From Streptomyces sp. CB02923 (GTDB lineage: Bacteria > Actinomycetota > Actinomycetes > Streptomycetales > Streptomycetaceae), in NCBI RefSeq assembly GCF_001905005.1, contig NZ_LWKZ01000023.1:1-64000 (forward strand): a stretch of DNA of 64,000 nt, in the 5' to 3' direction. The notes beneath the pieces are model-generated. The model ran no database searches and was not told where the DNA came from. It saw only the letters and a list, made by a program, of their open reading frames with translations. Shown piece by piece: positions 1 through 64,000 of the stretch (positions are counted from its first letter, which is position 1; each line of letters starts with the position of its first letter). A program made the position numbers and the translations under genes.

Positions 1-149
1 AGAAGGCCGGTGCGTCGGCGGATGCGGGCAAGGATTCCGGCAAGAGCTGCACGAACCGGGTGAATTACGCGGGGGACCCGAGGTCGAACGCGGAAATCAA
101 CACGATCGGTGAGAAGACCGGCTACTGCCCGCCGGTCCAGCACCAGTGA
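1..149 (+). CDS. C-terminal end of a probable secreted protein (partial)
   Basis: The reading frame is open from the window edge (first full codon at base 3) to a TGA at 147-149 and gives 48 residues. It has two cysteines (in SCTN and GYCPP) that could form a disulfide, and an Ala/Gly/Ser/Lys-rich stretch before them. This composition is typical of the C-terminal domain of small secreted or lipid-anchored Streptomyces proteins. The N-terminus lies outside the window, so a signal peptide cannot be checked. Codon use is normal for the genome. No function can be assigned. Confidence 0.6.
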   Translation, partial: KAGASADAGKDSGKSCTNRVNYAGDPRSNAEINTIGEKTGYCPPVQHQ

Positions 150-246
150 AACGCCCCGAAGGCCCGGCATCCAGTGAGGCCATTCGCAGGCCCGCCGGCA
201 TCAGTGGGACCGCTCGCCCCGCCCCGACAGCACCGGCCGGGACGCC

Positions 247-1608
247 TCAGTGCTTCCCGGCGGCCGTGGACGTCTCCTGTGCCGGAGCGTCCAGGGCCGG
301 TGCGTTCAGGATGCGGAGCAGGGGGATCAGGGTGAGTGCGGTGAGCACGGCGGCCAGCGTGAATACCGGGCGCGGGCCGGTCAGTTCGGCGAGCCCGGCG
401 GCCAGCGCGGCCCCCAGCGGCATACCGCCCCAGCCGAGGCACCGGATGGCGCCGCTGATCCGGCCCAGCCGGCCCTGGGGGATCAGGCGTTGGCGCAGCG
501 AGATGACCACCACGTTCCACAGCCCGCTGCCCACCCCTCCGAGGAACGTGGCGAACGCGATCACCGTGACGTCGGCGCTCGCGGCAGGGGCGCCCAGCAT
601 GACGACGCCGGCCACCACGTCCGTGACCAGGATCCAGCGGACGCCCACCGTGCGGGCAAGGCGCGGGGCCAGCGCGGCGCCGATCACGGCACCGGCGCCC
701 AGCGTCGTCAGCAGCAGTCCGTAGCCGACCGGGGACAGGCCGACCGGGCCCTTGACGGTGTACACGACCAGTACGGCGAGCCAGGCGCTCCAGCAGCCCG
801 CCATGACCGTGCTCATGAGCGTCAGCGTGCGCAACGGCCGGTTGCGCCACAGGATTCTCAAGCCCGCGGTGAGCAGGTGCCGCCTGCGCCCGTCGAGCCC
901 GTCGTCGCCGTGCTGCCCCGCACCTTCGCCGCTTCGTACGCCGGGCTCGACCGCGTCCCCGTCAGGTGACGCGTCCTGGGCCACCGGCCGGTACTTCCCG
1001 TGCAGCATCAGCATGGCGCCGGCCGCGACGGCATAGAGCCCGCCGGCGCCGCCGACCGCCCATGCCGGGCCGATGGCGACCAGCAGCCCGCCCAGCGGCA
1101 GCCCCACGAACTCGTTCAGTACCGACTCCGTACCCCGGATCCAGGAGTTCGCCCACTCCAGCCGGTGGCGTGGCACCACCGACGGGACGAGTGCCGTCGT
1201 GGCGATGTCGGCGACGGCCTCGCCGACCGCGAGACAGCATGCGACCAGATAGAGGGCGTAGAGAACGAACAGGGCGGTGGCGTCGAGCAGGAGGGCGGCC
1301 AGGAGGGCGGCCAGTACCGCCGCGCGGAACAGGTCGAAGAAGATGATCAGATGGCGCCGGTCCATGCTGTCGACGAGCAGACCGACCACCAGCGGAGCAA
1401 CCGCCCAGGGCAGTGTGTGCGCCAGCTTCGCCCCCGCGACCAGGCCCGAGGATGCCGTCAGCTGTACGGCGAGCAACGGGATCAGGGCCAGCACCAGACC
1501 GTCGCCGAGGTTCGCCGATGCCGTCGCGGCCCACAGACGCGCGAAGACCCGGCCGTCCCCGCGCTGGTCGGGACGGCCGGATCGGTGCTGTTCCGCTGGT
1601 GTCAGCAC
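247..1608 (-). CDS. MFS transporter, drug/metabolite exporter type
   Basis: Predicted 453-residue major facilitator superfamily permease of the inner membrane, with about 12 hydrophobic segments in two halves separated by a polar linker near residues 205-240. The loop after the second segment reads DSMDRRHLI, matching the D-x-x-x-R-R/K motif A of the family, and an RLIPQGRLGRISG loop lies in the second half, as in enterobactin-exporter-like MFS_3 proteins. The start is a GTG that overlaps the stop of the upstream gene by 7 bases, so translation is probably coupled. The divergent LysR gene at 2298 may control it. The substrate is unknown. Confidence 0.85.
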   Translation of the reverse strand: MLTPAEQHRSGRPDQRGDGRVFARLWAATASANLGDGLVLALIPLLAVQLTASSGLVAGAKLAHTLPWAVAPLVVGLLVDSMDRRHLIIFFDLFRAAVLAALLAALLLDATALFVLYALYLVACCLAVGEAVADIATTALVPSVVPRHRLEWANSWIRGTESVLNEFVGLPLGGLLVAIGPAWAVGGAGGLYAVAAGAMLMLHGKYRPVAQDASPDGDAVEPGVRSGEGAGQHGDDGLDGRRRHLLTAGLRILWRNRPLRTLTLMSTVMAGCWSAWLAVLVVYTVKGPVGLSPVGYGLLLTTLGAGAVIGAALAPRLARTVGVRWILVTDVVAGVVMLGAPAASADVTVIAFATFLGGVGSGLWNVVVISLRQRLIPQGRLGRISGAIRCLGWGGMPLGAALAAGLAELTGPRPVFTLAAVLTALTLIPLLRILNAPALDAPAQETSTAAGKH

Positions 1609-2081
1609 AGAAGGGCGAACGTGGCACGCATGAAGGTGCCTTCACCGTGGGCGCGGACGGTGTGGGCGAACGCCGCCCGGGCGTTGGCCGGCGCCGGCAC
1701 CGTGGTGGGCGAGACCATGGGGAACTTGGCCAGCAGGCCGCGTACCTGCTCGCCGACGCAATTGATTCCCTTGTTCTTCAGGATGGTGTCGCCGATCGCT
1801 CCGCCGGCCCCGTCGAGAGACTCACCGGTCCACGCGGAAACCGCGTACTTCTTGCCTTCCACCTGCTCGAAGAAACGGAGCTGGGCGTTGCCTTCGCTTT
1901 CGGTGAGGAGGACGAAGATGCGACGCTCGGCGAGCTCCATGTTGAGCGCGTCCACCTTGCGCAGGATGGATTCCGGATCGCCGTACAAGTCGTGGACTTC
2001 TGGAGTCCAGGAGTACTGCCTGCAGGGTGCCGCCAAATCTGCGGCACCCCGCTCAGATGATTTTCGGGGTGTGACACTCAT
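1602..2081 (-). CDS. Hypothetical protein, first gene of the MFS exporter operon
   Basis: A 159-residue protein with no family I recognise. The ATG at 2081 is chosen because a GGAAGGGG ribosome binding site lies about 8 bases upstream; the frame is open further upstream but runs into the duplicated LysR promoter. The middle of the protein (a QLRFFEQVEGKKYAVSAW segment) looks like a soluble alpha/beta fold; there is no signal peptide or membrane segment, and the last residues end in a short hydrophobic tail. Its stop overlaps the exporter start, so the two probably act together, perhaps in sensing or resisting the exported compound. Confidence 0.7.
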   Translation of the reverse strand: MSVTPRKSSERGAADLAAPCRQYSWTPEVHDLYGDPESILRKVDALNMELAERRIFVLLTESEGNAQLRFFEQVEGKKYAVSAWTGESLDGAGGAIGDTILKNKGINCVGEQVRGLLAKFPMVSPTTVPAPANARAAFAHTVRAHGEGTFMRATFALLC

Positions 2082-2141
2082 GGAATATCCCCTTCCTCTG
2101 CTTCCGGCTGACTGCCCAGCAGGGCAGCCGTCTTCAGATTT

Positions 2142-2337
2142 CCGGATCCGGCGAAAAAGCACAATTGCAGGTTTCGCATGGCTGCTATACCTTCCCGGCA
2201 TGCGTGACCTTCATCGTTTACGTGTACTCGTCGAGATTGCCGAATCCGGCGCAAGACCATAATTGCGGGTTCCGGATGGCTGCTATACCTTCCGGGCATG
2301 CGTGACCTTCATCGTCTGCGGGTGCTCGTCGAGATAG
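2142..2337. repeat. 98-bp direct duplication of a LysR gene promoter and 5' end
   Basis: Bases 2142-2239 and 2240-2337 align at a fixed offset of 98 bases. Both copies contain an ATCCGGCG start, an AATTGC(A/G)GG element, GGCTGCTATACCTTCC and then an ATG followed by the codons of MRDLHRLRVLVEIA. Most differences in the coding part are synonymous. The second copy continues into the complete LysR gene; the first stops after 20 codons. Confidence 0.9.
2200..2262 (+). pseudogene. Truncated upstream copy of the LysR gene start (20-codon ORF)
   Basis: This ORF begins MRDLHRLRVLVEIAESG and ends at a TAA at 2260-2262. It is the duplicated first 14 codons of the LysR gene at 2298, followed by unrelated codons. 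It ends 35 bases before the real start and might act as a leader ORF, but it is most simply the by-product of a 98-bp tandem duplication. Several codons differ from the downstream copy (TTA and GTA in place of CTG and GTG), so the duplication is not recent. Confidence 0.75.
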
Positions 2338-3227
2338 CCGACCGGGGGTCGATGTCGGCCGCGGCCAGGGCGCTGTCCTTCAGTCAGCCGGCCGTCTCGC
2401 GGCAGATCGAGGCGCTGGAGCACGAGGTGGGCGCGCAGCTCGTACAGCGGCTGGGCCGTGGTGTCCGGCTGACCGACGCGGGCATGCTGCTGGCCGACCG
2501 GGCCCGCGGCATCCTGTCCCAGGTCGTCGCCGTCCAACAGGAGCTGCGGGCGATGAGCGGGCTGCGCGGCGGGCGGCTGCGGGTGGGCGGCTTCGCCGGC
2601 GTCAACGCGTATCTGCTGCCGCAGTCGCTGGCCCACTTCGCCGAACGCTATCCGCAGGTGGGGCTCTCGCTGTCCGGCTGGACCACGCGCCACCACGCCG
2701 CGGATCTGCGGTCCGGGCTGATCGACATCGCGCTGGTCACCGGCTGGGACCTCACCGGTGAACAGGCCTGCGGGCTGGACGTCCTGCCGCTGCTGGAGGA
2801 CGAGTTGTTCATCGCCGTCGCCCGTGACCGCCGGGCCGGCCGCGGCGGGTTCTCCCGGGGTGAGCTGCACGACCTGGCGGAGGAAACGTGGATCGAGGGC
2901 GCCCATCCGGACTGCCTCGGCCCGCAGCCGGAATTCGAGAGTGCGCTGGGGTTCGCGCCGCATATCCATTTCCAGGTCGGGGACTGGAGCGCCGTCAGCC
3001 GGTTGGTGGAAATGTCGGCCGGTGTCACACTTGTGCCGGGGTTGCTCGCGGTCCGCAGCAGTGGAAAAATCGCCCTGCATTCCCTGGCGGGAAAATTTCC
3101 GCCACGTCGTGTGTACATTGCACTTCCGGAGGGGCGGCACGCGCCCGCAGCGGAACCCATGATCGAAATTCTGTTGGAAGTGGCCCGCAAGGAGGGGGAA
3201 CTGCTCTCCGGTACGGCCATTCATTGA
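2298..3227 (+). CDS. LysR-family transcriptional regulator
   Basis: A 309-residue LysR-type regulator. Residues 1-60 form the winged helix-turn-helix, with the classic A-A-R-A-L-S-x-S-Q-P-A-V-S-R-Q-I pattern; the rest is a periplasmic-binding-protein-like effector domain. It is divergent from the hypothetical protein/MFS operon at 247-2081, the usual LysR arrangement, so that operon is the likely target. The intergenic region holds a 98-bp duplication carrying two copies of the candidate binding region. The effector is unknown. Confidence 0.9.
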   Translation: MRDLHRLRVLVEIADRGSMSAAARALSFSQPAVSRQIEALEHEVGAQLVQRLGRGVRLTDAGMLLADRARGILSQVVAVQQELRAMSGLRGGRLRVGGFAGVNAYLLPQSLAHFAERYPQVGLSLSGWTTRHHAADLRSGLIDIALVTGWDLTGEQACGLDVLPLLEDELFIAVARDRRAGRGGFSRGELHDLAEETWIEGAHPDCLGPQPEFESALGFAPHIHFQVGDWSAVSRLVEMSAGVTLVPGLLAVRSSGKIALHSLAGKFPPRRVYIALPEGRHAPAAEPMIEILLEVARKEGELLSGTAIH

Positions 3228-3370
3228 GCGTCCCCGATCGCCCGTGAACGTCCGTGATCGCCGATGGGCGTCGGTGATGGTCCGGGATGGTCCGGGATGG
3301 TCCGAGACGGTCCGGCTGGATCGATCTCGCGTTCGCGGGAGTCGGGAGCGGAGTCCTGCGGGACATCCGG

Positions 3371-3435
3371 TAAGGAACACCCGTAAGGAATATCCATAAG
3401 GGGCACCCGTAAGGGATATCCGAAAGGAATATGCG
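3371..3435. repeat. Five tandem 13-bp units directly before a start codon
   Basis: Five consecutive 13-base units start at 3371, 3384, 3397, 3410 and 3423, each beginning (T/A)AAGGRR and ending near CCG/TCC. The last unit ends three bases before the ATG at 3439. Every unit contains an AAGG(A/G) core able to act as a Shine-Dalgarno sequence. A looser 10-bp repeat (GATGGTCCGG, about four copies) lies just upstream at about 3276-3316. Confidence 0.9.
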
Positions 3436-3438
3436 GCC

Positions 3439-5103
3439 ATGGATGCTCGGTTGCGCGCGGTGTGTGATCTGATGGTCGAGCTGGTGCGTGAACAAGCCGG
3501 TCTGCACGAATACGACGGCCACGTACAGGACCTCTCCCCGGACGGCATCCGCTCCGGACTCGCGGGGCTCGGCGGCCCCGCCCCCGGCCCCCGCGAACCG
3601 CCCCCCTCCCTCGCCCCGCCCGACTCTCCGGGATCACCCAACTCTCCCGAATCACCTGACTTTCCGGGATCGCCCGACTCTCCCGAATCACTCAACTCTC
3701 CCGGATCGCCCGACTCTCACGACGCCGCGCACCTCCACATCTTCGAGGCGGCCCTGCGCACGGTCTACGGCGACCTGGAGATGCACCGCCGCAACCCGCT
3801 GCCCCACCTGCTCAACCTCGACGTCTGCTGTTACGACCGGGAGTACGCACCGGCCGCCGACCGGGACCGCGCCAAGCGCGCCCACCTCGCCAACTGGCCC
3901 GACGCGATCGACGCGTCCGTCCGCGCACTCGACCAGGTCGACGCCCCCACGGCCCGCGCCGTGCTCGACACGGCCGACAGCCTCACCGCCGTCATCCCGC
4001 CCGAACTGGCCGGCACCGACATCGCCGTACGCGCCCGCAGCGCACACGGGCGTCTGATGGCCTGCCTGAAACACGCAGCCGACCACGGCGACCCGCGCTC
4101 CGCCCTCGGCGAGCGGGACCTCGCCCTGCTCATGGGCGCCCCCGAAGGGCTCAAAGTCAGCGTCCCCCGGCTGGCCGACCGTGCCGACCAGGAGGCGGAA
4201 CGGCTGCGCGCACTGCTGCGTGAGGCGTGCCACCGGCTGGCTCCCGGCCGTCGCCCGCACGACCTCGTACGCGATCTCGTACGAGAACACCCGCCGGCCG
4301 ACGCCGTACTGGACCGGGCGCGAGCCGTCACCGACGAACTGATGGCCTTCACCCGCGGCCGGGCGCTCCTCCCGCACCTCGACGGCGAGGTGCTCGTCGG
4401 CCCCACGCCGCCGTCGCGACAGGACACCTGGGCCATGATGAGCTTCGCCGCGCCCGGGGAGCCCGACGCCCCGTCCTGGTACCACATCACCTTGCCGGGG
4501 CCCGGCTGGAAGGACGAGGACGCCGCGGAGTGGCTGACCGTCTTCAGCCCGGCCATGCTTCCCGCCGTCACGGCACACGAGGTGGTGCCCGGACACTTCG
4601 CGCACGCCCGCTGCCTGCGCAGGGCCGGCAGCCCTGTCCGACGGATCCTGCAGTCCCTCACCTTCATGGAGGGCTGGGCCCATTACGGGGAAGAGCTGAT
4701 GGTGGAGGAGGGTTTCCGGGCGGCCGACCCCCGCTTCGCCATCGGCGTCTGCATGGAAGCACTGATCAGGGTGACCCGGCTCGCCTGCGCGATCGGTGTG
4801 CACACCGGAGCCATGGACGTACCGGAGGCCGCCCGGCGCTTCGAGGCGGACACCTACCTGTCGGGCCGGGCCGCCCGCGCGGAGGCCGAGCGGGCCACCT
4901 TCGACCCCACCTACGGCCGCTACACCTGGGGCAAGCTGGCCCTGCGCGACCTGCGGGACGAAGCCCGGCGACGCTGGGGCGACGCCTACTCTCCCTTGCG
5001 CTTCCACAGCGCTGTCCTCGCCCTGGGCTCCCCGCCGCTGGGCCTGCTGCCGACCGCCCTCGCCGAGGGCCTGCCGGAACGCCCCACCCGCCTGCTCGGG
5101 TGA
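3439..5103 (+). CDS. DUF885-family putative zinc metallopeptidase
   Basis: A 554-residue cytoplasmic protein of the DUF885 family. The family hallmark H-E-x-x-P-G-H is present (H380, E381, H386), followed about 25 residues later by an EGWAHYGEEL segment with candidate third ligand Glu; together these suggest a gluzincin-like metal site. The substrate is unknown, and the family is only loosely linked to peptidases. Residues about 63-95 form a Ser/Pro/Asp-rich tract built of 6-residue repeats (18-bp units), which looks inserted into the N-terminal domain. The start is the ATG after the 13-bp SD-like repeats. Confidence 0.85.
   Translation: MDARLRAVCDLMVELVREQAGLHEYDGHVQDLSPDGIRSGLAGLGGPAPGPREPPPSLAPPDSPGSPNSPESPDFPGSPDSPESLNSPGSPDSHDAAHLHIFEAALRTVYGDLEMHRRNPLPHLLNLDVCCYDREYAPAADRDRAKRAHLANWPDAIDASVRALDQVDAPTARAVLDTADSLTAVIPPELAGTDIAVRARSAHGRLMACLKHAADHGDPRSALGERDLALLMGAPEGLKVSVPRLADRADQEAERLRALLREACHRLAPGRRPHDLVRDLVREHPPADAVLDRARAVTDELMAFTRGRALLPHLDGEVLVGPTPPSRQDTWAMMSFAAPGEPDAPSWYHITLPGPGWKDEDAAEWLTVFSPAMLPAVTAHEVVPGHFAHARCLRRAGSPVRRILQSLTFMEGWAHYGEELMVEEGFRAADPRFAIGVCMEALIRVTRLACAIGVHTGAMDVPEAARRFEADTYLSGRAARAEAERATFDPTYGRYTWGKLALRDLRDEARRRWGDAYSPLRFHSAVLALGSPPLGLLPTALAEGLPERPTRLLG
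3630..3722. repeat. In-frame 18-bp repeats in the DUF885 gene
   Basis: About five 18-base units encode hexapeptides of the form S-P-(D/N)-(S/F)-P-(G/E). The tract keeps the frame and adds a flexible acidic Pro/Ser stretch of roughly 33 residues near the N-terminus. Confidence 0.85.
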
Positions 5104-5399
5104 TGCAGCCGATCCACCACAGCACGATCGGCGTTCGTCTCCGCGCCGGAAATTCGGACCCATTGCCCTTCGGGCAAGGCGAAACGTGACGCTTTCCTTG
5201 CGTACACCAACGAGTGAAGTTACCTGCCGTGCATTCCCCCTCACCCGTAAGGCTGCCACGGTGAAGGAGGGGGGAGAACGGGCGTACTGACTCGCGGACT
5301 TGCTCTCGACGAGAACTGTCTCAAGAACCCACTCGATCGAGAACCGACCCGAGAACGCGCTCAAAGGGGCTGCGGAGCAGTCGGAAATGGGGAGAAGAG

Positions 5400-5801
5400 A
5401 TGAGAAAGCCGCCTGCGTGGTGGGTCCTTGGCAGTGCCGTTGCCGCTCTGGCAGTGAGCGTGTTGGGGGCAGGACCGGCCCTCGCCGCCCCGGGCGCGTA
5501 CGTCACGGTGGGGTACGGGATCAATGCCTGCGAGTCCGGAAAGCTGTGCCTCTACAAGGACGTGAACCACAACTCCCGCGCCACCCATGCCGTCATGCTG
5601 ACGAATCGCAACGTCAACAGTCTGAGCAACTACGAGTTCGACAACAAAGCCAGCTCCTACGTCAACAGGAGCGGGCGCGTGGTCACGCTCTACAAGGGCC
5701 AGTTGCACAAGGGCGCCGAGATGACCCTCGACCCGGGCAACCGCGCCCGGGTGTTCCCCACGGGCTGGGACGACACCATCACGTCGATCAAGTTCCACTA
5801 G
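5400..5801 (+). CDS. Secreted peptidase inhibitor I36-like protein
   Basis: A 133-residue exported protein. Residues 1-30 are a typical signal peptide (basic MRKPP, hydrophobic core, ALA-AP cleavage site). The mature part has a crystallin/SMPI-like fold signature: CESGKLCLYKD near the start, then S-S-Y-V-N and repeated aromatic/Gly positions, as in the peptidase inhibitor family I36 (Streptomyces metalloproteinase inhibitor relatives). Two cysteines near the mature N-terminus probably form a disulfide. A GGGAGAAGAG binding site precedes the ATG. Inhibitory activity is inferred from the family only. Confidence 0.8.
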   Translation: MRKPPAWWVLGSAVAALAVSVLGAGPALAAPGAYVTVGYGINACESGKLCLYKDVNHNSRATHAVMLTNRNVNSLSNYEFDNKASSYVNRSGRVVTLYKGQLHKGAEMTLDPGNRARVFPTGWDDTITSIKFH

Positions 5802-6204
5802 CCCGACCCGAAGCGGTGCGGTGCTGGTCGCGGTCACTTTCGTGGCGGCCTCGGGATGTATGTGACGTCAAATGCCGCCTAGGGATGGGTTGTCGGTAAC
5901 AATCGCGTTCCGCCCGTTCATCGAGTGATCAGAGCGATCCAGGTAATCAGAGTGATCCGTGTGGTTTGAGTGGACCGAGGCGCATTCGCGGCACAGGCGA
6001 TGGTCTGGCCATGTGGACGGAAGCCGGCCTGAGCGCTTCCTCGTCACCGCCATTTCGGCAACTCCCGTACAGAACAGTCGAATCGCTACGCCACAGGACG
6101 TCTCTGCCAAGGCGAATGGGTGCCCCTGTCAAGAGGTGACGAAGGTCCGGCTCGACAGGGGAACGTAAAGAAAACCTCTTGAGTCGGCCCCACCCCCGGC
6201 GTTC

Positions 6205-6220
6205 ATTTCATGCATGAAAT
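6205..6220. promoter_or_regulatory. Perfect 16-bp palindrome ATTTCATGCATGAAAT
   Basis: The site reads the same on both strands over all 16 bases. Such short AT-rich palindromes in a GC-rich genome are usually binding sites for dimeric regulators (MarR, TetR or MerR types). It lies 491 bases before the P450 start and 2 bases from a second dyad. Confidence 0.6.
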
Positions 6221-6222
6221 CT

Positions 6223-6249
6223 CAACCCCTAATGTTCTCCCTAGGGTTG
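6223..6249. promoter_or_regulatory. Second operator-like dyad, CAACCC...GGGTTG
   Basis: Six-base arms (CAACCC at 6223 and GGGTTG at 6244) flank a 15-base centre whose edges add a further CTA/TAG match. It sits directly next to the 16-bp palindrome, suggesting a two-site operator or two regulators at one promoter. Confidence 0.45.
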
Positions 6250-6392
6250 ATGTATGAGGTTTTTTGTCGCCTGGCCGGTCGGTTAGCGTCGGTATTTGTG
6301 CGGTTCGGTCAGGACCGGCCGCCGCACAGGGGCATTCAAGGCGTGGGCGATCGACCTGCTCAAGAGCTTGGAGGAGGCAGGAGGGACGACGG

Positions 6393-6506
6393 ATGCGGCT
6401 TCTCGTGGGCCTGGTACGGGCCGAGGGCGCCGGTGTGCTGAGACAAGCCACACCGGACGCACCCTTCGGTGACCAGGACTTCAGCCGTCCGGCGTCAACT
6501 TCCTGA
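6393..6506 (+). CDS. Small ORF (37 aa) upstream of the P450, function unknown
   Basis: An AGGAGGG binding site lies 7 bases before the ATG. The 37-residue product begins MRLLVGLVRAEG and ends FSRPASTS. Third-position GC is about 70 percent, lower than in neighbouring genes but higher than random AT-rich sequence here. It lies in the same direction as the P450 at 6696 and could be a leader ORF or a precursor peptide, but it has no aromatic-rich core. It may also be chance. Confidence 0.3.
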   Translation: MRLLVGLVRAEGAGVLRQATPDAPFGDQDFSRPASTS

Positions 6507-6695
6507 CCACAGTGGGCCTCCCGGCGCCGGTGGGTGAGCGCGCGCCGTCGGGACAGGCGACCGGTTCCCTCGCCGGGGAGCACGCGGCACGAACGGCGCG
6601 GGCGATCGGGAGTGAGGGGGAGCCTGCCGACCGCAGGGGCCATGTCCCCTCGCGTGCGCCTGTGCCCCTCATCCGTCACCGTTGGAAGGAATGAC

Positions 6696-7880
6696 GTGAC
6701 CACGTCCTACGAGCTTCCCGAGCTCACCACCGAACCGCCTGCGGTACTGCGTATGAGTCCGCTGCTACGCGATCTGCAGGAAAGAAGTCCGCTGTGCCGG
6801 GTCAAGACTCCGGCCGGCGACGAGGCATGGCTGGTGACCCGCTATGCCGAGCTCAAAGCCTTGCTGCTGGACGAGCGGCTCGGTCGGGCCCACCCCGATC
6901 CGGCGAACGCGCCCCGTTACGTCCGGAACCCGTTCCTGGACATCCTCATCACCGACGACGACCCCGCCAGCGCGCACAAGCTGCACATCGAGACCCGCGG
7001 GCTCCTCACGCCGAACTTATCGGCCAAGCGTGTCCGCGACCTGCAGCCCAAGGTGGAGGCCATCGCAGAGCAGGTGCTGGAACGATTCATCGCCCAGGGA
7101 CAGCCTGCCGACCTGCACGAGCAACTGTCCCGCCCGTTCTCCCGATCGGTGCTCTGCGAACTCCTCGGCGTGCCGGCGGACGAGCGGGAGCACCTGGAGG
7201 AACTGCTCTCCGGCCTGGCCGGGGTGGACGATCCGCAGGCCGTGGGCCGCACGCGGAACTTCTACGCCTACCTGGAAGACCTGGCGGCCCGTAAGCAGGC
7301 CGCCCCCGGCGACGACGTGATGTCCCGGCTGTCCGCGGGCGGGGTCCCTTCCGAGCGTGTCGGCGCCCTGGCCGCGATGCTGCTGTTCGCCGGGCTGGAC
7401 GCCGTCGCGAGCCATATCGACCTCGGTGTGGTGCTGCTCGCGACCAACCCCGAGGCGCGACAGGCCGCGCTGGGAGATCCACGCGTCATGATCAGTGCCG
7501 TCGAGGAGATCCTGCGGTCGGCCAAGGCCGGTGGTTCGGTGCTGCCCAGGTACGCCAACGCCGACGTCGAGATCGGCGACGTGACCATCAAGGCGGGTGA
7601 GCTCGTCCTGCTCGACTTCACCCTTCCCAACTTCGACGGGCGGGCCTTCGACGAGCCGGAGCGCTTCGACATCAGCCGCTCGCCCAACACGCACATGACC
7701 TTCGGCCACGGCATGTGGCACTGCATCGGCGCCCCGCTGGCCCGGCTGGAACTGCGGACGATGTACCAGCTGCTCTTCACCCGGCTGCCCGCGCTGAGAC
7801 TCGATCTGCGCGTGGAGGAACTCGAAGTGCTGGGCGGACGTCTTGGGGCCGGCTTCTCCGAGCTGTCCATGCGGTGGTAG
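6696..7880 (+). CDS. Cytochrome P450 (RiPP locus, enzyme A)
   Basis: A 394-residue soluble class I bacterial P450. The haem-binding loop [10 protein letters not shown] supplies Cys343, and the E-x-x-R pair lies in AVEEILR. The I-helix reads [10 protein letters not shown], so the usual acid-alcohol Asp-Thr pair is Asp-Ala; loss of this Thr is seen in P450s with altered oxygen chemistry. The start is the GTG at 6696, 6 bases after a GGAAGGA binding site; the longer frame upstream has poor codon use. The gene converges on a tiny peptide ORF and a second P450 on the other strand. Confidence 0.9.
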
Positions 7881-7936
7881 CGACTCCACCGATGTGAAAC
7901 GGGCCTTGCGTGACGTCTTCGCACGGTCTGTGTTCC

Positions 7937-7970
7937 GGGCATGCTGCTGCGCAGGTGCAGCAGCATGCCC
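7937..7970. terminator. Bidirectional terminator between the P450 and the tiny peptide gene
   Basis: Perfect 14-bp inverted repeat (GGGCATGCTGCTGC and its complement) with a 6-base loop. It lies 56 bases after the stop of the plus-strand P450 and 46 bases after the stop of the minus-strand peptide ORF, so it can serve both. Confidence 0.85.
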
Positions 7971-7995
7971 AGGCCGCTTACAGCTCTCGCGGCAA

Positions 7996-8015
7996 GGTCC
8001 GTTCGAACGCGGACC
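7996..8015. terminator. Short inverted repeat just after the tiny peptide stop
   Basis: GGTCCG and CGGACC arms flank a TTCGAA-containing centre, ending one base before the minus-strand stop codon. It may be a minor terminator or an mRNA-stabilising hairpin of the peptide/P450 transcript. Confidence 0.4.
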
Positions 8016-8087
8016 CTAGAGCCACACATCCGGCTCCCAGTAGCTGGCGGGCTTGTTCCAGATGATGCGTCGGATAGCAGCGATCAC
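8016..8087 (-). CDS. Candidate RiPP precursor peptide (23 aa), aromatic C-terminus
   Basis: A tiny ORF immediately after the minus-strand P450. A near-consensus GGGAGG binding site sits inside the end of the P450 gene, 8 bases before the GTG at 8087; an alternative GTG at 8096 overlaps the P450 stop but leaves no spacer. The product begins MIAAIRRIIWNK (a short amphipathic, leader-like helix) and ends SYWEPDVWL, with Trp and Tyr enriched at the C-terminus. Known P450-modified peptides (cittilin, biarylitides, tryptorubin) come from similarly tiny precursors beside a P450 that cross-links aromatic side chains. The assignment is an inference from size, binding site, composition and neighbours. 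Confidence 0.65.
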   Translation of the reverse strand: MIAAIRRIIWNKPASYWEPDVWL

Positions 8088-8092
8088 GTCAT

Positions 8093-9271
8093 TCACCTCC
8101 CTTCGTAAGCGCGGGCTTGGCGGGGGGCCTTGAGTGCGTGGCGCAGGGTGACGCGGCGCAGGGTGAAGGGGCGAGGGAGGACAGAACCGGACACCAGGGG
8201 CCGGGCATCGCCGCCGCTGACGGTCAGGTGGGCGTCCTGCGCCAGAGCGGTGACCGCCTCGGTGGTCAGGCTGTGTGCGACGGCCGCTCCGGCACAGGTG
8301 AAAGGACCGGCGCTGAAGGGGATGTAGGGGCCTTGCCCATCTGGCGCGTCCCAGCGTTCGGGCCGGAACATCTCGGGACGGTCCCAGCGGTGTGTGTCGT
8401 GGTGCAGCAGGTAGGGACTGACCGACAGGATCGTGCCCGCTGCGAACGGCCGCCCGCCGAATTCGACGGGGTGGGGGAGAGGCCGGCCGACCATCCAGAC
8501 GAACGGACGGTGGCGTGCGGCCTCGCGCACCAGCCATTCGGCGGGCCACGGCCATGGCGGGCCGGGCGGGTGGTGAAGACAGGACAGCAGGAGCGCCCAC
8601 GCCACCGCATAGCCGATGTTGCCCACGATCGACTGGAACAGCAGCACGTACAGGTTTGCCACGGTCCGGTCGGTGAGCTCCTCGGGACAGGCTCCGATCA
8701 CGGCGTCCAGCACATCCTGCGGCTCGCCCCTTCCGGGGCCCTCCGCCCGGCGGCTACGCACATGATCGGTGATCGCGGCCAGCAGCTTGGGACGCAGCAT
8801 TTCCGCCCGCGCCCGCTGCCGCACGTACGGCTGACGGGCGGTCAGTCCGGCCGCCACTGCCTGTGCCGTCTGCCGCCGCAGGGCCGGCGGGGCACCGGGG
8901 TGCAGCAGTACGTCCTCCGTACACCGGTACACCAGCAGCGGCCCCGCTTCGGGCCACCGGCTGACCGGGCCCAGCTCCGCCGCTGCCTCGGCCACACACT
9001 GACGGTAGGCGGGAAGGTGCGCCCGCATCAGGTTCCGTACGGCGCGGCCGAGGGTGATCTGGGCGGACCGCGACGGCAGCATGTCCCCGAAGAATGTGGA
9101 CATGCCGCTGTGGAAGACCGGGTCGCGCAGCACCGTGAGCGCCAGGTCGGTATCTCTCACGCACCAGGCGCCCCACGGAAGTCGGAACACCTCTGCCGGA
9201 CTCCGGCGTGCGCAGTCTTCGATGTACCCCAGCGGATCACGCCGGAACCGGCGCATTTCCTTCATGCCCAC
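8093..9271 (-). CDS. Atypical cytochrome P450 (RiPP locus, enzyme B)
   Basis: A 392-residue P450-fold protein. The haem loop is FSAGPFTCAGA (Cys326), with an FRPERW meander and a REAARHRP segment in the K-helix area. The I-helix region (FQSIVGNIGYAVAW) lacks the usual A-G-x-(D/E)-T motif altogether, so oxygen activation must differ from a standard monooxygenase. The GTG at 9271 is 9 bases after GGAAGG; an ATG at 9265 is possible. The stop overlaps the sequence leading into the 23-aa peptide gene, so enzyme and peptide are probably made from one transcript. Likely role: cross-linking or oxidising that peptide, alone or with the convergent P450. Confidence 0.85.
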   Translation of the reverse strand: MGMKEMRRFRRDPLGYIEDCARRSPAEVFRLPWGAWCVRDTDLALTVLRDPVFHSGMSTFFGDMLPSRSAQITLGRAVRNLMRAHLPAYRQCVAEAAAELGPVSRWPEAGPLLVYRCTEDVLLHPGAPPALRRQTAQAVAAGLTARQPYVRQRARAEMLRPKLLAAITDHVRSRRAEGPGRGEPQDVLDAVIGACPEELTDRTVANLYVLLFQSIVGNIGYAVAWALLLSCLHHPPGPPWPWPAEWLVREAARHRPFVWMVGRPLPHPVEFGGRPFAAGTILSVSPYLLHHDTHRWDRPEMFRPERWDAPDGQGPYIPFSAGPFTCAGAAVAHSLTTEAVTALAQDAHLTVSGGDARPLVSGSVLPRPFTLRRVTLRHALKAPRQARAYEGR

Positions 9272-9341
9272 CGCATGCGCCCTTCCGGAGGACCGGCACC
9301 CGGGCCACCCAATTCGCCGCCAGTGCCCGGCTTTTGCCCAT
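9237..9341 (-). CDS. Small ORF (34 aa) overlapping the start of P450 B
   Basis: A GGGGAAGG binding site precedes this ATG by 6 bases. The 34-residue product contains AANWVARVPVLRKGACGG and ends out of frame within the first codons of the P450. It may be a leader ORF that couples translation to the P450, a second precursor candidate, or chance. Codon bias is weak. Confidence 0.3.
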   Translation of the reverse strand: MGKSRALAANWVARVPVLRKGACGGHEGNAPVPA

Positions 9342-9540
9342 CGACAACCTTCCCCAATGCCGCGAGGGCGGCACTCCACCCGTAAAGGTGAACGCACCGG
9401 ACATCCGACCTTCGTCACTTCAGAGGCCGGTGCTTGGCTGACGCATCGCCACAGTCAGTTCATGGCTGGGCAGTTGTCGTCCGCTCAGACGCCGCGTTCT
9501 GGGGGATTACGGCACGAGCGTGAGCGCGACCCTCCCCACT

Positions 9541-9574
9541 TCGCGAACGTTCCTGCCTCGCGAACCTTCCTACT
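9541..9574. repeat. 17-bp tandem duplication over the stop of the alkylation repair gene
   Basis: Units 9541-9557 and 9558-9574 share TCGCGAAC-TTCCT. The minus-strand TAG of the next gene (9570-9572) lies inside the second unit. Confidence 0.75.
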
Positions 9575-10265
9575 TACCGTGCTGCCGACGCACCATCTCA
9601 GTGATCCAGACGGGCGCGAACGGGGACGTGCAGCCCGGGGGCGTCGGATAGTCCTTGAGCACCGCAAGGCGCTCGCCGATGTCGATGGCACGCGCGCGGT
9701 GCTCGGCGTGCGCGATCCCGATCTGCGCCAGGCAGTGGTTCATCGCCCACTGCAGGCGAGCGGGGGCGTCCTTCATCTCCGCCTCGATCACGTCGAGCAG
9801 CCCGGCGAGGTCGAGGCCCTCGGATTTCTTGGCCACACGTTCGGTGGTCAGCGCCCAGCCGGCACTCGCGACCACTGGGTCCGGGTCGGTGGACCAGGCC
9901 AGGCGAAGCTCTTCCGCGTGCGGGTTCTTTTTCACCACGTAGTTCACGAGCCAGTCGTGGACCTTGGGCGTGTGCGCCTGGCGCACCATGACGTCCAGCT
10001 CGTCGCGCTCGAACGCCTTCGGGCGGCAGATGAGGGTGGCCAGCAGCCTGGCCGCGGAGTCACCCGTCTCCCACAGCTGATACGCGAGTTCCTGCTGCGT
10101 CTTCAGCCGCTTCGCGAGCGCGCGCAGCTTGCTGAGATTCACGGCATGATCGTCACCGTGTTTCGCGTTCACGGCGCGTGTCTTCGGGTCCTCAAGCCCG
10201 GCCAGCTCGGCCATCACCTCGGCCAACGCGGTCTCGGCCACCTCAGCCTCCCGTTCCTCACCCAT
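9570..10265 (-). CDS. DNA alkylation repair family protein (AlkD-like)
   Basis: A 231-residue soluble, mostly helical protein that fits the AlkD/AlkC HEAT-like repeat family of DNA glycosylases. Conserved features include the KLRALAKRLK segment, the DELDVMVRQA helix, and a VHDWLVNYVVKKN motif, followed by STDPDPVVASAGWAL, as seen in this family. Family members remove N3- and N7-alkylated purines; activity here is inferred. The ATG at 10265 is the natural start. A decayed piece of uppP abuts its 5' side. Confidence 0.75.
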   Translation of the reverse strand: MGEEREAEVAETALAEVMAELAGLEDPKTRAVNAKHGDDHAVNLSKLRALAKRLKTQQELAYQLWETGDSAARLLATLICRPKAFERDELDVMVRQAHTPKVHDWLVNYVVKKNPHAEELRLAWSTDPDPVVASAGWALTTERVAKKSEGLDLAGLLDVIEAEMKDAPARLQWAMNHCLAQIGIAHAEHRARAIDIGERLAVLKDYPTPPGCTSPFAPVWITEMVRRQHGK

Positions 10266-10328
10266 GGAGGTTCAGCCTACGACGGAAGACGTCCTCCTGC
10301 TTTCCGCGGGCCTGCGGCATCCGTTCCC

Positions 10329-10440
10329 TCGCATGCGGACTCAGTACCCCCGCGCTGACCAGCGCGAACAGCGCCACGCCCAGCAGGATCCGATAGATGA
10401 CGAACGACATGAAGCTCTTCGTCGTGATGAAATGAAAGCT
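10329..10440 (-). pseudogene. Remnant of the uppP 3' end
   Basis: The minus strand encodes FHFITTKSFMSFVIYRILL followed by GVALFALVSAGVLSPHA, nearly the same as the last transmembrane helix of the intact UppP at 14945. Over 103 bases (10329-10431 against 14962-15064) I count about 84 percent identity. There is no upstream uppP sequence and no start, so this is a gene fragment in the same orientation as the intact gene. Confidence 0.85.
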
Positions 10441-10758
10441 ACGAGTACCCCCTTCGCCTCCCTGACCTGCGCTTTCATCCACTCCGCGAGATCGAATGGG
10501 GGGGATGGGAGAGGAATGGGAGAAGCGGTCACCCAATCCGCCCCAAGGGCTGTGAGGAACCTTTCATCGGTCTCCCCGAGAGCGCTGAAGTGCGCATCCT
10601 CGGATGCCAGGGCTCCACTGCCCCAGAAGCACCGAGATCTACCGACATGGCCCCGCGCGTCCCGTGCGAGAAGATAGTCAATGATCAACGGGTACGGGAG
10701 TTTCGCGCGGCCGGTCGAGTTCGCACTCCGGCTTCCAGGCCGGGCGAACCGCGATGGA
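10441..10758. other. 318-bp region with no recognisable intact gene
   Basis: A minus-strand frame beginning near 10688 (MIIDYLLARDARGHVG) is open into the uppP remnant, but resembles no family I know and its codon bias is weak. The stretch is best read as a scar between the alkylation repair gene and the broken regulator. Confidence 0.4.
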
Positions 10759-11580
10759 TCAGAGCGGTCCGGGCTGAGGAGAAAGGCGGGTGGGCCGTGC
10801 CGCCCGAGACTGCGTAGCTGCCCAGATGGCGAGGAGTTCGAGCCGGTCCTCGGATCCGGTGCCGGGTTCGGCGGTGTAGGTGATCAGGTCGTGCACGGCT
10901 CGGCCCGGCAGGGGCAGGTCGAGGGACTGGACGGTCAGTTCCAGGTGGCCGACGTCGGGGTGCTGGAGCCGTTTGACGCCGTCGTGGCGCATCAGGACGT
11001 CGTGCGCGGCCCATTGGCTGCGGAACTCCGGGCTACGGGTGGACAACTCGCCGACGAGTTCGCGCAGTGCCCGGTCACGGGGCTCGCGCCCGACCTCGGC
11101 GCGCGGCAGGGCGGCGGTGGCGACGCCAACGGCGCCCCAGTCGACGAAGAAGTCATGCGCACCGAGGTCGAGGAAGAGGTAGCGGGCGATGTTGGGGCGG
11201 CCGCGCTTGTCGATGGTGGCGCTGGCGAACATCGGCGCGAGCAGGGCTCGGGCCAGGGGGTTGCCGACGACGACGTCCGCGCGGCCGTTGCGTACGAATG
11301 CCGAGGACATCGTCATGGAGTCGAGCAGCCACTGGATCCGGGGCGGGACTTCGACGTCCCTGCGACGCGACGGCGTGCGACTCGCGTGCCGCGATGACCG
11401 GGCCAGGTCGAACAGGTAGGTGCGTTCGTCGTCCATTCGCAGGGCACGAGCGACCGCGTCGAGGACGTCTGCGGACACGCCGCCGATGTGGCCCTTCTCC
11501 TACCGCGTGTACCCCTCCGTGCTCACGCCGGCGAATGCCGCGTTGGCCAGTGTGCCGACGCCAATTCTCGCGTCCGGTTC
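10759..11580 (-). pseudogene. Broken XRE/MmyB-family regulator (in-frame stop in the HTH)
   Basis: From 11478 down to 10759 the frame encodes a full MmyB-like ligand-binding domain (SADVLDAVARALRMDDERT, then YLFDLA and WLLDSM...AFVRNGRADVVVGNPLARAL). Upstream in the same frame the helix-turn-helix is still visible as AFAGVSTEGYTR, but the next codon is TAG, where intact relatives read a Leu-Glu-Gln-Gly stretch. The residues after the stop are also diverged. The N-terminal part before about 11580 no longer resembles the family. DNA binding is therefore lost unless the stop is read through. Confidence 0.75.
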
Positions 11581-11673
11581 AACGCGTTCATCGCGTGGGA
11601 TACCACAGGTGTACGGCTCCGCCGAAGTCACACAACAATTCGTCGAACAGTAATTCGCCCTTGGAGTGTGATC

Positions 11674-11841
11674 ATGCCACCCGGGTTGTCCCCCGCCAAT
11701 GCGGTTGCCAAGGAAGAGGCTTGGTGGATTCGCCTCGCTGATCCTCCCGGCAGGTACGGGAGCTGGGCGCGGTTCCTCTGGAGGGAGTGCGCTGAGCTGG
11801 GAGGACGCGGATCGTCATCGACGCCGGTACCCGCCTCGTAG
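11674..11841 (+). CDS. Small ORF (55 aa), doubtful
   Basis: An ATG with GGAG 8 bases upstream opens a 55-codon frame with a Trp-rich middle (EEAWWIRL, SWARFLWREC). No relative is recognised and codon bias is only moderate. It lies in the gap between the broken regulator and the SpoIIE gene, which otherwise holds nothing clear apart from promoter-like AT-rich patches around 11930-12000. Confidence 0.25.
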   Translation: MPPGLSPANAVAKEEAWWIRLADPPGRYGSWARFLWRECAELGGRGSSSTPVPAS

Positions 11842-12058
11842 TCCTTGCCGGCCGCTGCCGGGCACCTGCAACTGACGGCACGTCCTTTGGCGATGGCTTG
11901 CTGGATGCGAGGGGGTGGTGTTACCGAGCTGGGCGGATTATTCAGCAGTCGAGGGGAGGATGTCGGAGGTATGGCAAAGCACAGGCGGTAGTTATATGCC
12001 GTCGGTAGCGTGGGGGGTTGCTTACCTACGAGTGAATGGAGGGTGGGGATCCGCGTCA

Positions 12059-13672
12059 GTGGATTCCCGGTCCATGGTCTCCTTACCCGAGCAGAAGAGC
12101 TCTCGCGGTGTAGGACCTGTTGCGCAGCGCTGTGACCCGTATCCGGTGATGACCGTGGACGCGGCCGGCATCGTGCTGTCGCACAACGAGTCGGCCGTAG
12201 CTCTGTTGGCGCAGGTAGGCGTGGGCGCACTGCTGGAGGACTTCGCGCCCACCTGGCTGGTCGAGGCCCACCGGAAGCATGTCGGCGGTACGCGGCAGAA
12301 GTCGTCGGCGTGGGTCGGTGGCCGGATCGGCGGACAGCGTGTGAAGGCGCTTGCCGGGCCGGGGGTGGACGGCACGGTGACGTGGTGGTTGGTCGGTGAC
12401 GGTGGTGCCCCGGCGGGCGTGCCGTGGGAGCGGGCGCGAGCCGCTCTGCTGCAGGAGCTCGCCTCGGAGTTGCCGACTGCGCTGAATGTCGAGGACTGCG
12501 CGGCTGTGATCGTGCGGTGGGCGGCCCGGCATCTGGCGCACACGGCGGTCCTCGTCGGCAAGGGCGACGGACACTGCTTCCCCGTGACGCGGTGCACCAC
12601 CGAAGGGCCGACGGCACAGGAGCGGATCGCCCTGGACCCCGGGCAGCTTCCGGGCCTGGCGGAGGCGCTGCAGGGGCTGCCTGCGGTGTCCTCCTGCTGG
12701 ATAGATCCCCACGAGGTGCCGGCCTGGGCACTGCCCGAGGCTTTCGCGGATGGTGTCTGCGAGATCGGTTCGGTTGCCGTGGTGCCGTTGCCGGGACATG
12801 GTGTGCCGGCCGGATGCCTCATTCTGCTGCGCCACCGCCAGGAGGCTCCGTTCACCGCTGCTGAAGAGTCCTTCGCCCAGCTCTTCGCCGCACGTGCGGG
12901 TGTCGCCCTGTCCATCGCCCGCAGCCAGGTCCACCAGGCTCAGGTCGCCGACGTGCTGATGCGTGATCTGTTGCCGCCCGAACTCGGCCGGGTGCACGGT
13001 GTTTCCTTCTCCGGCCGCTACCGCGCCGCGGCGATGGACGAACGCATCGGCGGCGACTTCTATGACCTGTATCCCGCTGACACACCGGAGGCCGAGACGG
13101 TCGCGGTGCTCGGTGACGTGTGCGGCAAGGGAGTGGAAGCCGCGGTCACGGCCGGCAAGGTGCGCACCATACTGCGGGCGCTGGTGCCGTTCGCCGCCGA
13201 CCACACACGGGTACTGACTCTCCTCAACCGTGCGCTGCTCGCCTACCAACAGACGCCCTTCGTGACCATGGTCCTGGTCACCGTGGTGCGCCACCACGCA
13301 GAGGTACGGCTGCGCATCACGAGCGCGGGCCATCCCGCGCCGCTCGTCGTGCGCACCATCGGCCAGGTCGAAGAGACCCAGACGATCGGCACGCTGGTCG
13401 GCGCCTTCGTCGACCTTGAGTTCAAGACCGCCGAGGTCGCTCTGGGACCCGGCGAGATCTGTCTGCTGTACACCGACGGGATCACCGAAGCGCGTGGTGG
13501 GCCACTGGGCGATGCGATGTTCAGTGAAGACAGGCTGCGCACCGTGCTGGCCCAGTGCGCCGGGATGCCGACCGAAGCAGTCACCGAACGCGTGCAGATG
13601 ATCGTCGCCCAGTGGGTGGGGGAAGGCCGGCACGACGACATGGCCGTTCTGGCGATCGGCTCCGCCCCATGA
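12059..13672 (+). CDS. PP2C-family SpoIIE phosphatase with GAF domain
   Basis: About 537 residues: an N-terminal PAS-like segment (DPYPVMTVDAAGIVLSHNE), a central GAF-like sensor, and a C-terminal SpoIIE/RsbU phosphatase with GGDFYD, GDVCGKG, YTDGITE and HDDMAVL metal-binding motifs. Such enzymes dephosphorylate STAS anti-sigma antagonists and so release stress or development sigma factors. The GTG at 12059 has GGGGA 9 bases upstream; an ATG at 12074 is also possible. The next gene, a B12-binding protein, follows 48 bases later and may give the sensory input. Confidence 0.85.
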   Translation: MDSRSMVSLPEQKSSRGVGPVAQRCDPYPVMTVDAAGIVLSHNESAVALLAQVGVGALLEDFAPTWLVEAHRKHVGGTRQKSSAWVGGRIGGQRVKALAGPGVDGTVTWWLVGDGGAPAGVPWERARAALLQELASELPTALNVEDCAAVIVRWAARHLAHTAVLVGKGDGHCFPVTRCTTEGPTAQERIALDPGQLPGLAEALQGLPAVSSCWIDPHEVPAWALPEAFADGVCEIGSVAVVPLPGHGVPAGCLILLRHRQEAPFTAAEESFAQLFAARAGVALSIARSQVHQAQVADVLMRDLLPPELGRVHGVSFSGRYRAAAMDERIGGDFYDLYPADTPEAETVAVLGDVCGKGVEAAVTAGKVRTILRALVPFAADHTRVLTLLNRALLAYQQTPFVTMVLVTVVRHHAEVRLRITSAGHPAPLVVRTIGQVEETQTIGTLVGAFVDLEFKTAEVALGPGEICLLYTDGITEARGGPLGDAMFSEDRLRTVLAQCAGMPTEAVTERVQMIVAQWVGEGRHDDMAVLAIGSAP

Positions 13673-13692
13673 CAACCGTTCGACAACCGTGA
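13671..13692. repeat. 11-bp tandem duplication at the SpoIIE stop
   Basis: GACAACCGT occurs twice with an 11-base period (13671 and 13682), beginning on the second base of the TGA stop codon. Confidence 0.7.
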
Positions 13693-13720
13693 GCGATCCC
13701 GCTCGGAGAAGGTGAACCGC

Positions 13721-14821
13721 GTGACCGGTGATGACGAGGCTGGCAGCCTCGCCGAACTACGTGATCAACTGTGGGAGGCGCTCGGCGAGTGCGACGAGAC
13801 GCGCGCTGTCGCCGTCGCGCGTCGGGCGCTCGACGCGGCGGAGCCCGCGCAGGCACATACCGTGGGCCGTACGGCTGCTGACCGGATACGAGGTGCGGGA
13901 GAACGGGTCCTGCTCGAACTGATCGCACCGACTCAGGAGCGCGTGGGCCTGGCCTGGGCGGCCAATGACATCACGGTGGCGCAGGAACACGCTGCCACGG
14001 CCATCAGCGAGCGGTGTATCGCGGCTGTTGCCGACGCCACCGCTCCCGCCCCTTCCGGTACGTATGCGGGCAGGGTCACGGTGGCGTGTGTGACCGGTGA
14101 GTGGCACGCCCTGCCCGCACGGCTGCTCAGCGAAGTGCTGCGGCTGCGGGGCTGGCGCGTCGACTATCTCGGGGCACAGGTCCCCACCAGGCATCTGGTC
14201 GACCACGTGTGCCGCACGCGTGCACAGGCGGTGCTGCTGTCCTCGTCCATCCCGTTTCTTCTGCCCGGCGCCCACAACGCGATCACCTCGTGCAGGGGGG
14301 CCGGCGTTCCGGTACTCGCCGGAGGCGCCGCGTTCGGCCCACAGGGCCGCTACGCACGGCTGATGCAGGCCGAGTGGGCCGAGGACGCGACCGACGCGGC
14401 CGCCCTGCTCGGCCGGGACCTGCCGCGGCCCCGTGAACACGCGGCCCGTTTGGCGGAGACGGACCTGCCGCACCTGAGCGACCAGGAGTACACCATGCTC
14501 CGCCGAACCAGTCTGCAGTTGGTCAAGCAAACCTTCGTCGACGTCGAGGACGACTTTCCCGCAACGCACCGGTACAGCCAGTACCAGCGGGAGCGCACCA
14601 TCGAGGACATCGACTTCATCGTCAGCTTCCTCGCCACCGCTCTCTACGTCGACGACGTCGACCTGTTCACCACGTTCATCACGTGGACCGCGGGCATCCT
14701 GGCAGCCCGCGATGTCCCGCCGCGATGCCTGATCCCCGCGCTGGACTCGCTCCTCAAGCAGCTCAAGGACTTCCCTCGCGTGGTCGGCATTCTCACTGCG
14801 GCCCGCGGTCTCACCTTGTAG
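13721..14821 (+). CDS. B12-binding protein with CarH-like photoreceptor motif
   Basis: A 366-residue cobalamin-binding protein without an N-terminal MerR domain. It has W79-x9-E89-H90 (WAANDITVAQEH), the motif that marks adenosylcobalamin photoreceptors of the CarH/LitR type, and T-G-E-W-H129, which fits the lower axial histidine of the B12 Rossmann domain. The last 120 residues (from about LSDQEYTMLRR) are a helical output domain of unknown type. The GTG at 13721 follows GGAGAAGGTGA by 6 bases. Its place after a SpoIIE phosphatase suggests a light- or B12-regulated partner-switching pathway. Confidence 0.8.
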   Translation: MTGDDEAGSLAELRDQLWEALGECDETRAVAVARRALDAAEPAQAHTVGRTAADRIRGAGERVLLELIAPTQERVGLAWAANDITVAQEHAATAISERCIAAVADATAPAPSGTYAGRVTVACVTGEWHALPARLLSEVLRLRGWRVDYLGAQVPTRHLVDHVCRTRAQAVLLSSSIPFLLPGAHNAITSCRGAGVPVLAGGAAFGPQGRYARLMQAEWAEDATDAAALLGRDLPRPREHAARLAETDLPHLSDQEYTMLRRTSLQLVKQTFVDVEDDFPATHRYSQYQRERTIEDIDFIVSFLATALYVDDVDLFTTFITWTAGILAARDVPPRCLIPALDSLLKQLKDFPRVVGILTAARGLTL

Positions 14822-14854
14822 GTATCCAGGAGTGTCAGGAAGATGTGGTGAACC

Positions 14855-14890
14855 GGCCGTCGGACTCCGCCGCCGCGGCGTCCGACGGCC
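14855..14890. terminator. Bidirectional terminator between the B12 protein and uppP
   Basis: An 11-bp perfect inverted repeat (GGCCGTCGGAC and complement) with a 14-base GC-rich loop lies between two convergent genes. Confidence 0.75.
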
Positions 14891-14944
14891 ATTTCGCCCC
14901 CAATCTTGGCCACTGCCTCTCGTACGAGGCCCGGAATGGCCCCC

Positions 14945-15832
14945 TCACCCCGCCGATTCCCCCGCGTGCGGGCTCAGGACGCCTGCGCTGACCAGGGCGA
15001 ACAGTGCGACACCCAGCACAATCCGGTAGATGACGAACGGCATGAAGCTCTTGGTGGTGATGAACTTCATGAACCAGGCGATGACGGCGTAGCCGACGAC
15101 GAAGGCGATGACCGTGGCGAAGATGGTCGGTCCCCAGGAGACGTGGGTCGCGGTGGCGTCGCTGCCGAAGGCGTCCTTGAGTTCGTAGACGCCGGAGGCC
15201 AGTACGGCGGGGATGGCGAGGAGGAAGGAGTAGCGGGCCGCCGACTCGCGGGTGTAGCCCATCAGGAGGCCGCCGCTGATGGTGGCGCCGGAGCGGGAGA
15301 CGCCGGGGATCAGGGCCATGGCCTGGCAGACGCCGTAGATCAGGCCGTCCTTGACGTTCAGGTCGGTGAGGGTCTTGCGCTGTTTGACGGCGCGGTGGCG
15401 GCCGCCGGACTCGTCGCGGGCGGCCAGGCGGTCCGCGATGCCCAGGACGACACCCATGACGATGAGGGTGGTCGCGATCAGACGGAGGTCGCGGAAGGGG
15501 CCCTCGATGGCGTCCTTGAGGGTGATGCCCAGGACGCCGATCGGGATGGAGCCGACGATGACCAGCCACCCCATCTGGGCGTCGTGGTCGTGCCGCAGGT
15601 CGCGGTTGACGAGGGAGCGTGCCCAGGTCGAGATGATCCGCGCGATGTCCTTGCGGAAGTAGATCAGTACGGCGGCCTCGGTGCCGATCTGCGTGATCGC
15701 GGTGAAGGCGGCGCCGGGGTCCTGCCAGCCCGCGAACGCCGCGGTCAGGCGCAGATGGGCGCTGGAGGAGATGGGCAGGAACTCGGTCAACCCTTGGACC
15801 AGGCCGAGGATGAAGGATTCAAACCAGTGCAT
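14945..15832 (-). CDS. uppP: Undecaprenyl-diphosphatase UppP (BacA)
   Basis: A 295-residue polytopic membrane enzyme that converts undecaprenyl diphosphate to the monophosphate carrier of cell-wall synthesis. The two family signatures are present: GLTEFLPISSSAH near residue 14-26 and PGVSRSGATISGG near residue 174-187, which form the active site. The length is normal for the family. A second, decayed copy of its 3' end lies at 10329-10440. UppP activity gives background bacitracin tolerance. Confidence 0.95.
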   Translation of the reverse strand: MHWFESFILGLVQGLTEFLPISSSAHLRLTAAFAGWQDPGAAFTAITQIGTEAAVLIYFRKDIARIISTWARSLVNRDLRHDHDAQMGWLVIVGSIPIGVLGITLKDAIEGPFRDLRLIATTLIVMGVVLGIADRLAARDESGGRHRAVKQRKTLTDLNVKDGLIYGVCQAMALIPGVSRSGATISGGLLMGYTRESAARYSFLLAIPAVLASGVYELKDAFGSDATATHVSWGPTIFATVIAFVVGYAVIAWFMKFITTKSFMPFVIYRIVLGVALFALVSAGVLSPHAGESAG

Positions 15833-16014
15833 CGTAGCTACGCTATCCAGAGGGTGATCAAGCGCTTACCCAGCAGAGACGCGGGTCAGGCGACACGAAG
15901 GCGGAAGGGGCGGCAGTGCGTACGGGCAGTCGGAGGAATCAGAGACCGGTCGAGGGCAGCGTAGCGCCCGGAGGTGGCCGAGTGGTCAAACGGCTCTTTC
16001 CGGACGCCTGCCGG
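15833..16014. other. uppP upstream region with a tRNA-like D-arm string
   Basis: No gene. Bases 15970-15994 (GGAGGTGGCCGAGTGGTCAA...) resemble the acceptor/D-arm 5' quarter of a class II tRNA, but no anticodon or T-arm follows. It may be a tRNA gene relic or chance. Confidence 0.3.
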
Positions 16015-16716
16015 TCAACGCCCCCGAAGTGACGCACGCTTGCACCAGGCAACGATCACCGCGGCCAGACCGGAGATCACGATGAAGGCCGTGGAGATGA
16101 GGAAGGCGGGCGAGGCGGGCGTCGAGGCGCGGGCGCCGGCGATGACGTATGCGGCGGTGTTGGGCACGCTGCCCAGGGTGGTGGCCAGCAGATACGCCCC
16201 CCAGCCCATGCGGGAGACCGCGGCGCAGTAGTTGGTGGCGCAGAACGGCAGACCGGGGAAGAGGCGGATCGCCATCATGGAGCGGAAGCCGTGCTCGCTG
16301 AGCTGCCGGTCGGCGGCGGTCAGCCAGCGGGCGCGCAGGAAGGGCCGCAGGGCGTCCTGCCCCAGCAGCCGGCCGAGCCCGAAGGCCAGGCCCGCGCCGA
16401 GGACGGTGCCCGCCAGGGAGGACAGAAAGCCGGCCAGACTGCCGAAGACGGCGCCGGCGGCGAGGTTCAGGACCGGTCGGGGGACGAAGGCGGTGGTGCA
16501 CAGCCCGTACGCCAGTCCGAAGATCACCACGGCGCCGCCGCCGGCCCACTCGGGCGGCCAGCCATGGGCCAGCAGCCGCTGTGGCTGCCAGACGAGCATC
16601 GCGGTCGCGGCGGCGGCGAGCAGGACGAGGAGGACGGCGAAGCGGGCCCAGGGGGAGAAGAGGACACGCGTGCAGCGCGCGGCGAGGCCGTCGGGCGTTG
16701 CGGCGGGTTCGAGCAT
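16015..16716 (-). CDS. TVP38/TMEM64 (DedA-like) membrane protein
   Basis: A 233-residue integral membrane protein with the SNARE-associated/VTT domain: six or so hydrophobic segments, a PRPVLNLAAGAVFGSLAG motif and a RLFPGLPFCATNY re-entrant-loop motif. Relatives are linked to lipid or undecaprenyl-phosphate handling, which is notable with uppP next door, though the exact role is unknown. The ATG at 16716 starts just before the first hydrophobic segment; the frame continues upstream with unrelated low-complexity codons. Confidence 0.85.
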   Translation of the reverse strand: MLEPAATPDGLAARCTRVLFSPWARFAVLLVLLAAAATAMLVWQPQRLLAHGWPPEWAGGGAVVIFGLAYGLCTTAFVPRPVLNLAAGAVFGSLAGFLSSLAGTVLGAGLAFGLGRLLGQDALRPFLRARWLTAADRQLSEHGFRSMMAIRLFPGLPFCATNYCAAVSRMGWGAYLLATTLGSVPNTAAYVIAGARASTPASPAFLISTAFIVISGLAAVIVAWCKRASLRGR

Positions 16717-17236
16717 CTCGGGAGCGTAACCGACCAGCGTGGCGAGCAGGTGTATGCGTGATCGCCGGGGGGTGAAGTGGGCTGGGGGGAGAAATGAGGG
16801 CAGAGATGCAGGTGGGGCGGCGGGGTAGGGCGGTTCGCGGGGCAACTCGGCCCCGCTGATAAATCGTTCGACGTGCTGCGTACCGCGCGAGATCCTTGGC
16901 ACATGTTCCGGCAGCCGCACCTCGCGCTCACGTCCGCAGTCGCGGACGCGCCGAAGGCTGTCGTCGACTCCCTCGCGGCCCTGATCGCCGCGATCGGGGC
17001 CGAGGCCGACGCGGTGCCGTTCCCCGGCGCCGCCACCGACACCGTCGCAGCAGGCACCGCCCCCGCAGCCGCAGCCGCGGCAGGCACCGCCGTCCCCGCG
17101 ACCGACGGCGCGCGAAGCTGACCCTCTCCGGATCGACCGGCGAACCCCGCAGGGGGAGGGTCGGTGGGGCTCAGGGGTTCCCACGGCGGCACGTCTCGCC
17201 GCCGTACTCACCGCTTTGTCGCGAGGAAGAACAGCC
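16717..17236. other. Region upstream of EF-Tu3, with a hairpin
   Basis: A 7-bp hairpin (GCGGGGC aactcg GCCCCGC, 16837-16856) is followed by GATAAAT, the only AT-rich patch and a candidate promoter element. A small plus-strand ORF is listed separately. Nothing else is recognised. Confidence 0.45.
16903..17121 (+). CDS. Possible small Ala-rich protein (72 aa)
   Basis: The frame has very strong third-position GC bias from the ATG at 16903 to the TGA, which argues for coding. The product starts [18 protein letters not shown], followed by a Val/Ala-rich helix and an Ala/Thr/Pro-rich tail. No binding site is clear and no relative is recognised, so it could be a cryptic or leader ORF of the EF-Tu3 gene. 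Confidence 0.35.
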
Positions 17237-18412
17237 ATGCCCAAGACGGCATACGTGCGGACCAAGCCGCACCTGAACATCGGCACCATGGGCCACGTCG
17301 ACCACGGCAAGACCACCCTGACCGCCGCGATCACCAAGGTGCTCAGCGAGCGGGGCAGCGGCACCTTCGTGCCCTTCGACCGCATCGACCGGGCCCCGGA
17401 GGAGGCCGCGCGCGGCATCACCATCAACATCTCGCACGTCGAGTACGAGACCGGCACCCGGCACTACGCCCACGTCGACATGCCGGGCCACGCCGACTTC
17501 ATCAAGAACATGGTCACCGGCGCGGCGCAGCTCGACGGCGCGATCCTCGTCGTGTCCGCGCTCGACGGGATCATGCCGCAGACCTCCGAGCACGTCCTGC
17601 TCGCCAAGCAGGTCGGCGTCCGGTACATCGTCGTCGCGCTGAACAAGGCGGACGCGGGCGACCCCGAGCTGACCGACCTGGTGGAGCTGGAGGTCCGCGA
17701 ACTGCTGACGGCGCACGGTTACGACGGGGACCACGTACCCGTCGTACGGGTTTCGGGGCTGCGCGCCCTGGAGGGCGACCCGCGCTGGAGCCAGGCCATC
17801 GAGGCGCTGCTCGACGCGGTGGACACCTACGTACCGACGCCGGAGCGGTATCGCGACGCGCCGTTCCTGCTGCCGGTGGAGAACGTCCTGACCATCACCG
17901 GGCGCGGCACGGTCGTCACCGGCGCCGTCGAGCGCGGCACGGTGCGCGTCGGCGACCGGGTGGCGGTGCTGGGTGCCGACACGGAGACGACCGTGACCGG
18001 GGTCGAGACGTTCGGCAAGCCGATGGAGTCGGCCGAGGCCGGGGACAGCGTCGCGCTGCTCCTGCGCGGCCTGCACCGTGACGAGGTGCGCCGGGGGCAC
18101 GTGGTCGCGGCGCCCGGCAGCGTGACGCCGCGGCGCCGCTTCACCGCCGAGGTGTACGTCCTGTCCACGGAGGAGGGCGGTCGCCGCACCCCGCTCTCCA
18201 CCGGCTACCGCCCGCAGTTCTACATCCGTACGGCGGACGTGGTCGGCGACGTCGACCTCGGCGAGCGCGGCATCGCCCGGCCCGGCGAGACGGTGACGAT
18301 GACCGTCGAGCTGGGACGTGACGTCCCGCTGGAGGCCGGGCTCGGCTTCGCCATCCGCGAGGGCGGCAGGACGGTGGGGGCCGGCATGGTCCGCACGGTG
18401 GTCGAGGTGTAG
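17237..18412 (+). CDS. tuf3: Divergent elongation factor Tu (EF-Tu3 type)
   Basis: A 391-residue EF-Tu homologue with all GTPase motifs: GHVDHGKT (19-26), DMPGH, and NKAD, then domains 2 and 3. It differs from housekeeping EF-Tu at conserved places: [22 protein letters not shown] in place of DCPGHADY, and many changes in domains 2-3. Streptomyces genomes often carry such a third, divergent tuf gene apart from the str operon; it is not the main elongation factor and is linked to stress or antibiotic conditions. It stands alone with its own promoter region. Confidence 0.9.
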
Positions 18413-18670
18413 GCCGGGGGCCCGGGGGGAGACGGGGACGAGGCTGGGCGGGCGGGGCGGGCGGGTCGGGGTGGGGTCGGGTGACGGGTGTACCGAGTCC
18501 GCTCCGGCCCGTGCCGCTCCGGCCCGTCGGCCCGCACCGTTCCGTACCGTCCGGTGTCCGGCGTATCGGGTACGGGGCGGTACGGGCTGCCACACTGCCG
18601 TACGTGGCTGCCGTGCGCGGCGTCGGTGCGCACGCGTGTTTCTGGACGGGAAACCGGAGAGGGGACCGCG

Positions 18671-19528
18671 ATGACGGGGACCGCGATGACGGGGACGGCG
18701 CTGGTACTGGGCGGCGGGGGCTACACGGGTGTCGGCTGGGAGATCGGGATGCTCGCCGGACTCGTCGAGGCCGGTGTCGGCCTGGCGACGGCCGATGTGG
18801 TCATCGGGACCTCGGCCGGTTCGCTCGTGGGTGCCCAGCTCACGTCCGGGCGGCTGACGCCGGACGACCTGTTCGCGCGTCAGCTGGCCCCGGTGACGGG
18901 GGAGACCGCGGCGCGTATGGGGGCGCGGGAGCTGGCCCGGTTCGCGTACCTGGCGCTGCGTTCGCGTGACGCCGTGGACTTCGGCGTCCGGATGGGGCGC
19001 CTCGCGCTGGGCGCCCGCGCGGCCACGGGCCCCGGCCGCCGCGACGCCATCGCGCGGCGCCTGGTCAGCCACGACTGGCCGGCGCGACGGCTGATGATCA
19101 CCGCGGTGAACGCGGCGACCGGGCAGCGGACGGCCTTCGACGACACGAGCGGGGTGGAGCTGGTCGACGCGGTGAGCGCGAGCTGTGCGGTCCCCGGCGT
19201 GTGGCCGCCGGTGCGCATCGGCGGGAGGTGGTGGATCGACGGGGGCGTGCACTCCAGCGCCAACGCGGACCTCGCCGCCGGGTACGGCCGGGTCGTCGTC
19301 CTGGCGCCGATAGCGTCCGGCGGCGGGCCCGTCGCCACCGCACGGTCGCAGGGGGCGGCCCTGGCGCGGCGCGGCGCCCGGGTGTGCGTCCTGGTCCCGG
19401 ACCGCGCGGCCCGCGCCGCCTTCGGCCGCAACGTCCTGGACCCGGCGAAACGCGCCGACGCGGCCCGCGCCGGACGCCGTCAGGCAGCGGCGCACCTGAA
19501 GGAGGTCGCGTCGGTGTGGGGGGAGTGA
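18671..19528 (+). CDS. Patatin-like phospholipase
   Basis: A 285-residue patatin-family serine lipase. The oxyanion-hole motif LGGGGYTG is near residue 14, the nucleophile serine is in GTSAG, and the catalytic aspartate is in the D-G-G motif (IDGGVHS). These form the Ser-Asp dyad of the family. The start lies in a 15-bp duplication (ATGACGGGGACCGCG, then ATGACGGGGACGGCG), so two in-frame ATGs compete; the first has GGAGAGGGG upstream. Substrates are probably membrane or storage lipids. Confidence 0.9.
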   Translation: MTGTAMTGTALVLGGGGYTGVGWEIGMLAGLVEAGVGLATADVVIGTSAGSLVGAQLTSGRLTPDDLFARQLAPVTGETAARMGARELARFAYLALRSRDAVDFGVRMGRLALGARAATGPGRRDAIARRLVSHDWPARRLMITAVNAATGQRTAFDDTSGVELVDAVSASCAVPGVWPPVRIGGRWWIDGGVHSSANADLAAGYGRVVVLAPIASGGGPVATARSQGAALARRGARVCVLVPDRAARAAFGRNVLDPAKRADAARAGRRQAAAHLKEVASVWGE

Positions 19529-19600
19529 GACGGGAGAGACGGGAGAGACGGGTGGGGAGGAAGCGGGAGGAAGTAGGAGGAGAGGGAGGGGCGGGCGCGG
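19529..19600. repeat. Purine-rich tract with 9-bp repeats after the lipase stop
   Basis: GAGACGGGA-type 9-base units occur about three times from the stop codon on, followed by a run of G and A broken by only a few other bases. Such a tract can form triplex-like DNA and may hinder transcription into the next gene. Confidence 0.5.
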
Positions 19601-19660
19601 GCCGGTGTGCGGCCGGTCCGGGAGGGGCGCCGGGCGGCTGCGGACCGGCACAATAGGACG

Positions 19661-20731
19661 GTGGACGAAGCAGCCGAGCAGATACCGGGTACGCCGGTCG
19701 AGGGCGGGGCGGCCGAGCCGGCCCCCGGCGTGATCGCCCCACGCGCCCCGGCCCCGGCGGCAGCACCGGCGCAGCCCGTACCCGTACCCGTGCCGCAGTC
19801 CGTGCCCGTGCCGGAGCCCGTACCTGTATCGGAGCCCGTACCCGTACGGCAGTCCGTACCTGTACCGGAGGCCGTACCCGATCCGGCGCCCGACCCCGTC
19901 CCCATCACCCGCACCGTCGACTGCGGTATCGCCAAGCTGATGCCCGACGTGGACCGTCCGCGCGCCTGGCTGCTGACCGTGGACGGCGCCCCGCAGTCGT
20001 ACGTCGATCTCGACGCGCCGACCGACCTGGAATTCGAGTACGCCCGACGGCTCGCGGCCGTTCTGGACACGGCCGCCGACCCCGCCGAGCCGCTCGACGT
20101 GCTGCACCTCGGCGGCGGGGCGCTGACCCTGCCGCGCTACCTCGCCGTGACCCGCCCCGGTTCCCGCCAGGACGTCGTCGAGGCCGACCGGGGGCTGCTC
20201 GCGTTGGTCGCCGAGCAGCTGCCGCTGCCCGCGGACTGCGGCATAGCGGTGCGGGCCGAGGACGCCCGTGCGGCTCTGGAAGCGGCGCCGGAGCACAGCG
20301 CGGACGTGATCGTGGCGGACGTCTTCGGCGGCTCGCGGGTGCCCGCGCACCTGGCCTCGGTCGAGTACGCGCGGGCCGCCGCCCGCGTCCTGCGCCCGCA
20401 CGGCATCTACGCGGCGAACCTCGCCGACAGCGCGCCCTTCGGCTTCCTGCGGGCCCAGCTCGCGAACCTCGCCACCGTGTTCGGCCACCTCTGTGTGATC
20501 GCCGAACCCGCGGTACTGCGCGGCCGCCGTTTCGGCAACATCGTGCTGGTCGCGTCCCGCGCGGAACTGCCCCTCACCCAGCTGGCCCGGCGCGCCGCCG
20601 CCGACGTGTTCCCCGCGCGGGTCGAGCACGGGGCCGCGCTCCGGCGGCTGATCGGCGACGCCGTGCCCGTGCGCGATGCGCAGGCCGTACCGTCACCCCG
20701 CCCGCCGGACGGGGCCTTCAGCATCGGCTGA
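19661..20731 (+). CDS. Spermidine-synthase-fold protein with Pro-Val repeat N-terminus
   Basis: About 356 residues. Residues about 85-340 have the spermidine synthase/methyltransferase fold: LDVLHLGGGALTLPRYLA (motif I), VVEAD after it, and DVIVADVFGGSRVP. The aminopropyltransferase active-site residues are not obvious, so it is probably one of the many actinobacterial fused-MFS/SpdSyn relatives of unknown substrate. Residues about 35-75 are Val-Pro-(V/E/S/Q) repeats, likely an extended linker. The GTG at 19661 is chosen; its binding site is weak. Confidence 0.75.
   Translation: MDEAAEQIPGTPVEGGAAEPAPGVIAPRAPAPAAAPAQPVPVPVPQSVPVPEPVPVSEPVPVRQSVPVPEAVPDPAPDPVPITRTVDCGIAKLMPDVDRPRAWLLTVDGAPQSYVDLDAPTDLEFEYARRLAAVLDTAADPAEPLDVLHLGGGALTLPRYLAVTRPGSRQDVVEADRGLLALVAEQLPLPADCGIAVRAEDARAALEAAPEHSADVIVADVFGGSRVPAHLASVEYARAAARVLRPHGIYAANLADSAPFGFLRAQLANLATVFGHLCVIAEPAVLRGRRFGNIVLVASRAELPLTQLARRAAADVFPARVEHGAALRRLIGDAVPVRDAQAVPSPRPPDGAFSIG
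19772..19905. repeat. Repeats encoding a Val-Pro-rich tract
   Basis: Repeated GCCCGTACC/CCCGTGCCG-type hexa- and dodecamers encode an imperfect V-P-V-P-(E/Q)-x pattern of about 40 residues near the N-terminus of the spermidine-synthase-fold protein. Confidence 0.75.
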
Positions 20732-20743
20732 ACCGGCGGGTGG

Positions 20744-22186
20744 CTACTCCGAGCCTTGCAGGACCGGGCCTTCCGAGGGCGGGCCTTCCGTGACCGAACC
20801 TTTCGGGCCCGGAGCCGGTGCGCCGGAGGACGCGGGGACGGGGGAGGGCCTGCGCGCCAGCCGCCGTACGTCCCGTACGCACAGGACGGCGGCCGTCAGC
20901 AGCGCGATCAGCGCGGAGCAGCCCCACAGCGCGGCGGGCCGTCCGATGAGGTCCTGGACGGGCCCGGCCAGCGCGGTGGCCATCGGAGTGATCGCCAGCG
21001 AGCCGAACCAGTCGTACGACGAGACCCGGGAGAACTTCTCCTCCGGTATCTCCTGGTGCAGCGCCGTCATCCACAGGACGCCGAACACCTCGATGGCGAT
21101 GCCCGTACCGAACATGACCAGCACCAGGACGGTGACCGGCACCGGCACGGCGAGTGCCGCCGAGGGCAGGGCGAGCGGGAAGACGCACAGGATGCCGGTG
21201 AGCAGGATCCGGCGCGGCTTGATCCGCATCATGAGCAGCGCGCCGCCGACCGTGCCCGCGCCGAAGGCGGCCAGCGCCAGGCCCCACGGCCGGGGGCCGC
21301 CCAGGTGCTCCTCGGCGACCATCGGCCCGTACACCGCCTCGGCCGCCACCACCACGGCGTTGACGACCGCGAACTGTCCGACCACGGCCCACAGCCAGGG
21401 CCGGGAGACCACCTCGTGCCAGCCGTCGCGCAGGTCCTTGAGGAGGCCGGCCGTGGGCACGCGCCCGGGGATGTGGCTGACGTCGAGGAAGGCGCGCAGC
21501 GCGCCCGCGACGGCGAAGGCGGCGGCGTCGACGGCCAGGACCCAGCCGGGTCCGACGGCGGCGACCAGGGCGCCGCCGAGCGCGGCGCCGCCGATGTTCG
21601 CGCCGTTCATGCTCATCCGGAAGAAGGCGAAGGCCCGGTTCGAGTGCTCACCGGAGACGCTGGACAGCACCATCCCCTCGGAGGCCGGCGCGAAGAACGC
21701 CTGGCCGGTGCCGCCGAGGGCGGCCAGCACCGCCATCTGCCACAGCCGTGCCTCCCCGGTCAGCACGAGGACGGCGAAGGCGCCCTGCGAGACGCAGCTG
21801 AGCGCGTTCGCGGCGACCATGACGCGGTGGCGCGGCAGCCGGTCGGCGACCGCGCCGCCGATCAGCAGGAAGACGACGAGCGGGACCGTGCGGGCCGTGG
21901 CGACCAGGCCGACGTCGGTGGCCGACCCGCCCGCGCCGAGCACCGCGAACGCCGCCGCGATCAGTGAGCCGGCGCTGCCGAGGTTGGCGACCACGGCGGC
22001 GGAGGTCAGCAGGGTGTAGTTGCGCCCGGCCCAGGCCGGGCGGCGGGGGCCGCGTATGCCGTCGCGGTCGTCCGCGCGGCCGGTCAGCACGGCCGCACCG
22101 GGGTGCGCCACGGGACCGCGTGCCGCGCGGGATACGGGTTCTGCTCGCCTCCGGGCGGCTGCTGACCTGGCCACATGAGCCACCAC
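20744..22186 (-). CDS. MFS transporter, exporter type
   Basis: A 480-residue permease with a long basic N-terminal extension (about 45 residues), about 12 membrane segments, a GGAVADRLPRHRVM motif A and an FAPASEGMV segment, as in MFS_3 exporters. It converges with the spermidine-synthase-fold gene, with only 12 bases between stops. The start is uncertain: the GTG at 22186 has no clear binding site and a shorter start within the basic extension is possible. The substrate is unknown. Confidence 0.85.
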   Translation of the reverse strand: MVAHVARSAAARRRAEPVSRAARGPVAHPGAAVLTGRADDRDGIRGPRRPAWAGRNYTLLTSAAVVANLGSAGSLIAAAFAVLGAGGSATDVGLVATARTVPLVVFLLIGGAVADRLPRHRVMVAANALSCVSQGAFAVLVLTGEARLWQMAVLAALGGTGQAFFAPASEGMVLSSVSGEHSNRAFAFFRMSMNGANIGGAALGGALVAAVGPGWVLAVDAAAFAVAGALRAFLDVSHIPGRVPTAGLLKDLRDGWHEVVSRPWLWAVVGQFAVVNAVVVAAEAVYGPMVAEEHLGGPRPWGLALAAFGAGTVGGALLMMRIKPRRILLTGILCVFPLALPSAALAVPVPVTVLVLVMFGTGIAIEVFGVLWMTALHQEIPEEKFSRVSSYDWFGSLAITPMATALAGPVQDLIGRPAALWGCSALIALLTAAVLCVRDVRRLARRPSPVPASSGAPAPGPKGSVTEGPPSEGPVLQGSE

Positions 22187-22263
22187 GATAAGCGTCCGGG
22201 TGTACGGGCCGGAAGGCCGGGCGGGTCTTCCCCCGGGAAGCTACTCATAGGTAACATGCCGCC

Positions 22264-22728
22264 ATGTCCTCCGAGACCAAGCCGTCGATCGGCGAAATGA
22301 TGGCGGCCACCGTGCCGATGGCCCGTACGCTCAACCTCGAATTCACCGAGACCACCCCCGCGCGGGCCGTGGTCCGGCTGCCCGACCAGGCGGATTACCA
22401 CAACCACGTCGGCGGACCGCACGCCGGCGCGATGTTCACACTCGCCGAGTCGGCCAGCGGCGCAATCGTGCTCGCGGCCTTCGGCGACCAGCTCTCGCGG
22501 GCCGTGCCGCTCGCCGTACGGGCCGAGATCGGCTACAAGAAGCTGGCCATGGGCCCGGTCACCGCCACCGCCGAGATCGGCCGCCCGGTCGCCGAGATCG
22601 TCGCCGAGCTGGACGCGGGGGAGCGGCCGGAGTTCCCGGTGAACGTCTCCATCACCCGGGAGGACGGCGCGGTCACCGGCGAGATGACCATCGTGTGGAC
22701 GCTGCGTCCGAACAACCCCGCCGCGTAG
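22264..22728 (+). CDS. Hotdog-fold thioesterase-like protein (DUF4442)
   Basis: A 154-residue single-domain hotdog protein. The HNHVGGPHAGAMFTLAESASG stretch has the family active-site pattern (H-N-H-x-G-x-x-H-A-G). It most resembles DUF4442/PaaI-like acyl-CoA thioesterases. It is divergent from the MFS gene, with 77 bases between starts. The acyl substrate is unknown. A 6-bp hairpin (GGGCGC tga GCGCCC) follows the stop. Confidence 0.85.
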   Translation: MSSETKPSIGEMMAATVPMARTLNLEFTETTPARAVVRLPDQADYHNHVGGPHAGAMFTLAESASGAIVLAAFGDQLSRAVPLAVRAEIGYKKLAMGPVTATAEIGRPVAEIVAELDAGERPEFPVNVSITREDGAVTGEMTIVWTLRPNNPAA

Positions 22729-23060
22729 GGCGCTGAGCGCCCTCGACCGCGGAGCGCACGCAAAATCATCCGGGCCGAGGCAACTCCACGCCGCCGGGGC
22801 GCGTCTCGTACAGAGAGTTCGTATGGAGCACTCGCGTACGGAGAATCGGCCCGGTCGCCGGCCCGCCGACCCGTGTGTCACACCGGCCCGTCGCGCACGT
22901 CGCGGCGGGCCGGGGCCGTGACGCCGGACAGCGGGGCGGCCCGCGGAGATCGAGTAGGCTTCCCGGGCGCGCGAGCGCGGGGGAATCGCGATCATCGACG
23001 GCGTCGCCGGACGCCGGGCGGCGGCCCACGGGGGCCCTACACCTAGTGGAGGATGCGGCG
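22729..23060. other. Region upstream of the DedA gene
   Basis: No gene seen. It contains a hairpin at 22883-22913 (CCGGCCCG and CGGGCCGG arms) and a GAGTAGGCTT-like patch around 22950 that may be a promoter. Confidence 0.4.
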
Positions 23061-23711
23061 TTGCAGATGGAGTGGCTGGAGACGGTACCGGCCGTGAGCG
23101 TGTACCTCCTGGTGGGGGTGGTCATCGGCCTGGAGAGCCTCGGCATTCCGCTGCCCGGTGAGATCGTCCTGGTGAGCTCGGCGCTCCTCGCCGCGACGCA
23201 GGACCACATCGATCCGCTGGTCCTGGGCGCCTGCGCGTCCGCCGGCGCGATCATCGGGGATTCCATCGGCTATCTGATCGGCCGCAAGGGCGGACAGCCG
23301 CTGGTCAACTGGGCCGGGCGCAAGTTCCCGAAGCACTTCGGGCCCGACCAGGTGGCGATGGCCGAGGAGAAGTTCGACAAGTGGGGCATGTGGGCGGTCT
23401 TCTTCGGCCGCTTCATCGCCCTGCTGCGCATCTTCGCCGGTCCGCTCTCGGGTGTGCTGAAGATGCCGTACTGGAAGTTCCTGATCGCCAACGTGCTCGG
23501 CGGTGTCGTCTGGGCCGGTGGCACGACCGCGCTGATCTACTACGTCGGTGTCGTCGCCGAGTCCTGGCTCAAGCGGTTCTCCTGGCTGGGGCTGGTGGCC
23601 GCGGCACTGTTCGGCATCGGTTCGTTCGTCGTGATGAAGCGGCGTGCGACGAAGGCGGCGGCGAAGCGTGCGGCGTCCGCGGCCAAGCCGGCCGACGCGA
23701 TGGCGGAGTGA
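23061..23711 (+). CDS. DedA-family membrane protein
   Basis: A 216-residue integral membrane protein of the DedA/VTT family, with GIPLPGEIVLVSSALLA and FFGRFIALLRIFAGPLSG, the two conserved re-entrant-loop motifs, plus E/D and R residues needed in family members. DedA proteins act as undecaprenyl-phosphate or phospholipid flippases and support membrane potential. The TTG at 23061 lies 8 bases from GGAGG; the ATG at 23067 is 14 bases away, so TTG is preferred. The C-terminus is a Lys/Ala-rich cytoplasmic tail. Confidence 0.85.
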   Translation: MQMEWLETVPAVSVYLLVGVVIGLESLGIPLPGEIVLVSSALLAATQDHIDPLVLGACASAGAIIGDSIGYLIGRKGGQPLVNWAGRKFPKHFGPDQVAMAEEKFDKWGMWAVFFGRFIALLRIFAGPLSGVLKMPYWKFLIANVLGGVVWAGGTTALIYYVGVVAESWLKRFSWLGLVAAALFGIGSFVVMKRRATKAAAKRAASAAKPADAMAE

Positions 23712-23726
23712 CGGTCGGGCGTACCG

Positions 23727-25601
23727 TCAGGTGACATGGTGCCCGCAGCGGGCCCCCGGGAGGGGACCGCTGCGGGTTTCGCTTTGTACGGCGGAGGCTG
23801 TTTGTGCGGCCGAGGTCGTTTGTACGGCGGAGGTCGCTTGTGCGGCGGAGGCCGCGACGGTGCCGCACCCCCTGGTGGTGGCGCCGGCCGCGGCGGCTGC
23901 CGGTCCGGGGGCGGGACCGCTCGCCGGTCCCGGCGCGGCCAGGGCGATGGCCAGCAGGACCTGGCTGTGCGCGGGCCCGGGGCCGTACCAGGCGTCCTGC
24001 CACGCGTGCCCGGCCGCCCGCCGCAGGCAGGCGACGGCGGTACGGGTGTCCGCGCGCCGGAGCGCGAGTACGCCGCGGGCGTGCGCGACGCGGGCCAGCG
24101 TGTCCGGATCGGCGTGCCGGGCGGCCGCCCGCCCGGCACGGTCGAGCAGGGCCTCGGCGGTGCGGTGGGCGTGGTCCTGCGCGGCGAGCCAGCCCGCCAG
24201 CCACAGGGCGCGGGCCCGTACGGCGGTGTCGTCCCGGGAGCGCCGCAGCAGCCGGGCCAGGTGGGCGCGCCCCTCGCGCCGCCGACCGCAGACGGCCCAC
24301 CGGAACCACAGCGAGACGGCGATGTCCAGCGCGGTGAGGGCGTCGTCCGCGTCCTGCGGGGGCCGGGTCAGCGCCGCGTGCAGGTTGTGCCGCTCGGCCT
24401 CCACCAGACGGACGGCCACCCGGCGGTCGGGGCCCTGCCAGGCGACCTGCGCCTCGGCGGCGAGCGCCGCGCAGGCCATCCGGAAGGCGCGCAGCGTCGT
24501 GGCCTCCTCGCCCGCCGCCCGGACCCGGGCGAGGCCGACGGCACGGGCCGCGGCGGACAGGCGGTAGCGGGGGGTGGACAGCGGCCGGGCGGAGGCGGAG
24601 GGGGAGGGGGCGGCGGAGGCGAAGGGGGCGGCGGCACCGGGCGCTGAGCCTGGTCCGGAACCGGGCGCTGAGCTTGGTCCGGAACCGGGCGCGGGGCTTG
24701 GGCCGGAATCGGACGTGGGGCTTGGGCCGATGCCCGGTTCCGGCCGTACCCGGGCGAGGACGGCTGCCCTGCTCAGGCGTTCGAGGGCAGCCTCGACCTC
24801 TTGAGCAGGAACGTCACTGCTGCTGCCGACGCATCCGGCCAGCCAGCCGTCGAAGTCCCCGGGAAGAACGGACAGCCGCGCCCACACCAGCCGGTCGGCC
24901 GGATCGCACGGCTCGCCGACGGCGTCACACGGCGGCCCGCCGCCCGACGCCTCAAGGAACGGCGCCACGGGCAACGGAGCCACGAGCCACGGAGCCATGG
25001 GCAACGGAGCCCCGAGCAACGGCACTACGGGCAACCGCCGCACCGCGAACACACGCTCCGCGCCGAGCCCCAGTGGCCGCCGCGCGGTGGCCACGATCCG
25101 CAGTCCGGCCCGTGGTCCGGCCCGTGGTCCGACCCGTGGTCCGGCCTGCGTCCCGGCTTGCGCGGAGGGCCCCGGCCGGGTCGTCGCGCCCCTGCCTCCC
25201 CCCGGCCCGGTACGCAGCAACTGCCGCACCAGCCACGCACACGCACCGGCCATCGGATCGCAGTCGTCCAGCAGGACCGTCAGGCCCTGCCGGGCACAGT
25301 GGGCGGCAAGCGCCTCCGGCGGTGTGCCGGGTGGCAGGCCCGCCGCCCGGTTCAGGGCCGCGGCCACACCCGTTTCGTCCACTTCCTCCCGGCAGCCGAC
25401 CCGCACGAAGCCGCCGCCGAGGTGGCCGCCGTCCCGCGCGGCCGCTTCCAGGGCGGCGCGGGCCAGTGTGCTCTTCCCCACGTTCGCGGGGCCGGTCACG
25501 GTCACCAGCGGCGTCCGGGCGAGCAGCCCGCGCAGTGCGCTGAGTTCCGCGGCGCGCCCCGTAATCCCGGGCGGTGGCGGGTCTTCGGCCCCTGCGCTCA
25601 T
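23727..25601 (-). CDS. NB-ARC-like ATPase with low-complexity expansions
   Basis: A 624-residue protein resembling the ATPase and helical parts of AfsR/SARP or LuxR-type regulators, without a DNA-binding domain. Walker A is TGPANVGKST (about residues 35-44) and Walker B is LTVLLDDCDP. The C-terminal half has TPR-like helices (EAERHNLHAAL, RREGRAHLARLLRR). Four repetitive inserts interrupt it: Ala-Gly-Pro-Arg after about 150, Pro-Val/Leu-Ala-Pro about 200, Gly-Pro-Ser about 300, and Ser-Ala-Val-Gln-Thr at about 590. These lengths are unusual for the family. It probably signals through a partner, now unknown. Confidence 0.7.
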   Translation of the reverse strand: MSAGAEDPPPPGITGRAAELSALRGLLARTPLVTVTGPANVGKSTLARAALEAAARDGGHLGGGFVRVGCREEVDETGVAAALNRAAGLPPGTPPEALAAHCARQGLTVLLDDCDPMAGACAWLVRQLLRTGPGGGRGATTRPGPSAQAGTQAGPRVGPRAGPRAGLRIVATARRPLGLGAERVFAVRRLPVVPLLGAPLPMAPWLVAPLPVAPFLEASGGGPPCDAVGEPCDPADRLVWARLSVLPGDFDGWLAGCVGSSSDVPAQEVEAALERLSRAAVLARVRPEPGIGPSPTSDSGPSPAPGSGPSSAPGSGPGSAPGAAAPFASAAPSPSASARPLSTPRYRLSAAARAVGLARVRAAGEEATTLRAFRMACAALAAEAQVAWQGPDRRVAVRLVEAERHNLHAALTRPPQDADDALTALDIAVSLWFRWAVCGRRREGRAHLARLLRRSRDDTAVRARALWLAGWLAAQDHAHRTAEALLDRAGRAAARHADPDTLARVAHARGVLALRRADTRTAVACLRRAAGHAWQDAWYGPGPAHSQVLLAIALAAPGPASGPAPGPAAAAAGATTRGCGTVAASAAQATSAVQTTSAAQTASAVQSETRSGPLPGARCGHHVT

Positions 25602-25922
25602 CGATCACCCCGTCCGTGACGCCGCCTCGTGCCGCGCTGTCGCCCGTCGGAAAAACACGATGCCCAGAGCCGGTGCGCGAATCAACCACATCCCGGCATA
25701 CCGATCGAGGGAACCTGAACCCGCCTGTTCGACATCCATAAACCTGGAGGCGCACGACGGCGTGCGCGACCGTGACGCCGTCGTAAGGGGGCGGTCGGAC
25801 CGGGTCCCTGGGGGAGCCGGGGGCGGCCGGCCGGCGGATCTTATTCTGGTGTCTTTCGCCTGAAGCGGCGGAGGTGGTGCCCGCCGCCCCGCCGGACATG
25901 AGTCTGCAAGGAGTTCGTCCCG
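25602..25922. other. 321-bp divergent promoter region
   Basis: Lies between the ATPase gene (left) and the lipoprotein esterase (right). A TTATTCT-like -10 element at about 25840 and AGGAG before the ATG at 25923 fit the right gene. No ORF with codon bias was found. Confidence 0.45.
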
Positions 25923-26948
25923 ATGAAGCGCCTGCGTACCAGTACCGCGGCCGTCGCCGCGGTGAGTCTGATGGCGATGGGGCTCGTGGCCGGCTGCGGT
26001 ACCAAGGACCGGGACGAGGTCGACGCCTCCCATGTGCCGCAGCTGCGCTCGCAGGCGCGCGAGGCGAGCAGCGGTATCGCCAAGGTCGTCCAGCCCACCG
26101 GGCCGCGTTCGCACTTCGTGACGCAGCGCACCACGGGCGACGACGGCACCAAGATAGTCAAGACCCGCTGGCACGGGAAGAAGTCCGGGTTCACCGGCGA
26201 CATATGGTCCTGGGTGCCGCCGCAGTACAACCAGCCCCAGTACGCCAAGAGCGGTTTCCCGGTCCTCATAGCGCTGCCCGGCGCGTACGGGTACCCGGAC
26301 AACTACTGGATCGGCGGTGACTTCAAGCTGGAGGAGAAGATCGCCGAATGGTCGCAGTCCGGCAAGACGCTGCCGTTCATCCTGGTGATGCCGGTCCTGA
26401 ACCCGAAGAAGAAGTACCACGACGGCAGTGACATTCCCGGTCAGCCGAAGATGGGCACCTGGCTGACGGAGGACGTCCCGGCCTTCGCCCGCGCCAACTA
26501 CCGCACGTACGACAGCCGCGACGGCTGGGCGTTCATGGGCTCCTCGTCCGGCGGTTTCGCGGGCCTGAAGGCCGTACTGAAGCATCCGAAGCAGTTCAAG
26601 GCGGTCATCGCCAACGGGCCGGACACCGTGCCGGACTCGCCGATGTGGAAGGGGCACCTCGCGGCGAAGCGCGCCAACGATCCGCGCCTGCTGGCCGAGC
26701 AGCTCAAGGCCAGGGGCGGTCCGGAGGTCTACCTCGCCTTCGAGCTGGGTTCGAAGGAGGAGGCGGTGCCGTACGTGAAGAAGTTCATCCGGGAGCACAC
26801 CGGCGGCCCGATCCACCACACGCTGTTCGAGATACCCGACGGCAAGCACAGCGGCCACACGTACATCCAGCGGATGCCGGAGTCGCTGCACTGGATCAGC
26901 GAGCAGATGCTCGGCCCGGTGCCGATGGAGGCCCGGCCGCAGTCCTGA
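25923..26948 (+). CDS. Lipoprotein esterase (alpha/beta hydrolase, esterase D-like)
   Basis: A 341-residue exported lipoprotein: a signal peptide with lipobox LVAGC near residue 25, then an alpha/beta hydrolase domain of the putative esterase (PF00756) type. The nucleophile elbow is GSSSGG, and the catalytic histidine is probably in DGKHSGHTY near the C-terminus. Relatives include actinobacterial mycolyltransferase-like and feruloyl-esterase-like proteins. Acting at the outer face of the membrane, it may cleave an ester of unknown type. AGGAG precedes the ATG. Confidence 0.8.
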   Translation: MKRLRTSTAAVAAVSLMAMGLVAGCGTKDRDEVDASHVPQLRSQAREASSGIAKVVQPTGPRSHFVTQRTTGDDGTKIVKTRWHGKKSGFTGDIWSWVPPQYNQPQYAKSGFPVLIALPGAYGYPDNYWIGGDFKLEEKIAEWSQSGKTLPFILVMPVLNPKKKYHDGSDIPGQPKMGTWLTEDVPAFARANYRTYDSRDGWAFMGSSSGGFAGLKAVLKHPKQFKAVIANGPDTVPDSPMWKGHLAAKRANDPRLLAEQLKARGGPEVYLAFELGSKEEAVPYVKKFIREHTGGPIHHTLFEIPDGKHSGHTYIQRMPESLHWISEQMLGPVPMEARPQS

Positions 26949-27010
26949 CCCCCCTGGAGGTCCGGTCGCAGTCCTGACCCCTTGCAGGTCCGGCCGCAGT
27001 TCTCTCTCCC
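26927..27010. repeat. Tandem 28-29-bp repeats over the esterase stop
   Basis: Three copies of a GGAGG(C/T)CCGGCCGCAGTCC-like unit start near 26927, 26956 and 26984. The first carries the last codons and the TGA of the esterase gene. Confidence 0.8.
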
Positions 27011-27110
27011 ATTACCTTCTTGGTGGCCCCGCAATGGGGCGCCCGGGGGCCGGTCGCCTACTGTGCCCTCAGGCGCGAACCCGAACGGTCCGGCAACGAG
27101 GAGTACGGCA

Positions 27111-27644
27111 ATGGAGCAGCGAGCACTGATCGCGGGCGTGGGCGGCAAGGAACCGGCGGTCGACCCCGCGGCCTTCACGGCGCCGACCTCCGTCGTCGTC
27201 GGTGACGTCACCCTCGGGCCGGGCGCCGGTGTCTGGTACCACGCGGTGCTGCGCGCCGACTGCGGCCCGATCGTGCTGGGCGCGGACAGCAACATCCAGG
27301 ACAACTGCACCGTGCACGTCGACCCCGGTTTCCCCGTGACGGTCGGTGAGCGGGTCTCGGTGGGGCACAACGCCGTCCTGCACGGCTGCACGGTCGAGGA
27401 CGACGTACTGATCGGTATGGGCGCCACCGTCCTCAACGGCGCGCAGATCGGCGCCGGGTCGCTGGTCGCGGCGCAGGCGCTCGTACCGCAGGGGATGCGG
27501 GTGCCGCCGGGGTCGCTGGTCGCCGGTGTGCCCGCCAAGGTCAAGCGTGAGCTGACCGAGGAGGAGCGTGACACCATCCGGCTCAACGCCACGATGTACG
27601 TCGAGCTGGCGAAGAGCCACCGGGCGGTGGCGGAGGAGCGCTGA
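27111..27644 (+). CDS. Gamma carbonic anhydrase family protein
   Basis: A 177-residue left-handed beta-helix protein of the gamma-class carbonic anhydrase family. Hexapeptide repeats run from residue 20 to 140; the three zinc-ligand histidines are in CTVHVD and GHNAVLHGC. The C-terminal helix (LTEEERDTIRLNATMYVELAK) is typical. The family interconverts CO2 and bicarbonate or acts as a structural relative. GAGGAG lies 8 bases before the ATG. Confidence 0.85.
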   Translation: MEQRALIAGVGGKEPAVDPAAFTAPTSVVVGDVTLGPGAGVWYHAVLRADCGPIVLGADSNIQDNCTVHVDPGFPVTVGERVSVGHNAVLHGCTVEDDVLIGMGATVLNGAQIGAGSLVAAQALVPQGMRVPPGSLVAGVPAKVKRELTEEERDTIRLNATMYVELAKSHRAVAEER

Positions 27645-27995
27645 GTGTGCGCGCCGGGCTCCTCTGGAAGCAGACCGCGACATTGCGGTCGTAGTTCACC
27701 TTCACGTTGATGTCCGCGCAGCGGCCGGTGGTGCGCGCCCAGCCGAAGTCGTCGGGCCACTGGGCCTGGTTGGCGCCGTCGAACTTCGCCTTGTACGACA
27801 CGGCGCCGCCGAAGCAAGTGGCCCGCACGCTCGTCGGCGGCGTGGCAATTGCGGGCCATGACCGAGGGAAGCTCTCAACGTAGCTGCGTGGAGCCGTGGT
27901 TGACCATCGCGTACCAGCCGAAGCCGGACACGTGGTTGATGCCGTGAACGTTCGGGAATGTGGACGGCGTCCGGGAATGTGGACGGTGTCCAGGT
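27645..27995 (-). pseudogene. Remnant of a secreted Cys-pair protein gene
   Basis: Two minus-strand segments in different frames look like parts of one protein: NHVSGFGWYAMVNHGSTQLR (about 27876-27945, ends in a TGA), and then VRATCFGGAVSYKAKF...RCADINVKVNYDRNVAVCF (about 27668-27825). The second motif resembles small secreted proteins of streptomycetes. There is no signal peptide and at least one frameshift, so the gene is dead. Confidence 0.55.
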
Positions 27996-28005
27996 TGTGC
28001 ACGGT
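27950..28005. repeat. 19-bp tandem repeat
   Basis: GT(T/C)CGGGAATGTGGACGG(C/T) at 27950 and 27969, with a decayed third copy at 27988. Confidence 0.8.
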
Positions 28006-28016
28006 GGTGCCGGGGC

Positions 28017-28118
28017 GTTCAAGGGCTGTCCGGTGGCCGGGCAGCGGGCCGTTCACTGGCTGTGCGGTGGCCGGACGCTGGACCGTTCAGGGGCTGTCCG
28101 GTGGCCGGGTGCCGGACA
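28017..28118. repeat. Three tandem 34-bp units upstream of the DNA ligase
   Basis: Units start exactly at 28017, 28051 and 28085, each beginning GTTCA followed by (A/C/G)(G/T)GGCTGT(C/G)CGGTGGCCGG. The array ends 19 bases before the ligase ATG and so lies in its promoter/leader region. Confidence 0.9.
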
Positions 28119-28137
28119 GCGGCCGATCATCGAGGGC

Positions 28138-29100
28138 ATGGTCCCGCCCGCCGTACCGCCCGACCTCAGGCCCATGCTGGCCACCCCCGGTCCGCTGCCC
28201 GCCGCCGGGGAGGAGGGGGAGTGGGCGTTCGAGGCGAAGTGGGACGGGGCGCGGTGTCTGGCCGACGCGCCGGGTGACGGGACGCTGCGGCTGGTCACCC
28301 GGGCGGGCAACGACGCGACGGCGACCTACCCCGAGCTGGCGCCGCTCGGTGAACACCTGCGGGACCGGCCCGCGGTCCTCGACGGCGAGGTGGTCGCCCT
28401 GGACGCCGGAGGGCGGCCGGACTTCGGGCTGCTGCAGCGCCGGATGGGCGTCACGAACCGGCGCCGCGCGGCCGCCCTGGCCGGGGACCACCCGGTCCAC
28501 CTCGTCCTGTTCGACGTGCTCTCCCTCGACGGGCGGCCGCTGCTGGAACTGCCGTACGTGGAACGCCGCGCCGCCCTGTCCGGGCTGCGGCTCGGCGACG
28601 GGCCGCACTGGTCGGTCCCGGCGTACGTCACCGGCCACGCGCGGGCGACCTGGGAGGTGACCCTGGACGCCGGCTTCGAGGGGGTCGTCGCCAAACGGCT
28701 GACGTCGCGCTACGCCCCCGGCGTCCGGTCGTCCGAGTGGCGCAAGACGAAGCACCTGGTGACCCTCGACGTGGTCATCGGCGGTTGGACGGAGGGCCGT
28801 GGCGGCCTCGCCGGGCTGCCCGGTGCCGTACTGGCGGGAGTGGACGAGCCGGACGGGCTGCGGTACGTCGGCTCCGTGGGGTCGGGGCTCTCCGGCCGCG
28901 AACGGCGGGAACTCGCCGGATATCTGGAGGTCGTACGGCGGGACACCACACCCTTCGTGAACCCGGTCGACGTGCCGGGCGCGCACTGGGCGGAGCCGCG
29001 GCTCGTCGCCGAAGTCACCTTCTCCGGCTGGACCACGGCCGGCCGCCTCCGGCAGCCGACCTGGCACCGGCTGCGCCCCGACCTCACCCGCCTGGACTGA
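28138..29100 (+). CDS. ATP-dependent DNA ligase (LigC/LigD-ligase type)
   Basis: A 320-residue stand-alone ATP-dependent ligase. The adenylation lysine is K34 in EAKWDGAR (motif I); DGEVVALD (motif III), EGVVAKR (motif IV) and WRKTKH (motif V) follow, then an OB-fold domain. This set matches the actinobacterial LigC-like and LigD ligase-domain enzymes, which seal nicks in repair or end-joining. No Ku or polymerase gene lies next to it. GAGGGC immediately precedes the ATG region. Confidence 0.9.
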   Translation: MVPPAVPPDLRPMLATPGPLPAAGEEGEWAFEAKWDGARCLADAPGDGTLRLVTRAGNDATATYPELAPLGEHLRDRPAVLDGEVVALDAGGRPDFGLLQRRMGVTNRRRAAALAGDHPVHLVLFDVLSLDGRPLLELPYVERRAALSGLRLGDGPHWSVPAYVTGHARATWEVTLDAGFEGVVAKRLTSRYAPGVRSSEWRKTKHLVTLDVVIGGWTEGRGGLAGLPGAVLAGVDEPDGLRYVGSVGSGLSGRERRELAGYLEVVRRDTTPFVNPVDVPGAHWAEPRLVAEVTFSGWTTAGRLRQPTWHRLRPDLTRLD

Positions 29101-29153
29101 TGCCTGATGCCTGATGCCCGATGCCCGATGCCTGGCGCCTGGCGCCTGGCACG
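29098..29153. repeat. Eight 7-bp tandem units starting on the ligase stop codon
   Basis: TGATGCC x3, CGATGCC x2, TGGCGCC x2 and TGGCACG follow one another from 29098. The TGA stop is the first three bases of the first unit. Confidence 0.95.
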
Positions 29154-29407
29154 GACGGGGTGCCGCCGCAAGTCGCCGAGCTGTGCCCCGGCGGGCGTGG
29201 CGAGCGGACCGGAGGCCGGATGCGCCGCGCTGACCTGCGCGTTCCGCGGTCGGCAGGCGCCGGGGCGGCCGGGCTGAAAAACCGTCGCGCGCGGGACCGG
29301 TGGAGTGGTCGCCGTCACCCGGTGGTTTGCCGTGCCGCCGCAGGGTGACCCGTCAGACGACGTAAAGCTCCAGCCAGCGTGTACGACCGGCAAGGAAGGG
29401 AGCGGCC
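29154..29407. other. 254-bp gap, promoter of the next small gene
   Basis: No gene with codon bias. GGAAGGGAG lies just before the ATG at 29408; no other element is clear. Confidence 0.4.
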
Positions 29408-29707
29408 ATGCCCTTGCTCGCCGCCCTCTGGCCTCTGGCGATGCTCGGACTCGTGATTGCCCTGGGCCGGTACGAAGACGTCATGCTCCGCCCCCGCCGA
29501 CCTCGTCAGCCACCGCCGGCCGAGCCACCGGCCACGACCGCCCACGGGCGGCAGTACGGCAGGCCGGGCCCGTACGGCCGGGCCGCCTCCATCGACCGCT
29601 TCCGGCACTCCTCGCCCCTGACCCGGCTCCCCGCCCACCCGGTGGTCTTCAAAGCCGGTGTACGCCGGCGGCTTCCGCACCGCCACGATCACCGGCCTTC
29701 CTCCTGA
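29408..29707 (+). CDS. Small membrane-anchored hypothetical protein (99 aa)
   Basis: MPLLAALWPLAMLGLVIALG forms one N-terminal membrane segment, followed by a long basic, Pro/Arg/His-rich tail. A strong GGAAGGGAG site precedes the ATG by 6 bases. No function is known; the basic tail could contact nucleic acid or phospholipid. Codon bias falls in the last third, so the true end may have been altered. Confidence 0.55.
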   Translation: MPLLAALWPLAMLGLVIALGRYEDVMLRPRRPRQPPPAEPPATTAHGRQYGRPGPYGRAASIDRFRHSSPLTRLPAHPVVFKAGVRRRLPHRHDHRPSS

Positions 29708-29909
29708 CCCGGCGGGTGGCCGGGAGCGGGGAGCGGCGCCGGCGGCTGTGTTCTCAACCGGCCCGGCGCCTGCCTTCCGGCGGCCGCTTGCGGAAGGCTG
29801 GGAGACGGGTAACTCACCGCCCCGTTCGGTAAACACCCCTTTTGTGTGACGGCTGGGATCAGGCGCTCCGCACCGTCAGGACGCGTCGGGTTCGCGTCGT
29901 TCCGGGCGC

Positions 29910-30242
29910 CTACGCCGCGGCGAGCGCGTCTGCCAGCGAGCTGTGCACCGGGATGGTGCGGTGCACCCCGGTGAGCCGGAACGCCTTGCGGACCATGGGC
30001 CGGTCCGCGGCCACGCTGAGCGTCACGCCGTGCTCCCGCGCGGTCCGCTGGCAGCTCAGGAGGGTTTGCAGTCCGGCCACGGTGATGATGGGGGCGCGCA
30101 GGTCGATGACGACCCCGTTGGCGGCGGGCGCGCGCAGCAAGTCCTCCAGACCGGCGGCGACCTGGCCGGTGTTGGCGATGTCGATGATCTCGGGAACCTC
30201 GATCACGAGGCGGTCGGCGATGTGATAGTTCGACAGGTACAT
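29910..30242 (-). CDS. STAS-domain protein (anti-sigma factor antagonist-like)
   Basis: A 110-residue single STAS domain. It keeps the fold pattern (VIEVPEIIDIANTGQVAAGLEDLL, VVIDLRAPIITVAGLQTLL), but at the usual phosphorylation site D-S-(S/T)-G the sequence is I-T-V-A-G, so the serine switched by kinases is missing. It may act as an unregulated antagonist or in another partner-switch complex. Confidence 0.8.
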   Translation of the reverse strand: MYLSNYHIADRLVIEVPEIIDIANTGQVAAGLEDLLRAPAANGVVIDLRAPIITVAGLQTLLSCQRTAREHGVTLSVAADRPMVRKAFRLTGVHRTIPVHSSLADALAAA

Positions 30243-30300
30243 GATGACTCCGGCACGGGACGTGACACGCCCCGTGTGGTTTCGGCATGGATGGGAAAGG

Positions 30301-31356
30301 TCAGTTCCGGGATGAGTCGCCCGGCGTCCGGCCGAGCGACAGGCGGCGCGGCACGCGCGGTGAAGTGCCGGTGCCGGGTGCGGGATCGGCCCCGGCGTTC
30401 GCGAGCCGGAGCGCGGGGCCCGGCCACCAGTCGTGTCCGCCCTGCTCCAGATGGCGCAGCAGCACGCCCTCGCGCAGCCCCCACGGGCAGATGGCGACCC
30501 GGTCGATGCCCATGCTTTTCATCGCCTGGTGGGCGACGACGGCGCCGGCCGGCGCCTGACGGCAACGGGCGGCCGAGATGCCCGGCAGTTCCGCCCGCTC
30601 GGCCGCGGTGAGCGCCGACAGCTGCCGCACCGCCTCCTTGAGGTCGGTACGGGCCAGCCGGCGCGCCACGAACGGGCCGTCGCGGCCGGGCGCCGCCCCG
30701 CACAGCCGGGCCAGCTGCTGGAACATCCGGGACGTGGCCACCACGGTGTGCGGCTCCTCCCAGCGCACCCGGGCCGCCACGTCCTTGAGCGAGGTGCGCA
30801 CGTACCCGCGCAACTCGCGCAGCGCCTCGGGGCGAGGGCGACCCTTGCCCGGCAGGAACTCCCGGGTCAGCCGCCCCGCACCCAGGGGAAGGGAGAAGGC
30901 GAAGTCCGGCAGGGCACCCCGGCCGAACGCGACCTCCAGCGAGCCCCCGCCGATGTCCAGCAGCGCCATCGGACCGGCCTGCAGCCCGACCCAGCGGCGC
31001 GCCGCGCGGAACGTCAGCTCCGCCTCCACCTCGCCCGGCAGCACCGCCAGCCGCATCCCGCTCCCGGCGCGTACCGTCTCCAGCACCTCGTCGCGGTTGG
31101 CGGCGTCCCGGACCACCGCCGTGGCGTAGGCGAATAGCCGGTCGCAGCGCCACCGGCCCGCCTGCTCCCTGGCCTGCGCCACCGCCGCGGCCAGGCGCCG
31201 CGCCGCTTCGGGAGGCACCGTCCCGTCCGTGGTCACGTGCTCGGCCAGGTGGACCGGACCCTTCAGGGAGTGCGCGGGCAGCGGTACGCCGCCGACCACT
31301 TCGCTGATGAGCAGGTGTACGGAGTTCGAACCGGCGTCGAGGACGGCTAAGCGCAT
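30301..31356 (-). CDS. Exopolyphosphatase/guanosine pentaphosphatase (Ppx/GppA)
   Basis: A 351-residue ASKHA-fold phosphatase. The nucleotide-binding motifs are LAVLDAGSNSVHLLI (phosphate 1) and LLDIGGGSLEV (phosphate 2). It would hydrolyse polyphosphate and/or pppGpp, linking phosphate storage and the stringent response. Actinomycetes usually have two such proteins. The ATG at 31356 begins the conserved core; frame upstream is probably non-coding. Confidence 0.9.
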   Translation of the reverse strand: MRLAVLDAGSNSVHLLISEVVGGVPLPAHSLKGPVHLAEHVTTDGTVPPEAARRLAAAVAQAREQAGRWRCDRLFAYATAVVRDAANRDEVLETVRAGSGMRLAVLPGEVEAELTFRAARRWVGLQAGPMALLDIGGGSLEVAFGRGALPDFAFSLPLGAGRLTREFLPGKGRPRPEALRELRGYVRTSLKDVAARVRWEEPHTVVATSRMFQQLARLCGAAPGRDGPFVARRLARTDLKEAVRQLSALTAAERAELPGISAARCRQAPAGAVVAHQAMKSMGIDRVAICPWGLREGVLLRHLEQGGHDWWPGPALRLANAGADPAPGTGTSPRVPRRLSLGRTPGDSSRN

Positions 31357-31703
31357 GCCGGTGCGGGTACCCCTTGCGGCCTGTTTCAGCGCCTGTGCCC
31401 CAGGGTGGCCGGTCCACACCGGACGGCCCGCACCGGCCGGTCAGTACCGGTCGGCCTTTCCGCACACCGGACGGGCCTTCCGCGCACCGGAAGGCCGCCC
31501 CGCACGCCAGGCGGGCTCCGGGACCGCCGCTGCCCGCGCAGCGCCCCGGCGCGGTCCGTCGGCCGCGCGCCCCGGTGCACGCCTGCGCCCCGGCCGGGAG
31601 CTTGCGGGGCCCGTTCCGGGATACCCGGGGAGGCATGTCCGGGGCGGCATACCCGCCCCACGACCGGCAGCCGCTGGACGGCCTGCCGAAGGGAGCACCC
31701 GTC
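31357..31703. other. 347-bp divergent region between Ppx and the GAF-ANTAR gene
   Basis: No clear gene. It has repeated CACCGG-(A/G)-(C/G)GGGCCTTCCG motifs around 31465-31500 and an ACCGGTcagtACCGGT dyad near 31438, which may be regulatory. Confidence 0.4.
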
Positions 31704-32453
31704 ATGTCACCGTCCGACCGGGAAGACCGGGAAGAACTGCTGATCACCGCCCTGCTGGAACTCGCCGACCCGGCCGGTGAACAGGACGGGTCCGGGCCCG
31801 TGGAGCGCCTGGCCGAGCACTGCCTGCGGCTCCCGGGCGTGCAGGCGGGCGGCGTGCTGCTGGGGCGCGACCGGGAGCAGCCCGCGCTGGCGGTGGGCTT
31901 CGGCGACGCCGCCGCCCGGCTGGAGCGGGTCCAGGTCGAACTCGACGAGGGCCCCTGCCGGGACGCCTGGCGTACGGGGGAGAGCCTGACCGACGTACCG
32001 CTGCGCCATCCGGGCTGCCGGGACCGCTGGCCGCACTTCACCGCCCGCGCGCTGGACGAGGGCTTCAGCGCGACCACCGCCCTGCCGGTGCGCTACCGGG
32101 CCCGGCGGCTGGGTGCCCTCAACCTCTTCCACCAGCACCGGGCACTGACTCGTAGGGCAGTGACACTGGGGCAGGCGCTGGCCGACGCCGTGGCCATCGG
32201 ACTGGCGTACCGGAAGGACCTGAACGGGCTCAGGGACCGGGCCGGACAGCTCCAGAGCGCCCTGGACAGCAGGATCGTCATCGAGCAGGCCAAGGGCGCG
32301 CTCGCCGAGCGCCTGGGCCGTACGCCCGACGACGCGTTCGTGCTGATGCGCGGCTACGCCCGCGCGCACCAGCGCAAGCTGACCGAGGTCGCCCGCCAGG
32401 TCATCGCCGGACCGGCCGGCTCCGGCCCGTTCGCGCGGCCCGGGACCGGCTGA
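31704..32453 (+). CDS. GAF and ANTAR domain protein (RNA-binding antiterminator)
   Basis: A 249-residue protein: a GAF sensor (about 20-170) and a C-terminal ANTAR domain (about 185-240: DSRIVIEQAKGALAERLG, then AFVLMRGYARAHQRKLTEVA). ANTAR domains bind paired hairpins in mRNA leaders and prevent termination. Such small GAF-ANTAR proteins are many in actinomycetes; their ligand is mostly unknown. AGGGAG lies upstream of the ATG. Confidence 0.9.
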   Translation: MSPSDREDREELLITALLELADPAGEQDGSGPVERLAEHCLRLPGVQAGGVLLGRDREQPALAVGFGDAAARLERVQVELDEGPCRDAWRTGESLTDVPLRHPGCRDRWPHFTARALDEGFSATTALPVRYRARRLGALNLFHQHRALTRRAVTLGQALADAVAIGLAYRKDLNGLRDRAGQLQSALDSRIVIEQAKGALAERLGRTPDDAFVLMRGYARAHQRKLTEVARQVIAGPAGSGPFARPGTG

Positions 32454-32485
32454 TCCGCTCGCACGGCGGGGGACCGGTTGATCCG
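32442..32485. repeat. 28-bp period duplication over the GAF-ANTAR stop
   Basis: GGGACCGG(C/T)TGATCCG occurs at 32442 and 32470. The TGA in the first copy is the gene stop; the second copy repeats it. Confidence 0.85.
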
Positions 32486-32633
32486 CCCGGGGCGTGTGTT
32501 CCCCCGTTCGCTCTCGGCTTCAGGCCGTTTCGCGACCGGGCCGTCGGGCACTCCGTACCGCATGGCACGGGAGGGACCGGACGTGCGGGGCGGGGACGGA
32601 ACGACAGCAGTGAGTTCTGGAGGCAGAAAAGCA

Positions 32634-33029
32634 ATGGATCACGGTACGAACAAGGCAGGCCCGGCCCGGGACGACATGATGAAGAAGGAACTTCAGGGCG
32701 AATTGAAGGCCGATCGTGCCCTGCGTGCCGCGGAGGACCACGAACTGGAGCCGTCGGGCGAGGACCAGCCCGCGGTGAGCCGCACCGCCGGTACCCCCAC
32801 GCCGGGCAGCGTTCCGGACGGTATGACACCGCAGGCCGTGGAAGTCCGTACCGAAATGGCCCAGCACCTGAGCCGCAGTCTGTACCCGGCAGATCGCGAC
32901 ACCATCATCAGCACACTCCGGCAGAACAACGCCCCGGACCGGCTGGTCGCACTGGCCCAGCGCCTTCCGGAGAACGAGCGGTACGAGAACGCGCAGCGCA
33001 TCGTGGAGTCACTGGGGCTCACCCGGTAG
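32634..33029 (+). CDS. DUF2795 domain protein
   Basis: A 131-residue soluble protein. Residues about 77-130 are a DUF2795 helical domain (YPADRDTIISTLRQNNAPDR followed by an ALAQRLP helix). The N-terminal half is polar and disordered. The family is found near stress and regulatory genes in actinomycetes; its role is unknown. GGAGG is 11 bases before the ATG. Confidence 0.85.
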   Translation: MDHGTNKAGPARDDMMKKELQGELKADRALRAAEDHELEPSGEDQPAVSRTAGTPTPGSVPDGMTPQAVEVRTEMAQHLSRSLYPADRDTIISTLRQNNAPDRLVALAQRLPENERYENAQRIVESLGLTR

Positions 33030-33158
33030 CGGCGCACCGCGACCGCGGAGCACCCGAACGACCGTCACCGACGTCGCCGGAGAACGCCCGGCACGGCGGG
33101 CCCGACGAGCGGCCCGCCGCGGGCGAGGAGCCGGCACCGCGCTGGAAAGAGAGCTGTC

Positions 33159-33626
33159 ATGTCCGATGAAGCGATGGGGGACGAGGTCTACCAGCCGTCC
33201 GCGTCCGACACCGAGACACCGTCCGGCGAACCCGACATGGAAGACGCTCTCGACGAGCCGGACTACGACGACATGCTGGACCAGGGCTACTCGCCGCCCG
33301 AGAAGCCCCTTGCGGTGAACCGGAAGGGCACCACCGCGAACGAGCAGCGCGAGGGCGAGAGCCTCGACGAGCGGCTCGCCGAGGAGGAGCCGGACGTCGA
33401 ACCGCCGGACGGCGACGGCATCGGCGACCAGCAGGACGCCGCGGGCGAACCCGTCGACGGCCAGGTGGGCGACGAGCGCGCCGGACGGATGACCGGCACC
33501 GACGAGGGCGACGCGCTGCGGCTGCGCAACGACGAGATCGGCCGCGACGTCGGCATCGACGGCGGGGCGGCGTCCGCGGAGGAGGCCGCGGTACACATCG
33601 TCGACGATCCCGACCTCTCGCGCTGA
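33159..33626 (+). CDS. DUF5709 acidic hypothetical protein
   Basis: A 155-residue, very acidic, probably disordered protein (repeated Asp/Glu and Gly, no membrane part). The DDMLDQGYSPPEKP and ESLDERLAEEEPDV segments are the DUF5709 signature of streptomycetes. Its function is unknown; it is often near general stress genes, as here beside DUF2795 and STAS/ANTAR genes. Confidence 0.85.
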   Translation: MSDEAMGDEVYQPSASDTETPSGEPDMEDALDEPDYDDMLDQGYSPPEKPLAVNRKGTTANEQREGESLDERLAEEEPDVEPPDGDGIGDQQDAAGEPVDGQVGDERAGRMTGTDEGDALRLRNDEIGRDVGIDGGAASAEEAAVHIVDDPDLSR

Positions 33627-33708
33627 GAGCCGCCGGGCGTCACGTGCCCGTGCCGGGAAGGTGGCCTCGCGCGGCGCCCGGCAGCCGCCCGTACCCGACC
33701 CGCCGCCG

Positions 33709-34317
33709 TCAGGAGGACGACGGCGGGTAGGCGTACTGGCGCAGCAGCCGTACCAGGTGTACGGCGTTCACCGCGAGGGTGCGCGTCGTGGCGGCCACGG
33801 TTTCCGGGGGCTCGTCCAGGTCCTGGTAGTCCGTGCCGTGCTGTGCTTCGCCCACCCAGTACGTGACGGCGTTGGGCGCGAGGGAGAAGCCGAGGTCGTT
33901 CAGGCCCTGGAAGAGGTCGGCGCTGACCTTGTGGGCGCCGTCCTCGTTGCCGACGACGGCGACGGCACCGGCCTTGCCGTACATCAGCTGCCGCCCCTGC
34001 GCGTCGGTTTCGGAGATGTCGGCGTTCATCCGCTCCAGCACCCGCTGGCACAGGCTGGACGGGTGGCCGAGCCAGATCGGGGTGGCCAGGAGCACGATGT
34101 CGGCCGCCAGGATCTTCTCGCGCAGCCCCGGCCAGGCGTCCCCGTCACCCAGGTCCACGGCGACGCCGGGACGGACGTCGTGGTCGGCGACGCGTACGGA
34201 CTCGCACTGCGCGCCGAGGCCGCCGAGTTCGGCCAGTACCTGGTCCGCCAGCAGCTGGCTGCTGGAGCGGGTGGGGGAAGGGTGCAGGGTGCAGACCAGC
34301 GCCAGGGCCCGGATCAT
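33709..34317 (-). CDS. Flavodoxin-like NAD(P)H-dependent oxidoreductase
   Basis: A 202-residue flavodoxin-fold protein: CTLHPSPTRSSSQ is the FMN-phosphate loop and LATPIWLGHPSS is the second flavin-binding loop. The closest type is the NADPH-dependent FMN reductase/quinone reductase group. It stands alone next to a DUF6328 gene. The physiological electron acceptor is unknown. Confidence 0.85.
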   Translation of the reverse strand: MIRALALVCTLHPSPTRSSSQLLADQVLAELGGLGAQCESVRVADHDVRPGVAVDLGDGDAWPGLREKILAADIVLLATPIWLGHPSSLCQRVLERMNADISETDAQGRQLMYGKAGAVAVVGNEDGAHKVSADLFQGLNDLGFSLAPNAVTYWVGEAQHGTDYQDLDEPPETVAATTRTLAVNAVHLVRLLRQYAYPPSSS

Positions 34318-34457
34318 GGCAGCTCCTCAGGAATCGGCAGGGCGTGAGACGCCGCGGTGCCCCGGTCACCGTGGTGTGGACGGTATCCCGGGTGCCCGCG
34401 TGCCGCCGTTCGACACGGGGGGCCGGAGGGGGGCCGGACGCCGCGGTGCGGCAGCGC

Positions 34458-34949
34458 TCACTTGCCGCCCGCGTACCGGCGCCGGGCCCAGGCGGGCAGC
34501 GCGAACCAGCACAGCAGGAACCACGCGACCAGGGCGGAGACGATCCACGGGACGGCGCTGTCGTGCAGCGCGACGCGCAGGATCAGCAGGAACGCCGAGA
34601 TGATGGTGGCGAGCAGCAGGACGATGCCGACGATGGTCAGCCGGGACGCCCAGGTGACCGTCTGGGCCTTCAGGTGCCGCCCGGTGACGAGCCGGTGGAA
34701 GGCCACCGGCCCGATGAGGGCGCCGTTGGCGGCCGCGCCCAGGCACAGCGTCACCACGTAGATCGCCCTGTCGATGGGCAGCAGGGTGACGAAACGGGGG
34801 GTGAAGACGACGGTGAGCAGGAAGCCGAAGAGGATCTGCACGCCGGTCTGGGCCACCCTGACCTCTTGCAGCAGCTCGTTCCACCGCCGGTCGGCCCGCT
34901 CCTCGGCCGACTCGTGACGGCCGTCGGCAGCCTGCGCGGCGGGTTCCAT
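34458..34949 (-). CDS. DUF6328 membrane protein
   Basis: A 163-residue protein with a charged N-terminus (ESAEERADRRWNELLQEVRV) and four hydrophobic segments. The AQTGVQILFGFLLTVVFTPRF stretch marks the DUF6328 family of small actinobacterial membrane proteins. The ATG at 34949 is clear; function unknown. Confidence 0.8.
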   Translation of the reverse strand: MEPAAQAADGRHESAEERADRRWNELLQEVRVAQTGVQILFGFLLTVVFTPRFVTLLPIDRAIYVVTLCLGAAANGALIGPVAFHRLVTGRHLKAQTVTWASRLTIVGIVLLLATIISAFLLILRVALHDSAVPWIVSALVAWFLLCWFALPAWARRRYAGGK

Positions 34950-35088
34950 GTCCCAACGATAGGCGGGCCGCCGGGCACTGTCCCGTCGGCGCCGGTCCGC
35001 CGCCGCGCGGAGCCGCGGCCCGCCGGTGGGGTGAAGATCACAGGGGGCGGCGGGGCGGGCGGCGCACCGGCCTGAGTACGGTGAGCGG

Positions 35089-35895
35089 GTGCCGAAGAAG
35101 AACGTGTTCTCATCCGTGGCGGCGTGGCGCCGCCGGGCGGTGTCCCGCGCGGTGCACCGCGGGGCGCGCTGGGTACGGGAGGCGGGCGCCGTCACCGCCG
35201 AGCGCCCGGGGCCGTACCGCTTCCGCCGGCTGGGGGCGGGCGCCCGGCTGGCCTTCCCGCAGGGCACCGTCTTCGGCGACCCGTGGATCGAGATCGGCGA
35301 GTACTGCATCATCGCCCAGGACGTGACGCTGACCGCCGGGATGATGCCCGACCTCGACCTCGGCGCCGACCCGATCCTCACCCTCGGCAACGGCGTCGTC
35401 CTGGGCCGCGGCAGCCATGTGATCGCCGACGTCCGGCTGACCATCGGCGACGACTGCTTCTTCGGCCCCGGCGTGTACGTCACGACCACCAACCACAGCT
35501 ACGACGACCCCGAACTGCCGGTCGGCAAGCAGTGGCCGCGCAGCGAGCCCGTCGCGATCGGGCCGGGCAGCTGGGTGGGGACCGGAGCGGTGATCCTGCC
35601 GGGCGCCCGGCTGGGCCGCAACGTGGTGGTCGCGGCCGGCGCGGTCGTACGGGGCGAGGTCCCCGACCACGCGGTGGTGGCCGGGGCACCCGCCAAGGTC
35701 GTCCGCTCCTGGGACCCGGAAGCGGGCTGGCAGCCGCCGTTGCGCACACCGGCACCGGTGCCGGTGCCCGAGGGCGTGACGTCCAGGGAACTCATGGCCC
35801 TGGCCGCGCTGGAATCCGGGGCGGGCGGCGTGCCGCACCCGGGGGAGCCGGGACACGGCACACCGGTTCCGGGGGCGGCCGCCGAGGCTTCCTGA
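35089..35895 (+). CDS. Hexapeptide-repeat acyltransferase
   Basis: A 268-residue left-handed beta-helix O-acetyl/acyltransferase of the maltose/nodulation acetyltransferase kind. Hexapeptide repeats run from about residue 60 to 200, with the catalytic His in TTTNHSYDDP. The C-terminal 50 residues are a Pro/Gly-rich tail. It probably acetylates a sugar or cell-wall glycan. The GTG at 35089 is the best start. Confidence 0.85.
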   Translation: MPKKNVFSSVAAWRRRAVSRAVHRGARWVREAGAVTAERPGPYRFRRLGAGARLAFPQGTVFGDPWIEIGEYCIIAQDVTLTAGMMPDLDLGADPILTLGNGVVLGRGSHVIADVRLTIGDDCFFGPGVYVTTTNHSYDDPELPVGKQWPRSEPVAIGPGSWVGTGAVILPGARLGRNVVVAAGAVVRGEVPDHAVVAGAPAKVVRSWDPEAGWQPPLRTPAPVPVPEGVTSRELMALAALESGAGGVPHPGEPGHGTPVPGAAAEAS

Positions 35896-35928
35896 GCGCC
35901 GGAGCCGGGGTGGGTGCTTGGTGTCCGG

Positions 35929-35968
35929 GGCGCTCGGTGTCCGGAGTGGGCGCTCGGTGTCCGGAGTG
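35929..35968. repeat. Perfect 20-bp tandem duplication
   Basis: GGCGCTCGGTGTCCGGAGTG occurs twice in a row, 34 bases after the acyltransferase stop; a degenerate third copy precedes it. Confidence 0.9.
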
Positions 35969-35983
35969 GAGCGTGCCCCCGTC

Positions 35984-36748
35984 TCACCCGTGTACGGCAG
36001 AGTCGTCCCCGGTCGCCGCCGCGCCGCCGCCGAACTCGCGCACCGCGTCGTCGACGACAGCCTCCAGCCGCGCGTGGTGCGCGCCGTGCCAGTACACCCG
36101 CTCGCAGACGGTGCACTGGGCGAAGACGTCGTACGTACGCCGTGTTCCGCCCTCCAGCCGCTCCTCGACGGTGCCCTTCTCGGCCTCCTTGAGCAGGCCG
36201 TTGCAGGCGGTGCACCGTGTCCAGGGCGTGAGCTCCGGCGCGAACCGGCTCAGGACGTCGCGTAGTTGCTCGTCGGGGCGGTCGCTGTAGACGTACGCCC
36301 CCGCCCAGTTCTCCCGCCGCCGCAGCAGGCCGCGGTCCCGGGACAGCAGGACCCGCCGCTCGGCGGCCGACCGCGCCGCCAGGGCGGGATCGCCGATGTC
36401 CTCGCTCTCGTACGCCGCGTCCACGCCCAGCAGCCGCAGCCGGCGCGCGAGGGTCCCCAGATGCACGTCGAGCAGGAACCGCAGCGGGGCGCCCGGCACC
36501 CGCTGCGGCCGGTCGACCGCGCACACCTCGACCGACTCGCCGTCACGCGGGATGTGCGACACCGGCACCTCCTGCCCGTCCACGAGCAGACGGCCCGCCT
36601 CGGTGAGGGGGACGCCGAGCGATTCCACGACGTGTCCGAGGGTGGACGACCCGTCGGTGAACAGAGCGGTACGGCCCTGGCGTCGGTCGGCGGAGACGAA
36701 GAGCCGCAGCGCGGGGGCGACGGTGAAGTGGATCTCGGGTCGGTTCAC
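35984..36748 (-). CDS. Mut7-C RNAse domain protein with ubiquitin-like N-terminus
   Basis: A 254-residue protein. Residues about 1-85 resemble the ubiquitin/ThiS-like Ub-Mut7C domain; residues about 90-240 are the Mut7-C PIN-related RNAse domain (FLLDVHLGTLARRLRLLGVD, ESEDIGDP, LLSRDRGLL) and a C-terminal zinc ribbon (RCTACNGLL, CTVCERVYWHGAH). It is a predicted ribonuclease or nucleic-acid processing factor of unknown target. The start is the GTG at 36748. Confidence 0.85.
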   Translation of the reverse strand: MNRPEIHFTVAPALRLFVSADRRQGRTALFTDGSSTLGHVVESLGVPLTEAGRLLVDGQEVPVSHIPRDGESVEVCAVDRPQRVPGAPLRFLLDVHLGTLARRLRLLGVDAAYESEDIGDPALAARSAAERRVLLSRDRGLLRRRENWAGAYVYSDRPDEQLRDVLSRFAPELTPWTRCTACNGLLKEAEKGTVEERLEGGTRRTYDVFAQCTVCERVYWHGAHHARLEAVVDDAVREFGGGAAATGDDSAVHG

Positions 36749-36896
36749 GCCGCCAGAATGCCATCGCGCCACGGCGCGCCGCCTGTCGGGCCGCCCGTGA
36801 CCAGGGCCGGACGCCCGCGCCGCCTGCGCCCTCTCGCCACGCGGCCGTTCGTGTGGTGTCCTCGACGGACGGGGTGGCGCTGACGAGAGGACGCCG

Positions 36897-36977
36897 GTGC
36901 GGGCGGGGAAGCGTACGGTGCGGGCAGGTGAGCGTGCGGTGCGGTCGAGGACGCGTACGGTGCGGGCGGGGACGGCG
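36897..36977. repeat. Four 21-bp units forming the DUF3048 N-terminus
   Basis: Units begin with GTGCGG at 36897, 36918, 36939 and 36960. The repeat supplies the basic n-region of the signal peptide and four GTG start codons in one frame. Confidence 0.9.
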
Positions 36978-37910
36978 CTGCTCTGCGTCCTGCTGGCCGG
37001 AGTGTCGGGCGGCTGTCGGCAAGGCGGTGTGCCCGAAGGGAGTTCGCCGTTCACGGGCAAGGCCGCGCGGGCCGCCCCGGTGCTCGCCGTGAAGATCGAC
37101 AACGTGCGTGCCGCGCGCCCCCAGACGGGCCTGGACGCCGCCGACCTCGTCTACGTGGAACGGGTCGAGTCGGGCCTGTCGCGGCTGCTGGCCGTCTACT
37201 CCTCCCGGCTGCCGTCGGCCGTCGGGCCGGTGCGCAGCGCCCGTGAGTCCGACCTGGAACTGCTGCGCCAGTTCGGCCGCCCCGCTCTCGCCTACTCCGG
37301 TACGCAGGCGAAGCTGGAGCCCGTCGTCGAGGCGGCGCCGCTCTATCCGCTGCCGCCCGGGAAGACCGGCGGAGCCTACTTCCGCGACCGGAACCGCGCG
37401 GCGCCGCACAACCTCTACCTCCGGCCCGAACGCGCCCTGAAGGCGGCCCCCGGCGCGAGCACCGCCCGCGACATCGGGTTCCGCTTCGGCGCCGCGCCGT
37501 CCGGCGGCCGCAACACGGCCTCGTACACGGCCCGTTACCCGGCCGCCCGGTTCACCTTCGACTGGTCGGCGGAGCGGCGGGGCTGGTTCGTGTCCATGGA
37601 CGGCACCCCGGTCAAGGCCGCTTCCGGGCAGCGGATCGCGGTCCCCACGGTCGTCGTGCAGGGCGTACGGATCCGCCCTTCGCGCTACCACGACCGCTGG
37701 GGCGCCTCCTCCCCGTACACCGAGACCACCGGGTCCGGGCCCGCGCGGGTGCTGCGCGACGGCAAGGCGTACGAGGCCCGCTGGTCGCGGCCGTCCCCCG
37801 ACGGCGGCACGGACTTCACCACCGCGTCCGGCACACCGCTCAACTTCGCTCCCGGCCAGGTGTGGGTGGTGTACGTACCGGAGGACGCGGTGGGCGGCGG
37901 GGCCGGGTAG
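36897..37910 (+). CDS. DUF3048 lipoprotein
   Basis: A 337-residue exported protein. After a basic N-terminus and a hydrophobic helix there is a likely lipobox (GVSGGC, Cys about 40). The mature part is DUF3048 (KIDNVRAARPQTGLDAADLVYVE, GPVRSARESDLELL, and TSYSGTQAKL-like strand). The first 28 residues are four 7-residue units M/V-R-(A/S)-(G/R)-x-R-T/A encoded by a 21-bp repeat, each opening with GTG, so four in-frame starts exist. The first has GAGAGG 6 bases upstream. Role unknown; homologues include YerB-like cell-surface proteins. Confidence 0.85.
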   Translation: MRAGKRTVRAGERAVRSRTRTVRAGTALLCVLLAGVSGGCRQGGVPEGSSPFTGKAARAAPVLAVKIDNVRAARPQTGLDAADLVYVERVESGLSRLLAVYSSRLPSAVGPVRSARESDLELLRQFGRPALAYSGTQAKLEPVVEAAPLYPLPPGKTGGAYFRDRNRAAPHNLYLRPERALKAAPGASTARDIGFRFGAAPSGGRNTASYTARYPAARFTFDWSAERRGWFVSMDGTPVKAASGQRIAVPTVVVQGVRIRPSRYHDRWGASSPYTETTGSGPARVLRDGKAYEARWSRPSPDGGTDFTTASGTPLNFAPGQVWVVYVPEDAVGGGAG

Positions 37911-37942
37911 CCCCGCGGCGGGCGCGCTCCGGAGACCGGACA

Positions 37943-38035
37943 TCACCGGGCCCGGCCGCTGGGAAGATTGGGGTCACTTGGCCCGGCCGCCGGGAAGTCC
38001 GGGGTCACCTGGCCCAGCCGTCAGGAAGTCCGGGG
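37943..38035. repeat. Three 31-bp units over the stop of a GAF-ANTAR gene
   Basis: Units start at 37943, 37974 and 38005, each TCAC(C/T)... GGCCC(G/A)GCCG...GGAAG...GGGG. The TCA at 38005 is the minus-strand TGA stop; the other units repeat it. Confidence 0.9.
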
Positions 38036-38871
38036 CCATCTGACCCGCCCGCCGGGGGCGGTGGAGGCCACGGGCCGTCGGGGTCCTCGGTGAGGGCGCG
38101 GGCGAGTTCGTGCACGGGCGAGCGGTGCGCGCGGGCCTGGGCGGTCAGTTCGTCGAAGGCCGCGGCCGGGGAGATGCCGAGGCGGTGGGCGAGGATGCCC
38201 TTGGCCCGTTCGGTGAGGATGCGCGCGGCGAGGCCCTTCTGCAGGCGCTCGGCCCGCAGTTGCCGGGCCCAGAACAGCAGCAGGCCGATGGTGGCCGCGT
38301 GCGCCAGCTTCCGGGCACGTTCCTGGTGCTGCGGGGGCAGCAGCCCGGCCGTGCGGCAGTAGAGGTTGACGACGCCGACGGAGTGGTCGAGATGGCGCAT
38401 CGGCTGGGCCCACATCGCCAGGTAACCCGCGGCCACCGCCCGCAGGGTGAGTTCGGGCCAGCGGGTGCCGACGGCGGTGAAATCCGCGACGCCGCACGAG
38501 CGGCCGGTGAACAGGGCGTCGACGCACGGGCCCCGCGCGGTACCGGCCTCGTACAGCTCCACCTCGTGCAGCGCCGCGTCGGAGCTCGCGGACACTTCGA
38601 CGCGGTGGGCGGCGGGCCGGGCGCCCGCTCCGGCCGTGCGGGCGCCCGGGGCTCCCGCCGTGCGGGTGCCGGGGGCGGCCGAATTCAGCAGCATGACACC
38701 GGCGGCGTCGACGGGCAGCAGGTCGACGCAGTGCGTGACCAGGCGCCGGGTGAGCGTGGCGGGGGTGTCCACCGTGCGGACGTCGGTCAGGTCCGACAGA
38801 GCCGCGCCGAGGGCGATGTCCTCCTCGCCGGACGAAGGATCGCCGGACGGGGAACCGATGGTCTCAGGCAT
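38005..38871 (-). CDS. GAF and ANTAR domain protein
   Basis: A 288-residue protein with a GAF sensor (about 40-205, with an Ala/Gly/Thr-rich insert at about 68-88) and an ANTAR domain (about 210-265: ARILTERAKGILAHRLGISP, then AAAFDEL). Predicted RNA-binding antiterminator. Its ATG overlaps the stop of the GAF protein at 38864 by 8 bases, so the two are coupled. The very end (P-rich) comes from the repeat. Confidence 0.85.
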   Translation of the reverse strand: MPETIGSPSGDPSSGEEDIALGAALSDLTDVRTVDTPATLTRRLVTHCVDLLPVDAAGVMLLNSAAPGTRTAGAPGARTAGAGARPAAHRVEVSASSDAALHEVELYEAGTARGPCVDALFTGRSCGVADFTAVGTRWPELTLRAVAAGYLAMWAQPMRHLDHSVGVVNLYCRTAGLLPPQHQERARKLAHAATIGLLLFWARQLRAERLQKGLAARILTERAKGILAHRLGISPAAAFDELTAQARAHRSPVHELARALTEDPDGPWPPPPPAGGSDGPGLPDGWAR

Positions 38872-39553
38872 CCCTACCTTCTTTCATGGGTCGCCCCGGG
38901 CCAGTCGTAGGGTTCTGGGCCCCAGGAGCGCCGGGCGTGGCTTCGGACGGCTCACCGGTGCCGCGCCCGGCCGGTGCCGCGTCCGCTTCCGTACCGGCAG
39001 AACGGGGGCGGGCGCGTCCGGCGGCGGCCCCGCGGCTCAGCAGGCGCTGGTGCCGGACGGCGGCCGCGGCCACGTCGGCCAGTGCCTGGGCCAGCACGGT
39101 GATGGCCGGCTCCGGGGCGCCGGGCTCGGTGCGGTAGACACCGAGGGTGCCGATCGTCTCGCCCCGCAGCCGCATCGCGGCGGTGTGCACCGCCGCGAAC
39201 CCGGCGTCCCGGGCCGCCGGCGCGAAGGACGGCCACCAGGTGTGCGCGTGCGCCAGGTCGGGGCACTGGGTGCTGCGGCCGGTGTGGAACGCGTCCAGGC
39301 AGGGGCCTTCGGAGCGGCTCAGCTGGAGCCGTTGCAGAAGACGCGCCGGTTCGGTGGAGGCCGAGACCAGGTTCAGGCTGCCGGTGTCGTCGGTCAGCAG
39401 CATGCCGCACCCGGCCGCTTCCAGCAGCTCCTGGCAGACGCAGCTGAGGGTGTCGAGGAAGTCGGCGGCATCGGCCCGGGTGTGCCGGGCGCCGCCCGCC
39501 AGGTCCGCGAAGCGGCGCTGGAACCGGCACGGGTGTGCGTCGGAGCTTTTCAT
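38864..39553 (-). CDS. GAF domain protein
   Basis: A 229-residue protein with one GAF domain (about 20-165; GCGMLLTDDTGSLNLVSAS, EGPCLDAF). The C-terminal 60 residues are disordered, Ala/Gly/Pro/Arg-rich. It lacks the ANTAR helices, so it may sense for or bind to the coupled GAF-ANTAR protein. The ATG at 39553 has GAGGGGGC close upstream. Confidence 0.8.
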   Translation of the reverse strand: MKSSDAHPCRFQRRFADLAGGARHTRADAADFLDTLSCVCQELLEAAGCGMLLTDDTGSLNLVSASTEPARLLQRLQLSRSEGPCLDAFHTGRSTQCPDLAHAHTWWPSFAPAARDAGFAAVHTAAMRLRGETIGTLGVYRTEPGAPEPAITVLAQALADVAAAAVRHQRLLSRGAAAGRARPRSAGTEADAAPAGRGTGEPSEATPGAPGAQNPTTGPGRPMKEGRDA

Positions 39554-39751
39554 GGTGCCCCCTCGTGCGGCGTGAGATGCTTCGTCACGGAGCAGCGCAG
39601 GTCCGACTCCCAGTGAAGCGGGGCCCGTTGGCCGTTTCATCGACGCCGGATCAACGCTGCATCAACGTTGCCGAACACCGTTGGACCATCGTTGCCGTCA
39701 TTCTTCGAACCGCTGCATGGCGACGACCGGGCGGGTGCCGCTCCGGCCGGC

Positions 39752-40477
39752 GTGCGGCCGGTGGCACGCCCGGTGATCGCGCTGATCGACGACGAGAGCG
39801 ATCTGGTCGCGATGTCGCGAGCCTGCCTGGAACGTGAGGGCTTCAGCGTACGGGAGGCCCTCGACGCCGGGGCGGGACGGGCCGTACTGCGTTCCGAGCC
39901 GGTCGACCTGGTGGTGCTGGACCTGGGGCTGCCGGACGGCAACGGTCTGGACCTGCTGCGCGGTGTGCGGCACGCCGACGGACCACCGGTGATCATCGTC
40001 ACCGGGCGCGGCGAGGAGACCGACCGGGTCCTCGGGCTGGAACTGGGCGCCGACGACTACCTGGTCAAACCGTTCTCGCAGCGGGAGCTGGCCGCGCGCA
40101 TCCGGGCGGTGCTGCGCCGGACGGCGGCCGGGCCCGGCGCGGGGCGGGCGGCCGGGCCGGGGCCGGTGCGCAGGCTGGGGGAACTGACCGTCGACACCGG
40201 CGCCCGGCAGGTCCGGGCCCCCTGCGGGCCGATCGCCTTCACACCGCGCGAGTACGCCCTGGTGGAGTTCCTCTCGACCGCCCCCGGGCAGGCCTTCTCC
40301 GCCGCCCAGCTGCTGGACCGGGTATGGGACCGGGACGGCTGGCAGACACCGGCCACGGTCGCCGAACACGTCTACCGGGTACGGCGCAAGCTGTCGGCCG
40401 CCGGTGTCCGCACGCCGCGGATCACGACCGTACGCGGCTTCGGCTACCGGCTCGACAACGCCGCGCAGGCCCCCTGA
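39752..40477 (+). CDS. OmpR-family response regulator
   Basis: About 241 residues: a receiver domain (ALIDDES with acidic pocket, phospho-acceptor Asp in VVLDLGLPDG, Lys in LVKPF) and a winged-helix DNA-binding domain (FTPREYALVEFL, VAEHVYRVRRKL, TTVRGFGYRL). It is 32 bases before a hybrid histidine kinase, its likely partner. The start is uncertain; GTG at 39752 or 39761, or a TTG at 39668, are all in frame and none has a strong binding site. Confidence 0.85.
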   Translation: MRPVARPVIALIDDESDLVAMSRACLEREGFSVREALDAGAGRAVLRSEPVDLVVLDLGLPDGNGLDLLRGVRHADGPPVIIVTGRGEETDRVLGLELGADDYLVKPFSQRELAARIRAVLRRTAAGPGAGRAAGPGPVRRLGELTVDTGARQVRAPCGPIAFTPREYALVEFLSTAPGQAFSAAQLLDRVWDRDGWQTPATVAEHVYRVRRKLSAAGVRTPRITTVRGFGYRLDNAAQAP

Positions 40478-40509
40478 GCGCCGGGCGGACGGGACGAGGC
40501 GGGACGCGC

Positions 40510-42330
40510 ATGACCCCAGGACCAGGACCAGGACCAGGCCCAGGCCCGGGACCAGGACCAGGACCAAGCCCAGGCCCCGGACCGGCCGTCGAGTGCCCTG
40601 CCGCCGCCCGCCCCGACTACCGCGCACTGTTCGACGCCACCCCCTCGCCCTGCCTGGTCCTCGATGCCGAGCTGCGGATCATCGAGGTCAACCGGGCCTA
40701 TCTCGCCGCCACCCGCACCGACCGCCGGACCCTCCTCGGCCGCCCGATATTCGACGCCTTCCCCGACAACCCGTCCGACGCCGCCGCGGACGGCGTGCGC
40801 AACCTGGGCCGTTCACTGCGCAACGTCCTGGCCACCGGCCGTCCCGACGTCATGGCGCTCCAGCGGTACGACATCCTGACCGGCCCCGACGGAAGGTTCG
40901 AGGAGCGGTACTGGAGCCCGGTCAACGCCCCGGTGCTGGACGGGAACGGCGCGGTCACCCACATCATCCACCGGGTCGAGGACGTCACCGCCTTCGTCCT
41001 CATGCACCGCCCCGGGCGGCGCCCGCAGCGGGACGCCGCGGGCCGGCGGCAGCGGGCCGAACGGATGGAGGGCGAACTGTTCGCCCGCAGCCGCGAGGTC
41101 CAGGAGGCCAACCAGCGGCTGCTGCGCGCCAACGAGGCGCTGACCGCCGCGGGCGCGGCGCTGCGCGCCCAGCAGCAGGCCAAGGACCGCTTCATCGCCA
41201 CCCTCTCGCACGAACTGCGCAACCCCTTGGCCGCACTCCAGGCCGCCGGCGAACTGCTCGCCCTCGACAGCCCGGCCGGGCACCCGGCCCTGGCCGTACT
41301 GCAACGGCAGCTCACCCAGATGACCCGGATGACCGACGACCTGCTGGACGCGGCCAAGGCGCTGACCGGCCGTCTGCAACTGGTCCGGGAGCGGCTCGAC
41401 CTGCGTGCCGTCATCGCCACCGCCGTCCACGACATCCGGCCCGAATACGCCCGCACCGGCCGCGTACTGCGGGTCTCCCTCCCGCCCCGGCCGGTGCCCG
41501 TCGTGGGCGACCGCGTCCGGCTGGCCCAGATGACCGCCAATCTGCTCAACAACGGCTGCAAGTACACCCGGTGCGGCGGGACGGTGACCATCGTGCTGGA
41601 CACGGCGGCCGCGCCGGACGGCGGCGGCCACGCCGTGACGACGGTCAGCGACGACGGCATCGGGTTCGACCCGGCCACCGCCGACACCCTCTTCGAAGCC
41701 TTCGTGCGCGCTGCCGGGGCCGTCGGCGCCGGGGCGGGCGGGCTCGGCCTGGGGCTGCCGATCGTCCGCGGCATCGCCGAACTGCACGGCGGTATGGTAC
41801 GGGCGCACAGCGACGGCCCCGGCAGAGGCGCGCGTTTCTGCGTCCGGCTCCCGGTCGCGCCGCGCGCCGAGGATCGCGGCCGTACGGCGGACGAACCGGA
41901 CCCGGACCTGCCGCGTCCGCCCCTGCGCATCCTGGTGATCGAGGACAACACCGACCTCGCCACCACCTACCGCACCCTGCTGGAACGACACGGCGACCGG
42001 GTGACGGTCTGCCGCACCGGCCGCGACGGCCTGGCCGCCGCCGTCGCCGCACCCTATGACCTGGTCCTGAGCGATCTGGCCCTGCCCGACGTGCACGGAC
42101 ACCAGGTGGCCCGCAGGCTGCGCGAGACGCTGCCGCCCGGCCGTACCCGGCTGATCGCCGTCTCCGGCTTCAGCCAGGAAGCCGACCGCGCGGGGTCGGC
42201 ACGCTCCGGCTTCGACGCCCACCTGGCCAAGCCGCTGAGCCTGGCCGCCCTCGACGGAGTGCTGGCCCGCTGGGTGAACGATCCGACTCCCTGGCCGCAC
42301 AAGCCCCTGCCGCCCCATCCGGACCACTGA
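40510..42330 (+). CDS. Hybrid histidine kinase with PAS and receiver domains
   Basis: A 606-residue soluble sensor kinase: N-terminal (Gly-Pro) repeat (about 4-25), a PAS domain (about 35-150), a coiled coil (about 175-225), HisKA with SHELRNP, a HATPase_c domain with N-G-C-K-Y-T, DDGIGFDP and GLGLGLPIV, and a C-terminal receiver (VIEDN, LSDLALPD, AKPLS). Lacking a membrane segment, it reads a cytoplasmic signal. It probably controls the upstream response regulator; the fused receiver may form a phosphorelay or feedback. Confidence 0.9.
   Translation: MTPGPGPGPGPGPGPGPGPSPGPGPAVECPAAARPDYRALFDATPSPCLVLDAELRIIEVNRAYLAATRTDRRTLLGRPIFDAFPDNPSDAAADGVRNLGRSLRNVLATGRPDVMALQRYDILTGPDGRFEERYWSPVNAPVLDGNGAVTHIIHRVEDVTAFVLMHRPGRRPQRDAAGRRQRAERMEGELFARSREVQEANQRLLRANEALTAAGAALRAQQQAKDRFIATLSHELRNPLAALQAAGELLALDSPAGHPALAVLQRQLTQMTRMTDDLLDAAKALTGRLQLVRERLDLRAVIATAVHDIRPEYARTGRVLRVSLPPRPVPVVGDRVRLAQMTANLLNNGCKYTRCGGTVTIVLDTAAAPDGGGHAVTTVSDDGIGFDPATADTLFEAFVRAAGAVGAGAGGLGLGLPIVRGIAELHGGMVRAHSDGPGRGARFCVRLPVAPRAEDRGRTADEPDPDLPRPPLRILVIEDNTDLATTYRTLLERHGDRVTVCRTGRDGLAAAVAAPYDLVLSDLALPDVHGHQVARRLRETLPPGRTRLIAVSGFSQEADRAGSARSGFDAHLAKPLSLAALDGVLARWVNDPTPWPHKPLPPHPDH
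40519..40582. repeat. Hexanucleotide (CCAGGA-type) array encoding Gly-Pro repeats
   Basis: About ten 6-bp units encode the Pro-Gly tract just after the start of the kinase. Any change in unit number keeps the frame. Confidence 0.9.
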
Positions 42331-42354
42331 CCAGCACCCACCGGCGTTCTTGCG

Positions 42355-43572
42355 TCACACCTCGACCACCAGCCCGCGCAGCCCCCGGATCACGAAGTTC
42401 GGCTTGCGTTCCGGGACGGCGGCCAGGCGCAGCGACGGAGCCCTGCGCAGCAACGCCCCCAGCGAGGCGGCCAGTTCGAGGCGGGCCAGCGGAGCGCCGA
42501 TGCAGTAGTGGGTACCGGCGCTGAAGGAGAGGTGCGGATGGTCCGCGCGGGCGAGGTCCAGCTCTTCCGGGCGGTCGAAGACCGCGGGGTCGTGGTTGGC
42601 CGAGCCGAAGAGCAGCGCCACCTCGCTGCCGCGCGGCACGACCGTGCCGTCGATCTCGATGTCGTCCAGCACCCAGCGTTCGAAGAGCTGGAGCGGTGTG
42701 TCGTGGCGCAGCAGTTCCTCCACCGCCGTGGGCAGCAGCCCGGCCGGGTCCGCGCGCAGGGCCGCCAGCTGCGCCGGGTGGCGGAAGAGCGCGTACCAGC
42801 CGTTGACCGTGGCGTTCACCGTCGCCTCGTGCCCCGCGTTCAGCAGCAGGGCACAGGTGGAGACCATCTCCTGCTCGCTCAGCGACTCGCCCTCGTCGTA
42901 CGCGGCGATGAGCCCGGAGACCAGGTCGTCACCGGGCGCCGCCCGCCGAGCGGCGATCAACTCCCGCAGGTAGCCGGAGAACTCACGGGAAGCGGCGACC
43001 GCCCGCCGTGCCGTACCGGCGGACGGATTCAGCTCGTACATGCCGCAGATCGCGGCCGACCACGGCCGGAGCAGGTGCCGGTCGCCCTCCGGGACGCCGA
43101 GCATCTCGGCGATCACCGCGACCGGCAGCGGTTCCGCGACCCGCGCCGCGAGGTCCCCGCCGCCGTCCGCGACCAGATCCCGTACCAGCCGGTCCGCCAG
43201 GTCCTCGACGTACGGCCGCAGCCGCTCGACCGTGCGGGGAGTGAACGCCTTCGCGACCAGGCGGCGGATACGGGTGTGGTCGGGCGCCTCCAGGTCGAGC
43301 ATCCCGTTGTCGTTGAGGACGTGGAACGGCTCGTGCTCCGGCGGCGGCGCGGTGCGCCGGAACTCCTCGTGGGTGAAGCGGTGCCGGTAGGTGCGGCCCA
43401 GCCGGCGGTCCCGGAGCAGCGCCGAGACGTCCGCGTGGTGCGGGACGAGCCACTGGTCCGAGGGCCCGAAGTGGTGCACACGGCCGCGGGCGCGCAGCTC
43501 GGCGTAGGCGGGGTACGGGTCGTCGACGAAATCCGGCGACCAGGGATCGAAGACTGCCTCGGCTCCTTCCAT
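42355..43572 (-). CDS. Cytochrome P450 (CYP107-like monooxygenase)
   Basis: A 405-residue class I P450 with normal motifs: FSAGTHYCIG (Cys357), AVEELLR (E-x-x-R), and I-helix LLNAGHEATVN with the canonical acid and Thr. Most like streptomycete P450s in secondary metabolism or xenobiotic oxidation. No ferredoxin gene lies next to it. It converges with the hybrid kinase (24 bases between stops). Substrate unknown. Confidence 0.9.
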   Translation of the reverse strand: MEGAEAVFDPWSPDFVDDPYPAYAELRARGRVHHFGPSDQWLVPHHADVSALLRDRRLGRTYRHRFTHEEFRRTAPPPEHEPFHVLNDNGMLDLEAPDHTRIRRLVAKAFTPRTVERLRPYVEDLADRLVRDLVADGGGDLAARVAEPLPVAVIAEMLGVPEGDRHLLRPWSAAICGMYELNPSAGTARRAVAASREFSGYLRELIAARRAAPGDDLVSGLIAAYDEGESLSEQEMVSTCALLLNAGHEATVNATVNGWYALFRHPAQLAALRADPAGLLPTAVEELLRHDTPLQLFERWVLDDIEIDGTVVPRGSEVALLFGSANHDPAVFDRPEELDLARADHPHLSFSAGTHYCIGAPLARLELAASLGALLRRAPSLRLAAVPERKPNFVIRGLRGLVVEV

Positions 43573-43730
43573 GTACGGAAGCTAGCCGCCGATGCCCCGG
43601 TGCGACCACCCCGGCGCCGTACGGATCGGCGGCGGAGGGGCGGGCTGCTCGGGGCAGGCCGACCAGGAGAAGGAGGGCCGTCGCGTGCTGTGCTTGCCCG
43701 GCGGATGCGCACCGCGGCTGCCGCGGGACG

Positions 43731-44057
43731 TCAGGGACGGCGGGCGACTTCCCGAAGCCGGCTCGGCTGGCTGCCCCAGTTACGGGTACGGGCCAGGATG
43801 CGGCGCCGGTGGCCGAAGGCGTGCAGGCGTTCCACGAAGTGCAGGCCCGCCGAGTCCATGAAGGTGACCTCCGCGATGTCCAGGGTCACGCTGCTCGTCA
43901 CGGTGGGCAGCCCGTTCAGGGCCTGGTCGAGAAGGGGTACGGAAGCGCAGTCGATCTCTCCTCTGGGGCTGAGCACGGCCCGGTCGCCGTGCAGGTGGGT
44001 GCGGACCGTCAAAATGTTCACGCGGTCCGGGCCAGACAGTTCTGTCTCAGGGGCCAT
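43731..44057 (-). CDS. STAS-domain anti-sigma factor antagonist
   Basis: A 108-residue STAS protein with the canonical switch site: VTLDIAEVTFMDSAGLHFV contains D-S-A-G, where the Ser is the likely phosphorylation target. It would bind an anti-sigma kinase and be reset by SpoIIE-type phosphatases such as the one at 12059, though the pairing is unproven. It is divergent from the TetR gene, with 65 bases between starts. Confidence 0.85.
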   Translation of the reverse strand: MAPETELSGPDRVNILTVRTHLHGDRAVLSPRGEIDCASVPLLDQALNGLPTVTSSVTLDIAEVTFMDSAGLHFVERLHAFGHRRRILARTRNWGSQPSRLREVARRP

Positions 44058-44122
44058 GCCCTTACCGTGTCAGGGTCGGACGAGCCTGTCCACAATCACC
44101 ACCACGTTGTCAGGGGGACACG

Positions 44123-44731
44123 ATGGCTCCACGGGACGCGACGGCCACCGATGCCGCGGTGCCGGCGGTCCGTCCGCCCGCCCAGGCGCGCGAGCGCATC
44201 CTGGAGACGGCCTACGAGCTGTTCTCCCGGCGCGGTATCCGCGCGGTCGGCGTCGACGAGGTGATCGCCCGCTCCCAGGTGGCCAAGGCCACGCTCTACC
44301 GCAACTTCCCTTCGAAGGACGCGTTGGTTCTGGCGTTCCTCCAGCGCCGCGAGCAGCGCTGGACCCTGGGTTTCGTGGAGGCCGGCGCGCGGCAGCGGGG
44401 CGCCGACCCGGAGGAGCGGCTCCTCGCCGTCTTCGACGTGTTCGACGAGTGGTTCCGCCACCCCGACTTCGACGCCTGCGCCTTCGTCAACGTGCTGCTG
44501 GAGATGGGCCGGGACCACCCGCTGGGGCAGGCGAGCATCGGCTACCTGGAGAACATCCGCGCCATCGTGCGTTCCCTGGCCGAGGAGGCCGGGCTCCGGG
44601 ACACCGACGACTTCGCCCGCTCCTGGCACATCCTCATGAAGGGGTCGATCATCTCGGCGGCCGAGGGCGACACCGAGGCCGCCCGGCGGGCGCAGGACAT
44701 GGCCCGCATGCTCATCGAGCGGCACCGCTGA
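44123..44731 (+). CDS. TetR-family regulator
   Basis: A 202-residue regulator. The N-terminal HTH is clear (RERILETAYELFSRRGIRAVG, SQVAKATLYRNFPSKDALV). The C-terminal domain is a ligand pocket of unknown specificity. Its closest context is the divergent STAS gene. GTCAGGG direct repeats between the two genes could form its operator. Confidence 0.9.
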   Translation: MAPRDATATDAAVPAVRPPAQARERILETAYELFSRRGIRAVGVDEVIARSQVAKATLYRNFPSKDALVLAFLQRREQRWTLGFVEAGARQRGADPEERLLAVFDVFDEWFRHPDFDACAFVNVLLEMGRDHPLGQASIGYLENIRAIVRSLAEEAGLRDTDDFARSWHILMKGSIISAAEGDTEAARRAQDMARMLIERHR

Positions 44732-44753
44732 GGCACCGCCGAGGCCCCTTGAG
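44722..44753. repeat. 11-bp tandem units over the TetR stop
   Basis: GCACCGCTGAG, GCACCGCCGAG and GCCCCTTGAG follow one another; the TGA in the first unit is the stop codon. Confidence 0.8.
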
Positions 44754-44874
44754 GCAGCGCCGCCCGACCGCCCCGGCGCAGTACAGTGTGCTGAACGCTG
44801 AAGTGCACCACCGTAGCCCCGCGCCCGGAGAACGCCCGCGCGGGCCGCGCCCTCGCCCTTGGACGGACCGGACC

Positions 44875-45447
44875 GTGACCGATCTCGACCAGCTCACCCA
44901 GTCGCTGGCCCGCAACCTCAAGCACTGGCGGGCCGAGCGCGGCTACACGCTCGACGCGCTGGCCACCCGCGCCGGAGTCAGCCGCGGCATGATCATCCAG
45001 ATCGAGCAGGCCCGGACCAACCCGAGCGTGGGGACCACCGTCAAGATCGCCGATGCGCTGGGCGTCAGCATCACCACCCTGCTCGACTACGAGCAGGGCC
45101 CCGACGTGCGGGTCGTGGCGCCGGGGGACGCGGTGCGCCTGTGGTCCACCGAGGCAGGCAGCTACACCTCCCTCCTGGTGGGCGGAGAGGCGCCCGGCCC
45201 CTTCGAACTGTGGCAGTGGCGGCTGATGCCCGGCGAACAGAGCACGTCCGACCCGCACCCGCCCGGCACGGTGGAACTGCTGCACGTCTCCGAGGGGCGG
45301 CTGACCCTCGTCGTGGACGGCGCGGAGCACACCGTGCCGGAGGGCGGCTCGGCGACGTTCGAAGCCAAGGCGGCGCACGGCTACCGCAACGACGGCGACC
45401 GGCCGCTGGTGATGACGATGGCCGTGCTCATTCCGCCCGCCCGCTGA
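44875..45447 (+). CDS. XRE-family regulator with cupin domain
   Basis: A 190-residue regulator: N-terminal HTH_3 (residues about 8-65: LKHWRAERGYTLDALATRAG, then VSRGMIIQIEQ) and a C-terminal cupin (about 105-185; PHPPGTVELLHVSEGRL). Such regulators often control a neighbouring metabolic gene, here probably the YbaK-like gene 44 bases downstream. The GTG at 44875 is chosen. Confidence 0.9.
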   Translation: MTDLDQLTQSLARNLKHWRAERGYTLDALATRAGVSRGMIIQIEQARTNPSVGTTVKIADALGVSITTLLDYEQGPDVRVVAPGDAVRLWSTEAGSYTSLLVGGEAPGPFELWQWRLMPGEQSTSDPHPPGTVELLHVSEGRLTLVVDGAEHTVPEGGSATFEAKAAHGYRNDGDRPLVMTMAVLIPPAR

Positions 45448-45491
45448 GACGGCACGGGGCACGGACCGGCCGAACTGTTAGTTTGGGCGCC

Positions 45492-46058
45492 ATGCCCGAG
45501 CCCATGGACGCCTTCGACGAGGTACACGCCGCCACCGACTGCCTGGACCTGCTGACCGGGCCGGTCGCCACCGCCATCCGCGGCTGGCGGGGCACCGTGC
45601 CCGTCGAACAGTTCCGCTTCGTGGACACCGACCCGGCCATCGCGGACACCGCCGTCCTCGTCGAGCACCACGGCGCGTGGCTCCTGGAACAGTCGGCGAA
45701 CTGCGTCGTCGTGGCGGGCAAGCGCGGCGGCGCCGTCACCCTCGCCGCCTGCGTGGTCCTCTCGCACACCCGAGCCGACGTGAACGGAGCCGTACGGCGC
45801 CGGCTCGGTGCCCGCAAGGCGTCCTTCGCCTCCATGGACACCGCCGTCAGCGAGAGCGGCATGGAGTACGGCGGCATCACCCCGATCGGACTGCCCGCGG
45901 CCTGGCCGCTGTTCGTGGACGCCGCCGTGGCGGACACCCCGTACGTGCTGATCGGCAGCGGCAGCCGCCGCGGCAAGCTCATCGTGCCGGGCAAGGCGCT
46001 GGCCGAACTGCCGGGCGCGACGGTCCTCGACGGACTGGCGACGGTGCCGGGGGAGTAG
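45492..46058 (+). CDS. YbaK/EbsC-family aminoacyl-tRNA deacylase-like protein
   Basis: A 188-residue YbaK/ProX-like protein. The conserved pattern is VVVAGKRGGAVTLAACVVLSHT, ...RADVNGAVRRRLGARKASFA and GMEYGGITPIGLP. Relatives hydrolyse mischarged Cys- or Ala-tRNA, keeping protein synthesis accurate; some have been linked to amino-acid regulation. The neighbour is an XRE-cupin regulator. Confidence 0.85.
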   Translation: MPEPMDAFDEVHAATDCLDLLTGPVATAIRGWRGTVPVEQFRFVDTDPAIADTAVLVEHHGAWLLEQSANCVVVAGKRGGAVTLAACVVLSHTRADVNGAVRRRLGARKASFASMDTAVSESGMEYGGITPIGLPAAWPLFVDAAVADTPYVLIGSGSRRGKLIVPGKALAELPGATVLDGLATVPGE

Positions 46059-46128
46059 GGCGCGCCGCCCGTCCCGCTGTCCGAAAACCACCCTCCGGAA
46101 CAGCCGCGCCCGCGCTCCGTCCGGCGCG

Positions 46129-46212
46129 TCCGGAGCGTGATGCCGGATGTCCGGAGCATGACGCCGGGTGTCCGGGCTGATGAGCGCCCCTGTCCGGAGC
46201 ATTCCGGGCGTG
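46129..46212. repeat. 21-22-bp repeats upstream of the XRE membrane gene
   Basis: TCCGGAGC(A/G)TGA(T/C)GCCGG(A/G)TG occurs at 46129 and 46150, followed by two or three degenerate copies (46171, 46193). They lie in the leader region of the next gene. Confidence 0.75.
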
Positions 46213-46304
46213 TCCGTCCGCTGTCCGGTCGGCGTCCTCCCGCGCGCAGCCTTGGCGGATTCTCCAATAGCCGTACGGGGGTGCGTGCCCCGATCATTCG
46301 CGCC

Positions 46305-47498
46305 ATGGACACCAGGGGGAGCACGGACCCGGCCGAGGCCCGTGACGTGACCGCATTCCTCGCGATGCTGCGGGAGCTCAAGGAGCGCCGCGGGCTGACC
46401 TACCGGCAGCTCGAACAGCGCGCCGCCGAGCAGGGGGAGGTGCTGGCGCGCAGTACGCTCGCGGACGTTCTCAGTGGCAGACGCCTGCCCCGCCCGGAAG
46501 TCCTGGCCGTCTTCCTGCGCGCCTGCGGCGAGGGCGATGAACGGGTCACGGCCTGGCTCGACGCCCGCGAGGACGTCGCCACCCGGGCCCGTACGGCGAC
46601 GGCGGAAGCGGCCGCGGCGGAACGGGCGGCGGCCCGGACCACACCGGATGCACCAGACATACCGGATACATCGGTCACACCGGATGTGTCGGTCACACCG
46701 GACATGGCCGGGAACCGCTCCCGGCGTCTGCCGCTCCCGGTCTGGGCCCGCCGGACACCGGTGCTGATCGCGTCGGCCGTCGCCGTCGTCCTCGCCGCCA
46801 CCACCGCATGGATGCTGGCCTCCGACGCTTCCTCCTCCACGGCGGGTCCCGGAAGCAGTGCGCGGACCGACCGGCAGACCGGACACAGCGCATCGGAAGG
46901 CACACCGGAAGGCGCGCGGTCCGGCGCGCGGGGCCGGGGCGCCGGAGTCCCCGCGGGCTGGATACGGATCCGCCCGGCCGCGGCACCCGCCCTGTGCGTG
47001 ACCGACGGACGCGTCCAGGACCAGCGCTACCCCTCCCTCGTGGCCGTGCAGCGGCCGTGCGGAGGCGTGGCGCCGCAGCGCACCGCACTCGAACCGGTGG
47101 GTACGGACAGCTATCGCATCGCGTGGGTGCACCCCGACCTCGGAAAGGGCTGCCTGAAGGCCCTGTCGGGCGGTGCGGCGGACGGTCTGCTGGAGCCGTG
47201 GGAAGCCTGCGCCCGTGCCAGCAGCTTCCGCATCGAACCCGAAGCCGACCCTGAACCCGAAGCCGACCTCGGATCCAAACCCGACCCCGGATCCAAACCC
47301 GACCCCGAATCCTCCCGGACGAGCGGCAAGGCGACGGCGAACGGCGAGGCGTCCGGCCGGTACGTCTTCCGCGCGGACGGCGGGCAGTGCCTCGGAGTGC
47401 GGGACGCCCGTACGGACAGCGGCGTCGAGCTGACACTGCAACGGTGCACCGGCCGCGAGAACCAGACCTTCCTCATCGACCCCGCGTCCGCACGCTGA
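46305..47498 (+). CDS. Transmembrane XRE-domain protein with lectin-like C-terminus
   Basis: A 397-residue protein: N-terminal XRE HTH (about 15-80; LKERRGLTYRQLEQRAAEQG), a linker with T-P-D-(V/I/T) repeats, one membrane segment (TPVLIASAVAVVLAATTAWM, about 147-168), and an extracellular part ending in a ricin-B-like unit (GQCLGVRDA...CTGRENQTFLID). A second low-complexity E-P-E-A-D / S-K-P-D-P tract lies near 310-330. It resembles membrane-bound XRE regulators of secreted-protein loci; whether it senses surface glycans is a guess. Confidence 0.75.
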   Translation: MDTRGSTDPAEARDVTAFLAMLRELKERRGLTYRQLEQRAAEQGEVLARSTLADVLSGRRLPRPEVLAVFLRACGEGDERVTAWLDAREDVATRARTATAEAAAAERAAARTTPDAPDIPDTSVTPDVSVTPDMAGNRSRRLPLPVWARRTPVLIASAVAVVLAATTAWMLASDASSSTAGPGSSARTDRQTGHSASEGTPEGARSGARGRGAGVPAGWIRIRPAAAPALCVTDGRVQDQRYPSLVAVQRPCGGVAPQRTALEPVGTDSYRIAWVHPDLGKGCLKALSGGAADGLLEPWEACARASSFRIEPEADPEPEADLGSKPDPGSKPDPESSRTSGKATANGEASGRYVFRADGGQCLGVRDARTDSGVELTLQRCTGRENQTFLIDPASAR

Positions 47499-47504
47499 TC
47501 CGCC

Positions 47505-47912
47505 TCAGCCCAGGCGGGGTATCTCGATGGCCGGGCAGCGGTCCATCACCATGTCCAGGCCCGCGGCCCGTACCGCGTCGTACGCCGCTTCGTCGATCAC
47601 GCCGAGCTGGAACCAGAGCGCCTTGGCGCCGATCCCCACGGCCTCGTCGGCGACGCCGCCCGCCAGGCCGCTGTTGACGAAGACGTCCACCACGTCGACC
47701 GGGAACGGGATCGCGGCCAGGGTCGGGTAGCCCTGCTCGCCGTGGACGGTCTCGGCCTTGGGATGGACCGGGACGATGCGCTTGCCGTAGCGCTGGAGCA
47801 CGCCGGCGACGCCGTACGCCGCGCGGTTCTCGTTCGCGGACAGGCCCACGACGGCCCAGGTGTCGCCGGTCTCCCGAAGGATCCTGCGGATCGTCGCCGG
47901 ATCGCCGTACAC
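47505..47912 (-). CDS. CoA-binding domain protein
   Basis: A 135-residue Rossmann-fold protein of the COG1832 CoA-binding family (TWAVVGLSANENRAAYGVAG, VHPKAETVHGEQGYPTL, then GAKALWFQLGV). The GTG at 47912 follows GGGAGGCAGCT and starts at the conserved residues. The family binds CoA; enzymatic activity is unknown. It converges with the XRE gene with 6 bases between stops. Confidence 0.85.
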   Translation of the reverse strand: MYGDPATIRRILRETGDTWAVVGLSANENRAAYGVAGVLQRYGKRIVPVHPKAETVHGEQGYPTLAAIPFPVDVVDVFVNSGLAGGVADEAVGIGAKALWFQLGVIDEAAYDAVRAAGLDMVMDRCPAIEIPRLG

Positions 47913-48049
47913 AGCTGCCTCCCGTGGGTCGGGCCGGGGCCCGTCGGCCGTGGCCGCACATCGGCGGCCGTCTGCACCGGCCAACGTGCGGGAGGGGGCG
48001 AAGATTCCCGTGGGCGCCGGGCACTCCCGGTGGAACATAGAGTGGCCTG

Positions 48050-48670
48050 ATGCAGGAGCAGTACCGGACTCTCGCGCGCGAGGGTGTTCACGAGATCGAG
48101 ATCAACAAGTCCCGCTTCATCTGCGCGCTCGCCCCCGTGGCGACCGAGACCGAGGCCCAGGACTTCATCGCGCGTATCCGCAAGGAGCACCCCGCCGCGC
48201 GGCACCACTGCTTCGCGTACGTCCTCGGGGCCGACGGCGGAGTGCAGAAGGCCAGCGACGACGGCGAGCCGGGCGGGACCGCGGGGGTGCCGATGCTCCA
48301 GATGCTGGTGCGCCGCGAGGTCAGGTACGCCGTCGCGGTGGTCACCCGCTACTTCGGTGGCGTCAAGCTGGGGGCCGGTGGCCTGATCCGCGCGTACGGG
48401 GGCGTCGTGGGCGAGGCCCTGGACGCGCTCGGCACGGTCACCCGGCAGCGCTTCCGCCTGGTCACCGTCACCGTCGACCACCAGCGCGCGGGACGCGTGG
48501 AGAACGATCTGCGGACCACGGGCCGGGCCGTGCGCGAGGTGACGTACGGGGCCGACGTACGTTTCGAGATCGGGCTGCCGGAATCCGACCTGGACGGCTT
48601 CCGCGCCTGGCTGGCCGACGCGACGGCGGGCACGGCGGCCCTGGAGCTGGGCGGCGAGGCGTACGGGTAG
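48050..48670 (+). CDS. YigZ/IMPACT family protein
   Basis: A 206-residue protein with the IMPACT domain: FICALAPVATETEAQDFI, HHCFAYVLGA, SDDGEPGGTAG and VTRYFGGVKLGAGGLIRAYG. YigZ proteins bind nucleic acids or ribosomes and are nonessential. It stands divergent from the CoA-binding gene. Confidence 0.9.
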   Translation: MQEQYRTLAREGVHEIEINKSRFICALAPVATETEAQDFIARIRKEHPAARHHCFAYVLGADGGVQKASDDGEPGGTAGVPMLQMLVRREVRYAVAVVTRYFGGVKLGAGGLIRAYGGVVGEALDALGTVTRQRFRLVTVTVDHQRAGRVENDLRTTGRAVREVTYGADVRFEIGLPESDLDGFRAWLADATAGTAALELGGEAYG

Positions 48671-48743
48671 GAGGCCGCTCCGGGAGGGCCACGGACGGTC
48701 ATCGGGACGGCCACGGGGACAGTTACGGGGACGATGCCCGGGG

Positions 48744-49847
48744 TCAGGCGGGAGTGCGGAGCAGGTCCGACAGGGTGTCGTACGCCTGCTGGACGAACGG
48801 GGCGCCGAGGCCCGGCGCGCAGTTGGCCAGGGCGACCAGCGCGGTGCCGTGCCGCGGGCTGAAACCGGCGAAGGCCGTGCAGCCGGGGGTGCCGCCCGAG
48901 TGGTGGTAGAGCCCCGCGCCGTCGGGCCGGGGCCGGATGTTCCAGATCAGGGCGAGCCGGGAGGCGCCGCGGGAGTGGACGAGCCGTGGGCGGGTGACGT
49001 CCTCCAGGGCGGTCCGCAGGGGCGCCGACGGTACGCCGGTGACGTCCGCGGTCCCCGGGCCGACCAGCGCCTCGGCGAGCGTCAGCAGGTCGCGCGCGCT
49101 GGAGCGTACGGCCCCGGCGGCGGGCAGACCCGGGATGCTGAACGGCGGCCGGGGGCGGCGGTGCCGGTACCCGGTGACCTGGGTGGTGCCGGGAGGCGGG
49201 GCCGCTGTGGCGCTCGTGTCGTGCAGGCCGAGGGGCCGCAGGACGTGGGCCGCGAGCAGTTCGTCGTACGGGAGTCCGCCGGACGCGCCGCACAGGGCGT
49301 GACCGAGGAGGCCGGCACCGAAGTTGGAGTACCGCACCCGGGTGCCCGGCCGGGACCGCAACCGGGTACGGGCCAGGGCACGCAGGACGTCCGCGCGCGT
49401 GAAGCCCGCGTAGGGGTTGACCGGCAGACGGCGGCCTGCGGAGCGCAGCAGCCCCGGAGGCAGGCGGGGCAGGCCCGACGTGTGGGTGGCCAGATGGGTG
49501 AGGGTGATGTCCGTACCGCGTACGGGGACGCAGGTGCCCGGAGGCAGATGGCGGGCGACGGGATCGTGGTGGCCCACCTCGCCCCGGGCGGCGTGCTCGG
49601 CGAACAGCAGCGCGGTGAACGTCTTGGTGAGCGAGCCGACTTCGAAACGGGTGGACGGCTCCACCGGTACGCCGCCCTCGAACGCGGTGCTGCCCCGGAC
49701 GAAGAAGGAGCGCTGCCCATGCCGATACAGGCCGACGGCGACGGCACTCGCGCCCGGGGCGGCGGACAGCAGCGCCTCCGGCAGGTCCCGCGGCGGCAGG
49801 TCTTCGGACAGGTCGCGCGCTGCCGCGGCCGGCGCTCCGGGCGTCAT
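48744..49847 (-). CDS. Serine hydrolase, beta-lactamase/PBP-C family
   Basis: A 367-residue serine-active hydrolase with S72-L-T-K75 (active-site S-x-x-K), a YSN motif in RVRYSNFGAG and an HSGG third motif. No signal peptide is seen, so it is cytoplasmic. The ATGA overlap with the upstream helical-protein gene ties it to a four-gene operon with a 62-residue small protein. Related hydrolases can cleave or transfer acyl groups on peptides. A leader-peptidase or amidase role on the small protein is possible but not shown. Confidence 0.85.
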   Translation of the reverse strand: MTPGAPAAAARDLSEDLPPRDLPEALLSAAPGASAVAVGLYRHGQRSFFVRGSTAFEGGVPVEPSTRFEVGSLTKTFTALLFAEHAARGEVGHHDPVARHLPPGTCVPVRGTDITLTHLATHTSGLPRLPPGLLRSAGRRLPVNPYAGFTRADVLRALARTRLRSRPGTRVRYSNFGAGLLGHALCGASGGLPYDELLAAHVLRPLGLHDTSATAAPPPGTTQVTGYRHRRPRPPFSIPGLPAAGAVRSSARDLLTLAEALVGPGTADVTGVPSAPLRTALEDVTRPRLVHSRGASRLALIWNIRPRPDGAGLYHHSGGTPGCTAFAGFSPRHGTALVALANCAPGLGAPFVQQAYDTLSDLLRTPA

Positions 49848-50779
49848 GGGCCGGGCTGCCCCGTGTCGCCCAGCGCCCGGGTGAGGGCGATGGTGCCCGC
49901 GACGACGGCCACGACGGTGGGGTGCTGGTGGGCGTCGAAGAGTTCGGCCGGGTCGCCTTCGACGGGCTCGTCGTCGCGGGGCACGAGCCCGTTCTCGTGC
50001 TGGATGTCCGCCAGCCGCTGCCAGTCGCCGGTCTCCGCCCACGGCACGGGCAGACAGGCGCCGACGATCATCAGCTCGGCCATCAGGTCCCACTGGCCGC
50101 ACTCCGCCCAGATGTCGGTCCACACCGGCAGCCACCGGTCGAGGTAGTCGACGAGGCCGTCGGGGAGCCCGGCGGGCAGGCGGCCCCAGTCGGTGAGGTG
50201 GAAGGCGGCGTGGGTGACGCCGTACCCGGTCAGCCAGTCGATGTGCCAGGGCTCGGGCGTGGCGCCGAGCCAGGTGGCCCGGGTCAGCGAGGGCCAGTCG
50301 TAGGCCGCCGGGCCCTGGTCGAGGTCGAGGACCCGCGCGGAGTTGGCGACCGCGAGCCGCCGGTTCGGTACGTGTTCCACGGCGTGCGTCGAACGCAGCG
50401 TGACCGTGTGGGCGAGCAGCCGGTCCAGCTGCGGGTGCCGGTAGCCGCCGCGGACGAAGTGGGCGTAGGTCTCCAGCGGGTCGGTCTTGAGGGGGTGGCG
50501 CAGCAGCCGTTCGTACAGCAGCGCACCGCTCTCCACCTGCTGCCAGCAGAACTCCAGCAGCTCGCGCGCCAGGGCCAGTTCGGCCGTCCCGGCGACGCCG
50601 CTGCGCAGGACCAGGGAGGCCGCGAGGGCCGCTTCGCCCAGGCCCTTGTACGTGTCGGCGTCGTCGACGAGGTCGGCCCGCGGGCAGTCGGAGAGCTTGC
50701 CGTACTCGCGGTTGGCGTGCAGCCAGGCCAGGGCCCGGGAACCGATGGTGTGCGCGGTCTGCGCCGGGGCCGGGCTCAT
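49844..50779 (-). CDS. All-alpha DUF6895-like protein
   Basis: A 311-residue, helix-rich soluble protein. Its core (GVTHAAFHLTDWG, ELMIVGACL, TYAHFVRGGYRHPQLDRLLAH) aligns with the 421-residue protein at 52600 (ALTHAIMFGTDLG, ELLFSAAML, TSHLLLDRMGLPDARYEALH). I recognise the set as DUF6895-like; function unknown. It overlaps the 274-aa gene before it and the hydrolase gene after it by 4 bases each. Confidence 0.75.
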   Translation of the reverse strand: MSPAPAQTAHTIGSRALAWLHANREYGKLSDCPRADLVDDADTYKGLGEAALAASLVLRSGVAGTAELALARELLEFCWQQVESGALLYERLLRHPLKTDPLETYAHFVRGGYRHPQLDRLLAHTVTLRSTHAVEHVPNRRLAVANSARVLDLDQGPAAYDWPSLTRATWLGATPEPWHIDWLTGYGVTHAAFHLTDWGRLPAGLPDGLVDYLDRWLPVWTDIWAECGQWDLMAELMIVGACLPVPWAETGDWQRLADIQHENGLVPRDDEPVEGDPAELFDAHQHPTVVAVVAGTIALTRALGDTGQPGP

Positions 50780-51600
50780 ACGTCCTCCAGGCCGAGCAGG
50801 CGGCGGGCGACGGCGGTGTCCAGAGCGGGGCGGTCGCCGCCGCCGAGCAGCCCGATGTGTTCGGTCAGTGGTGCGGGATCCAGCGGCAGTCCGGTTCCGT
50901 CCGCGCGGAGCCAGGCCAGCCAGCGGGTGATCCGGGCGGCGGTGGGGTGGTCCCGCCGCAGCGTGGCGCGGGTGGCGCCGCGGGCCAGGCCCAGGGCGCC
51001 GGACCGGGCGGCGGTGTGCACCGGGCCGTCCAGTCCCGGCAGGGCCAGTGAGGCCAGCTTTCCCATCCGTACGGACCAGGACACCCAGCCTTCCTCCACG
51101 GGGGCGCCGGGGCCGCCCGTGCGGTCGCCGCCGTCCGGGCCGGCCGTCGGCGGCAGACCGCGGGGGGCGGAGTCGTCGCACAGTGGAGGGCCCTGGGGGA
51201 GGGGCGCTGCCCGTACCGGGGAATTGGCGGGGTCGAGGCGGGCCAGCACGGTGGCCAGGCCCCAGTCGATCCAGGCCATGATCCAGGCCTCCTCGGGACC
51301 GGCGGGCGGCACCGGAGGGGGCGTCCCGGCGGGCGGCAGCGCACTCAGTGCCAGGCCGATCGCGGCGGTCTCACCGGCGGTAGGGGTCTGACCGGTCAGT
51401 ACATACGGGGCGAGGACGTCCGCCCCCAGGATGCGGACGGCGCCCAGTGCCACCGCCGGGTCGCCGCCGGACTCCGCCGCTGCCTCCACGTGGGCCGCGG
51501 CCACGGCGGCGCCCCCGGTGCCTTGGAGGGCATCGAGGGCGCGACGGGCCAACTGGTCGGCCGATTCGCTGTGCGCGGTCCGTGAGCGCTCGGAGATCAC
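50776..51600 (-). CDS. Hypothetical helical protein, operon partner
   Basis: A 274-residue protein with no recognised family. It is Ala/Leu/Pro-rich with a helical N-terminus (SADQLARRALDALQG), a Gly/Pro-rich middle and a helical C-terminus. The GTG at 51600 overlaps the stop of the 62-aa gene (GTGA) and its own stop overlaps the next ATG (ATGA), so it is strictly co-translated with both. Confidence 0.7.
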   Translation of the reverse strand: MISERSRTAHSESADQLARRALDALQGTGGAAVAAAHVEAAAESGGDPAVALGAVRILGADVLAPYVLTGQTPTAGETAAIGLALSALPPAGTPPPVPPAGPEEAWIMAWIDWGLATVLARLDPANSPVRAAPLPQGPPLCDDSAPRGLPPTAGPDGGDRTGGPGAPVEEGWVSWSVRMGKLASLALPGLDGPVHTAARSGALGLARGATRATLRRDHPTAARITRWLAWLRADGTGLPLDPAPLTEHIGLLGGGDRPALDTAVARRLLGLEDV

Positions 51601-51785
51601 CGGCGCTTCGTTTCCTTCGGCTCCTTGGGCGAGATCAGGAGGCCCAGGAGCAGAACGCCCCACGCGGCTCCGTGCGGTGCGGGGACCGGCGCGTCGCTCA
51701 GCGGGGCTTCGGGCTGGGCCGCGACCCACCCCAGTGCTTCCTTGTCGAGTGTGAGGCCAGTGGGCTGGAGAGTCTGGGCAAGCAT
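51597..51785 (-). CDS. Small protein (62 aa), first gene of the hydrolase operon
   Basis: Begins MLAQTLQPTGLTLDKEALG and ends in a short hydrophobic run (AAWGVLLLGLLIS) and a basic tail (PKEPKETKRR). GAGGGAG lies 6 bases before the ATG at 51785. Its stop overlaps the GTG of the next gene. It could be a leader/core peptide or a small membrane-interacting protein; no family is known. Its place at the head of a coupled operon with a peptide-hydrolase-like enzyme makes it notable. Confidence 0.7.
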   Translation of the reverse strand: MLAQTLQPTGLTLDKEALGWVAAQPEAPLSDAPVPAPHGAAWGVLLLGLLISPKEPKETKRR

Positions 51786-52361
51786 CATTCGCTCCCTCGA
51801 AGAGACGTCATCACCAAGGTCCGGTGATGCCCCCGATGCCACCTCCCAAAGTACTCCTTAATCGACATATCGACCATTGGGGGGGGAGAGGGAGGTGCCG
51901 GGAGGTGGGGGGTGTCCGGGGGTGGGGTGGGTGCCGCGCTGTCGAGAGCAGGCGGCTGCCTCTGTCGGCGGCGGGCGTTCCGGCATCGCGTCGGCACGCT
52001 GTTGCGGTGCCGGAACACCCGCCGCTTGATGCCGAGTTGACGGGGTGTCGCGTAGGGGCGGGCCCGTCCGCCCGTCGCCCGCCCCGTAGTCGCCCGTATG
52101 CGCAGCCGGCCCTGGTACGGACCATTCGGGGGTCGTCGCCGCTGACCGGTCCGGCTACGCGCGAGCGGCCCGGAGCGGAACGATCGGGTACGGAAGCGGC
52201 ACCCCGCGTACCGGGATTCCCTCCGGGAAACAGGAGTTACGCCGAGAACGCGGCTCCGCTTGCGGAGTTTGTCACAACGCACGGCATTCAAGTACCCGTG
52301 CAATCCACCGGCGCCAGGGCCGCCGAAGAAGGAAGGAGAACACCGAAGAAAGAGGAGAAAC
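51786..52361. other. 576-bp divergent region between two small-protein operons
   Basis: It must hold both promoters. A GGGGGGGAGAGGGAGGTG purine tract lies near 51880, and an AG-rich stretch (AAGAAGGAAGGAGAACACC) precedes the right-hand start. No further gene with codon bias was seen. Confidence 0.45.
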
Positions 52362-52613
52362 ATGAAAGAGAGCCTGACGCACAGCGAGGTCACCAAGATG
52401 GTCTCGGGACTCATCAGGGCGGGCGTGGTCGACGGGGGCCTGACCCTCGGGAAGCTGGTGGAGTCGCAGGCGACGACGTCGGACGACGGGCCCGCGGACC
52501 CGGACCTCCACATCCTGTGCTGCAACGAGTACTTCCTCGTCACCCAGGGGATGCCGCAGCCCACCGAGGAGTCCGGTGCGGTCGCGGAGAGCGTGCGGAG
52601 TGACCTTGCCTAG
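52362..52613 (+). CDS. Small protein (83 aa) with CC motif
   Basis: Begins MKESLTHSEVTKMVSGLI (amphipathic, leader-like) and carries DLHILCCNEYFLVTQGMPQ in its second half, with adjacent cysteines. AGGAG is 5 bases before the ATG. The stop overlaps the following gene by 14 bases. It mirrors the 62-aa protein on the other strand: each is the first gene of a set that includes a DUF6895-like protein. A peptide-precursor role is possible but not supported by any known precursor motif. Confidence 0.65.
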   Translation: MKESLTHSEVTKMVSGLIRAGVVDGGLTLGKLVESQATTSDDGPADPDLHILCCNEYFLVTQGMPQPTEESGAVAESVRSDLA

Positions 52614-53865
52614 CCAGGATCAGGTGCCCGCCGGTTCGCCGGCGGGCACCGCCGCGGACGGAACGTATCTCGGCGGCCGGATGTGCGAGGTCCTCGAATT
52701 CGCCGCGCGCCACATACCGCGGCTCCTTTCCTACGAGAAGCACTGGAAGGGAAAGCAGGACCCCGTCGTCTCGATGAACGAGAAGATCGTGGTCGAAGCG
52801 GCCCTGCTCGCCTTCGCCTGCCACCGGGTGAGCCACGCGGAGCCGCGGATCGCGGCCGCCGTCCGGGAACTCGCGGACGTCCTGCTGCCGTACGCCAGGA
52901 GCGCGCGGAACGCGGACCTGCTGGCGCGCATCCCGCAGTCCGCCGCCTCGATCGGCACCTCGCACCTGCTCCTCGACCGCATGGGACTCCCCGACGCGCG
53001 CTACGAAGCGCTCCACGCGGCGGCCGTCGCCGCGGCGAACCCCCGCGTGCCCGAACGGCTGCCCTACCGCTACATGGAACAGCAATGGCTCGCCTCGCTC
53101 GCCCCGGGGGGCCGCAGCCGGTACGCGATCGAGGCGCCGCCCGGATCCGTCCTGTACGCGCAGACGACGGCGGTCGAGATGCACCCCAACGACGTCTACG
53201 CCCTCACCCACGCGATCATGTTCGGCACCGACCTCGGGCGGCGCGCGGCCGATCCGCGGGTCGGGACCGACGCCGTGCTGGCCACCCTCGACTCCTGCCT
53301 GGCCCTCCAGCTCGGCAGCGAGAACCTCGACCTGACCGGCGAACTGCTCTTCTCCGCCGCGATGCTGCGCCCCGGCACCACCTGCGCGTACACCCGCGCG
53401 GGCTGGGACCTGCTGACCGGCGTGTGGGAGCGGCTCGGCTATCTGCCGAGCCCGCGGTTCTCGACGTCCGAGTACGGGGAACTGGCGCCCGCGGCCCGCC
53501 CCGCCTACTCCTTCCAGCACACCTACCACACGATGTTCGTCGCCGGGATCCTCTGCGCGGTGCTCTACGACGCGCTCGGCCGGCCTCCCCGGCCGCACGC
53601 CCACGCCGCGCCCGACGACGTGGCCGCGGACGCCGCGCTCGCACTGGCCGTCAAGGACTACCGGCTCGACGTGCTCACGGCGCTGCTCGGACGGCTCACG
53701 GCGGCGGGAGGACCGCTCACCCCGACGGCCAAGGCCGCGGCCCGCTACCTGGAGCTGCAACACACCGCGCCCCGGGACGGCACGGCCCCGCCCGCACCGG
53801 CGGAATCCGGGACCACCTGGCACGCGCCGGGGCCCGTGGACAGCGTCCCCGGCCGGGGGCACTGA
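52600..53865 (+). CDS. All-alpha DUF6895-like protein, second copy
   Basis: A 421-residue relative of the 311-aa protein at 49844, with the same helical repeat plan and matching motifs (VEAALLAFACHRVSH, ALTHAIMFGTDLG, GELLFSAAML) plus an extra C-terminal helical segment. The GTG at 52600 overlaps the 83-aa gene. No catalytic motif is seen. Probably a scaffold or binding protein for the small product, by context only. Confidence 0.75.
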   Translation: MTLPSQDQVPAGSPAGTAADGTYLGGRMCEVLEFAARHIPRLLSYEKHWKGKQDPVVSMNEKIVVEAALLAFACHRVSHAEPRIAAAVRELADVLLPYARSARNADLLARIPQSAASIGTSHLLLDRMGLPDARYEALHAAAVAAANPRVPERLPYRYMEQQWLASLAPGGRSRYAIEAPPGSVLYAQTTAVEMHPNDVYALTHAIMFGTDLGRRAADPRVGTDAVLATLDSCLALQLGSENLDLTGELLFSAAMLRPGTTCAYTRAGWDLLTGVWERLGYLPSPRFSTSEYGELAPAARPAYSFQHTYHTMFVAGILCAVLYDALGRPPRPHAHAAPDDVAADAALALAVKDYRLDVLTALLGRLTAAGGPLTPTAKAAARYLELQHTAPRDGTAPPAPAESGTTWHAPGPVDSVPGRGH

Positions 53866-53958
53866 TGCCGCGCGCCCGGCGCCCGGCCCGCTGCTCCGTG
53901 CCCGGCATCAGTGGGCCGCTCCCGCGGACGGTCCACGGGCAGGCTCCGGACGCCCTCT

Positions 53959-54504
53959 TCACCCGAAGAGCTTCTCCGCCGTCGAATCCGTCACGTCCGC
54001 GCCCATGTTCCGCTCCATCATCCGCAGAGCGGCGTCGGCGAGGTCGGGGTGGATGTGGGCCACCGCGTCGCGCGGGACCGTGACGTCCAGGTGGCGGATG
54101 TGCGCGTCGAGGGCCGAGTACAGGACGCACTGCTCGGTCACCTGGCCGACGAGCACGATGCGCTGGATGCCGTGCTGGCCGAGCAGGTACTCCAGCGGCG
54201 TCTCGTAGAAGATCGAGTGCCGGGCCTTGACCACGAACAGCGAGGCGTCGTCGGGCCGGACGGGCTCCACCAGGCCGGCGTACGGCCCGTCCAGCGCCGT
54301 ACGCAGGAGCTCGTCGTGGTGCGAGCGCCACCGGCCGAAGTTGTCGTTGACGTAGATGACTTCGACGTCCGAGCCCGCCGCGCGGGCCCGCTCCAGGGCA
54401 CGCAGCATGCCGGGCAGCGCGTCGCGCACCGACGGCAGCAACTGCTCGGCGTCCGCGTGGTCGTACGAGTTGATCATGTCGATCACGATGAGCGCCGTAC
54501 GCAT
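53959..54504 (-). CDS. Isochorismatase-like cysteine hydrolase
   Basis: A 181-residue cysteine hydrolase with D9, K93 and C126 (in EQCV) in the expected triad positions. Related enzymes hydrolyse isochorismate, nicotinamide or N-carbamoyl compounds. The ATG is one base after the stop of the PLP enzyme (TGACATG), so the two are coupled and may act on one amine or amide pathway. Confidence 0.85.
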   Translation of the reverse strand: MRTALIVIDMINSYDHADAEQLLPSVRDALPGMLRALERARAAGSDVEVIYVNDNFGRWRSHHDELLRTALDGPYAGLVEPVRPDDASLFVVKARHSIFYETPLEYLLGQHGIQRIVLVGQVTEQCVLYSALDAHIRHLDVTVPRDAVAHIHPDLADAALRMMERNMGADVTDSTAEKLFG

Positions 54505-54505
54505 G

Positions 54506-55984
54506 TCAGCCGTCCCCTTCGACGAGCACCCGGATGGTCGTCAGCTCCGGATCGGCCGCGTCGGGCACGTTCATCCCGGCCCGCACCCCGCTCGTCAGGT
54601 AGCGCACCACGGGCTCTTCGAGCCGTTCGCCGGGCAGCGCGGCCGGGATGCCCGGCGGGTAGGGCGTCAGCATCTCCGCCACGATCCGGCCCGCCGCGGC
54701 GCTCGCCGGTACGTCCTCGACCTGCCCGAAGTACGCGTCGCGCGGCAGGCACACCTGCTCCAGCCGCAGTTCGCCGGGCGTCGGCACCTCGGCCGCGGGG
54801 GCCGGGCGCAGGTCCGCCGCGTGCCGCGACAGGTCGCGCAGGGCGTCGAGCAGCACCCCGGCGGTGGTGTCGTCGTCGGCGTGGGTCAGCTGGGCGCTGA
54901 TCCGCCGGTGGTCGGCGAGGTGGGCGTCGACGGAGCGGTGCGCGCGCAGCCAGTCGGCGGCCCGGTAGCCGGACGTACCCAGCCCGCTGACGTCGATCAC
55001 CACGGGCAGCGGGTCGAAGTCGGCGGCCAGCCCCGGGCCGCAGTAGTCGGCCCGGCCGTCGACGTGCAGTCCGTCGATGTCCCCGATGGCCGCCCGTACC
55101 CGCGTGGCCAGGTCCAGGGCCCGGCCGAGGAGGTCCCGGCCCCGCAGGGCCATCTGCCGCCGCCAGCCGTCCAGGCCCGCGTACAGGATCACCGAAGGGC
55201 TGGTCGTGCCGAACAGGTCCGCCCGTGACTTCAGTACGGTCGGCCGGACCAGATCGCCGCGCAGATGGAACACCGACCCCTGTTCCAGGCCGCTGCCCAT
55301 CTTGTGGATGCTCGTCACGCAGACGTCCGCGCCGGCGTCCATCGCCCAGGACGGCAGGTCCGGGTGGAAGGGCAGATGCGCTCCCCACGCCTCGTCCACG
55401 ATCAGCGGACGCCCCCGCCGGTGGCACACCTCCGCCAGCGCGTCCAGGTCCGCGCAGGCGCCGTACGGCGTCGGGCTGGTCACCAGCGCCCCGCGGGCGT
55501 CGGGGTGCTCGTCGAAGGCCCGCTCGAACGCCTCGACCGACGGGGGATGGGCGATGCCGCGCTCCCCGTCCCACTGCGGGTCCACCCAGACCGGCCGCAT
55601 GCCCGACAGGATCAGACCCGACACCACGGACTTGTGCGCGTCCCGGCCGACCAGCAGTTTCTCGTGCGGGCCCGCGACGGACAGCATCGCGGCCTTGACG
55701 GACAGGGAACTGCCGCAGGTGGAGAAGAACGTGTGCGAGGCGCGCACCGCGTCCGCCATGAGCGCTTCGGCCCGGTCCAGCACCCGGCCCCGGCCGAGCC
55801 GGTCGTCCAGACCGCCGGAGGCCAGCAGATCGCTGTGGAAGACCGCGTCCCCCAGCACCTCCCGCACCAGCGGATCGGCGCCCCGGGCCTGCTTGTGCCC
55901 CGGCGGGGTGAAGGAGACCTGCCCGGCCTGCCGGTAGCGGGCCAGTGCCTCCAGAACCGGAGCCTGCGTGTGATCGACAGCCAT
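54506..55984 (-). CDS. Orn/Lys/Arg decarboxylase-like PLP enzyme
   Basis: A 492-residue fold-type I PLP enzyme of the Orn/Lys/Arg decarboxylase family. K228 in SIHK binds PLP; VDEAWGAH gives the Asp for the pyridine N. N-terminal FTPPGHKQ is the family signature. It lacks the long wing domain of the inducible E. coli enzymes, as in the shorter actinobacterial forms. It probably makes a polyamine or removes CO2 from a basic amino acid. Confidence 0.85.
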   Translation of the reverse strand: MAVDHTQAPVLEALARYRQAGQVSFTPPGHKQARGADPLVREVLGDAVFHSDLLASGGLDDRLGRGRVLDRAEALMADAVRASHTFFSTCGSSLSVKAAMLSVAGPHEKLLVGRDAHKSVVSGLILSGMRPVWVDPQWDGERGIAHPPSVEAFERAFDEHPDARGALVTSPTPYGACADLDALAEVCHRRGRPLIVDEAWGAHLPFHPDLPSWAMDAGADVCVTSIHKMGSGLEQGSVFHLRGDLVRPTVLKSRADLFGTTSPSVILYAGLDGWRRQMALRGRDLLGRALDLATRVRAAIGDIDGLHVDGRADYCGPGLAADFDPLPVVIDVSGLGTSGYRAADWLRAHRSVDAHLADHRRISAQLTHADDDTTAGVLLDALRDLSRHAADLRPAPAAEVPTPGELRLEQVCLPRDAYFGQVEDVPASAAAGRIVAEMLTPYPPGIPAALPGERLEEPVVRYLTSGVRAGMNVPDAADPELTTIRVLVEGDG

Positions 55985-56250
55985 GCGCCAGGGGTTCCCC
56001 GGCCCGGACGGGTCAATCACCGCACCGGCCGATTCCGCCCGCGGTACCGGTCACCCGGGCGCGCCCCCGGTGCTGGTGGATCTTTCCCCGTACGGACGGG
56101 TTTTCCCGGCCCGGCGCGGGGAACCCGCCCTCGCGCCGCCGGTCGGGCGCCCCCGCTCGCAGCCAGGGCTCCGGCGGGCGAGCCTTTGAGGGGCACCCGC
56201 AGCCAGGGGCATCCGCCGCGGCAGACCGCAGACACGCTGGAGGAGAAGCG

Positions 56251-59200
56251 ATGGGCGTGCGCAAACGGGTTCGCGACTGGCCCGTGTACCGGCAGCTGAC
56301 CGGTGGCGACCCGCTGGGCCGGGGCCGCGCCGCGATGTCGCCGTACACGGAGCGGCTGCGCCCGCGCACGGACTCCGCCGACCGGATGGTGCGCTCCGTC
56401 TGCCCGTACTGCGCGGTCGGCTGCGGCCAGCAGGTGTACGTCAAGGACGAGCAGGTCGTCCAGATCGAGGGGGACCCGGACTCGCCCGTCAGCCGCGGCC
56501 GGCTCTGCCCGAAAGGAGCGGCGACACTCCAGCTCACCACCGGCTCGTCCCGCCGCCACCAGGTGCTCTACCGGCGCCCGTACGGCACGGACTGGGAGCC
56601 GCTGGACCTGGAGACGGCCATGGACATGGTCGCCGACCGGGTCGTCGAGACCCGCCGCCGCACCTGGGAGTGGGAGTCCGACGAGGGCCTCTACACGGCG
56701 CGCACCCTGGGCATCGCGAGCCTGGGCGGCGCCACCCTCGACAACGAGGAGAACTACCTCATCAAGAAGCTGCTGACCGGCCTCGGCGTGGTCCAGGTGG
56801 AGAACCAGGCCCGGGTCTGCCACAGCTCCACCGTCGCCGGTCTCGGCACCTCCTTCGGGCGCGGCGGCGCGACCACGTTCATGCAGGACCTCCAGCACGC
56901 CGACTGCATCGTCATCCAGGGCTCCAACTTCGCCGAGGCGCACCCCGTCGGCTTCCAGTGGGTGATGGAGGCCAAGGCCCGCGGCGCCCGCGTCATCCAC
57001 GTCGACCCGCGCTACACCCGGACCAGCGCCCTGGCCGACCTGCACGTCCCCATCCGGGCGGGCAGCGACATCGCCTTCCTCGGCGGCATCATCAACCACG
57101 TCCTGACCGAGGAGAAGGACTTCCGCGAGTACGTCCTGAACTACACCAACGCCGCCACCCTGGTCGGCGAGGACTTCCGGGACACCGAGGACCTGGACGG
57201 CGTCTTCTCCGGCCTGGACGAGGACGGAACCCACTACGACACGCTGAGCTGGCAGTACGAGGGCGTCGAGGTCCAGGCTCCGGCGGGCGAGGTGGACGCG
57301 CTGTACGAGGCCCGCGTCCAGGAGGCCGGCGGCCCGGAGTCGTACGGCTCCGGCGGCCCCCGCACCGGGCAGCGCGCTCCCGGCGACGAGACGCTGCGGC
57401 ACCCGCGCTGTGTCTACCAGGTCCTCAAGCGCCACTACGCCCGCTACACCCCCGCGATGGTCGAGCGGATCTGCGGAGTGCCGCAGGAGACGTTCCTGCG
57501 GGTGTGCGAGGACCTGACCGTGAATTCGGGCCGCGACCGCACCAGCGCCTTCGCCTACGCGGTCGGCTGGACCCAGCACTCGGTCGGCGCGCAGTACATC
57601 CGGGCCGCCAGCATCCTGCAACTGCTCCTCGGCAACATCGGCCGCCCCGGCGGCGGCATCCAGGCCCTGCGCGGCCACGCCTCCATCCAGGGCTCCAGCG
57701 ACATCCCCACCCTCTTCAACCTGCTGCCCGGCTACCTGCCGATGCCGCACGCCCACGCGCACGAGGACCTGGACACCTTCGTCCGGTCGAGCCGCACCGA
57801 AAAGGGCTTCTGGGGCGACATGCGCGCCTACTTCGTCAGCCTGCTCAAGGCGTACTACGGCGACGCGGCCACCGCCGGCAACGACTACTGCTTCAACCAC
57901 CTGCCGCGCCTGACCGGCGCGCACGCCACGTACGAAACCGTCATGGCGCAGCTCGACGGCGTCTGCAAGGGCTACTTCCTGATGGGCGAGAACCCCGCCG
58001 TCGGTTCCGCCAACACCCGCCTGCAGCGCCTGGGCATGGCCAACCTGGAGTGGCTGGTCGTCCGGGACTTCTCGCTCATCGAGTCGGCGACCTGGTGGCA
58101 GGACGGCCCGGAGACCGAGACCGGCGAGCTGCGCACCGAGGACATCGGCACCGAGGTGTTCTTCTTCCCCGCCGCCGCGCACACCGAGAAGTCCGGCTCC
58201 TTCACCAACACCAACCGCTGGGTGCAGTGGCACCACGCCGCCGTCGAACCCGGGGGCGACGCCCGCAGCGACCTGTGGTTCATGTACCACCTCGGCCGGC
58301 GCATCAAGGCGAAGCTGGCCGCCTCCACCGACCCCATGGACCGGCCCGTACAGGACCTGACCTGGGACTACCCGGTGGACGGGCCGCTGGAGGAGCCGGT
58401 CGCCGCCGCCGTCCTCGCCGAGATCAACGGGCACGGCCCGGACGGCGCCCCGCTGAGCGCGTACACGGAGCTGAAGGACGACGGCTCGACGAGGTGCGGC
58501 TGCTGGATCTACTGCGGGGTGTACGCGGACGGCGTCAACCAGGCGGCCCGCAGGAAACCGCACACCGAACAGGACTGGGTCGCCAGGGAATGGGCCTGGG
58601 CCTGGCCCGCCAACCGCCGCATCCTCTACAACCGCGCGTCGGCCGCCCCGGACGGCACGCCGTGGAGCGAACGCAAGGCGTACGTGTGGTGGGACGAGGC
58701 GGACGGGCAGTGGACCGGCCACGACGTCCCGGACTTCATCCCCGACCGGGCGCCCGGCTACGAACCGCCGGACGGCGCGACCGGCCCCGACGCGCTGCGC
58801 GGCGACGACCCGTTCATCATGCAGGCGGACGGCAAGGGCTGGCTGTACGTGCCCGCCGGCCTGGTGGACGGGCCGCTGCCCACCCACTACGAGCCCCAGG
58901 ACTCGCCGTTCGGCAACGCCCTGTACCCGTCCACGCCCCGCTCACCGGTCCGCCGCCTGCACCCCCGCGAAGGCAACCGCTACCACCCCAGCGGCGACGA
59001 ACCGGGCGCAGACGTCTACCCGTACATCGTCACCACCCACCGGCTCACCGAGCACTTCACCGCGGGCGGCATGAGCCGCTGGTCGCCCTACCTCGCCGAA
59101 CTCCAGCCGGAGCTGTTCTGCGAGGTCTCCCCGCAGCTCGCCGCCGAACGGGGCCTGGAGCACATGGGCTGGGCCACCATCATCACCGCGCGCAACGCCA

Positions 59201-59499
59201 TCGAGGCCCGCGTCATGGTGACCCGGCGGATCGCGCCCCTTACCGTGCACGGCCGTACGGTCCACCAGATCGGCCTGCCCTTCCACTGGGGACCCAACGG
59301 CGTGGTCACCGGCGACGCCGCCAACGAACTGGTGGCCATCGCCCTCGACCCCAACGCCCACATCCAGGAGGACAAGGCGCTCACCGCCGACATCCGGCCG
59401 GGACGCCGGCCGCGCGGCCCCGGCCTGCCGGAACTGGTCGCGGCCTACCGCGCACGCGCCGGCATCGACGCGACCACCGGAACGGAGCCCCGCCCGTGA
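56251..59499 (+). CDS. fdhA: Formate dehydrogenase major subunit, Cys-type
   Basis: A 1082-residue molybdopterin oxidoreductase of the FdnG/FdoG family. The N-terminal [4Fe-4S] ligands are C51, C54, C58 and C86; the catalytic position is C190 (NQARVCHSST), where E. coli FdnG has Sec, so this is a Cys enzyme. No twin-arginine signal is present, unlike the periplasmic FDH-N, so catalysis is probably cytoplasmic. It would oxidise formate to CO2. A strong GGAGGAG precedes the ATG. The GTGA overlap with the next gene begins a four-gene coupled operon. Confidence 0.95.
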   Translation: MGVRKRVRDWPVYRQLTGGDPLGRGRAAMSPYTERLRPRTDSADRMVRSVCPYCAVGCGQQVYVKDEQVVQIEGDPDSPVSRGRLCPKGAATLQLTTGSSRRHQVLYRRPYGTDWEPLDLETAMDMVADRVVETRRRTWEWESDEGLYTARTLGIASLGGATLDNEENYLIKKLLTGLGVVQVENQARVCHSSTVAGLGTSFGRGGATTFMQDLQHADCIVIQGSNFAEAHPVGFQWVMEAKARGARVIHVDPRYTRTSALADLHVPIRAGSDIAFLGGIINHVLTEEKDFREYVLNYTNAATLVGEDFRDTEDLDGVFSGLDEDGTHYDTLSWQYEGVEVQAPAGEVDALYEARVQEAGGPESYGSGGPRTGQRAPGDETLRHPRCVYQVLKRHYARYTPAMVERICGVPQETFLRVCEDLTVNSGRDRTSAFAYAVGWTQHSVGAQYIRAASILQLLLGNIGRPGGGIQALRGHASIQGSSDIPTLFNLLPGYLPMPHAHAHEDLDTFVRSSRTEKGFWGDMRAYFVSLLKAYYGDAATAGNDYCFNHLPRLTGAHATYETVMAQLDGVCKGYFLMGENPAVGSANTRLQRLGMANLEWLVVRDFSLIESATWWQDGPETETGELRTEDIGTEVFFFPAAAHTEKSGSFTNTNRWVQWHHAAVEPGGDARSDLWFMYHLGRRIKAKLAASTDPMDRPVQDLTWDYPVDGPLEEPVAAAVLAEINGHGPDGAPLSAYTELKDDGSTRCGCWIYCGVYADGVNQAARRKPHTEQDWVAREWAWAWPANRRILYNRASAAPDGTPWSERKAYVWWDEADGQWTGHDVPDFIPDRAPGYEPPDGATGPDALRGDDPFIMQADGKGWLYVPAGLVDGPLPTHYEPQDSPFGNALYPSTPRSPVRRLHPREGNRYHPSGDEPGADVYPYIVTTHRLTEHFTAGGMSRWSPYLAELQPELFCEVSPQLAAERGLEHMGWATIITARNAIEARVMVTRRIAPLTVHGRTVHQIGLPFHWGPNGVVTGDAANELVAIALDPNAHIQEDKALTADIRPGRRPRGPGLPELVAAYRARAGIDATTGTEPRP

Positions 59500-60419
59500 C
59501 CGATCACCTGCTCGGCGGCGTCGAACCGGACCCGGCCGGGGACGCGGGCCACTCCGGCGCACCGCCACGCACGGGCTTCTTCACCGACACGTCGGTGTGC
59601 ATCGGCTGCAAGGCGTGCGAGGTCGCCTGCAAGGAGTGGAACGCCCTGCCCGAGGACGGCCTGACCCTCACCGGAATGAGCTACGACAACACCCAGGGGC
59701 TCGGCGCCTCGACATGGCGGCACGTGGCGTTCATCGAACAGCCGGTCACCGCCGGAGGGCGTGCGCAACTGCCACTGGCCGACGGGCCGGGCGACCCGCC
59801 CGGTTCCGGCAGCGACCTGCGCTGGCTGATGTCCTCCGACGTCTGCAAACACTGCACCCACGCCGCGTGCCTGGACGTCTGCCCCACCGGCTCCCTCTTC
59901 CGCACCGAATTCGGCACGGTCGTCGTCCAGGAGGACATCTGCAACGGCTGCGGCTACTGCGTACCCGCCTGCCCGTACGGCGTCATCGAGCAGCGCCCCG
60001 CCGACGGCCGCGCCTTCAAATGCACCATGTGCTACGACCGGCTCGGCGCCGGACAGGAACCCGCCTGCGCCAAGGCGTGCCCGACCGAGTCCATCCGGTA
60101 CGGGCCGCTGGACGAACTCCGCGAGCGGGCCGCGCTCCGCGTCGACCAACTGCACGCGGCGGGCGTCACCGACGCGCGGCTGTACGGGCACGAACCGGAC
60201 GACGGCGTCGGCGGGGACGGCGCGTTCTTCCTGCTCCTCGACGAACCCGAGGTCTACGGGCTGCCACCGGACCCCGTCGTCACCACCCGTGACCTGCCCG
60301 CCATGTGGAAGCACGCGGGCGCCGCGGCGCTCTCGCTGGCCGGCGGCCTCGCGCTGTCGTTCGCCGTGCCCGCGCTGAAGCGCCTCGACGGCGTCACCGG
60401 ACGGAGGGGAAGGCGATGA
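59496..60419 (+). CDS. fdhB: Formate dehydrogenase iron-sulfur subunit
   Basis: A 307-residue ferredoxin-like subunit with four Cys clusters (CIGCKACEVAC; CKHCTHAACLDVC; CNGCGYCVPAC; CTMC...CAKAC), enough for four [4Fe-4S] centres, as in FdnH. One C-terminal membrane segment (AGAAALSLAGGLALSFAVP) anchors it. It passes electrons from the major subunit to the NrfD-like subunit. Starts with GTG overlapping fdhA, and its stop overlaps the next ATG. Confidence 0.93.
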   Translation: MTDHLLGGVEPDPAGDAGHSGAPPRTGFFTDTSVCIGCKACEVACKEWNALPEDGLTLTGMSYDNTQGLGASTWRHVAFIEQPVTAGGRAQLPLADGPGDPPGSGSDLRWLMSSDVCKHCTHAACLDVCPTGSLFRTEFGTVVVQEDICNGCGYCVPACPYGVIEQRPADGRAFKCTMCYDRLGAGQEPACAKACPTESIRYGPLDELRERAALRVDQLHAAGVTDARLYGHEPDDGVGGDGAFFLLLDEPEVYGLPPDPVVTTRDLPAMWKHAGAAALSLAGGLALSFAVPALKRLDGVTGRRGRR

Positions 60420-61432
60420 CCGGGTCCGATGCCACCCGCGAGGGTCCCGGCGGCAAGCGCGGCCGGAGTGGCCGGGGCGGCCGGGGCGAGCAGCTCATGG
60501 CGCCGCCGGCCGAGTTCGCGTCGTACTACGGCAGGCCGGTCATCAAGGCGCCCGCCTGGCGCGCCCGGGACATCGCCGGGTACTTCTTCCTCGGCGGCCT
60601 GGCCGGCGCCGGATCGGTACTGGCCGCCGGAGCCCACGCGACGGGCCGCACCACCACCGCGACCGCGATGAAGGTCTCCTCCGTCGTGGCGGTCACCCTG
60701 TCCACCGCCGCCCTCGTCAACGACCTCGGCAGACCGGACCGGTTCGCCAACATGCTGCGGGTCGTCAAGCCGACCTCACCGATGAGCGTCGGCTCCTGGC
60801 TGCTGGCCGCCTACGGGCCCGCGGCGGGCGCCGCTGCGGCCTCCGCGGTCACCGGAAAGCTGCCCCGGGCGGGCGCGGCGGCCACCGGCGCCGCCGCGCT
60901 CCTCGGACCGGCCGTCGCCACGTACACCGCGGTCCTCGCGGCGGACACCGCCGTCCCCGCCTGGCACGGCGCGCACCGCGAACTCCCGTACCTGTTCGCC
61001 GCGTCGGCGACGGCCGCCGCCTCCGGGATGGCGCTCGTCGTCGGCCCCGCACGGGAGACCGCGCCCGCCCGCTGCGCCGCGGTGCTGGCCGCGGTCGCCG
61101 ACGCAGCGGTGACCAAGGCCGCCGAACGGCGTCTCGGCATGGTCGCGGAGACCTACCGCCAGGGGCGGGCGGGCACGCTGCTGCGTACGGCGAGCGCGCT
61201 CACCGCGGCCGGAGCCGCCGTGGGCGCCGTGTGCGGGGGCCGCTCCCGCCCGCTGGCCGCCGTCGGTGGTCTGGCCCTGCTCGCCGGTTCCGCGTGCACC
61301 CGCTTCGGGATCTTCGCGGCCGGCATCGCCTCCGCCGAGGACCCGAAATACACCGTCGTACCCCAACGGGCGGCCAAGGAAGCCCGCCGTACCACCACAA
61401 CGCACAGCGCGGAGAGGACACAGCCCACATGA
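60416..61432 (+). CDS. NrfD/PsrC-like membrane subunit of formate dehydrogenase
   Basis: A 338-residue polytopic membrane protein of the NrfD/polysulfide reductase C family, not the cytochrome b type of E. coli FdnI. The basic N-terminus is followed by ARDIAGYFFLGGLAGAGSVL and LVNDLGRPDRFANMLRVVKPTS(P)MSVGSW, typical NrfD motifs, with about eight hydrophobic segments. It would reduce menaquinone without haem. Overlaps of 4 bases with both neighbours show strict co-translation. Confidence 0.88.
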   Translation: MTGSDATREGPGGKRGRSGRGGRGEQLMAPPAEFASYYGRPVIKAPAWRARDIAGYFFLGGLAGAGSVLAAGAHATGRTTTATAMKVSSVVAVTLSTAALVNDLGRPDRFANMLRVVKPTSPMSVGSWLLAAYGPAAGAAAASAVTGKLPRAGAAATGAAALLGPAVATYTAVLAADTAVPAWHGAHRELPYLFAASATAAASGMALVVGPARETAPARCAAVLAAVADAAVTKAAERRLGMVAETYRQGRAGTLLRTASALTAAGAAVGAVCGGRSRPLAAVGGLALLAGSACTRFGIFAAGIASAEDPKYTVVPQRAAKEARRTTTTHSAERTQPT

Positions 61433-61815
61433 CCCGCACACCCCACACCGACGAGCCGGCGCAAGCCGTGCTCAGCGCACAGTCCCCGGCCGACGCCGAG
61501 GCCGTCTTCGGCACGCTGCGCAGCTGCTTCGCCTCCGACCGCGCCGACGGCGACACCCCGCACGAGCAGCCGAAGCAGCCCGGCCACCCGACGGTCTGGA
61601 CCGAGACTTTCGAGACCTCGGAAGTACGCGGCGACGTCAAGAAGAACGCGGGACTGTCCGCCGCCGTCACCGTCGACCTCCAGGGCAGCCACCTGGCGGT
61701 GGACCGGCTGCGGGACGTCCTGACGCGCGCGTTCTCCGTCCGTACCGAAGGGACGGTGTCGGGCGACCAGGAAGTCGAACTGCAACTCGTCCTGGAGAGC
61801 CCGGACAACGGCTGA
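61429..61815 (+). CDS. Small hypothetical protein of the formate dehydrogenase operon
   Basis: A 128-residue soluble protein, last gene of the operon and coupled by ATGA. No family is recognised. C-terminal residues 60-128 have a beta-alpha-beta pattern (TETFETSEVRGDVKKNAG, then AVTVDLQGSHLAVDRL). Possible roles are maturation or a structural subunit, but nothing in the sequence decides. Confidence 0.75.
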   Translation: MTRTPHTDEPAQAVLSAQSPADAEAVFGTLRSCFASDRADGDTPHEQPKQPGHPTVWTETFETSEVRGDVKKNAGLSAAVTVDLQGSHLAVDRLRDVLTRAFSVRTEGTVSGDQEVELQLVLESPDNG

Positions 61816-61835
61816 CCGCCGACGGCTGACCGCCA
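61808..61835. repeat. 14-bp tandem duplication over the stop of the operon's last gene
   Basis: ACGGCTGACCGCCG and ACGGCTGACCGCCA; the first includes the TGA stop, the second repeats it. Confidence 0.85.
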
Positions 61836-61836
61836 A

Positions 61837-61880
61837 CGGGCGGGCGCGGAGCAGCCTCAGTTCTGCTCCGCGCCCGCCCG
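61837..61880. terminator. Strong bidirectional terminator, fdh operon and malate synthase
   Basis: Perfect 18-bp stem (CGGGCGGGCGCGGAGCAG and its complement) with an 8-base loop, lying between convergent genes that end at 61815 and 61924. Confidence 0.9.
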
Positions 61881-61923
61881 GCCTGCGACCGGGACCCTCA
61901 CCCCGGCGGCATACCGGGGCCCC

Positions 61924-63534
61924 TCAGCCCCGGTCGTCCGTGCGGCCCCCCGCCTCCGCGTCCCGGACCAGGTACCGGGCATAGGCGTCCGCGGTGAAGA
62001 AGGCCGGAAGTTCGCGCTCCAGAGCCGTGCGTCCGAGGATCTCGCGGGCCTCGGCGGCCAGGGCCCGCGGGTCCTCCTTCGCCCACGCGGCGCACTCCTC
62101 GTCGAGGAGCCGGGACAGTGTTTCGCGGTCGATGGCGCCGTGGCGCAGCCACTGCCAGATCTGGCTGCGGGCGATCTCGGCGGCTGCCGCGTCCTCCATC
62201 AGGCCGTCGAGAGCCACGGCGCCGGTGCCGCGCAGCCAGGCCTCGAAGTAGCGCAGCGCGAGGCCGAGGTTGGCGCGCACGCCCTGCTCGGTCGGCGGCC
62301 CCGCGGTGCGCCGGACGGCCAGGAGCTGGTCGGCCGTGACTTCGACGTCGTCGCGCATGCGGTCCATCTGGTGCGGCCGCCCGTTCAGCACGCCGTCGAA
62401 GATGCCGCGGCAGAAGGGGACGAGCCCGGGGTGGGCGACCCACGTCCCGTCGAAGCCGTCCTCCGCCTCGCGCTCCTTGTCGAGCCGCACCCCGGCGAGC
62501 GCCGCCCCGTCGGCCGCGGCATCGGGTCCGGGGACGTGCGCGGTCATGCCGCCTATGGCGTGTGCGCCGCGCCGGTGGCAGGTGCGCACCAGCAGATCGG
62601 TGTAGGCCCGCAGGAACGGCGCGGTCATGGTGACCTTCGTACGGTCCGGGAGGGAGAAGTCGGGCCGGTGCGCGAACGTCTTGATGAGGCTGAAGAGGTA
62701 GTCCCAGCGGCCCGCGTTGAGCCCGGCGCTGTGTTCGCGCAGCTCGTAGAGGATCTCCTCCATCTCGAAGGCCGCGGTGACCGTCTCGATCAGGACGGTG
62801 GCGCGGACGGTGCCCCGGGGGATGCCGAGCAGGTCCTGGGCGAGCAGGAAGACGTCGTTCCACAGCCGGGCGTCGCAGGCGTTCTCCAGCTTGGGAAGGT
62901 AGAAGTACGGGCCGGATCCGGCGGCGGTCTGCCGCCTCGCGCAGTGGAAGAAGTAGAGGCCGAAGTCGACGAGCGAGGCGGGCACGGGGCGGCCGTCGAC
63001 CCGGAGATGGTGCTCGGTCAGGTGCCAGCCCCGGGGGCGGACGACGATGGTCGCGAGGTGGTCGCCCAGCCGGTACTCCCTGCCGTCGGGCGTGACGAAG
63101 TCGATGCGCCGTTCGATGGCGTCCAGCAGGTTCAGCTGCCCGCCGATGATGTTGTCCCAGGTGGGGGAGGTGGCGTCCTCGAAGTCGGCCAGCCACACCT
63201 GGGCCCCGGAGTTGAGCGCCTCGACCGTCGTGCGCCGGTCCGGCGGGCCGGTGATCTCCACGCGGCGGTCGGTGAGGCCCGGCGCGGGCGGTGCGACCCG
63301 CCAGTGCGGGTCGGCGCGGACGGCGGCGGTGGCCCGTGAGAAGTCGAGGGGCGACCCGGAGGAGAGGCGCAGCGAGCGGCGGCGCCGTTCGGTGAGCATC
63401 TCGTGGTAGCGGTCGGCGAAGGCCGTGGCGAGGCGCCCGACGAAGTCCAGTGCGGCGGGGGTGAGGATCTCGCCGAAGCGGTGGCCCGGTGTGCCGAGCA
63501 CCTGGACGTGGCCGGTCAGTTCGGTGGTGGACAT
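61924..63534 (-). CDS. aceB: Malate synthase A
   Basis: A 536-residue glyoxylate-cycle enzyme joining glyoxylate and acetyl-CoA to malate. Family signatures include VVRPRGWHL, LKTFAHRPDF-like and RYFEAWLRG near the end. The ATG at 63534 has GGGAG 6 bases upstream; the ATG at 63540 is too close. No isocitrate lyase gene is adjacent in this window. Two matching palindromes upstream probably bind its regulator. Confidence 0.95.
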   Translation of the reverse strand: MSTTELTGHVQVLGTPGHRFGEILTPAALDFVGRLATAFADRYHEMLTERRRRSLRLSSGSPLDFSRATAAVRADPHWRVAPPAPGLTDRRVEITGPPDRRTTVEALNSGAQVWLADFEDATSPTWDNIIGGQLNLLDAIERRIDFVTPDGREYRLGDHLATIVVRPRGWHLTEHHLRVDGRPVPASLVDFGLYFFHCARRQTAAGSGPYFYLPKLENACDARLWNDVFLLAQDLLGIPRGTVRATVLIETVTAAFEMEEILYELREHSAGLNAGRWDYLFSLIKTFAHRPDFSLPDRTKVTMTAPFLRAYTDLLVRTCHRRGAHAIGGMTAHVPGPDAAADGAALAGVRLDKEREAEDGFDGTWVAHPGLVPFCRGIFDGVLNGRPHQMDRMRDDVEVTADQLLAVRRTAGPPTEQGVRANLGLALRYFEAWLRGTGAVALDGLMEDAAAAEIARSQIWQWLRHGAIDRETLSRLLDEECAAWAKEDPRALAAEAREILGRTALERELPAFFTADAYARYLVRDAEAGGRTDDRG

Positions 63535-63590
63535 GGGCATCTCCCGGATCGCGTGCGGCGCGTGGTGCGTGCGAAGGGTGCGAACGGCAT

Positions 63591-63603
63591 GGCACGTGGT
63601 GCC
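63591..63603. promoter_or_regulatory. Operator-like GGCAC-N3-GTGCC site 1
   Basis: GGCACgtgGTGCC, 57 bases upstream of the malate synthase start. The same half-sites occur at 63632. Confidence 0.6.
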
Positions 63604-63631
63604 GTTCCAGCCGTAGGAAGACTCTTGCAGT

Positions 63632-63644
63632 GGCACTGAGTGCC
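63632..63644. promoter_or_regulatory. Operator-like GGCAC-N3-GTGCC site 2
   Basis: The site extends to TGGCACTgAGTGCCA (63631-63645), a 7-bp-arm palindrome. Its start is 41 bases, about four helical turns, from site 1, so one dimer type may bind both. Confidence 0.65.
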
Positions 63645-63693
63645 ATCAAGTGTGGAGTGGTGCCAACTTCTGCGAATCTTCGCCCGGTCCATT

Positions 63694-63729
63694 GCCAAGA
63701 CTGCCAAGGCTGCCAAGGCTGCCGAGGCT
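63694..63729. repeat. Four 9-bp units upstream of malate synthase
   Basis: GCCAAGACT, GCCAAGGCT, GCCAAGGCT and GCCGAGGCT in tandem, in the promoter-distal intergenic part. Confidence 0.85.
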
Positions 63730-63760
63730 GCCGGGACCGTCCAGGGCTCACGACGCACCG

Positions 63761-63800
63761 CGCACCGCCCGCCCGCCGAAGAGGTCCGGCGGGCGGTGCG
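63761..63800. terminator. Terminator downstream of the ribonucleotide reductase gene
   Basis: Perfect 13-bp arms (CGCACCGCCCGCC at 63761 and complement at 63788) with a 14-base loop, 24 bases past the minus-strand stop. Confidence 0.85.
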
Positions 63801-63824
63801 CGACGTCAGTACGCGCCGGACCCG

Positions 63825-64000
<176 letters not shown>

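Follow-up and report, generated by a model that had tools for sequence, protein, structure and literature searches.

Does the short minus-strand ORF located where a P450 gene of this DNA ends encode a RiPP precursor, and which of the two nearby P450s would act on the peptide? P450-modified RiPPs are known and are growing in number, according to the accessible parts of recent publications (PMC12299652, PMC12352619, PMC11450843). In the window (the whole 64 kb stretch of Streptomyces sp. CB02923 DNA analyzed here), two P450 genes on opposite strands converge, as the original prediction had described, and the ORF directly follows the minus-strand P450 gene (Table 1). Sequence evidence makes it likely that this ORF and the minus-strand P450 constitute a P450-modified RiPP pair, that is, a minimal two-gene cassette in which the enzyme introduces an aromatic link. 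The more specific assignment of this link to Trp17 and Trp22 is probable, at a lower level of confidence. The reading draws on the gene structure, the conservation of the pair, purifying selection, the co-variation of enzyme and core, and the lack of other widely shared neighbors among the genes called.

Table 1. Features around the two convergent P450 genes (positions in the window)
Feature	Position	Strand	Description	Basis
NysL/PimD/AmphL-type P450	6696..7880	plus	judged to lie outside the cassette	PDB matches; no orthologue at relatives' loci
Hairpin, 16 bp	7935..7972		between the convergent genes; possible shared terminator	
Precursor peptide gene	8016..8087	minus	23 codons, GTG start	sequence and conservation
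Block common to five closely related genomes	8016..9407	minus	P450, precursor and up to ~140 bases upstream	blastn
Cytochrome P450	8093..9265	minus	390 aa; predicted peptide-modifying enzyme	ExxR, heme Cys, I helix
GGGAGG ribosome-binding site	8096..8101	minus	within the terminal codons of the minus-strand P450 gene	sequence

The ORF encodes MIAAIRRIIWNKPASYWEPDVWL, in which a leader, MIAAIRRIIWNKPASY, is followed by the invariant Trp17 and by a second Trp, Trp22, at i+5. A short minus-strand ORF with a near-consensus GGGAGG site inside the end of the P450 gene had been predicted, and both are present in the sequence as described. The GGGAGG site (8101-8096) is separated by 8 nt from the GTG at 8087, the TGA of the P450 gene is located at 8095-8093, and the stop codon of the peptide ORF occupies 8016-8018. 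Similar ribosome-binding sites precede the other 47 precursors of the family described below. An alternative in-frame GTG at 8096, which overlaps the P450 TGA, would lengthen the peptide by three residues. As the five closest relatives show ATG at the position of the GTG at 8087, 23 codons is the likely length.

Regarding the enzyme, the minus-strand P450 retains the ExxR motif (E248 and R251) and the heme ligand Cys324. The classical P450 I-helix motif has an acid-alcohol pair. In the corresponding region of this enzyme, residues 208-223, neither Asp nor Glu is found in 32/32 aligned sequences (the window P450 and those of 31 of the 44 named loci, an alignment used for both residue comparison and modeling). 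Both P450s had been called atypical; this description fits the minus-strand enzyme, whereas the plus-strand enzyme is an ordinary macrolide-type P450. An AlphaFold2 model of the minus-strand P450 has a mean pLDDT of 86.3, Foldseek gives only the P450 fold for it, and 9ulw, its best match in the PDB, carries no name beyond "Cytochrome P450".

Relatives of the minus-strand P450 were collected by a P450-alignment scan of named genomes, from which the best 80 of 143 relatives were retained. Among those 80, 44 are close (L056-L099; 50-83% identity in the best segment) and span ten genera, including Streptomyces, Embleya, Kitasatospora, Nocardia, Saccharothrix and Streptoalloteichus. The set of 49 P450s used hereafter consists of the window P450, these 44 loci, and G229, G004, G209 and G044, all with at least 50% identity to the window P450, one fragment excepted; G240, G020, G031, G038, G128, G165 and G146 were left out as apparent repeats of named loci. 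A further scan of 394 same-class genomes (E <= 1e-90) gave three matches, the window and two known members, and missed the known member G044, in which the P450 is broken. The original prediction had proposed examining whether strains that keep the P450s also keep the peptide ORF. For the minus-strand P450 they do, with a precursor-type ORF of 17-28 codons behind the P450 in 48 of the 49 close relatives. These 48 precursors share a purine-rich ribosome-binding site and a leader resembling MAATMRRIFTNKPARRW, and in 47 of them the start falls no more than 73 bases before or 44 bases after the P450 stop, the figure for L073 being meaningless as its P450 frame is broken. The search rule was written after some family peptides had been inspected, and the score of 48/48 for real loci is obtained by construction. 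A rule of this kind that adds a Trp condition recovers nothing behind the 36 distant P450s (L100-L135) and selects 8 of 9600 shuffled sequences. Some loci count against the cassette reading. In L093 (Nocardia transvalensis), the P450, the ribosome-binding site and the ATG are kept, and no recognizable precursor follows them (region after 5107); in G044 (L049) and Streptomyces sp. SID3343 (L044/L073), the P450 frame is broken and the precursor is intact. Either sequencing error or decay may account for the two broken frames.

Conservation, comparison with shuffled sequences and purifying selection together indicate that the ORF is a real gene. Purifying selection acts on the precursor gene (pN/pS 0.3-0.4): six W-x4-W members give a ratio of 0.40, and twelve from Nocardia give 0.31. 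A profile built from the 48 peptides, with that of the window among its rows, has one match across the window's 64 kb (E 3.6e-10); it also matches 43 of the 44 close loci and none of the 36 distant loci. Such a gene is easily overlooked, since none of the five clade peptides searched, that of the window included, shows an NCBIfam match, and four of the five, again including that of the window, lack a Pfam match as well.

The precursors have a simple core pattern. All 48 contain an invariant Trp, which is followed by a second Trp at i+2 (n=20), i+5 (n=6), i+6 (n=7) or i+7 (n=3), or by Tyr at i+5 (n=12, all from Nocardia). The core of the window peptide is W-x4-W (i+5). The Tyr of its SYW sequence is not conserved among the family peptides, and the likely linked partners are therefore Trp and Trp. 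The proposal that the Trp/Tyr-rich C-terminus is the modified core thus holds with respect to the RiPP-precursor anatomy, with a C-terminal aromatic core conserved together with the minus-strand P450, and finds no support with respect to this Tyr. L061 and L062 contain a third Trp, and the cores of L061, L062 and L063 (WEGWGMHWAE, WNHTWEW and WFGTGLNWYYGG, respectively) have extra aromatic residues, in which more than one link is possible. Streptomyces iconiensis harbors two cassettes (L062 and L085) with the differing cores WNHTWEW and WNW.

In the P450 tree, the 49 rows form one clade (100/100). Nineteen WxW rows constitute one branch (97/89), and the remaining 30 rows, which include one WxW row, L085, are grouped less firmly (89/69). 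The spacing follows this tree, on which the five spacing classes require six changes as a raw count. At residue 215 of the I helix, Gly occurs in 16/16 long-spacing enzymes and in 0/16 WxW enzymes among the 32 aligned; L085, the WxW row placed among the long-spacing enzymes, carries Arg. The co-variation of Gly215 with spacing is largely phylogenetic.

By sequence, the group of the window P450 appears as the sister of the WxW branch. WxW P450-RiPPs of Amycolatopsis xylanica, Streptoalloteichus hindustanus and S. spectabilis have been reported (Hu 2023; Liu 2024; via the review PMC11002830), and the accessible part of this review describes their P450s as forming bonds from Trp C2 to a backbone N and from Trp C3 to N1 of Trp(i+2) (PMC11002830). 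A. xylanica and S. hindustanus each contain one strong clade member, followed by a WNW and a WDW peptide, respectively. Judging from the organism names and the WxW cores, these members are probably the characterized WxW enzymes. The window pair resembles the WxW systems in its leader type (RRIF.TKP) and in the position of the precursor right behind the P450. It differs from them in the core, which is W-x4-W instead of W-x-W (WNW, WDW) and so does not contain the i/i+2 Trp pair, and in residue 215, which is Gly in the window P450 and not Gly in the WxW rows.

The most likely mechanism, based on this sister branch and on conservation, would be as follows. Translation of the precursor is probably coupled to that of the P450 gene. 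The conserved N-terminal RRI..NKPA would allow the leader to dock on the P450, and docking would place the invariant Trp17 at the heme. The P450 would then oxidize Trp17 and couple it to Trp22 at i+5, yielding a Trp-Trp macrocycle that is 2 Da lighter. If the WxW sister branch is a guide, Trp C3 may be bonded to Trp' N1, with an additional C2-backbone N closure. The leader would finally be removed by proteases coded elsewhere. An alternative chemistry within the same RiPP pair would be hydroxylation, conversion of one Trp to a pyrroloindoline, or a link other than one between the two Trp residues. SroB both links and hydroxylates Trp, as stated in a review, and P450 RiPP chemistry is described as variable even within one enzyme in the part of PMC11450843 consulted. 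Nevertheless, in 48/48 precursors the invariant Trp has another Trp or Tyr after it at a class-specific spacing, with variation in the remaining core residues, which makes such chemistry an unlikely account of the pair. The conserved aromatic partner could also be read out by something besides cross-linking.

Turning to other known systems, the aromatic side-chain link on a short precursor predicted here is shared with cyptides and other P450-linked RiPPs (cittilin, biarylitides, roseovertin, rubrin and lapparbin), and a short precursor gene conserved beside the P450 gene, by which cyptides are recognized, is found in 48/49 cases. The links described in the accessible parts of the sources span i+1 to i+3, whereas the link predicted here spans i+5 (PMC12299652, PMC12352619, PMC11002830). 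A biarylitide is ruled out by the 23 residues of the window precursor, biarylitide precursors having five residues according to the part of PMC13417212 consulted. The pair does not qualify as an aminopyruvatide system either: the minus-strand P450 scores 57.5 bits against an ApyO-type cut-off of 525, and none of the nine window proteins encoded from 247 to 17457 has an MNIO or other aminopyruvatide-enzyme domain.

Atropopeptides (tryptorubin, varsorubin and scabrirubin) also derive from two-gene P450 RiPP clusters with Trp-rich cores and are defined by a KSLK-type leader motif, according to the accessible part of PMC11450843. Depending on the cleavage site, YWEPDVW would fit the atropopeptide core pattern xWxxxx. 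The atropopeptide precursors SvaA and ScaA carry the KSLK-type motif and were found in two strains that also bear the cassette; SvaB and ScaB were recognized in S. varsoviensis and Embleya scabrispora via these precursors. SvaB and ScaB show 57% identity to each other over ~350 residues, whereas each aligns with the window P450 at 38-40% identity over 39-48 residues only. Because the KSLK-type motif occurs in 0/48 family precursors and the SvaB/ScaB alignment is limited to these short segments, membership of the window pair in the atropopeptides is excluded. The window-type cassettes of S. varsoviensis and E. scabrispora are L057 and L060.

The nearest outgroup P450s found are six enzymes with 32-35% identity, which are followed by peptides ending in HHI. 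The outgroup peptide tested (G272, L053) matches NCBIfam NF053510, the hyalucidin A family RiPP precursor, at 1.2e-10. The hyalucidin A family, which is placed in the nearest outgroup, thus resembles the window pair in having a precursor behind the P450; its peptide ends in YLYHHI, whereas the window peptide gives no NF053510 match, and membership in this family was rejected. HHI-ending peptides follow the outgroup P450s at loci L050-L055 and at L138, the latter peptide, from A. xylanica, ending in RWYYYHHI.

The cassette appears to be confined to two genes. Within the first 20 kb of the window, only the block 8016-9407 is alike in five close genomes. By blastn, its near edge falls at 8013-8018 in four of them and at 8031 in the fifth, and its far edge at 9272-9407; the block stops at the peptide stop codon in four of the five genomes. 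Gene clustering around the 49 inputs revealed no other widely shared family beside the P450-precursor pair, yielding only an antisense ORF inside the P450 (six Nocardia loci) and one family in three loci, and a linked tailoring gene was rejected on this ground. The GC3-based gene caller used in this clustering found the P450 itself in 38 of the 49 inputs, and the 44 named loci had flanks of ~4 kb; neighboring genes may therefore have been missed. The neighbors in the window include an MFS transporter, a LysR regulator, a DUF885 protein, a DNA-alkylation-repair protein and an MmyB-type regulator. DUF885 (3439-5103) was considered as a dedicated peptidase and rejected, as it lies outside the shared block. 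A shared 14-bp terminator had also been predicted between the convergent genes. The hairpin itself is real and slightly longer, with 16 pairs (the 106-nt stretch containing it has a z of -5.6 relative to shuffles), but it has no T tract and is absent from the listing of the terminator scan.

The short ORF might also be read as a regulatory or attenuator peptide, or as a helper that stabilizes the P450, and not as a substrate. Its overlap with the end of the P450 gene, its short, helix-like and basic N-terminus, and the finding of no linked protease or exporter in the neighbor clustering are all compatible with such a role. However, the C-terminal aromatic residues are class-specific, come with peptide lengths that change by 3 to 12 residues, and track the I helix, which is unexpected for an attenuator. 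Moreover, the ORF is located downstream of the P450, not upstream, and the outgroup P450s carry a curated RiPP precursor at the same place. A regulatory or helper role is hence very unlikely.

Concerning the plus-strand P450, its best PDB matches are NysL (E 2.4e-152), PimD (1e-145) and AmphL (2.6e-139), and the genome also encodes a paralogue with 59% identity next to a type I PKS with a thioesterase (G000:C23 near 604500; L149). The plus-strand P450 itself stands without PKS genes among the nine window proteins scanned. No orthologue was found in 55 loci around relatives, the best matches there being other P450s in L062 (34%) and L074 (28%) and the rest weaker, and the best matches in 11 relatives' genomes show 33-44% identity; therefore, this enzyme is not an orthologue kept with the pair. 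The original model, in which both P450s act on the peptide to give two links, gains something from the convergence of the genes, 135 bases apart, and from tandem P450s making hyalucidin A (as the title of the cited work states), but the polyene-macrolide type of the plus-strand enzyme, its PKS-adjoining paralogue and its lack of an orthologue at the 55 loci make it the least credible of the explanations.

The earlier suggestion of a possibly new class survives in that the family lies outside the atropopeptides; it is tempered by the sister relationship to the WxW branch, whose members from two organisms have probably already been characterized. Family peptide words gave no match in the papers searched, but the family may well have been listed before among predicted clusters. 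From its sequence, the family seems to be a branch, with larger rings, of a natural-product type discovered recently; the W-x4-W core of the window peptide predicts a bigger Trp-Trp ring. If the link is as predicted, the rings would be larger than those of i+1 to i+3 links, with Trp-Trp bonds and, in Nocardia, Trp-Tyr bonds. It is an even question whether one P450 lineage keeps the first Trp fixed and couples it to an aromatic residue, Trp or Tyr, at a distance of five, six or seven residues, with its reach partly set by the I helix (Gly215). If this is true, the lineage would produce several large macrocycles, both Trp-Trp and Trp-Tyr, that exceed the i+1 to i+3 links in the parts of the literature examined, and its natural variation could be used to learn what determines ring size in a P450. 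With 48 enzyme-core pairs in five spacing classes and an I-helix residue that co-varies, the choice of the second residue by the P450 becomes testable by exchanging cores and this residue.
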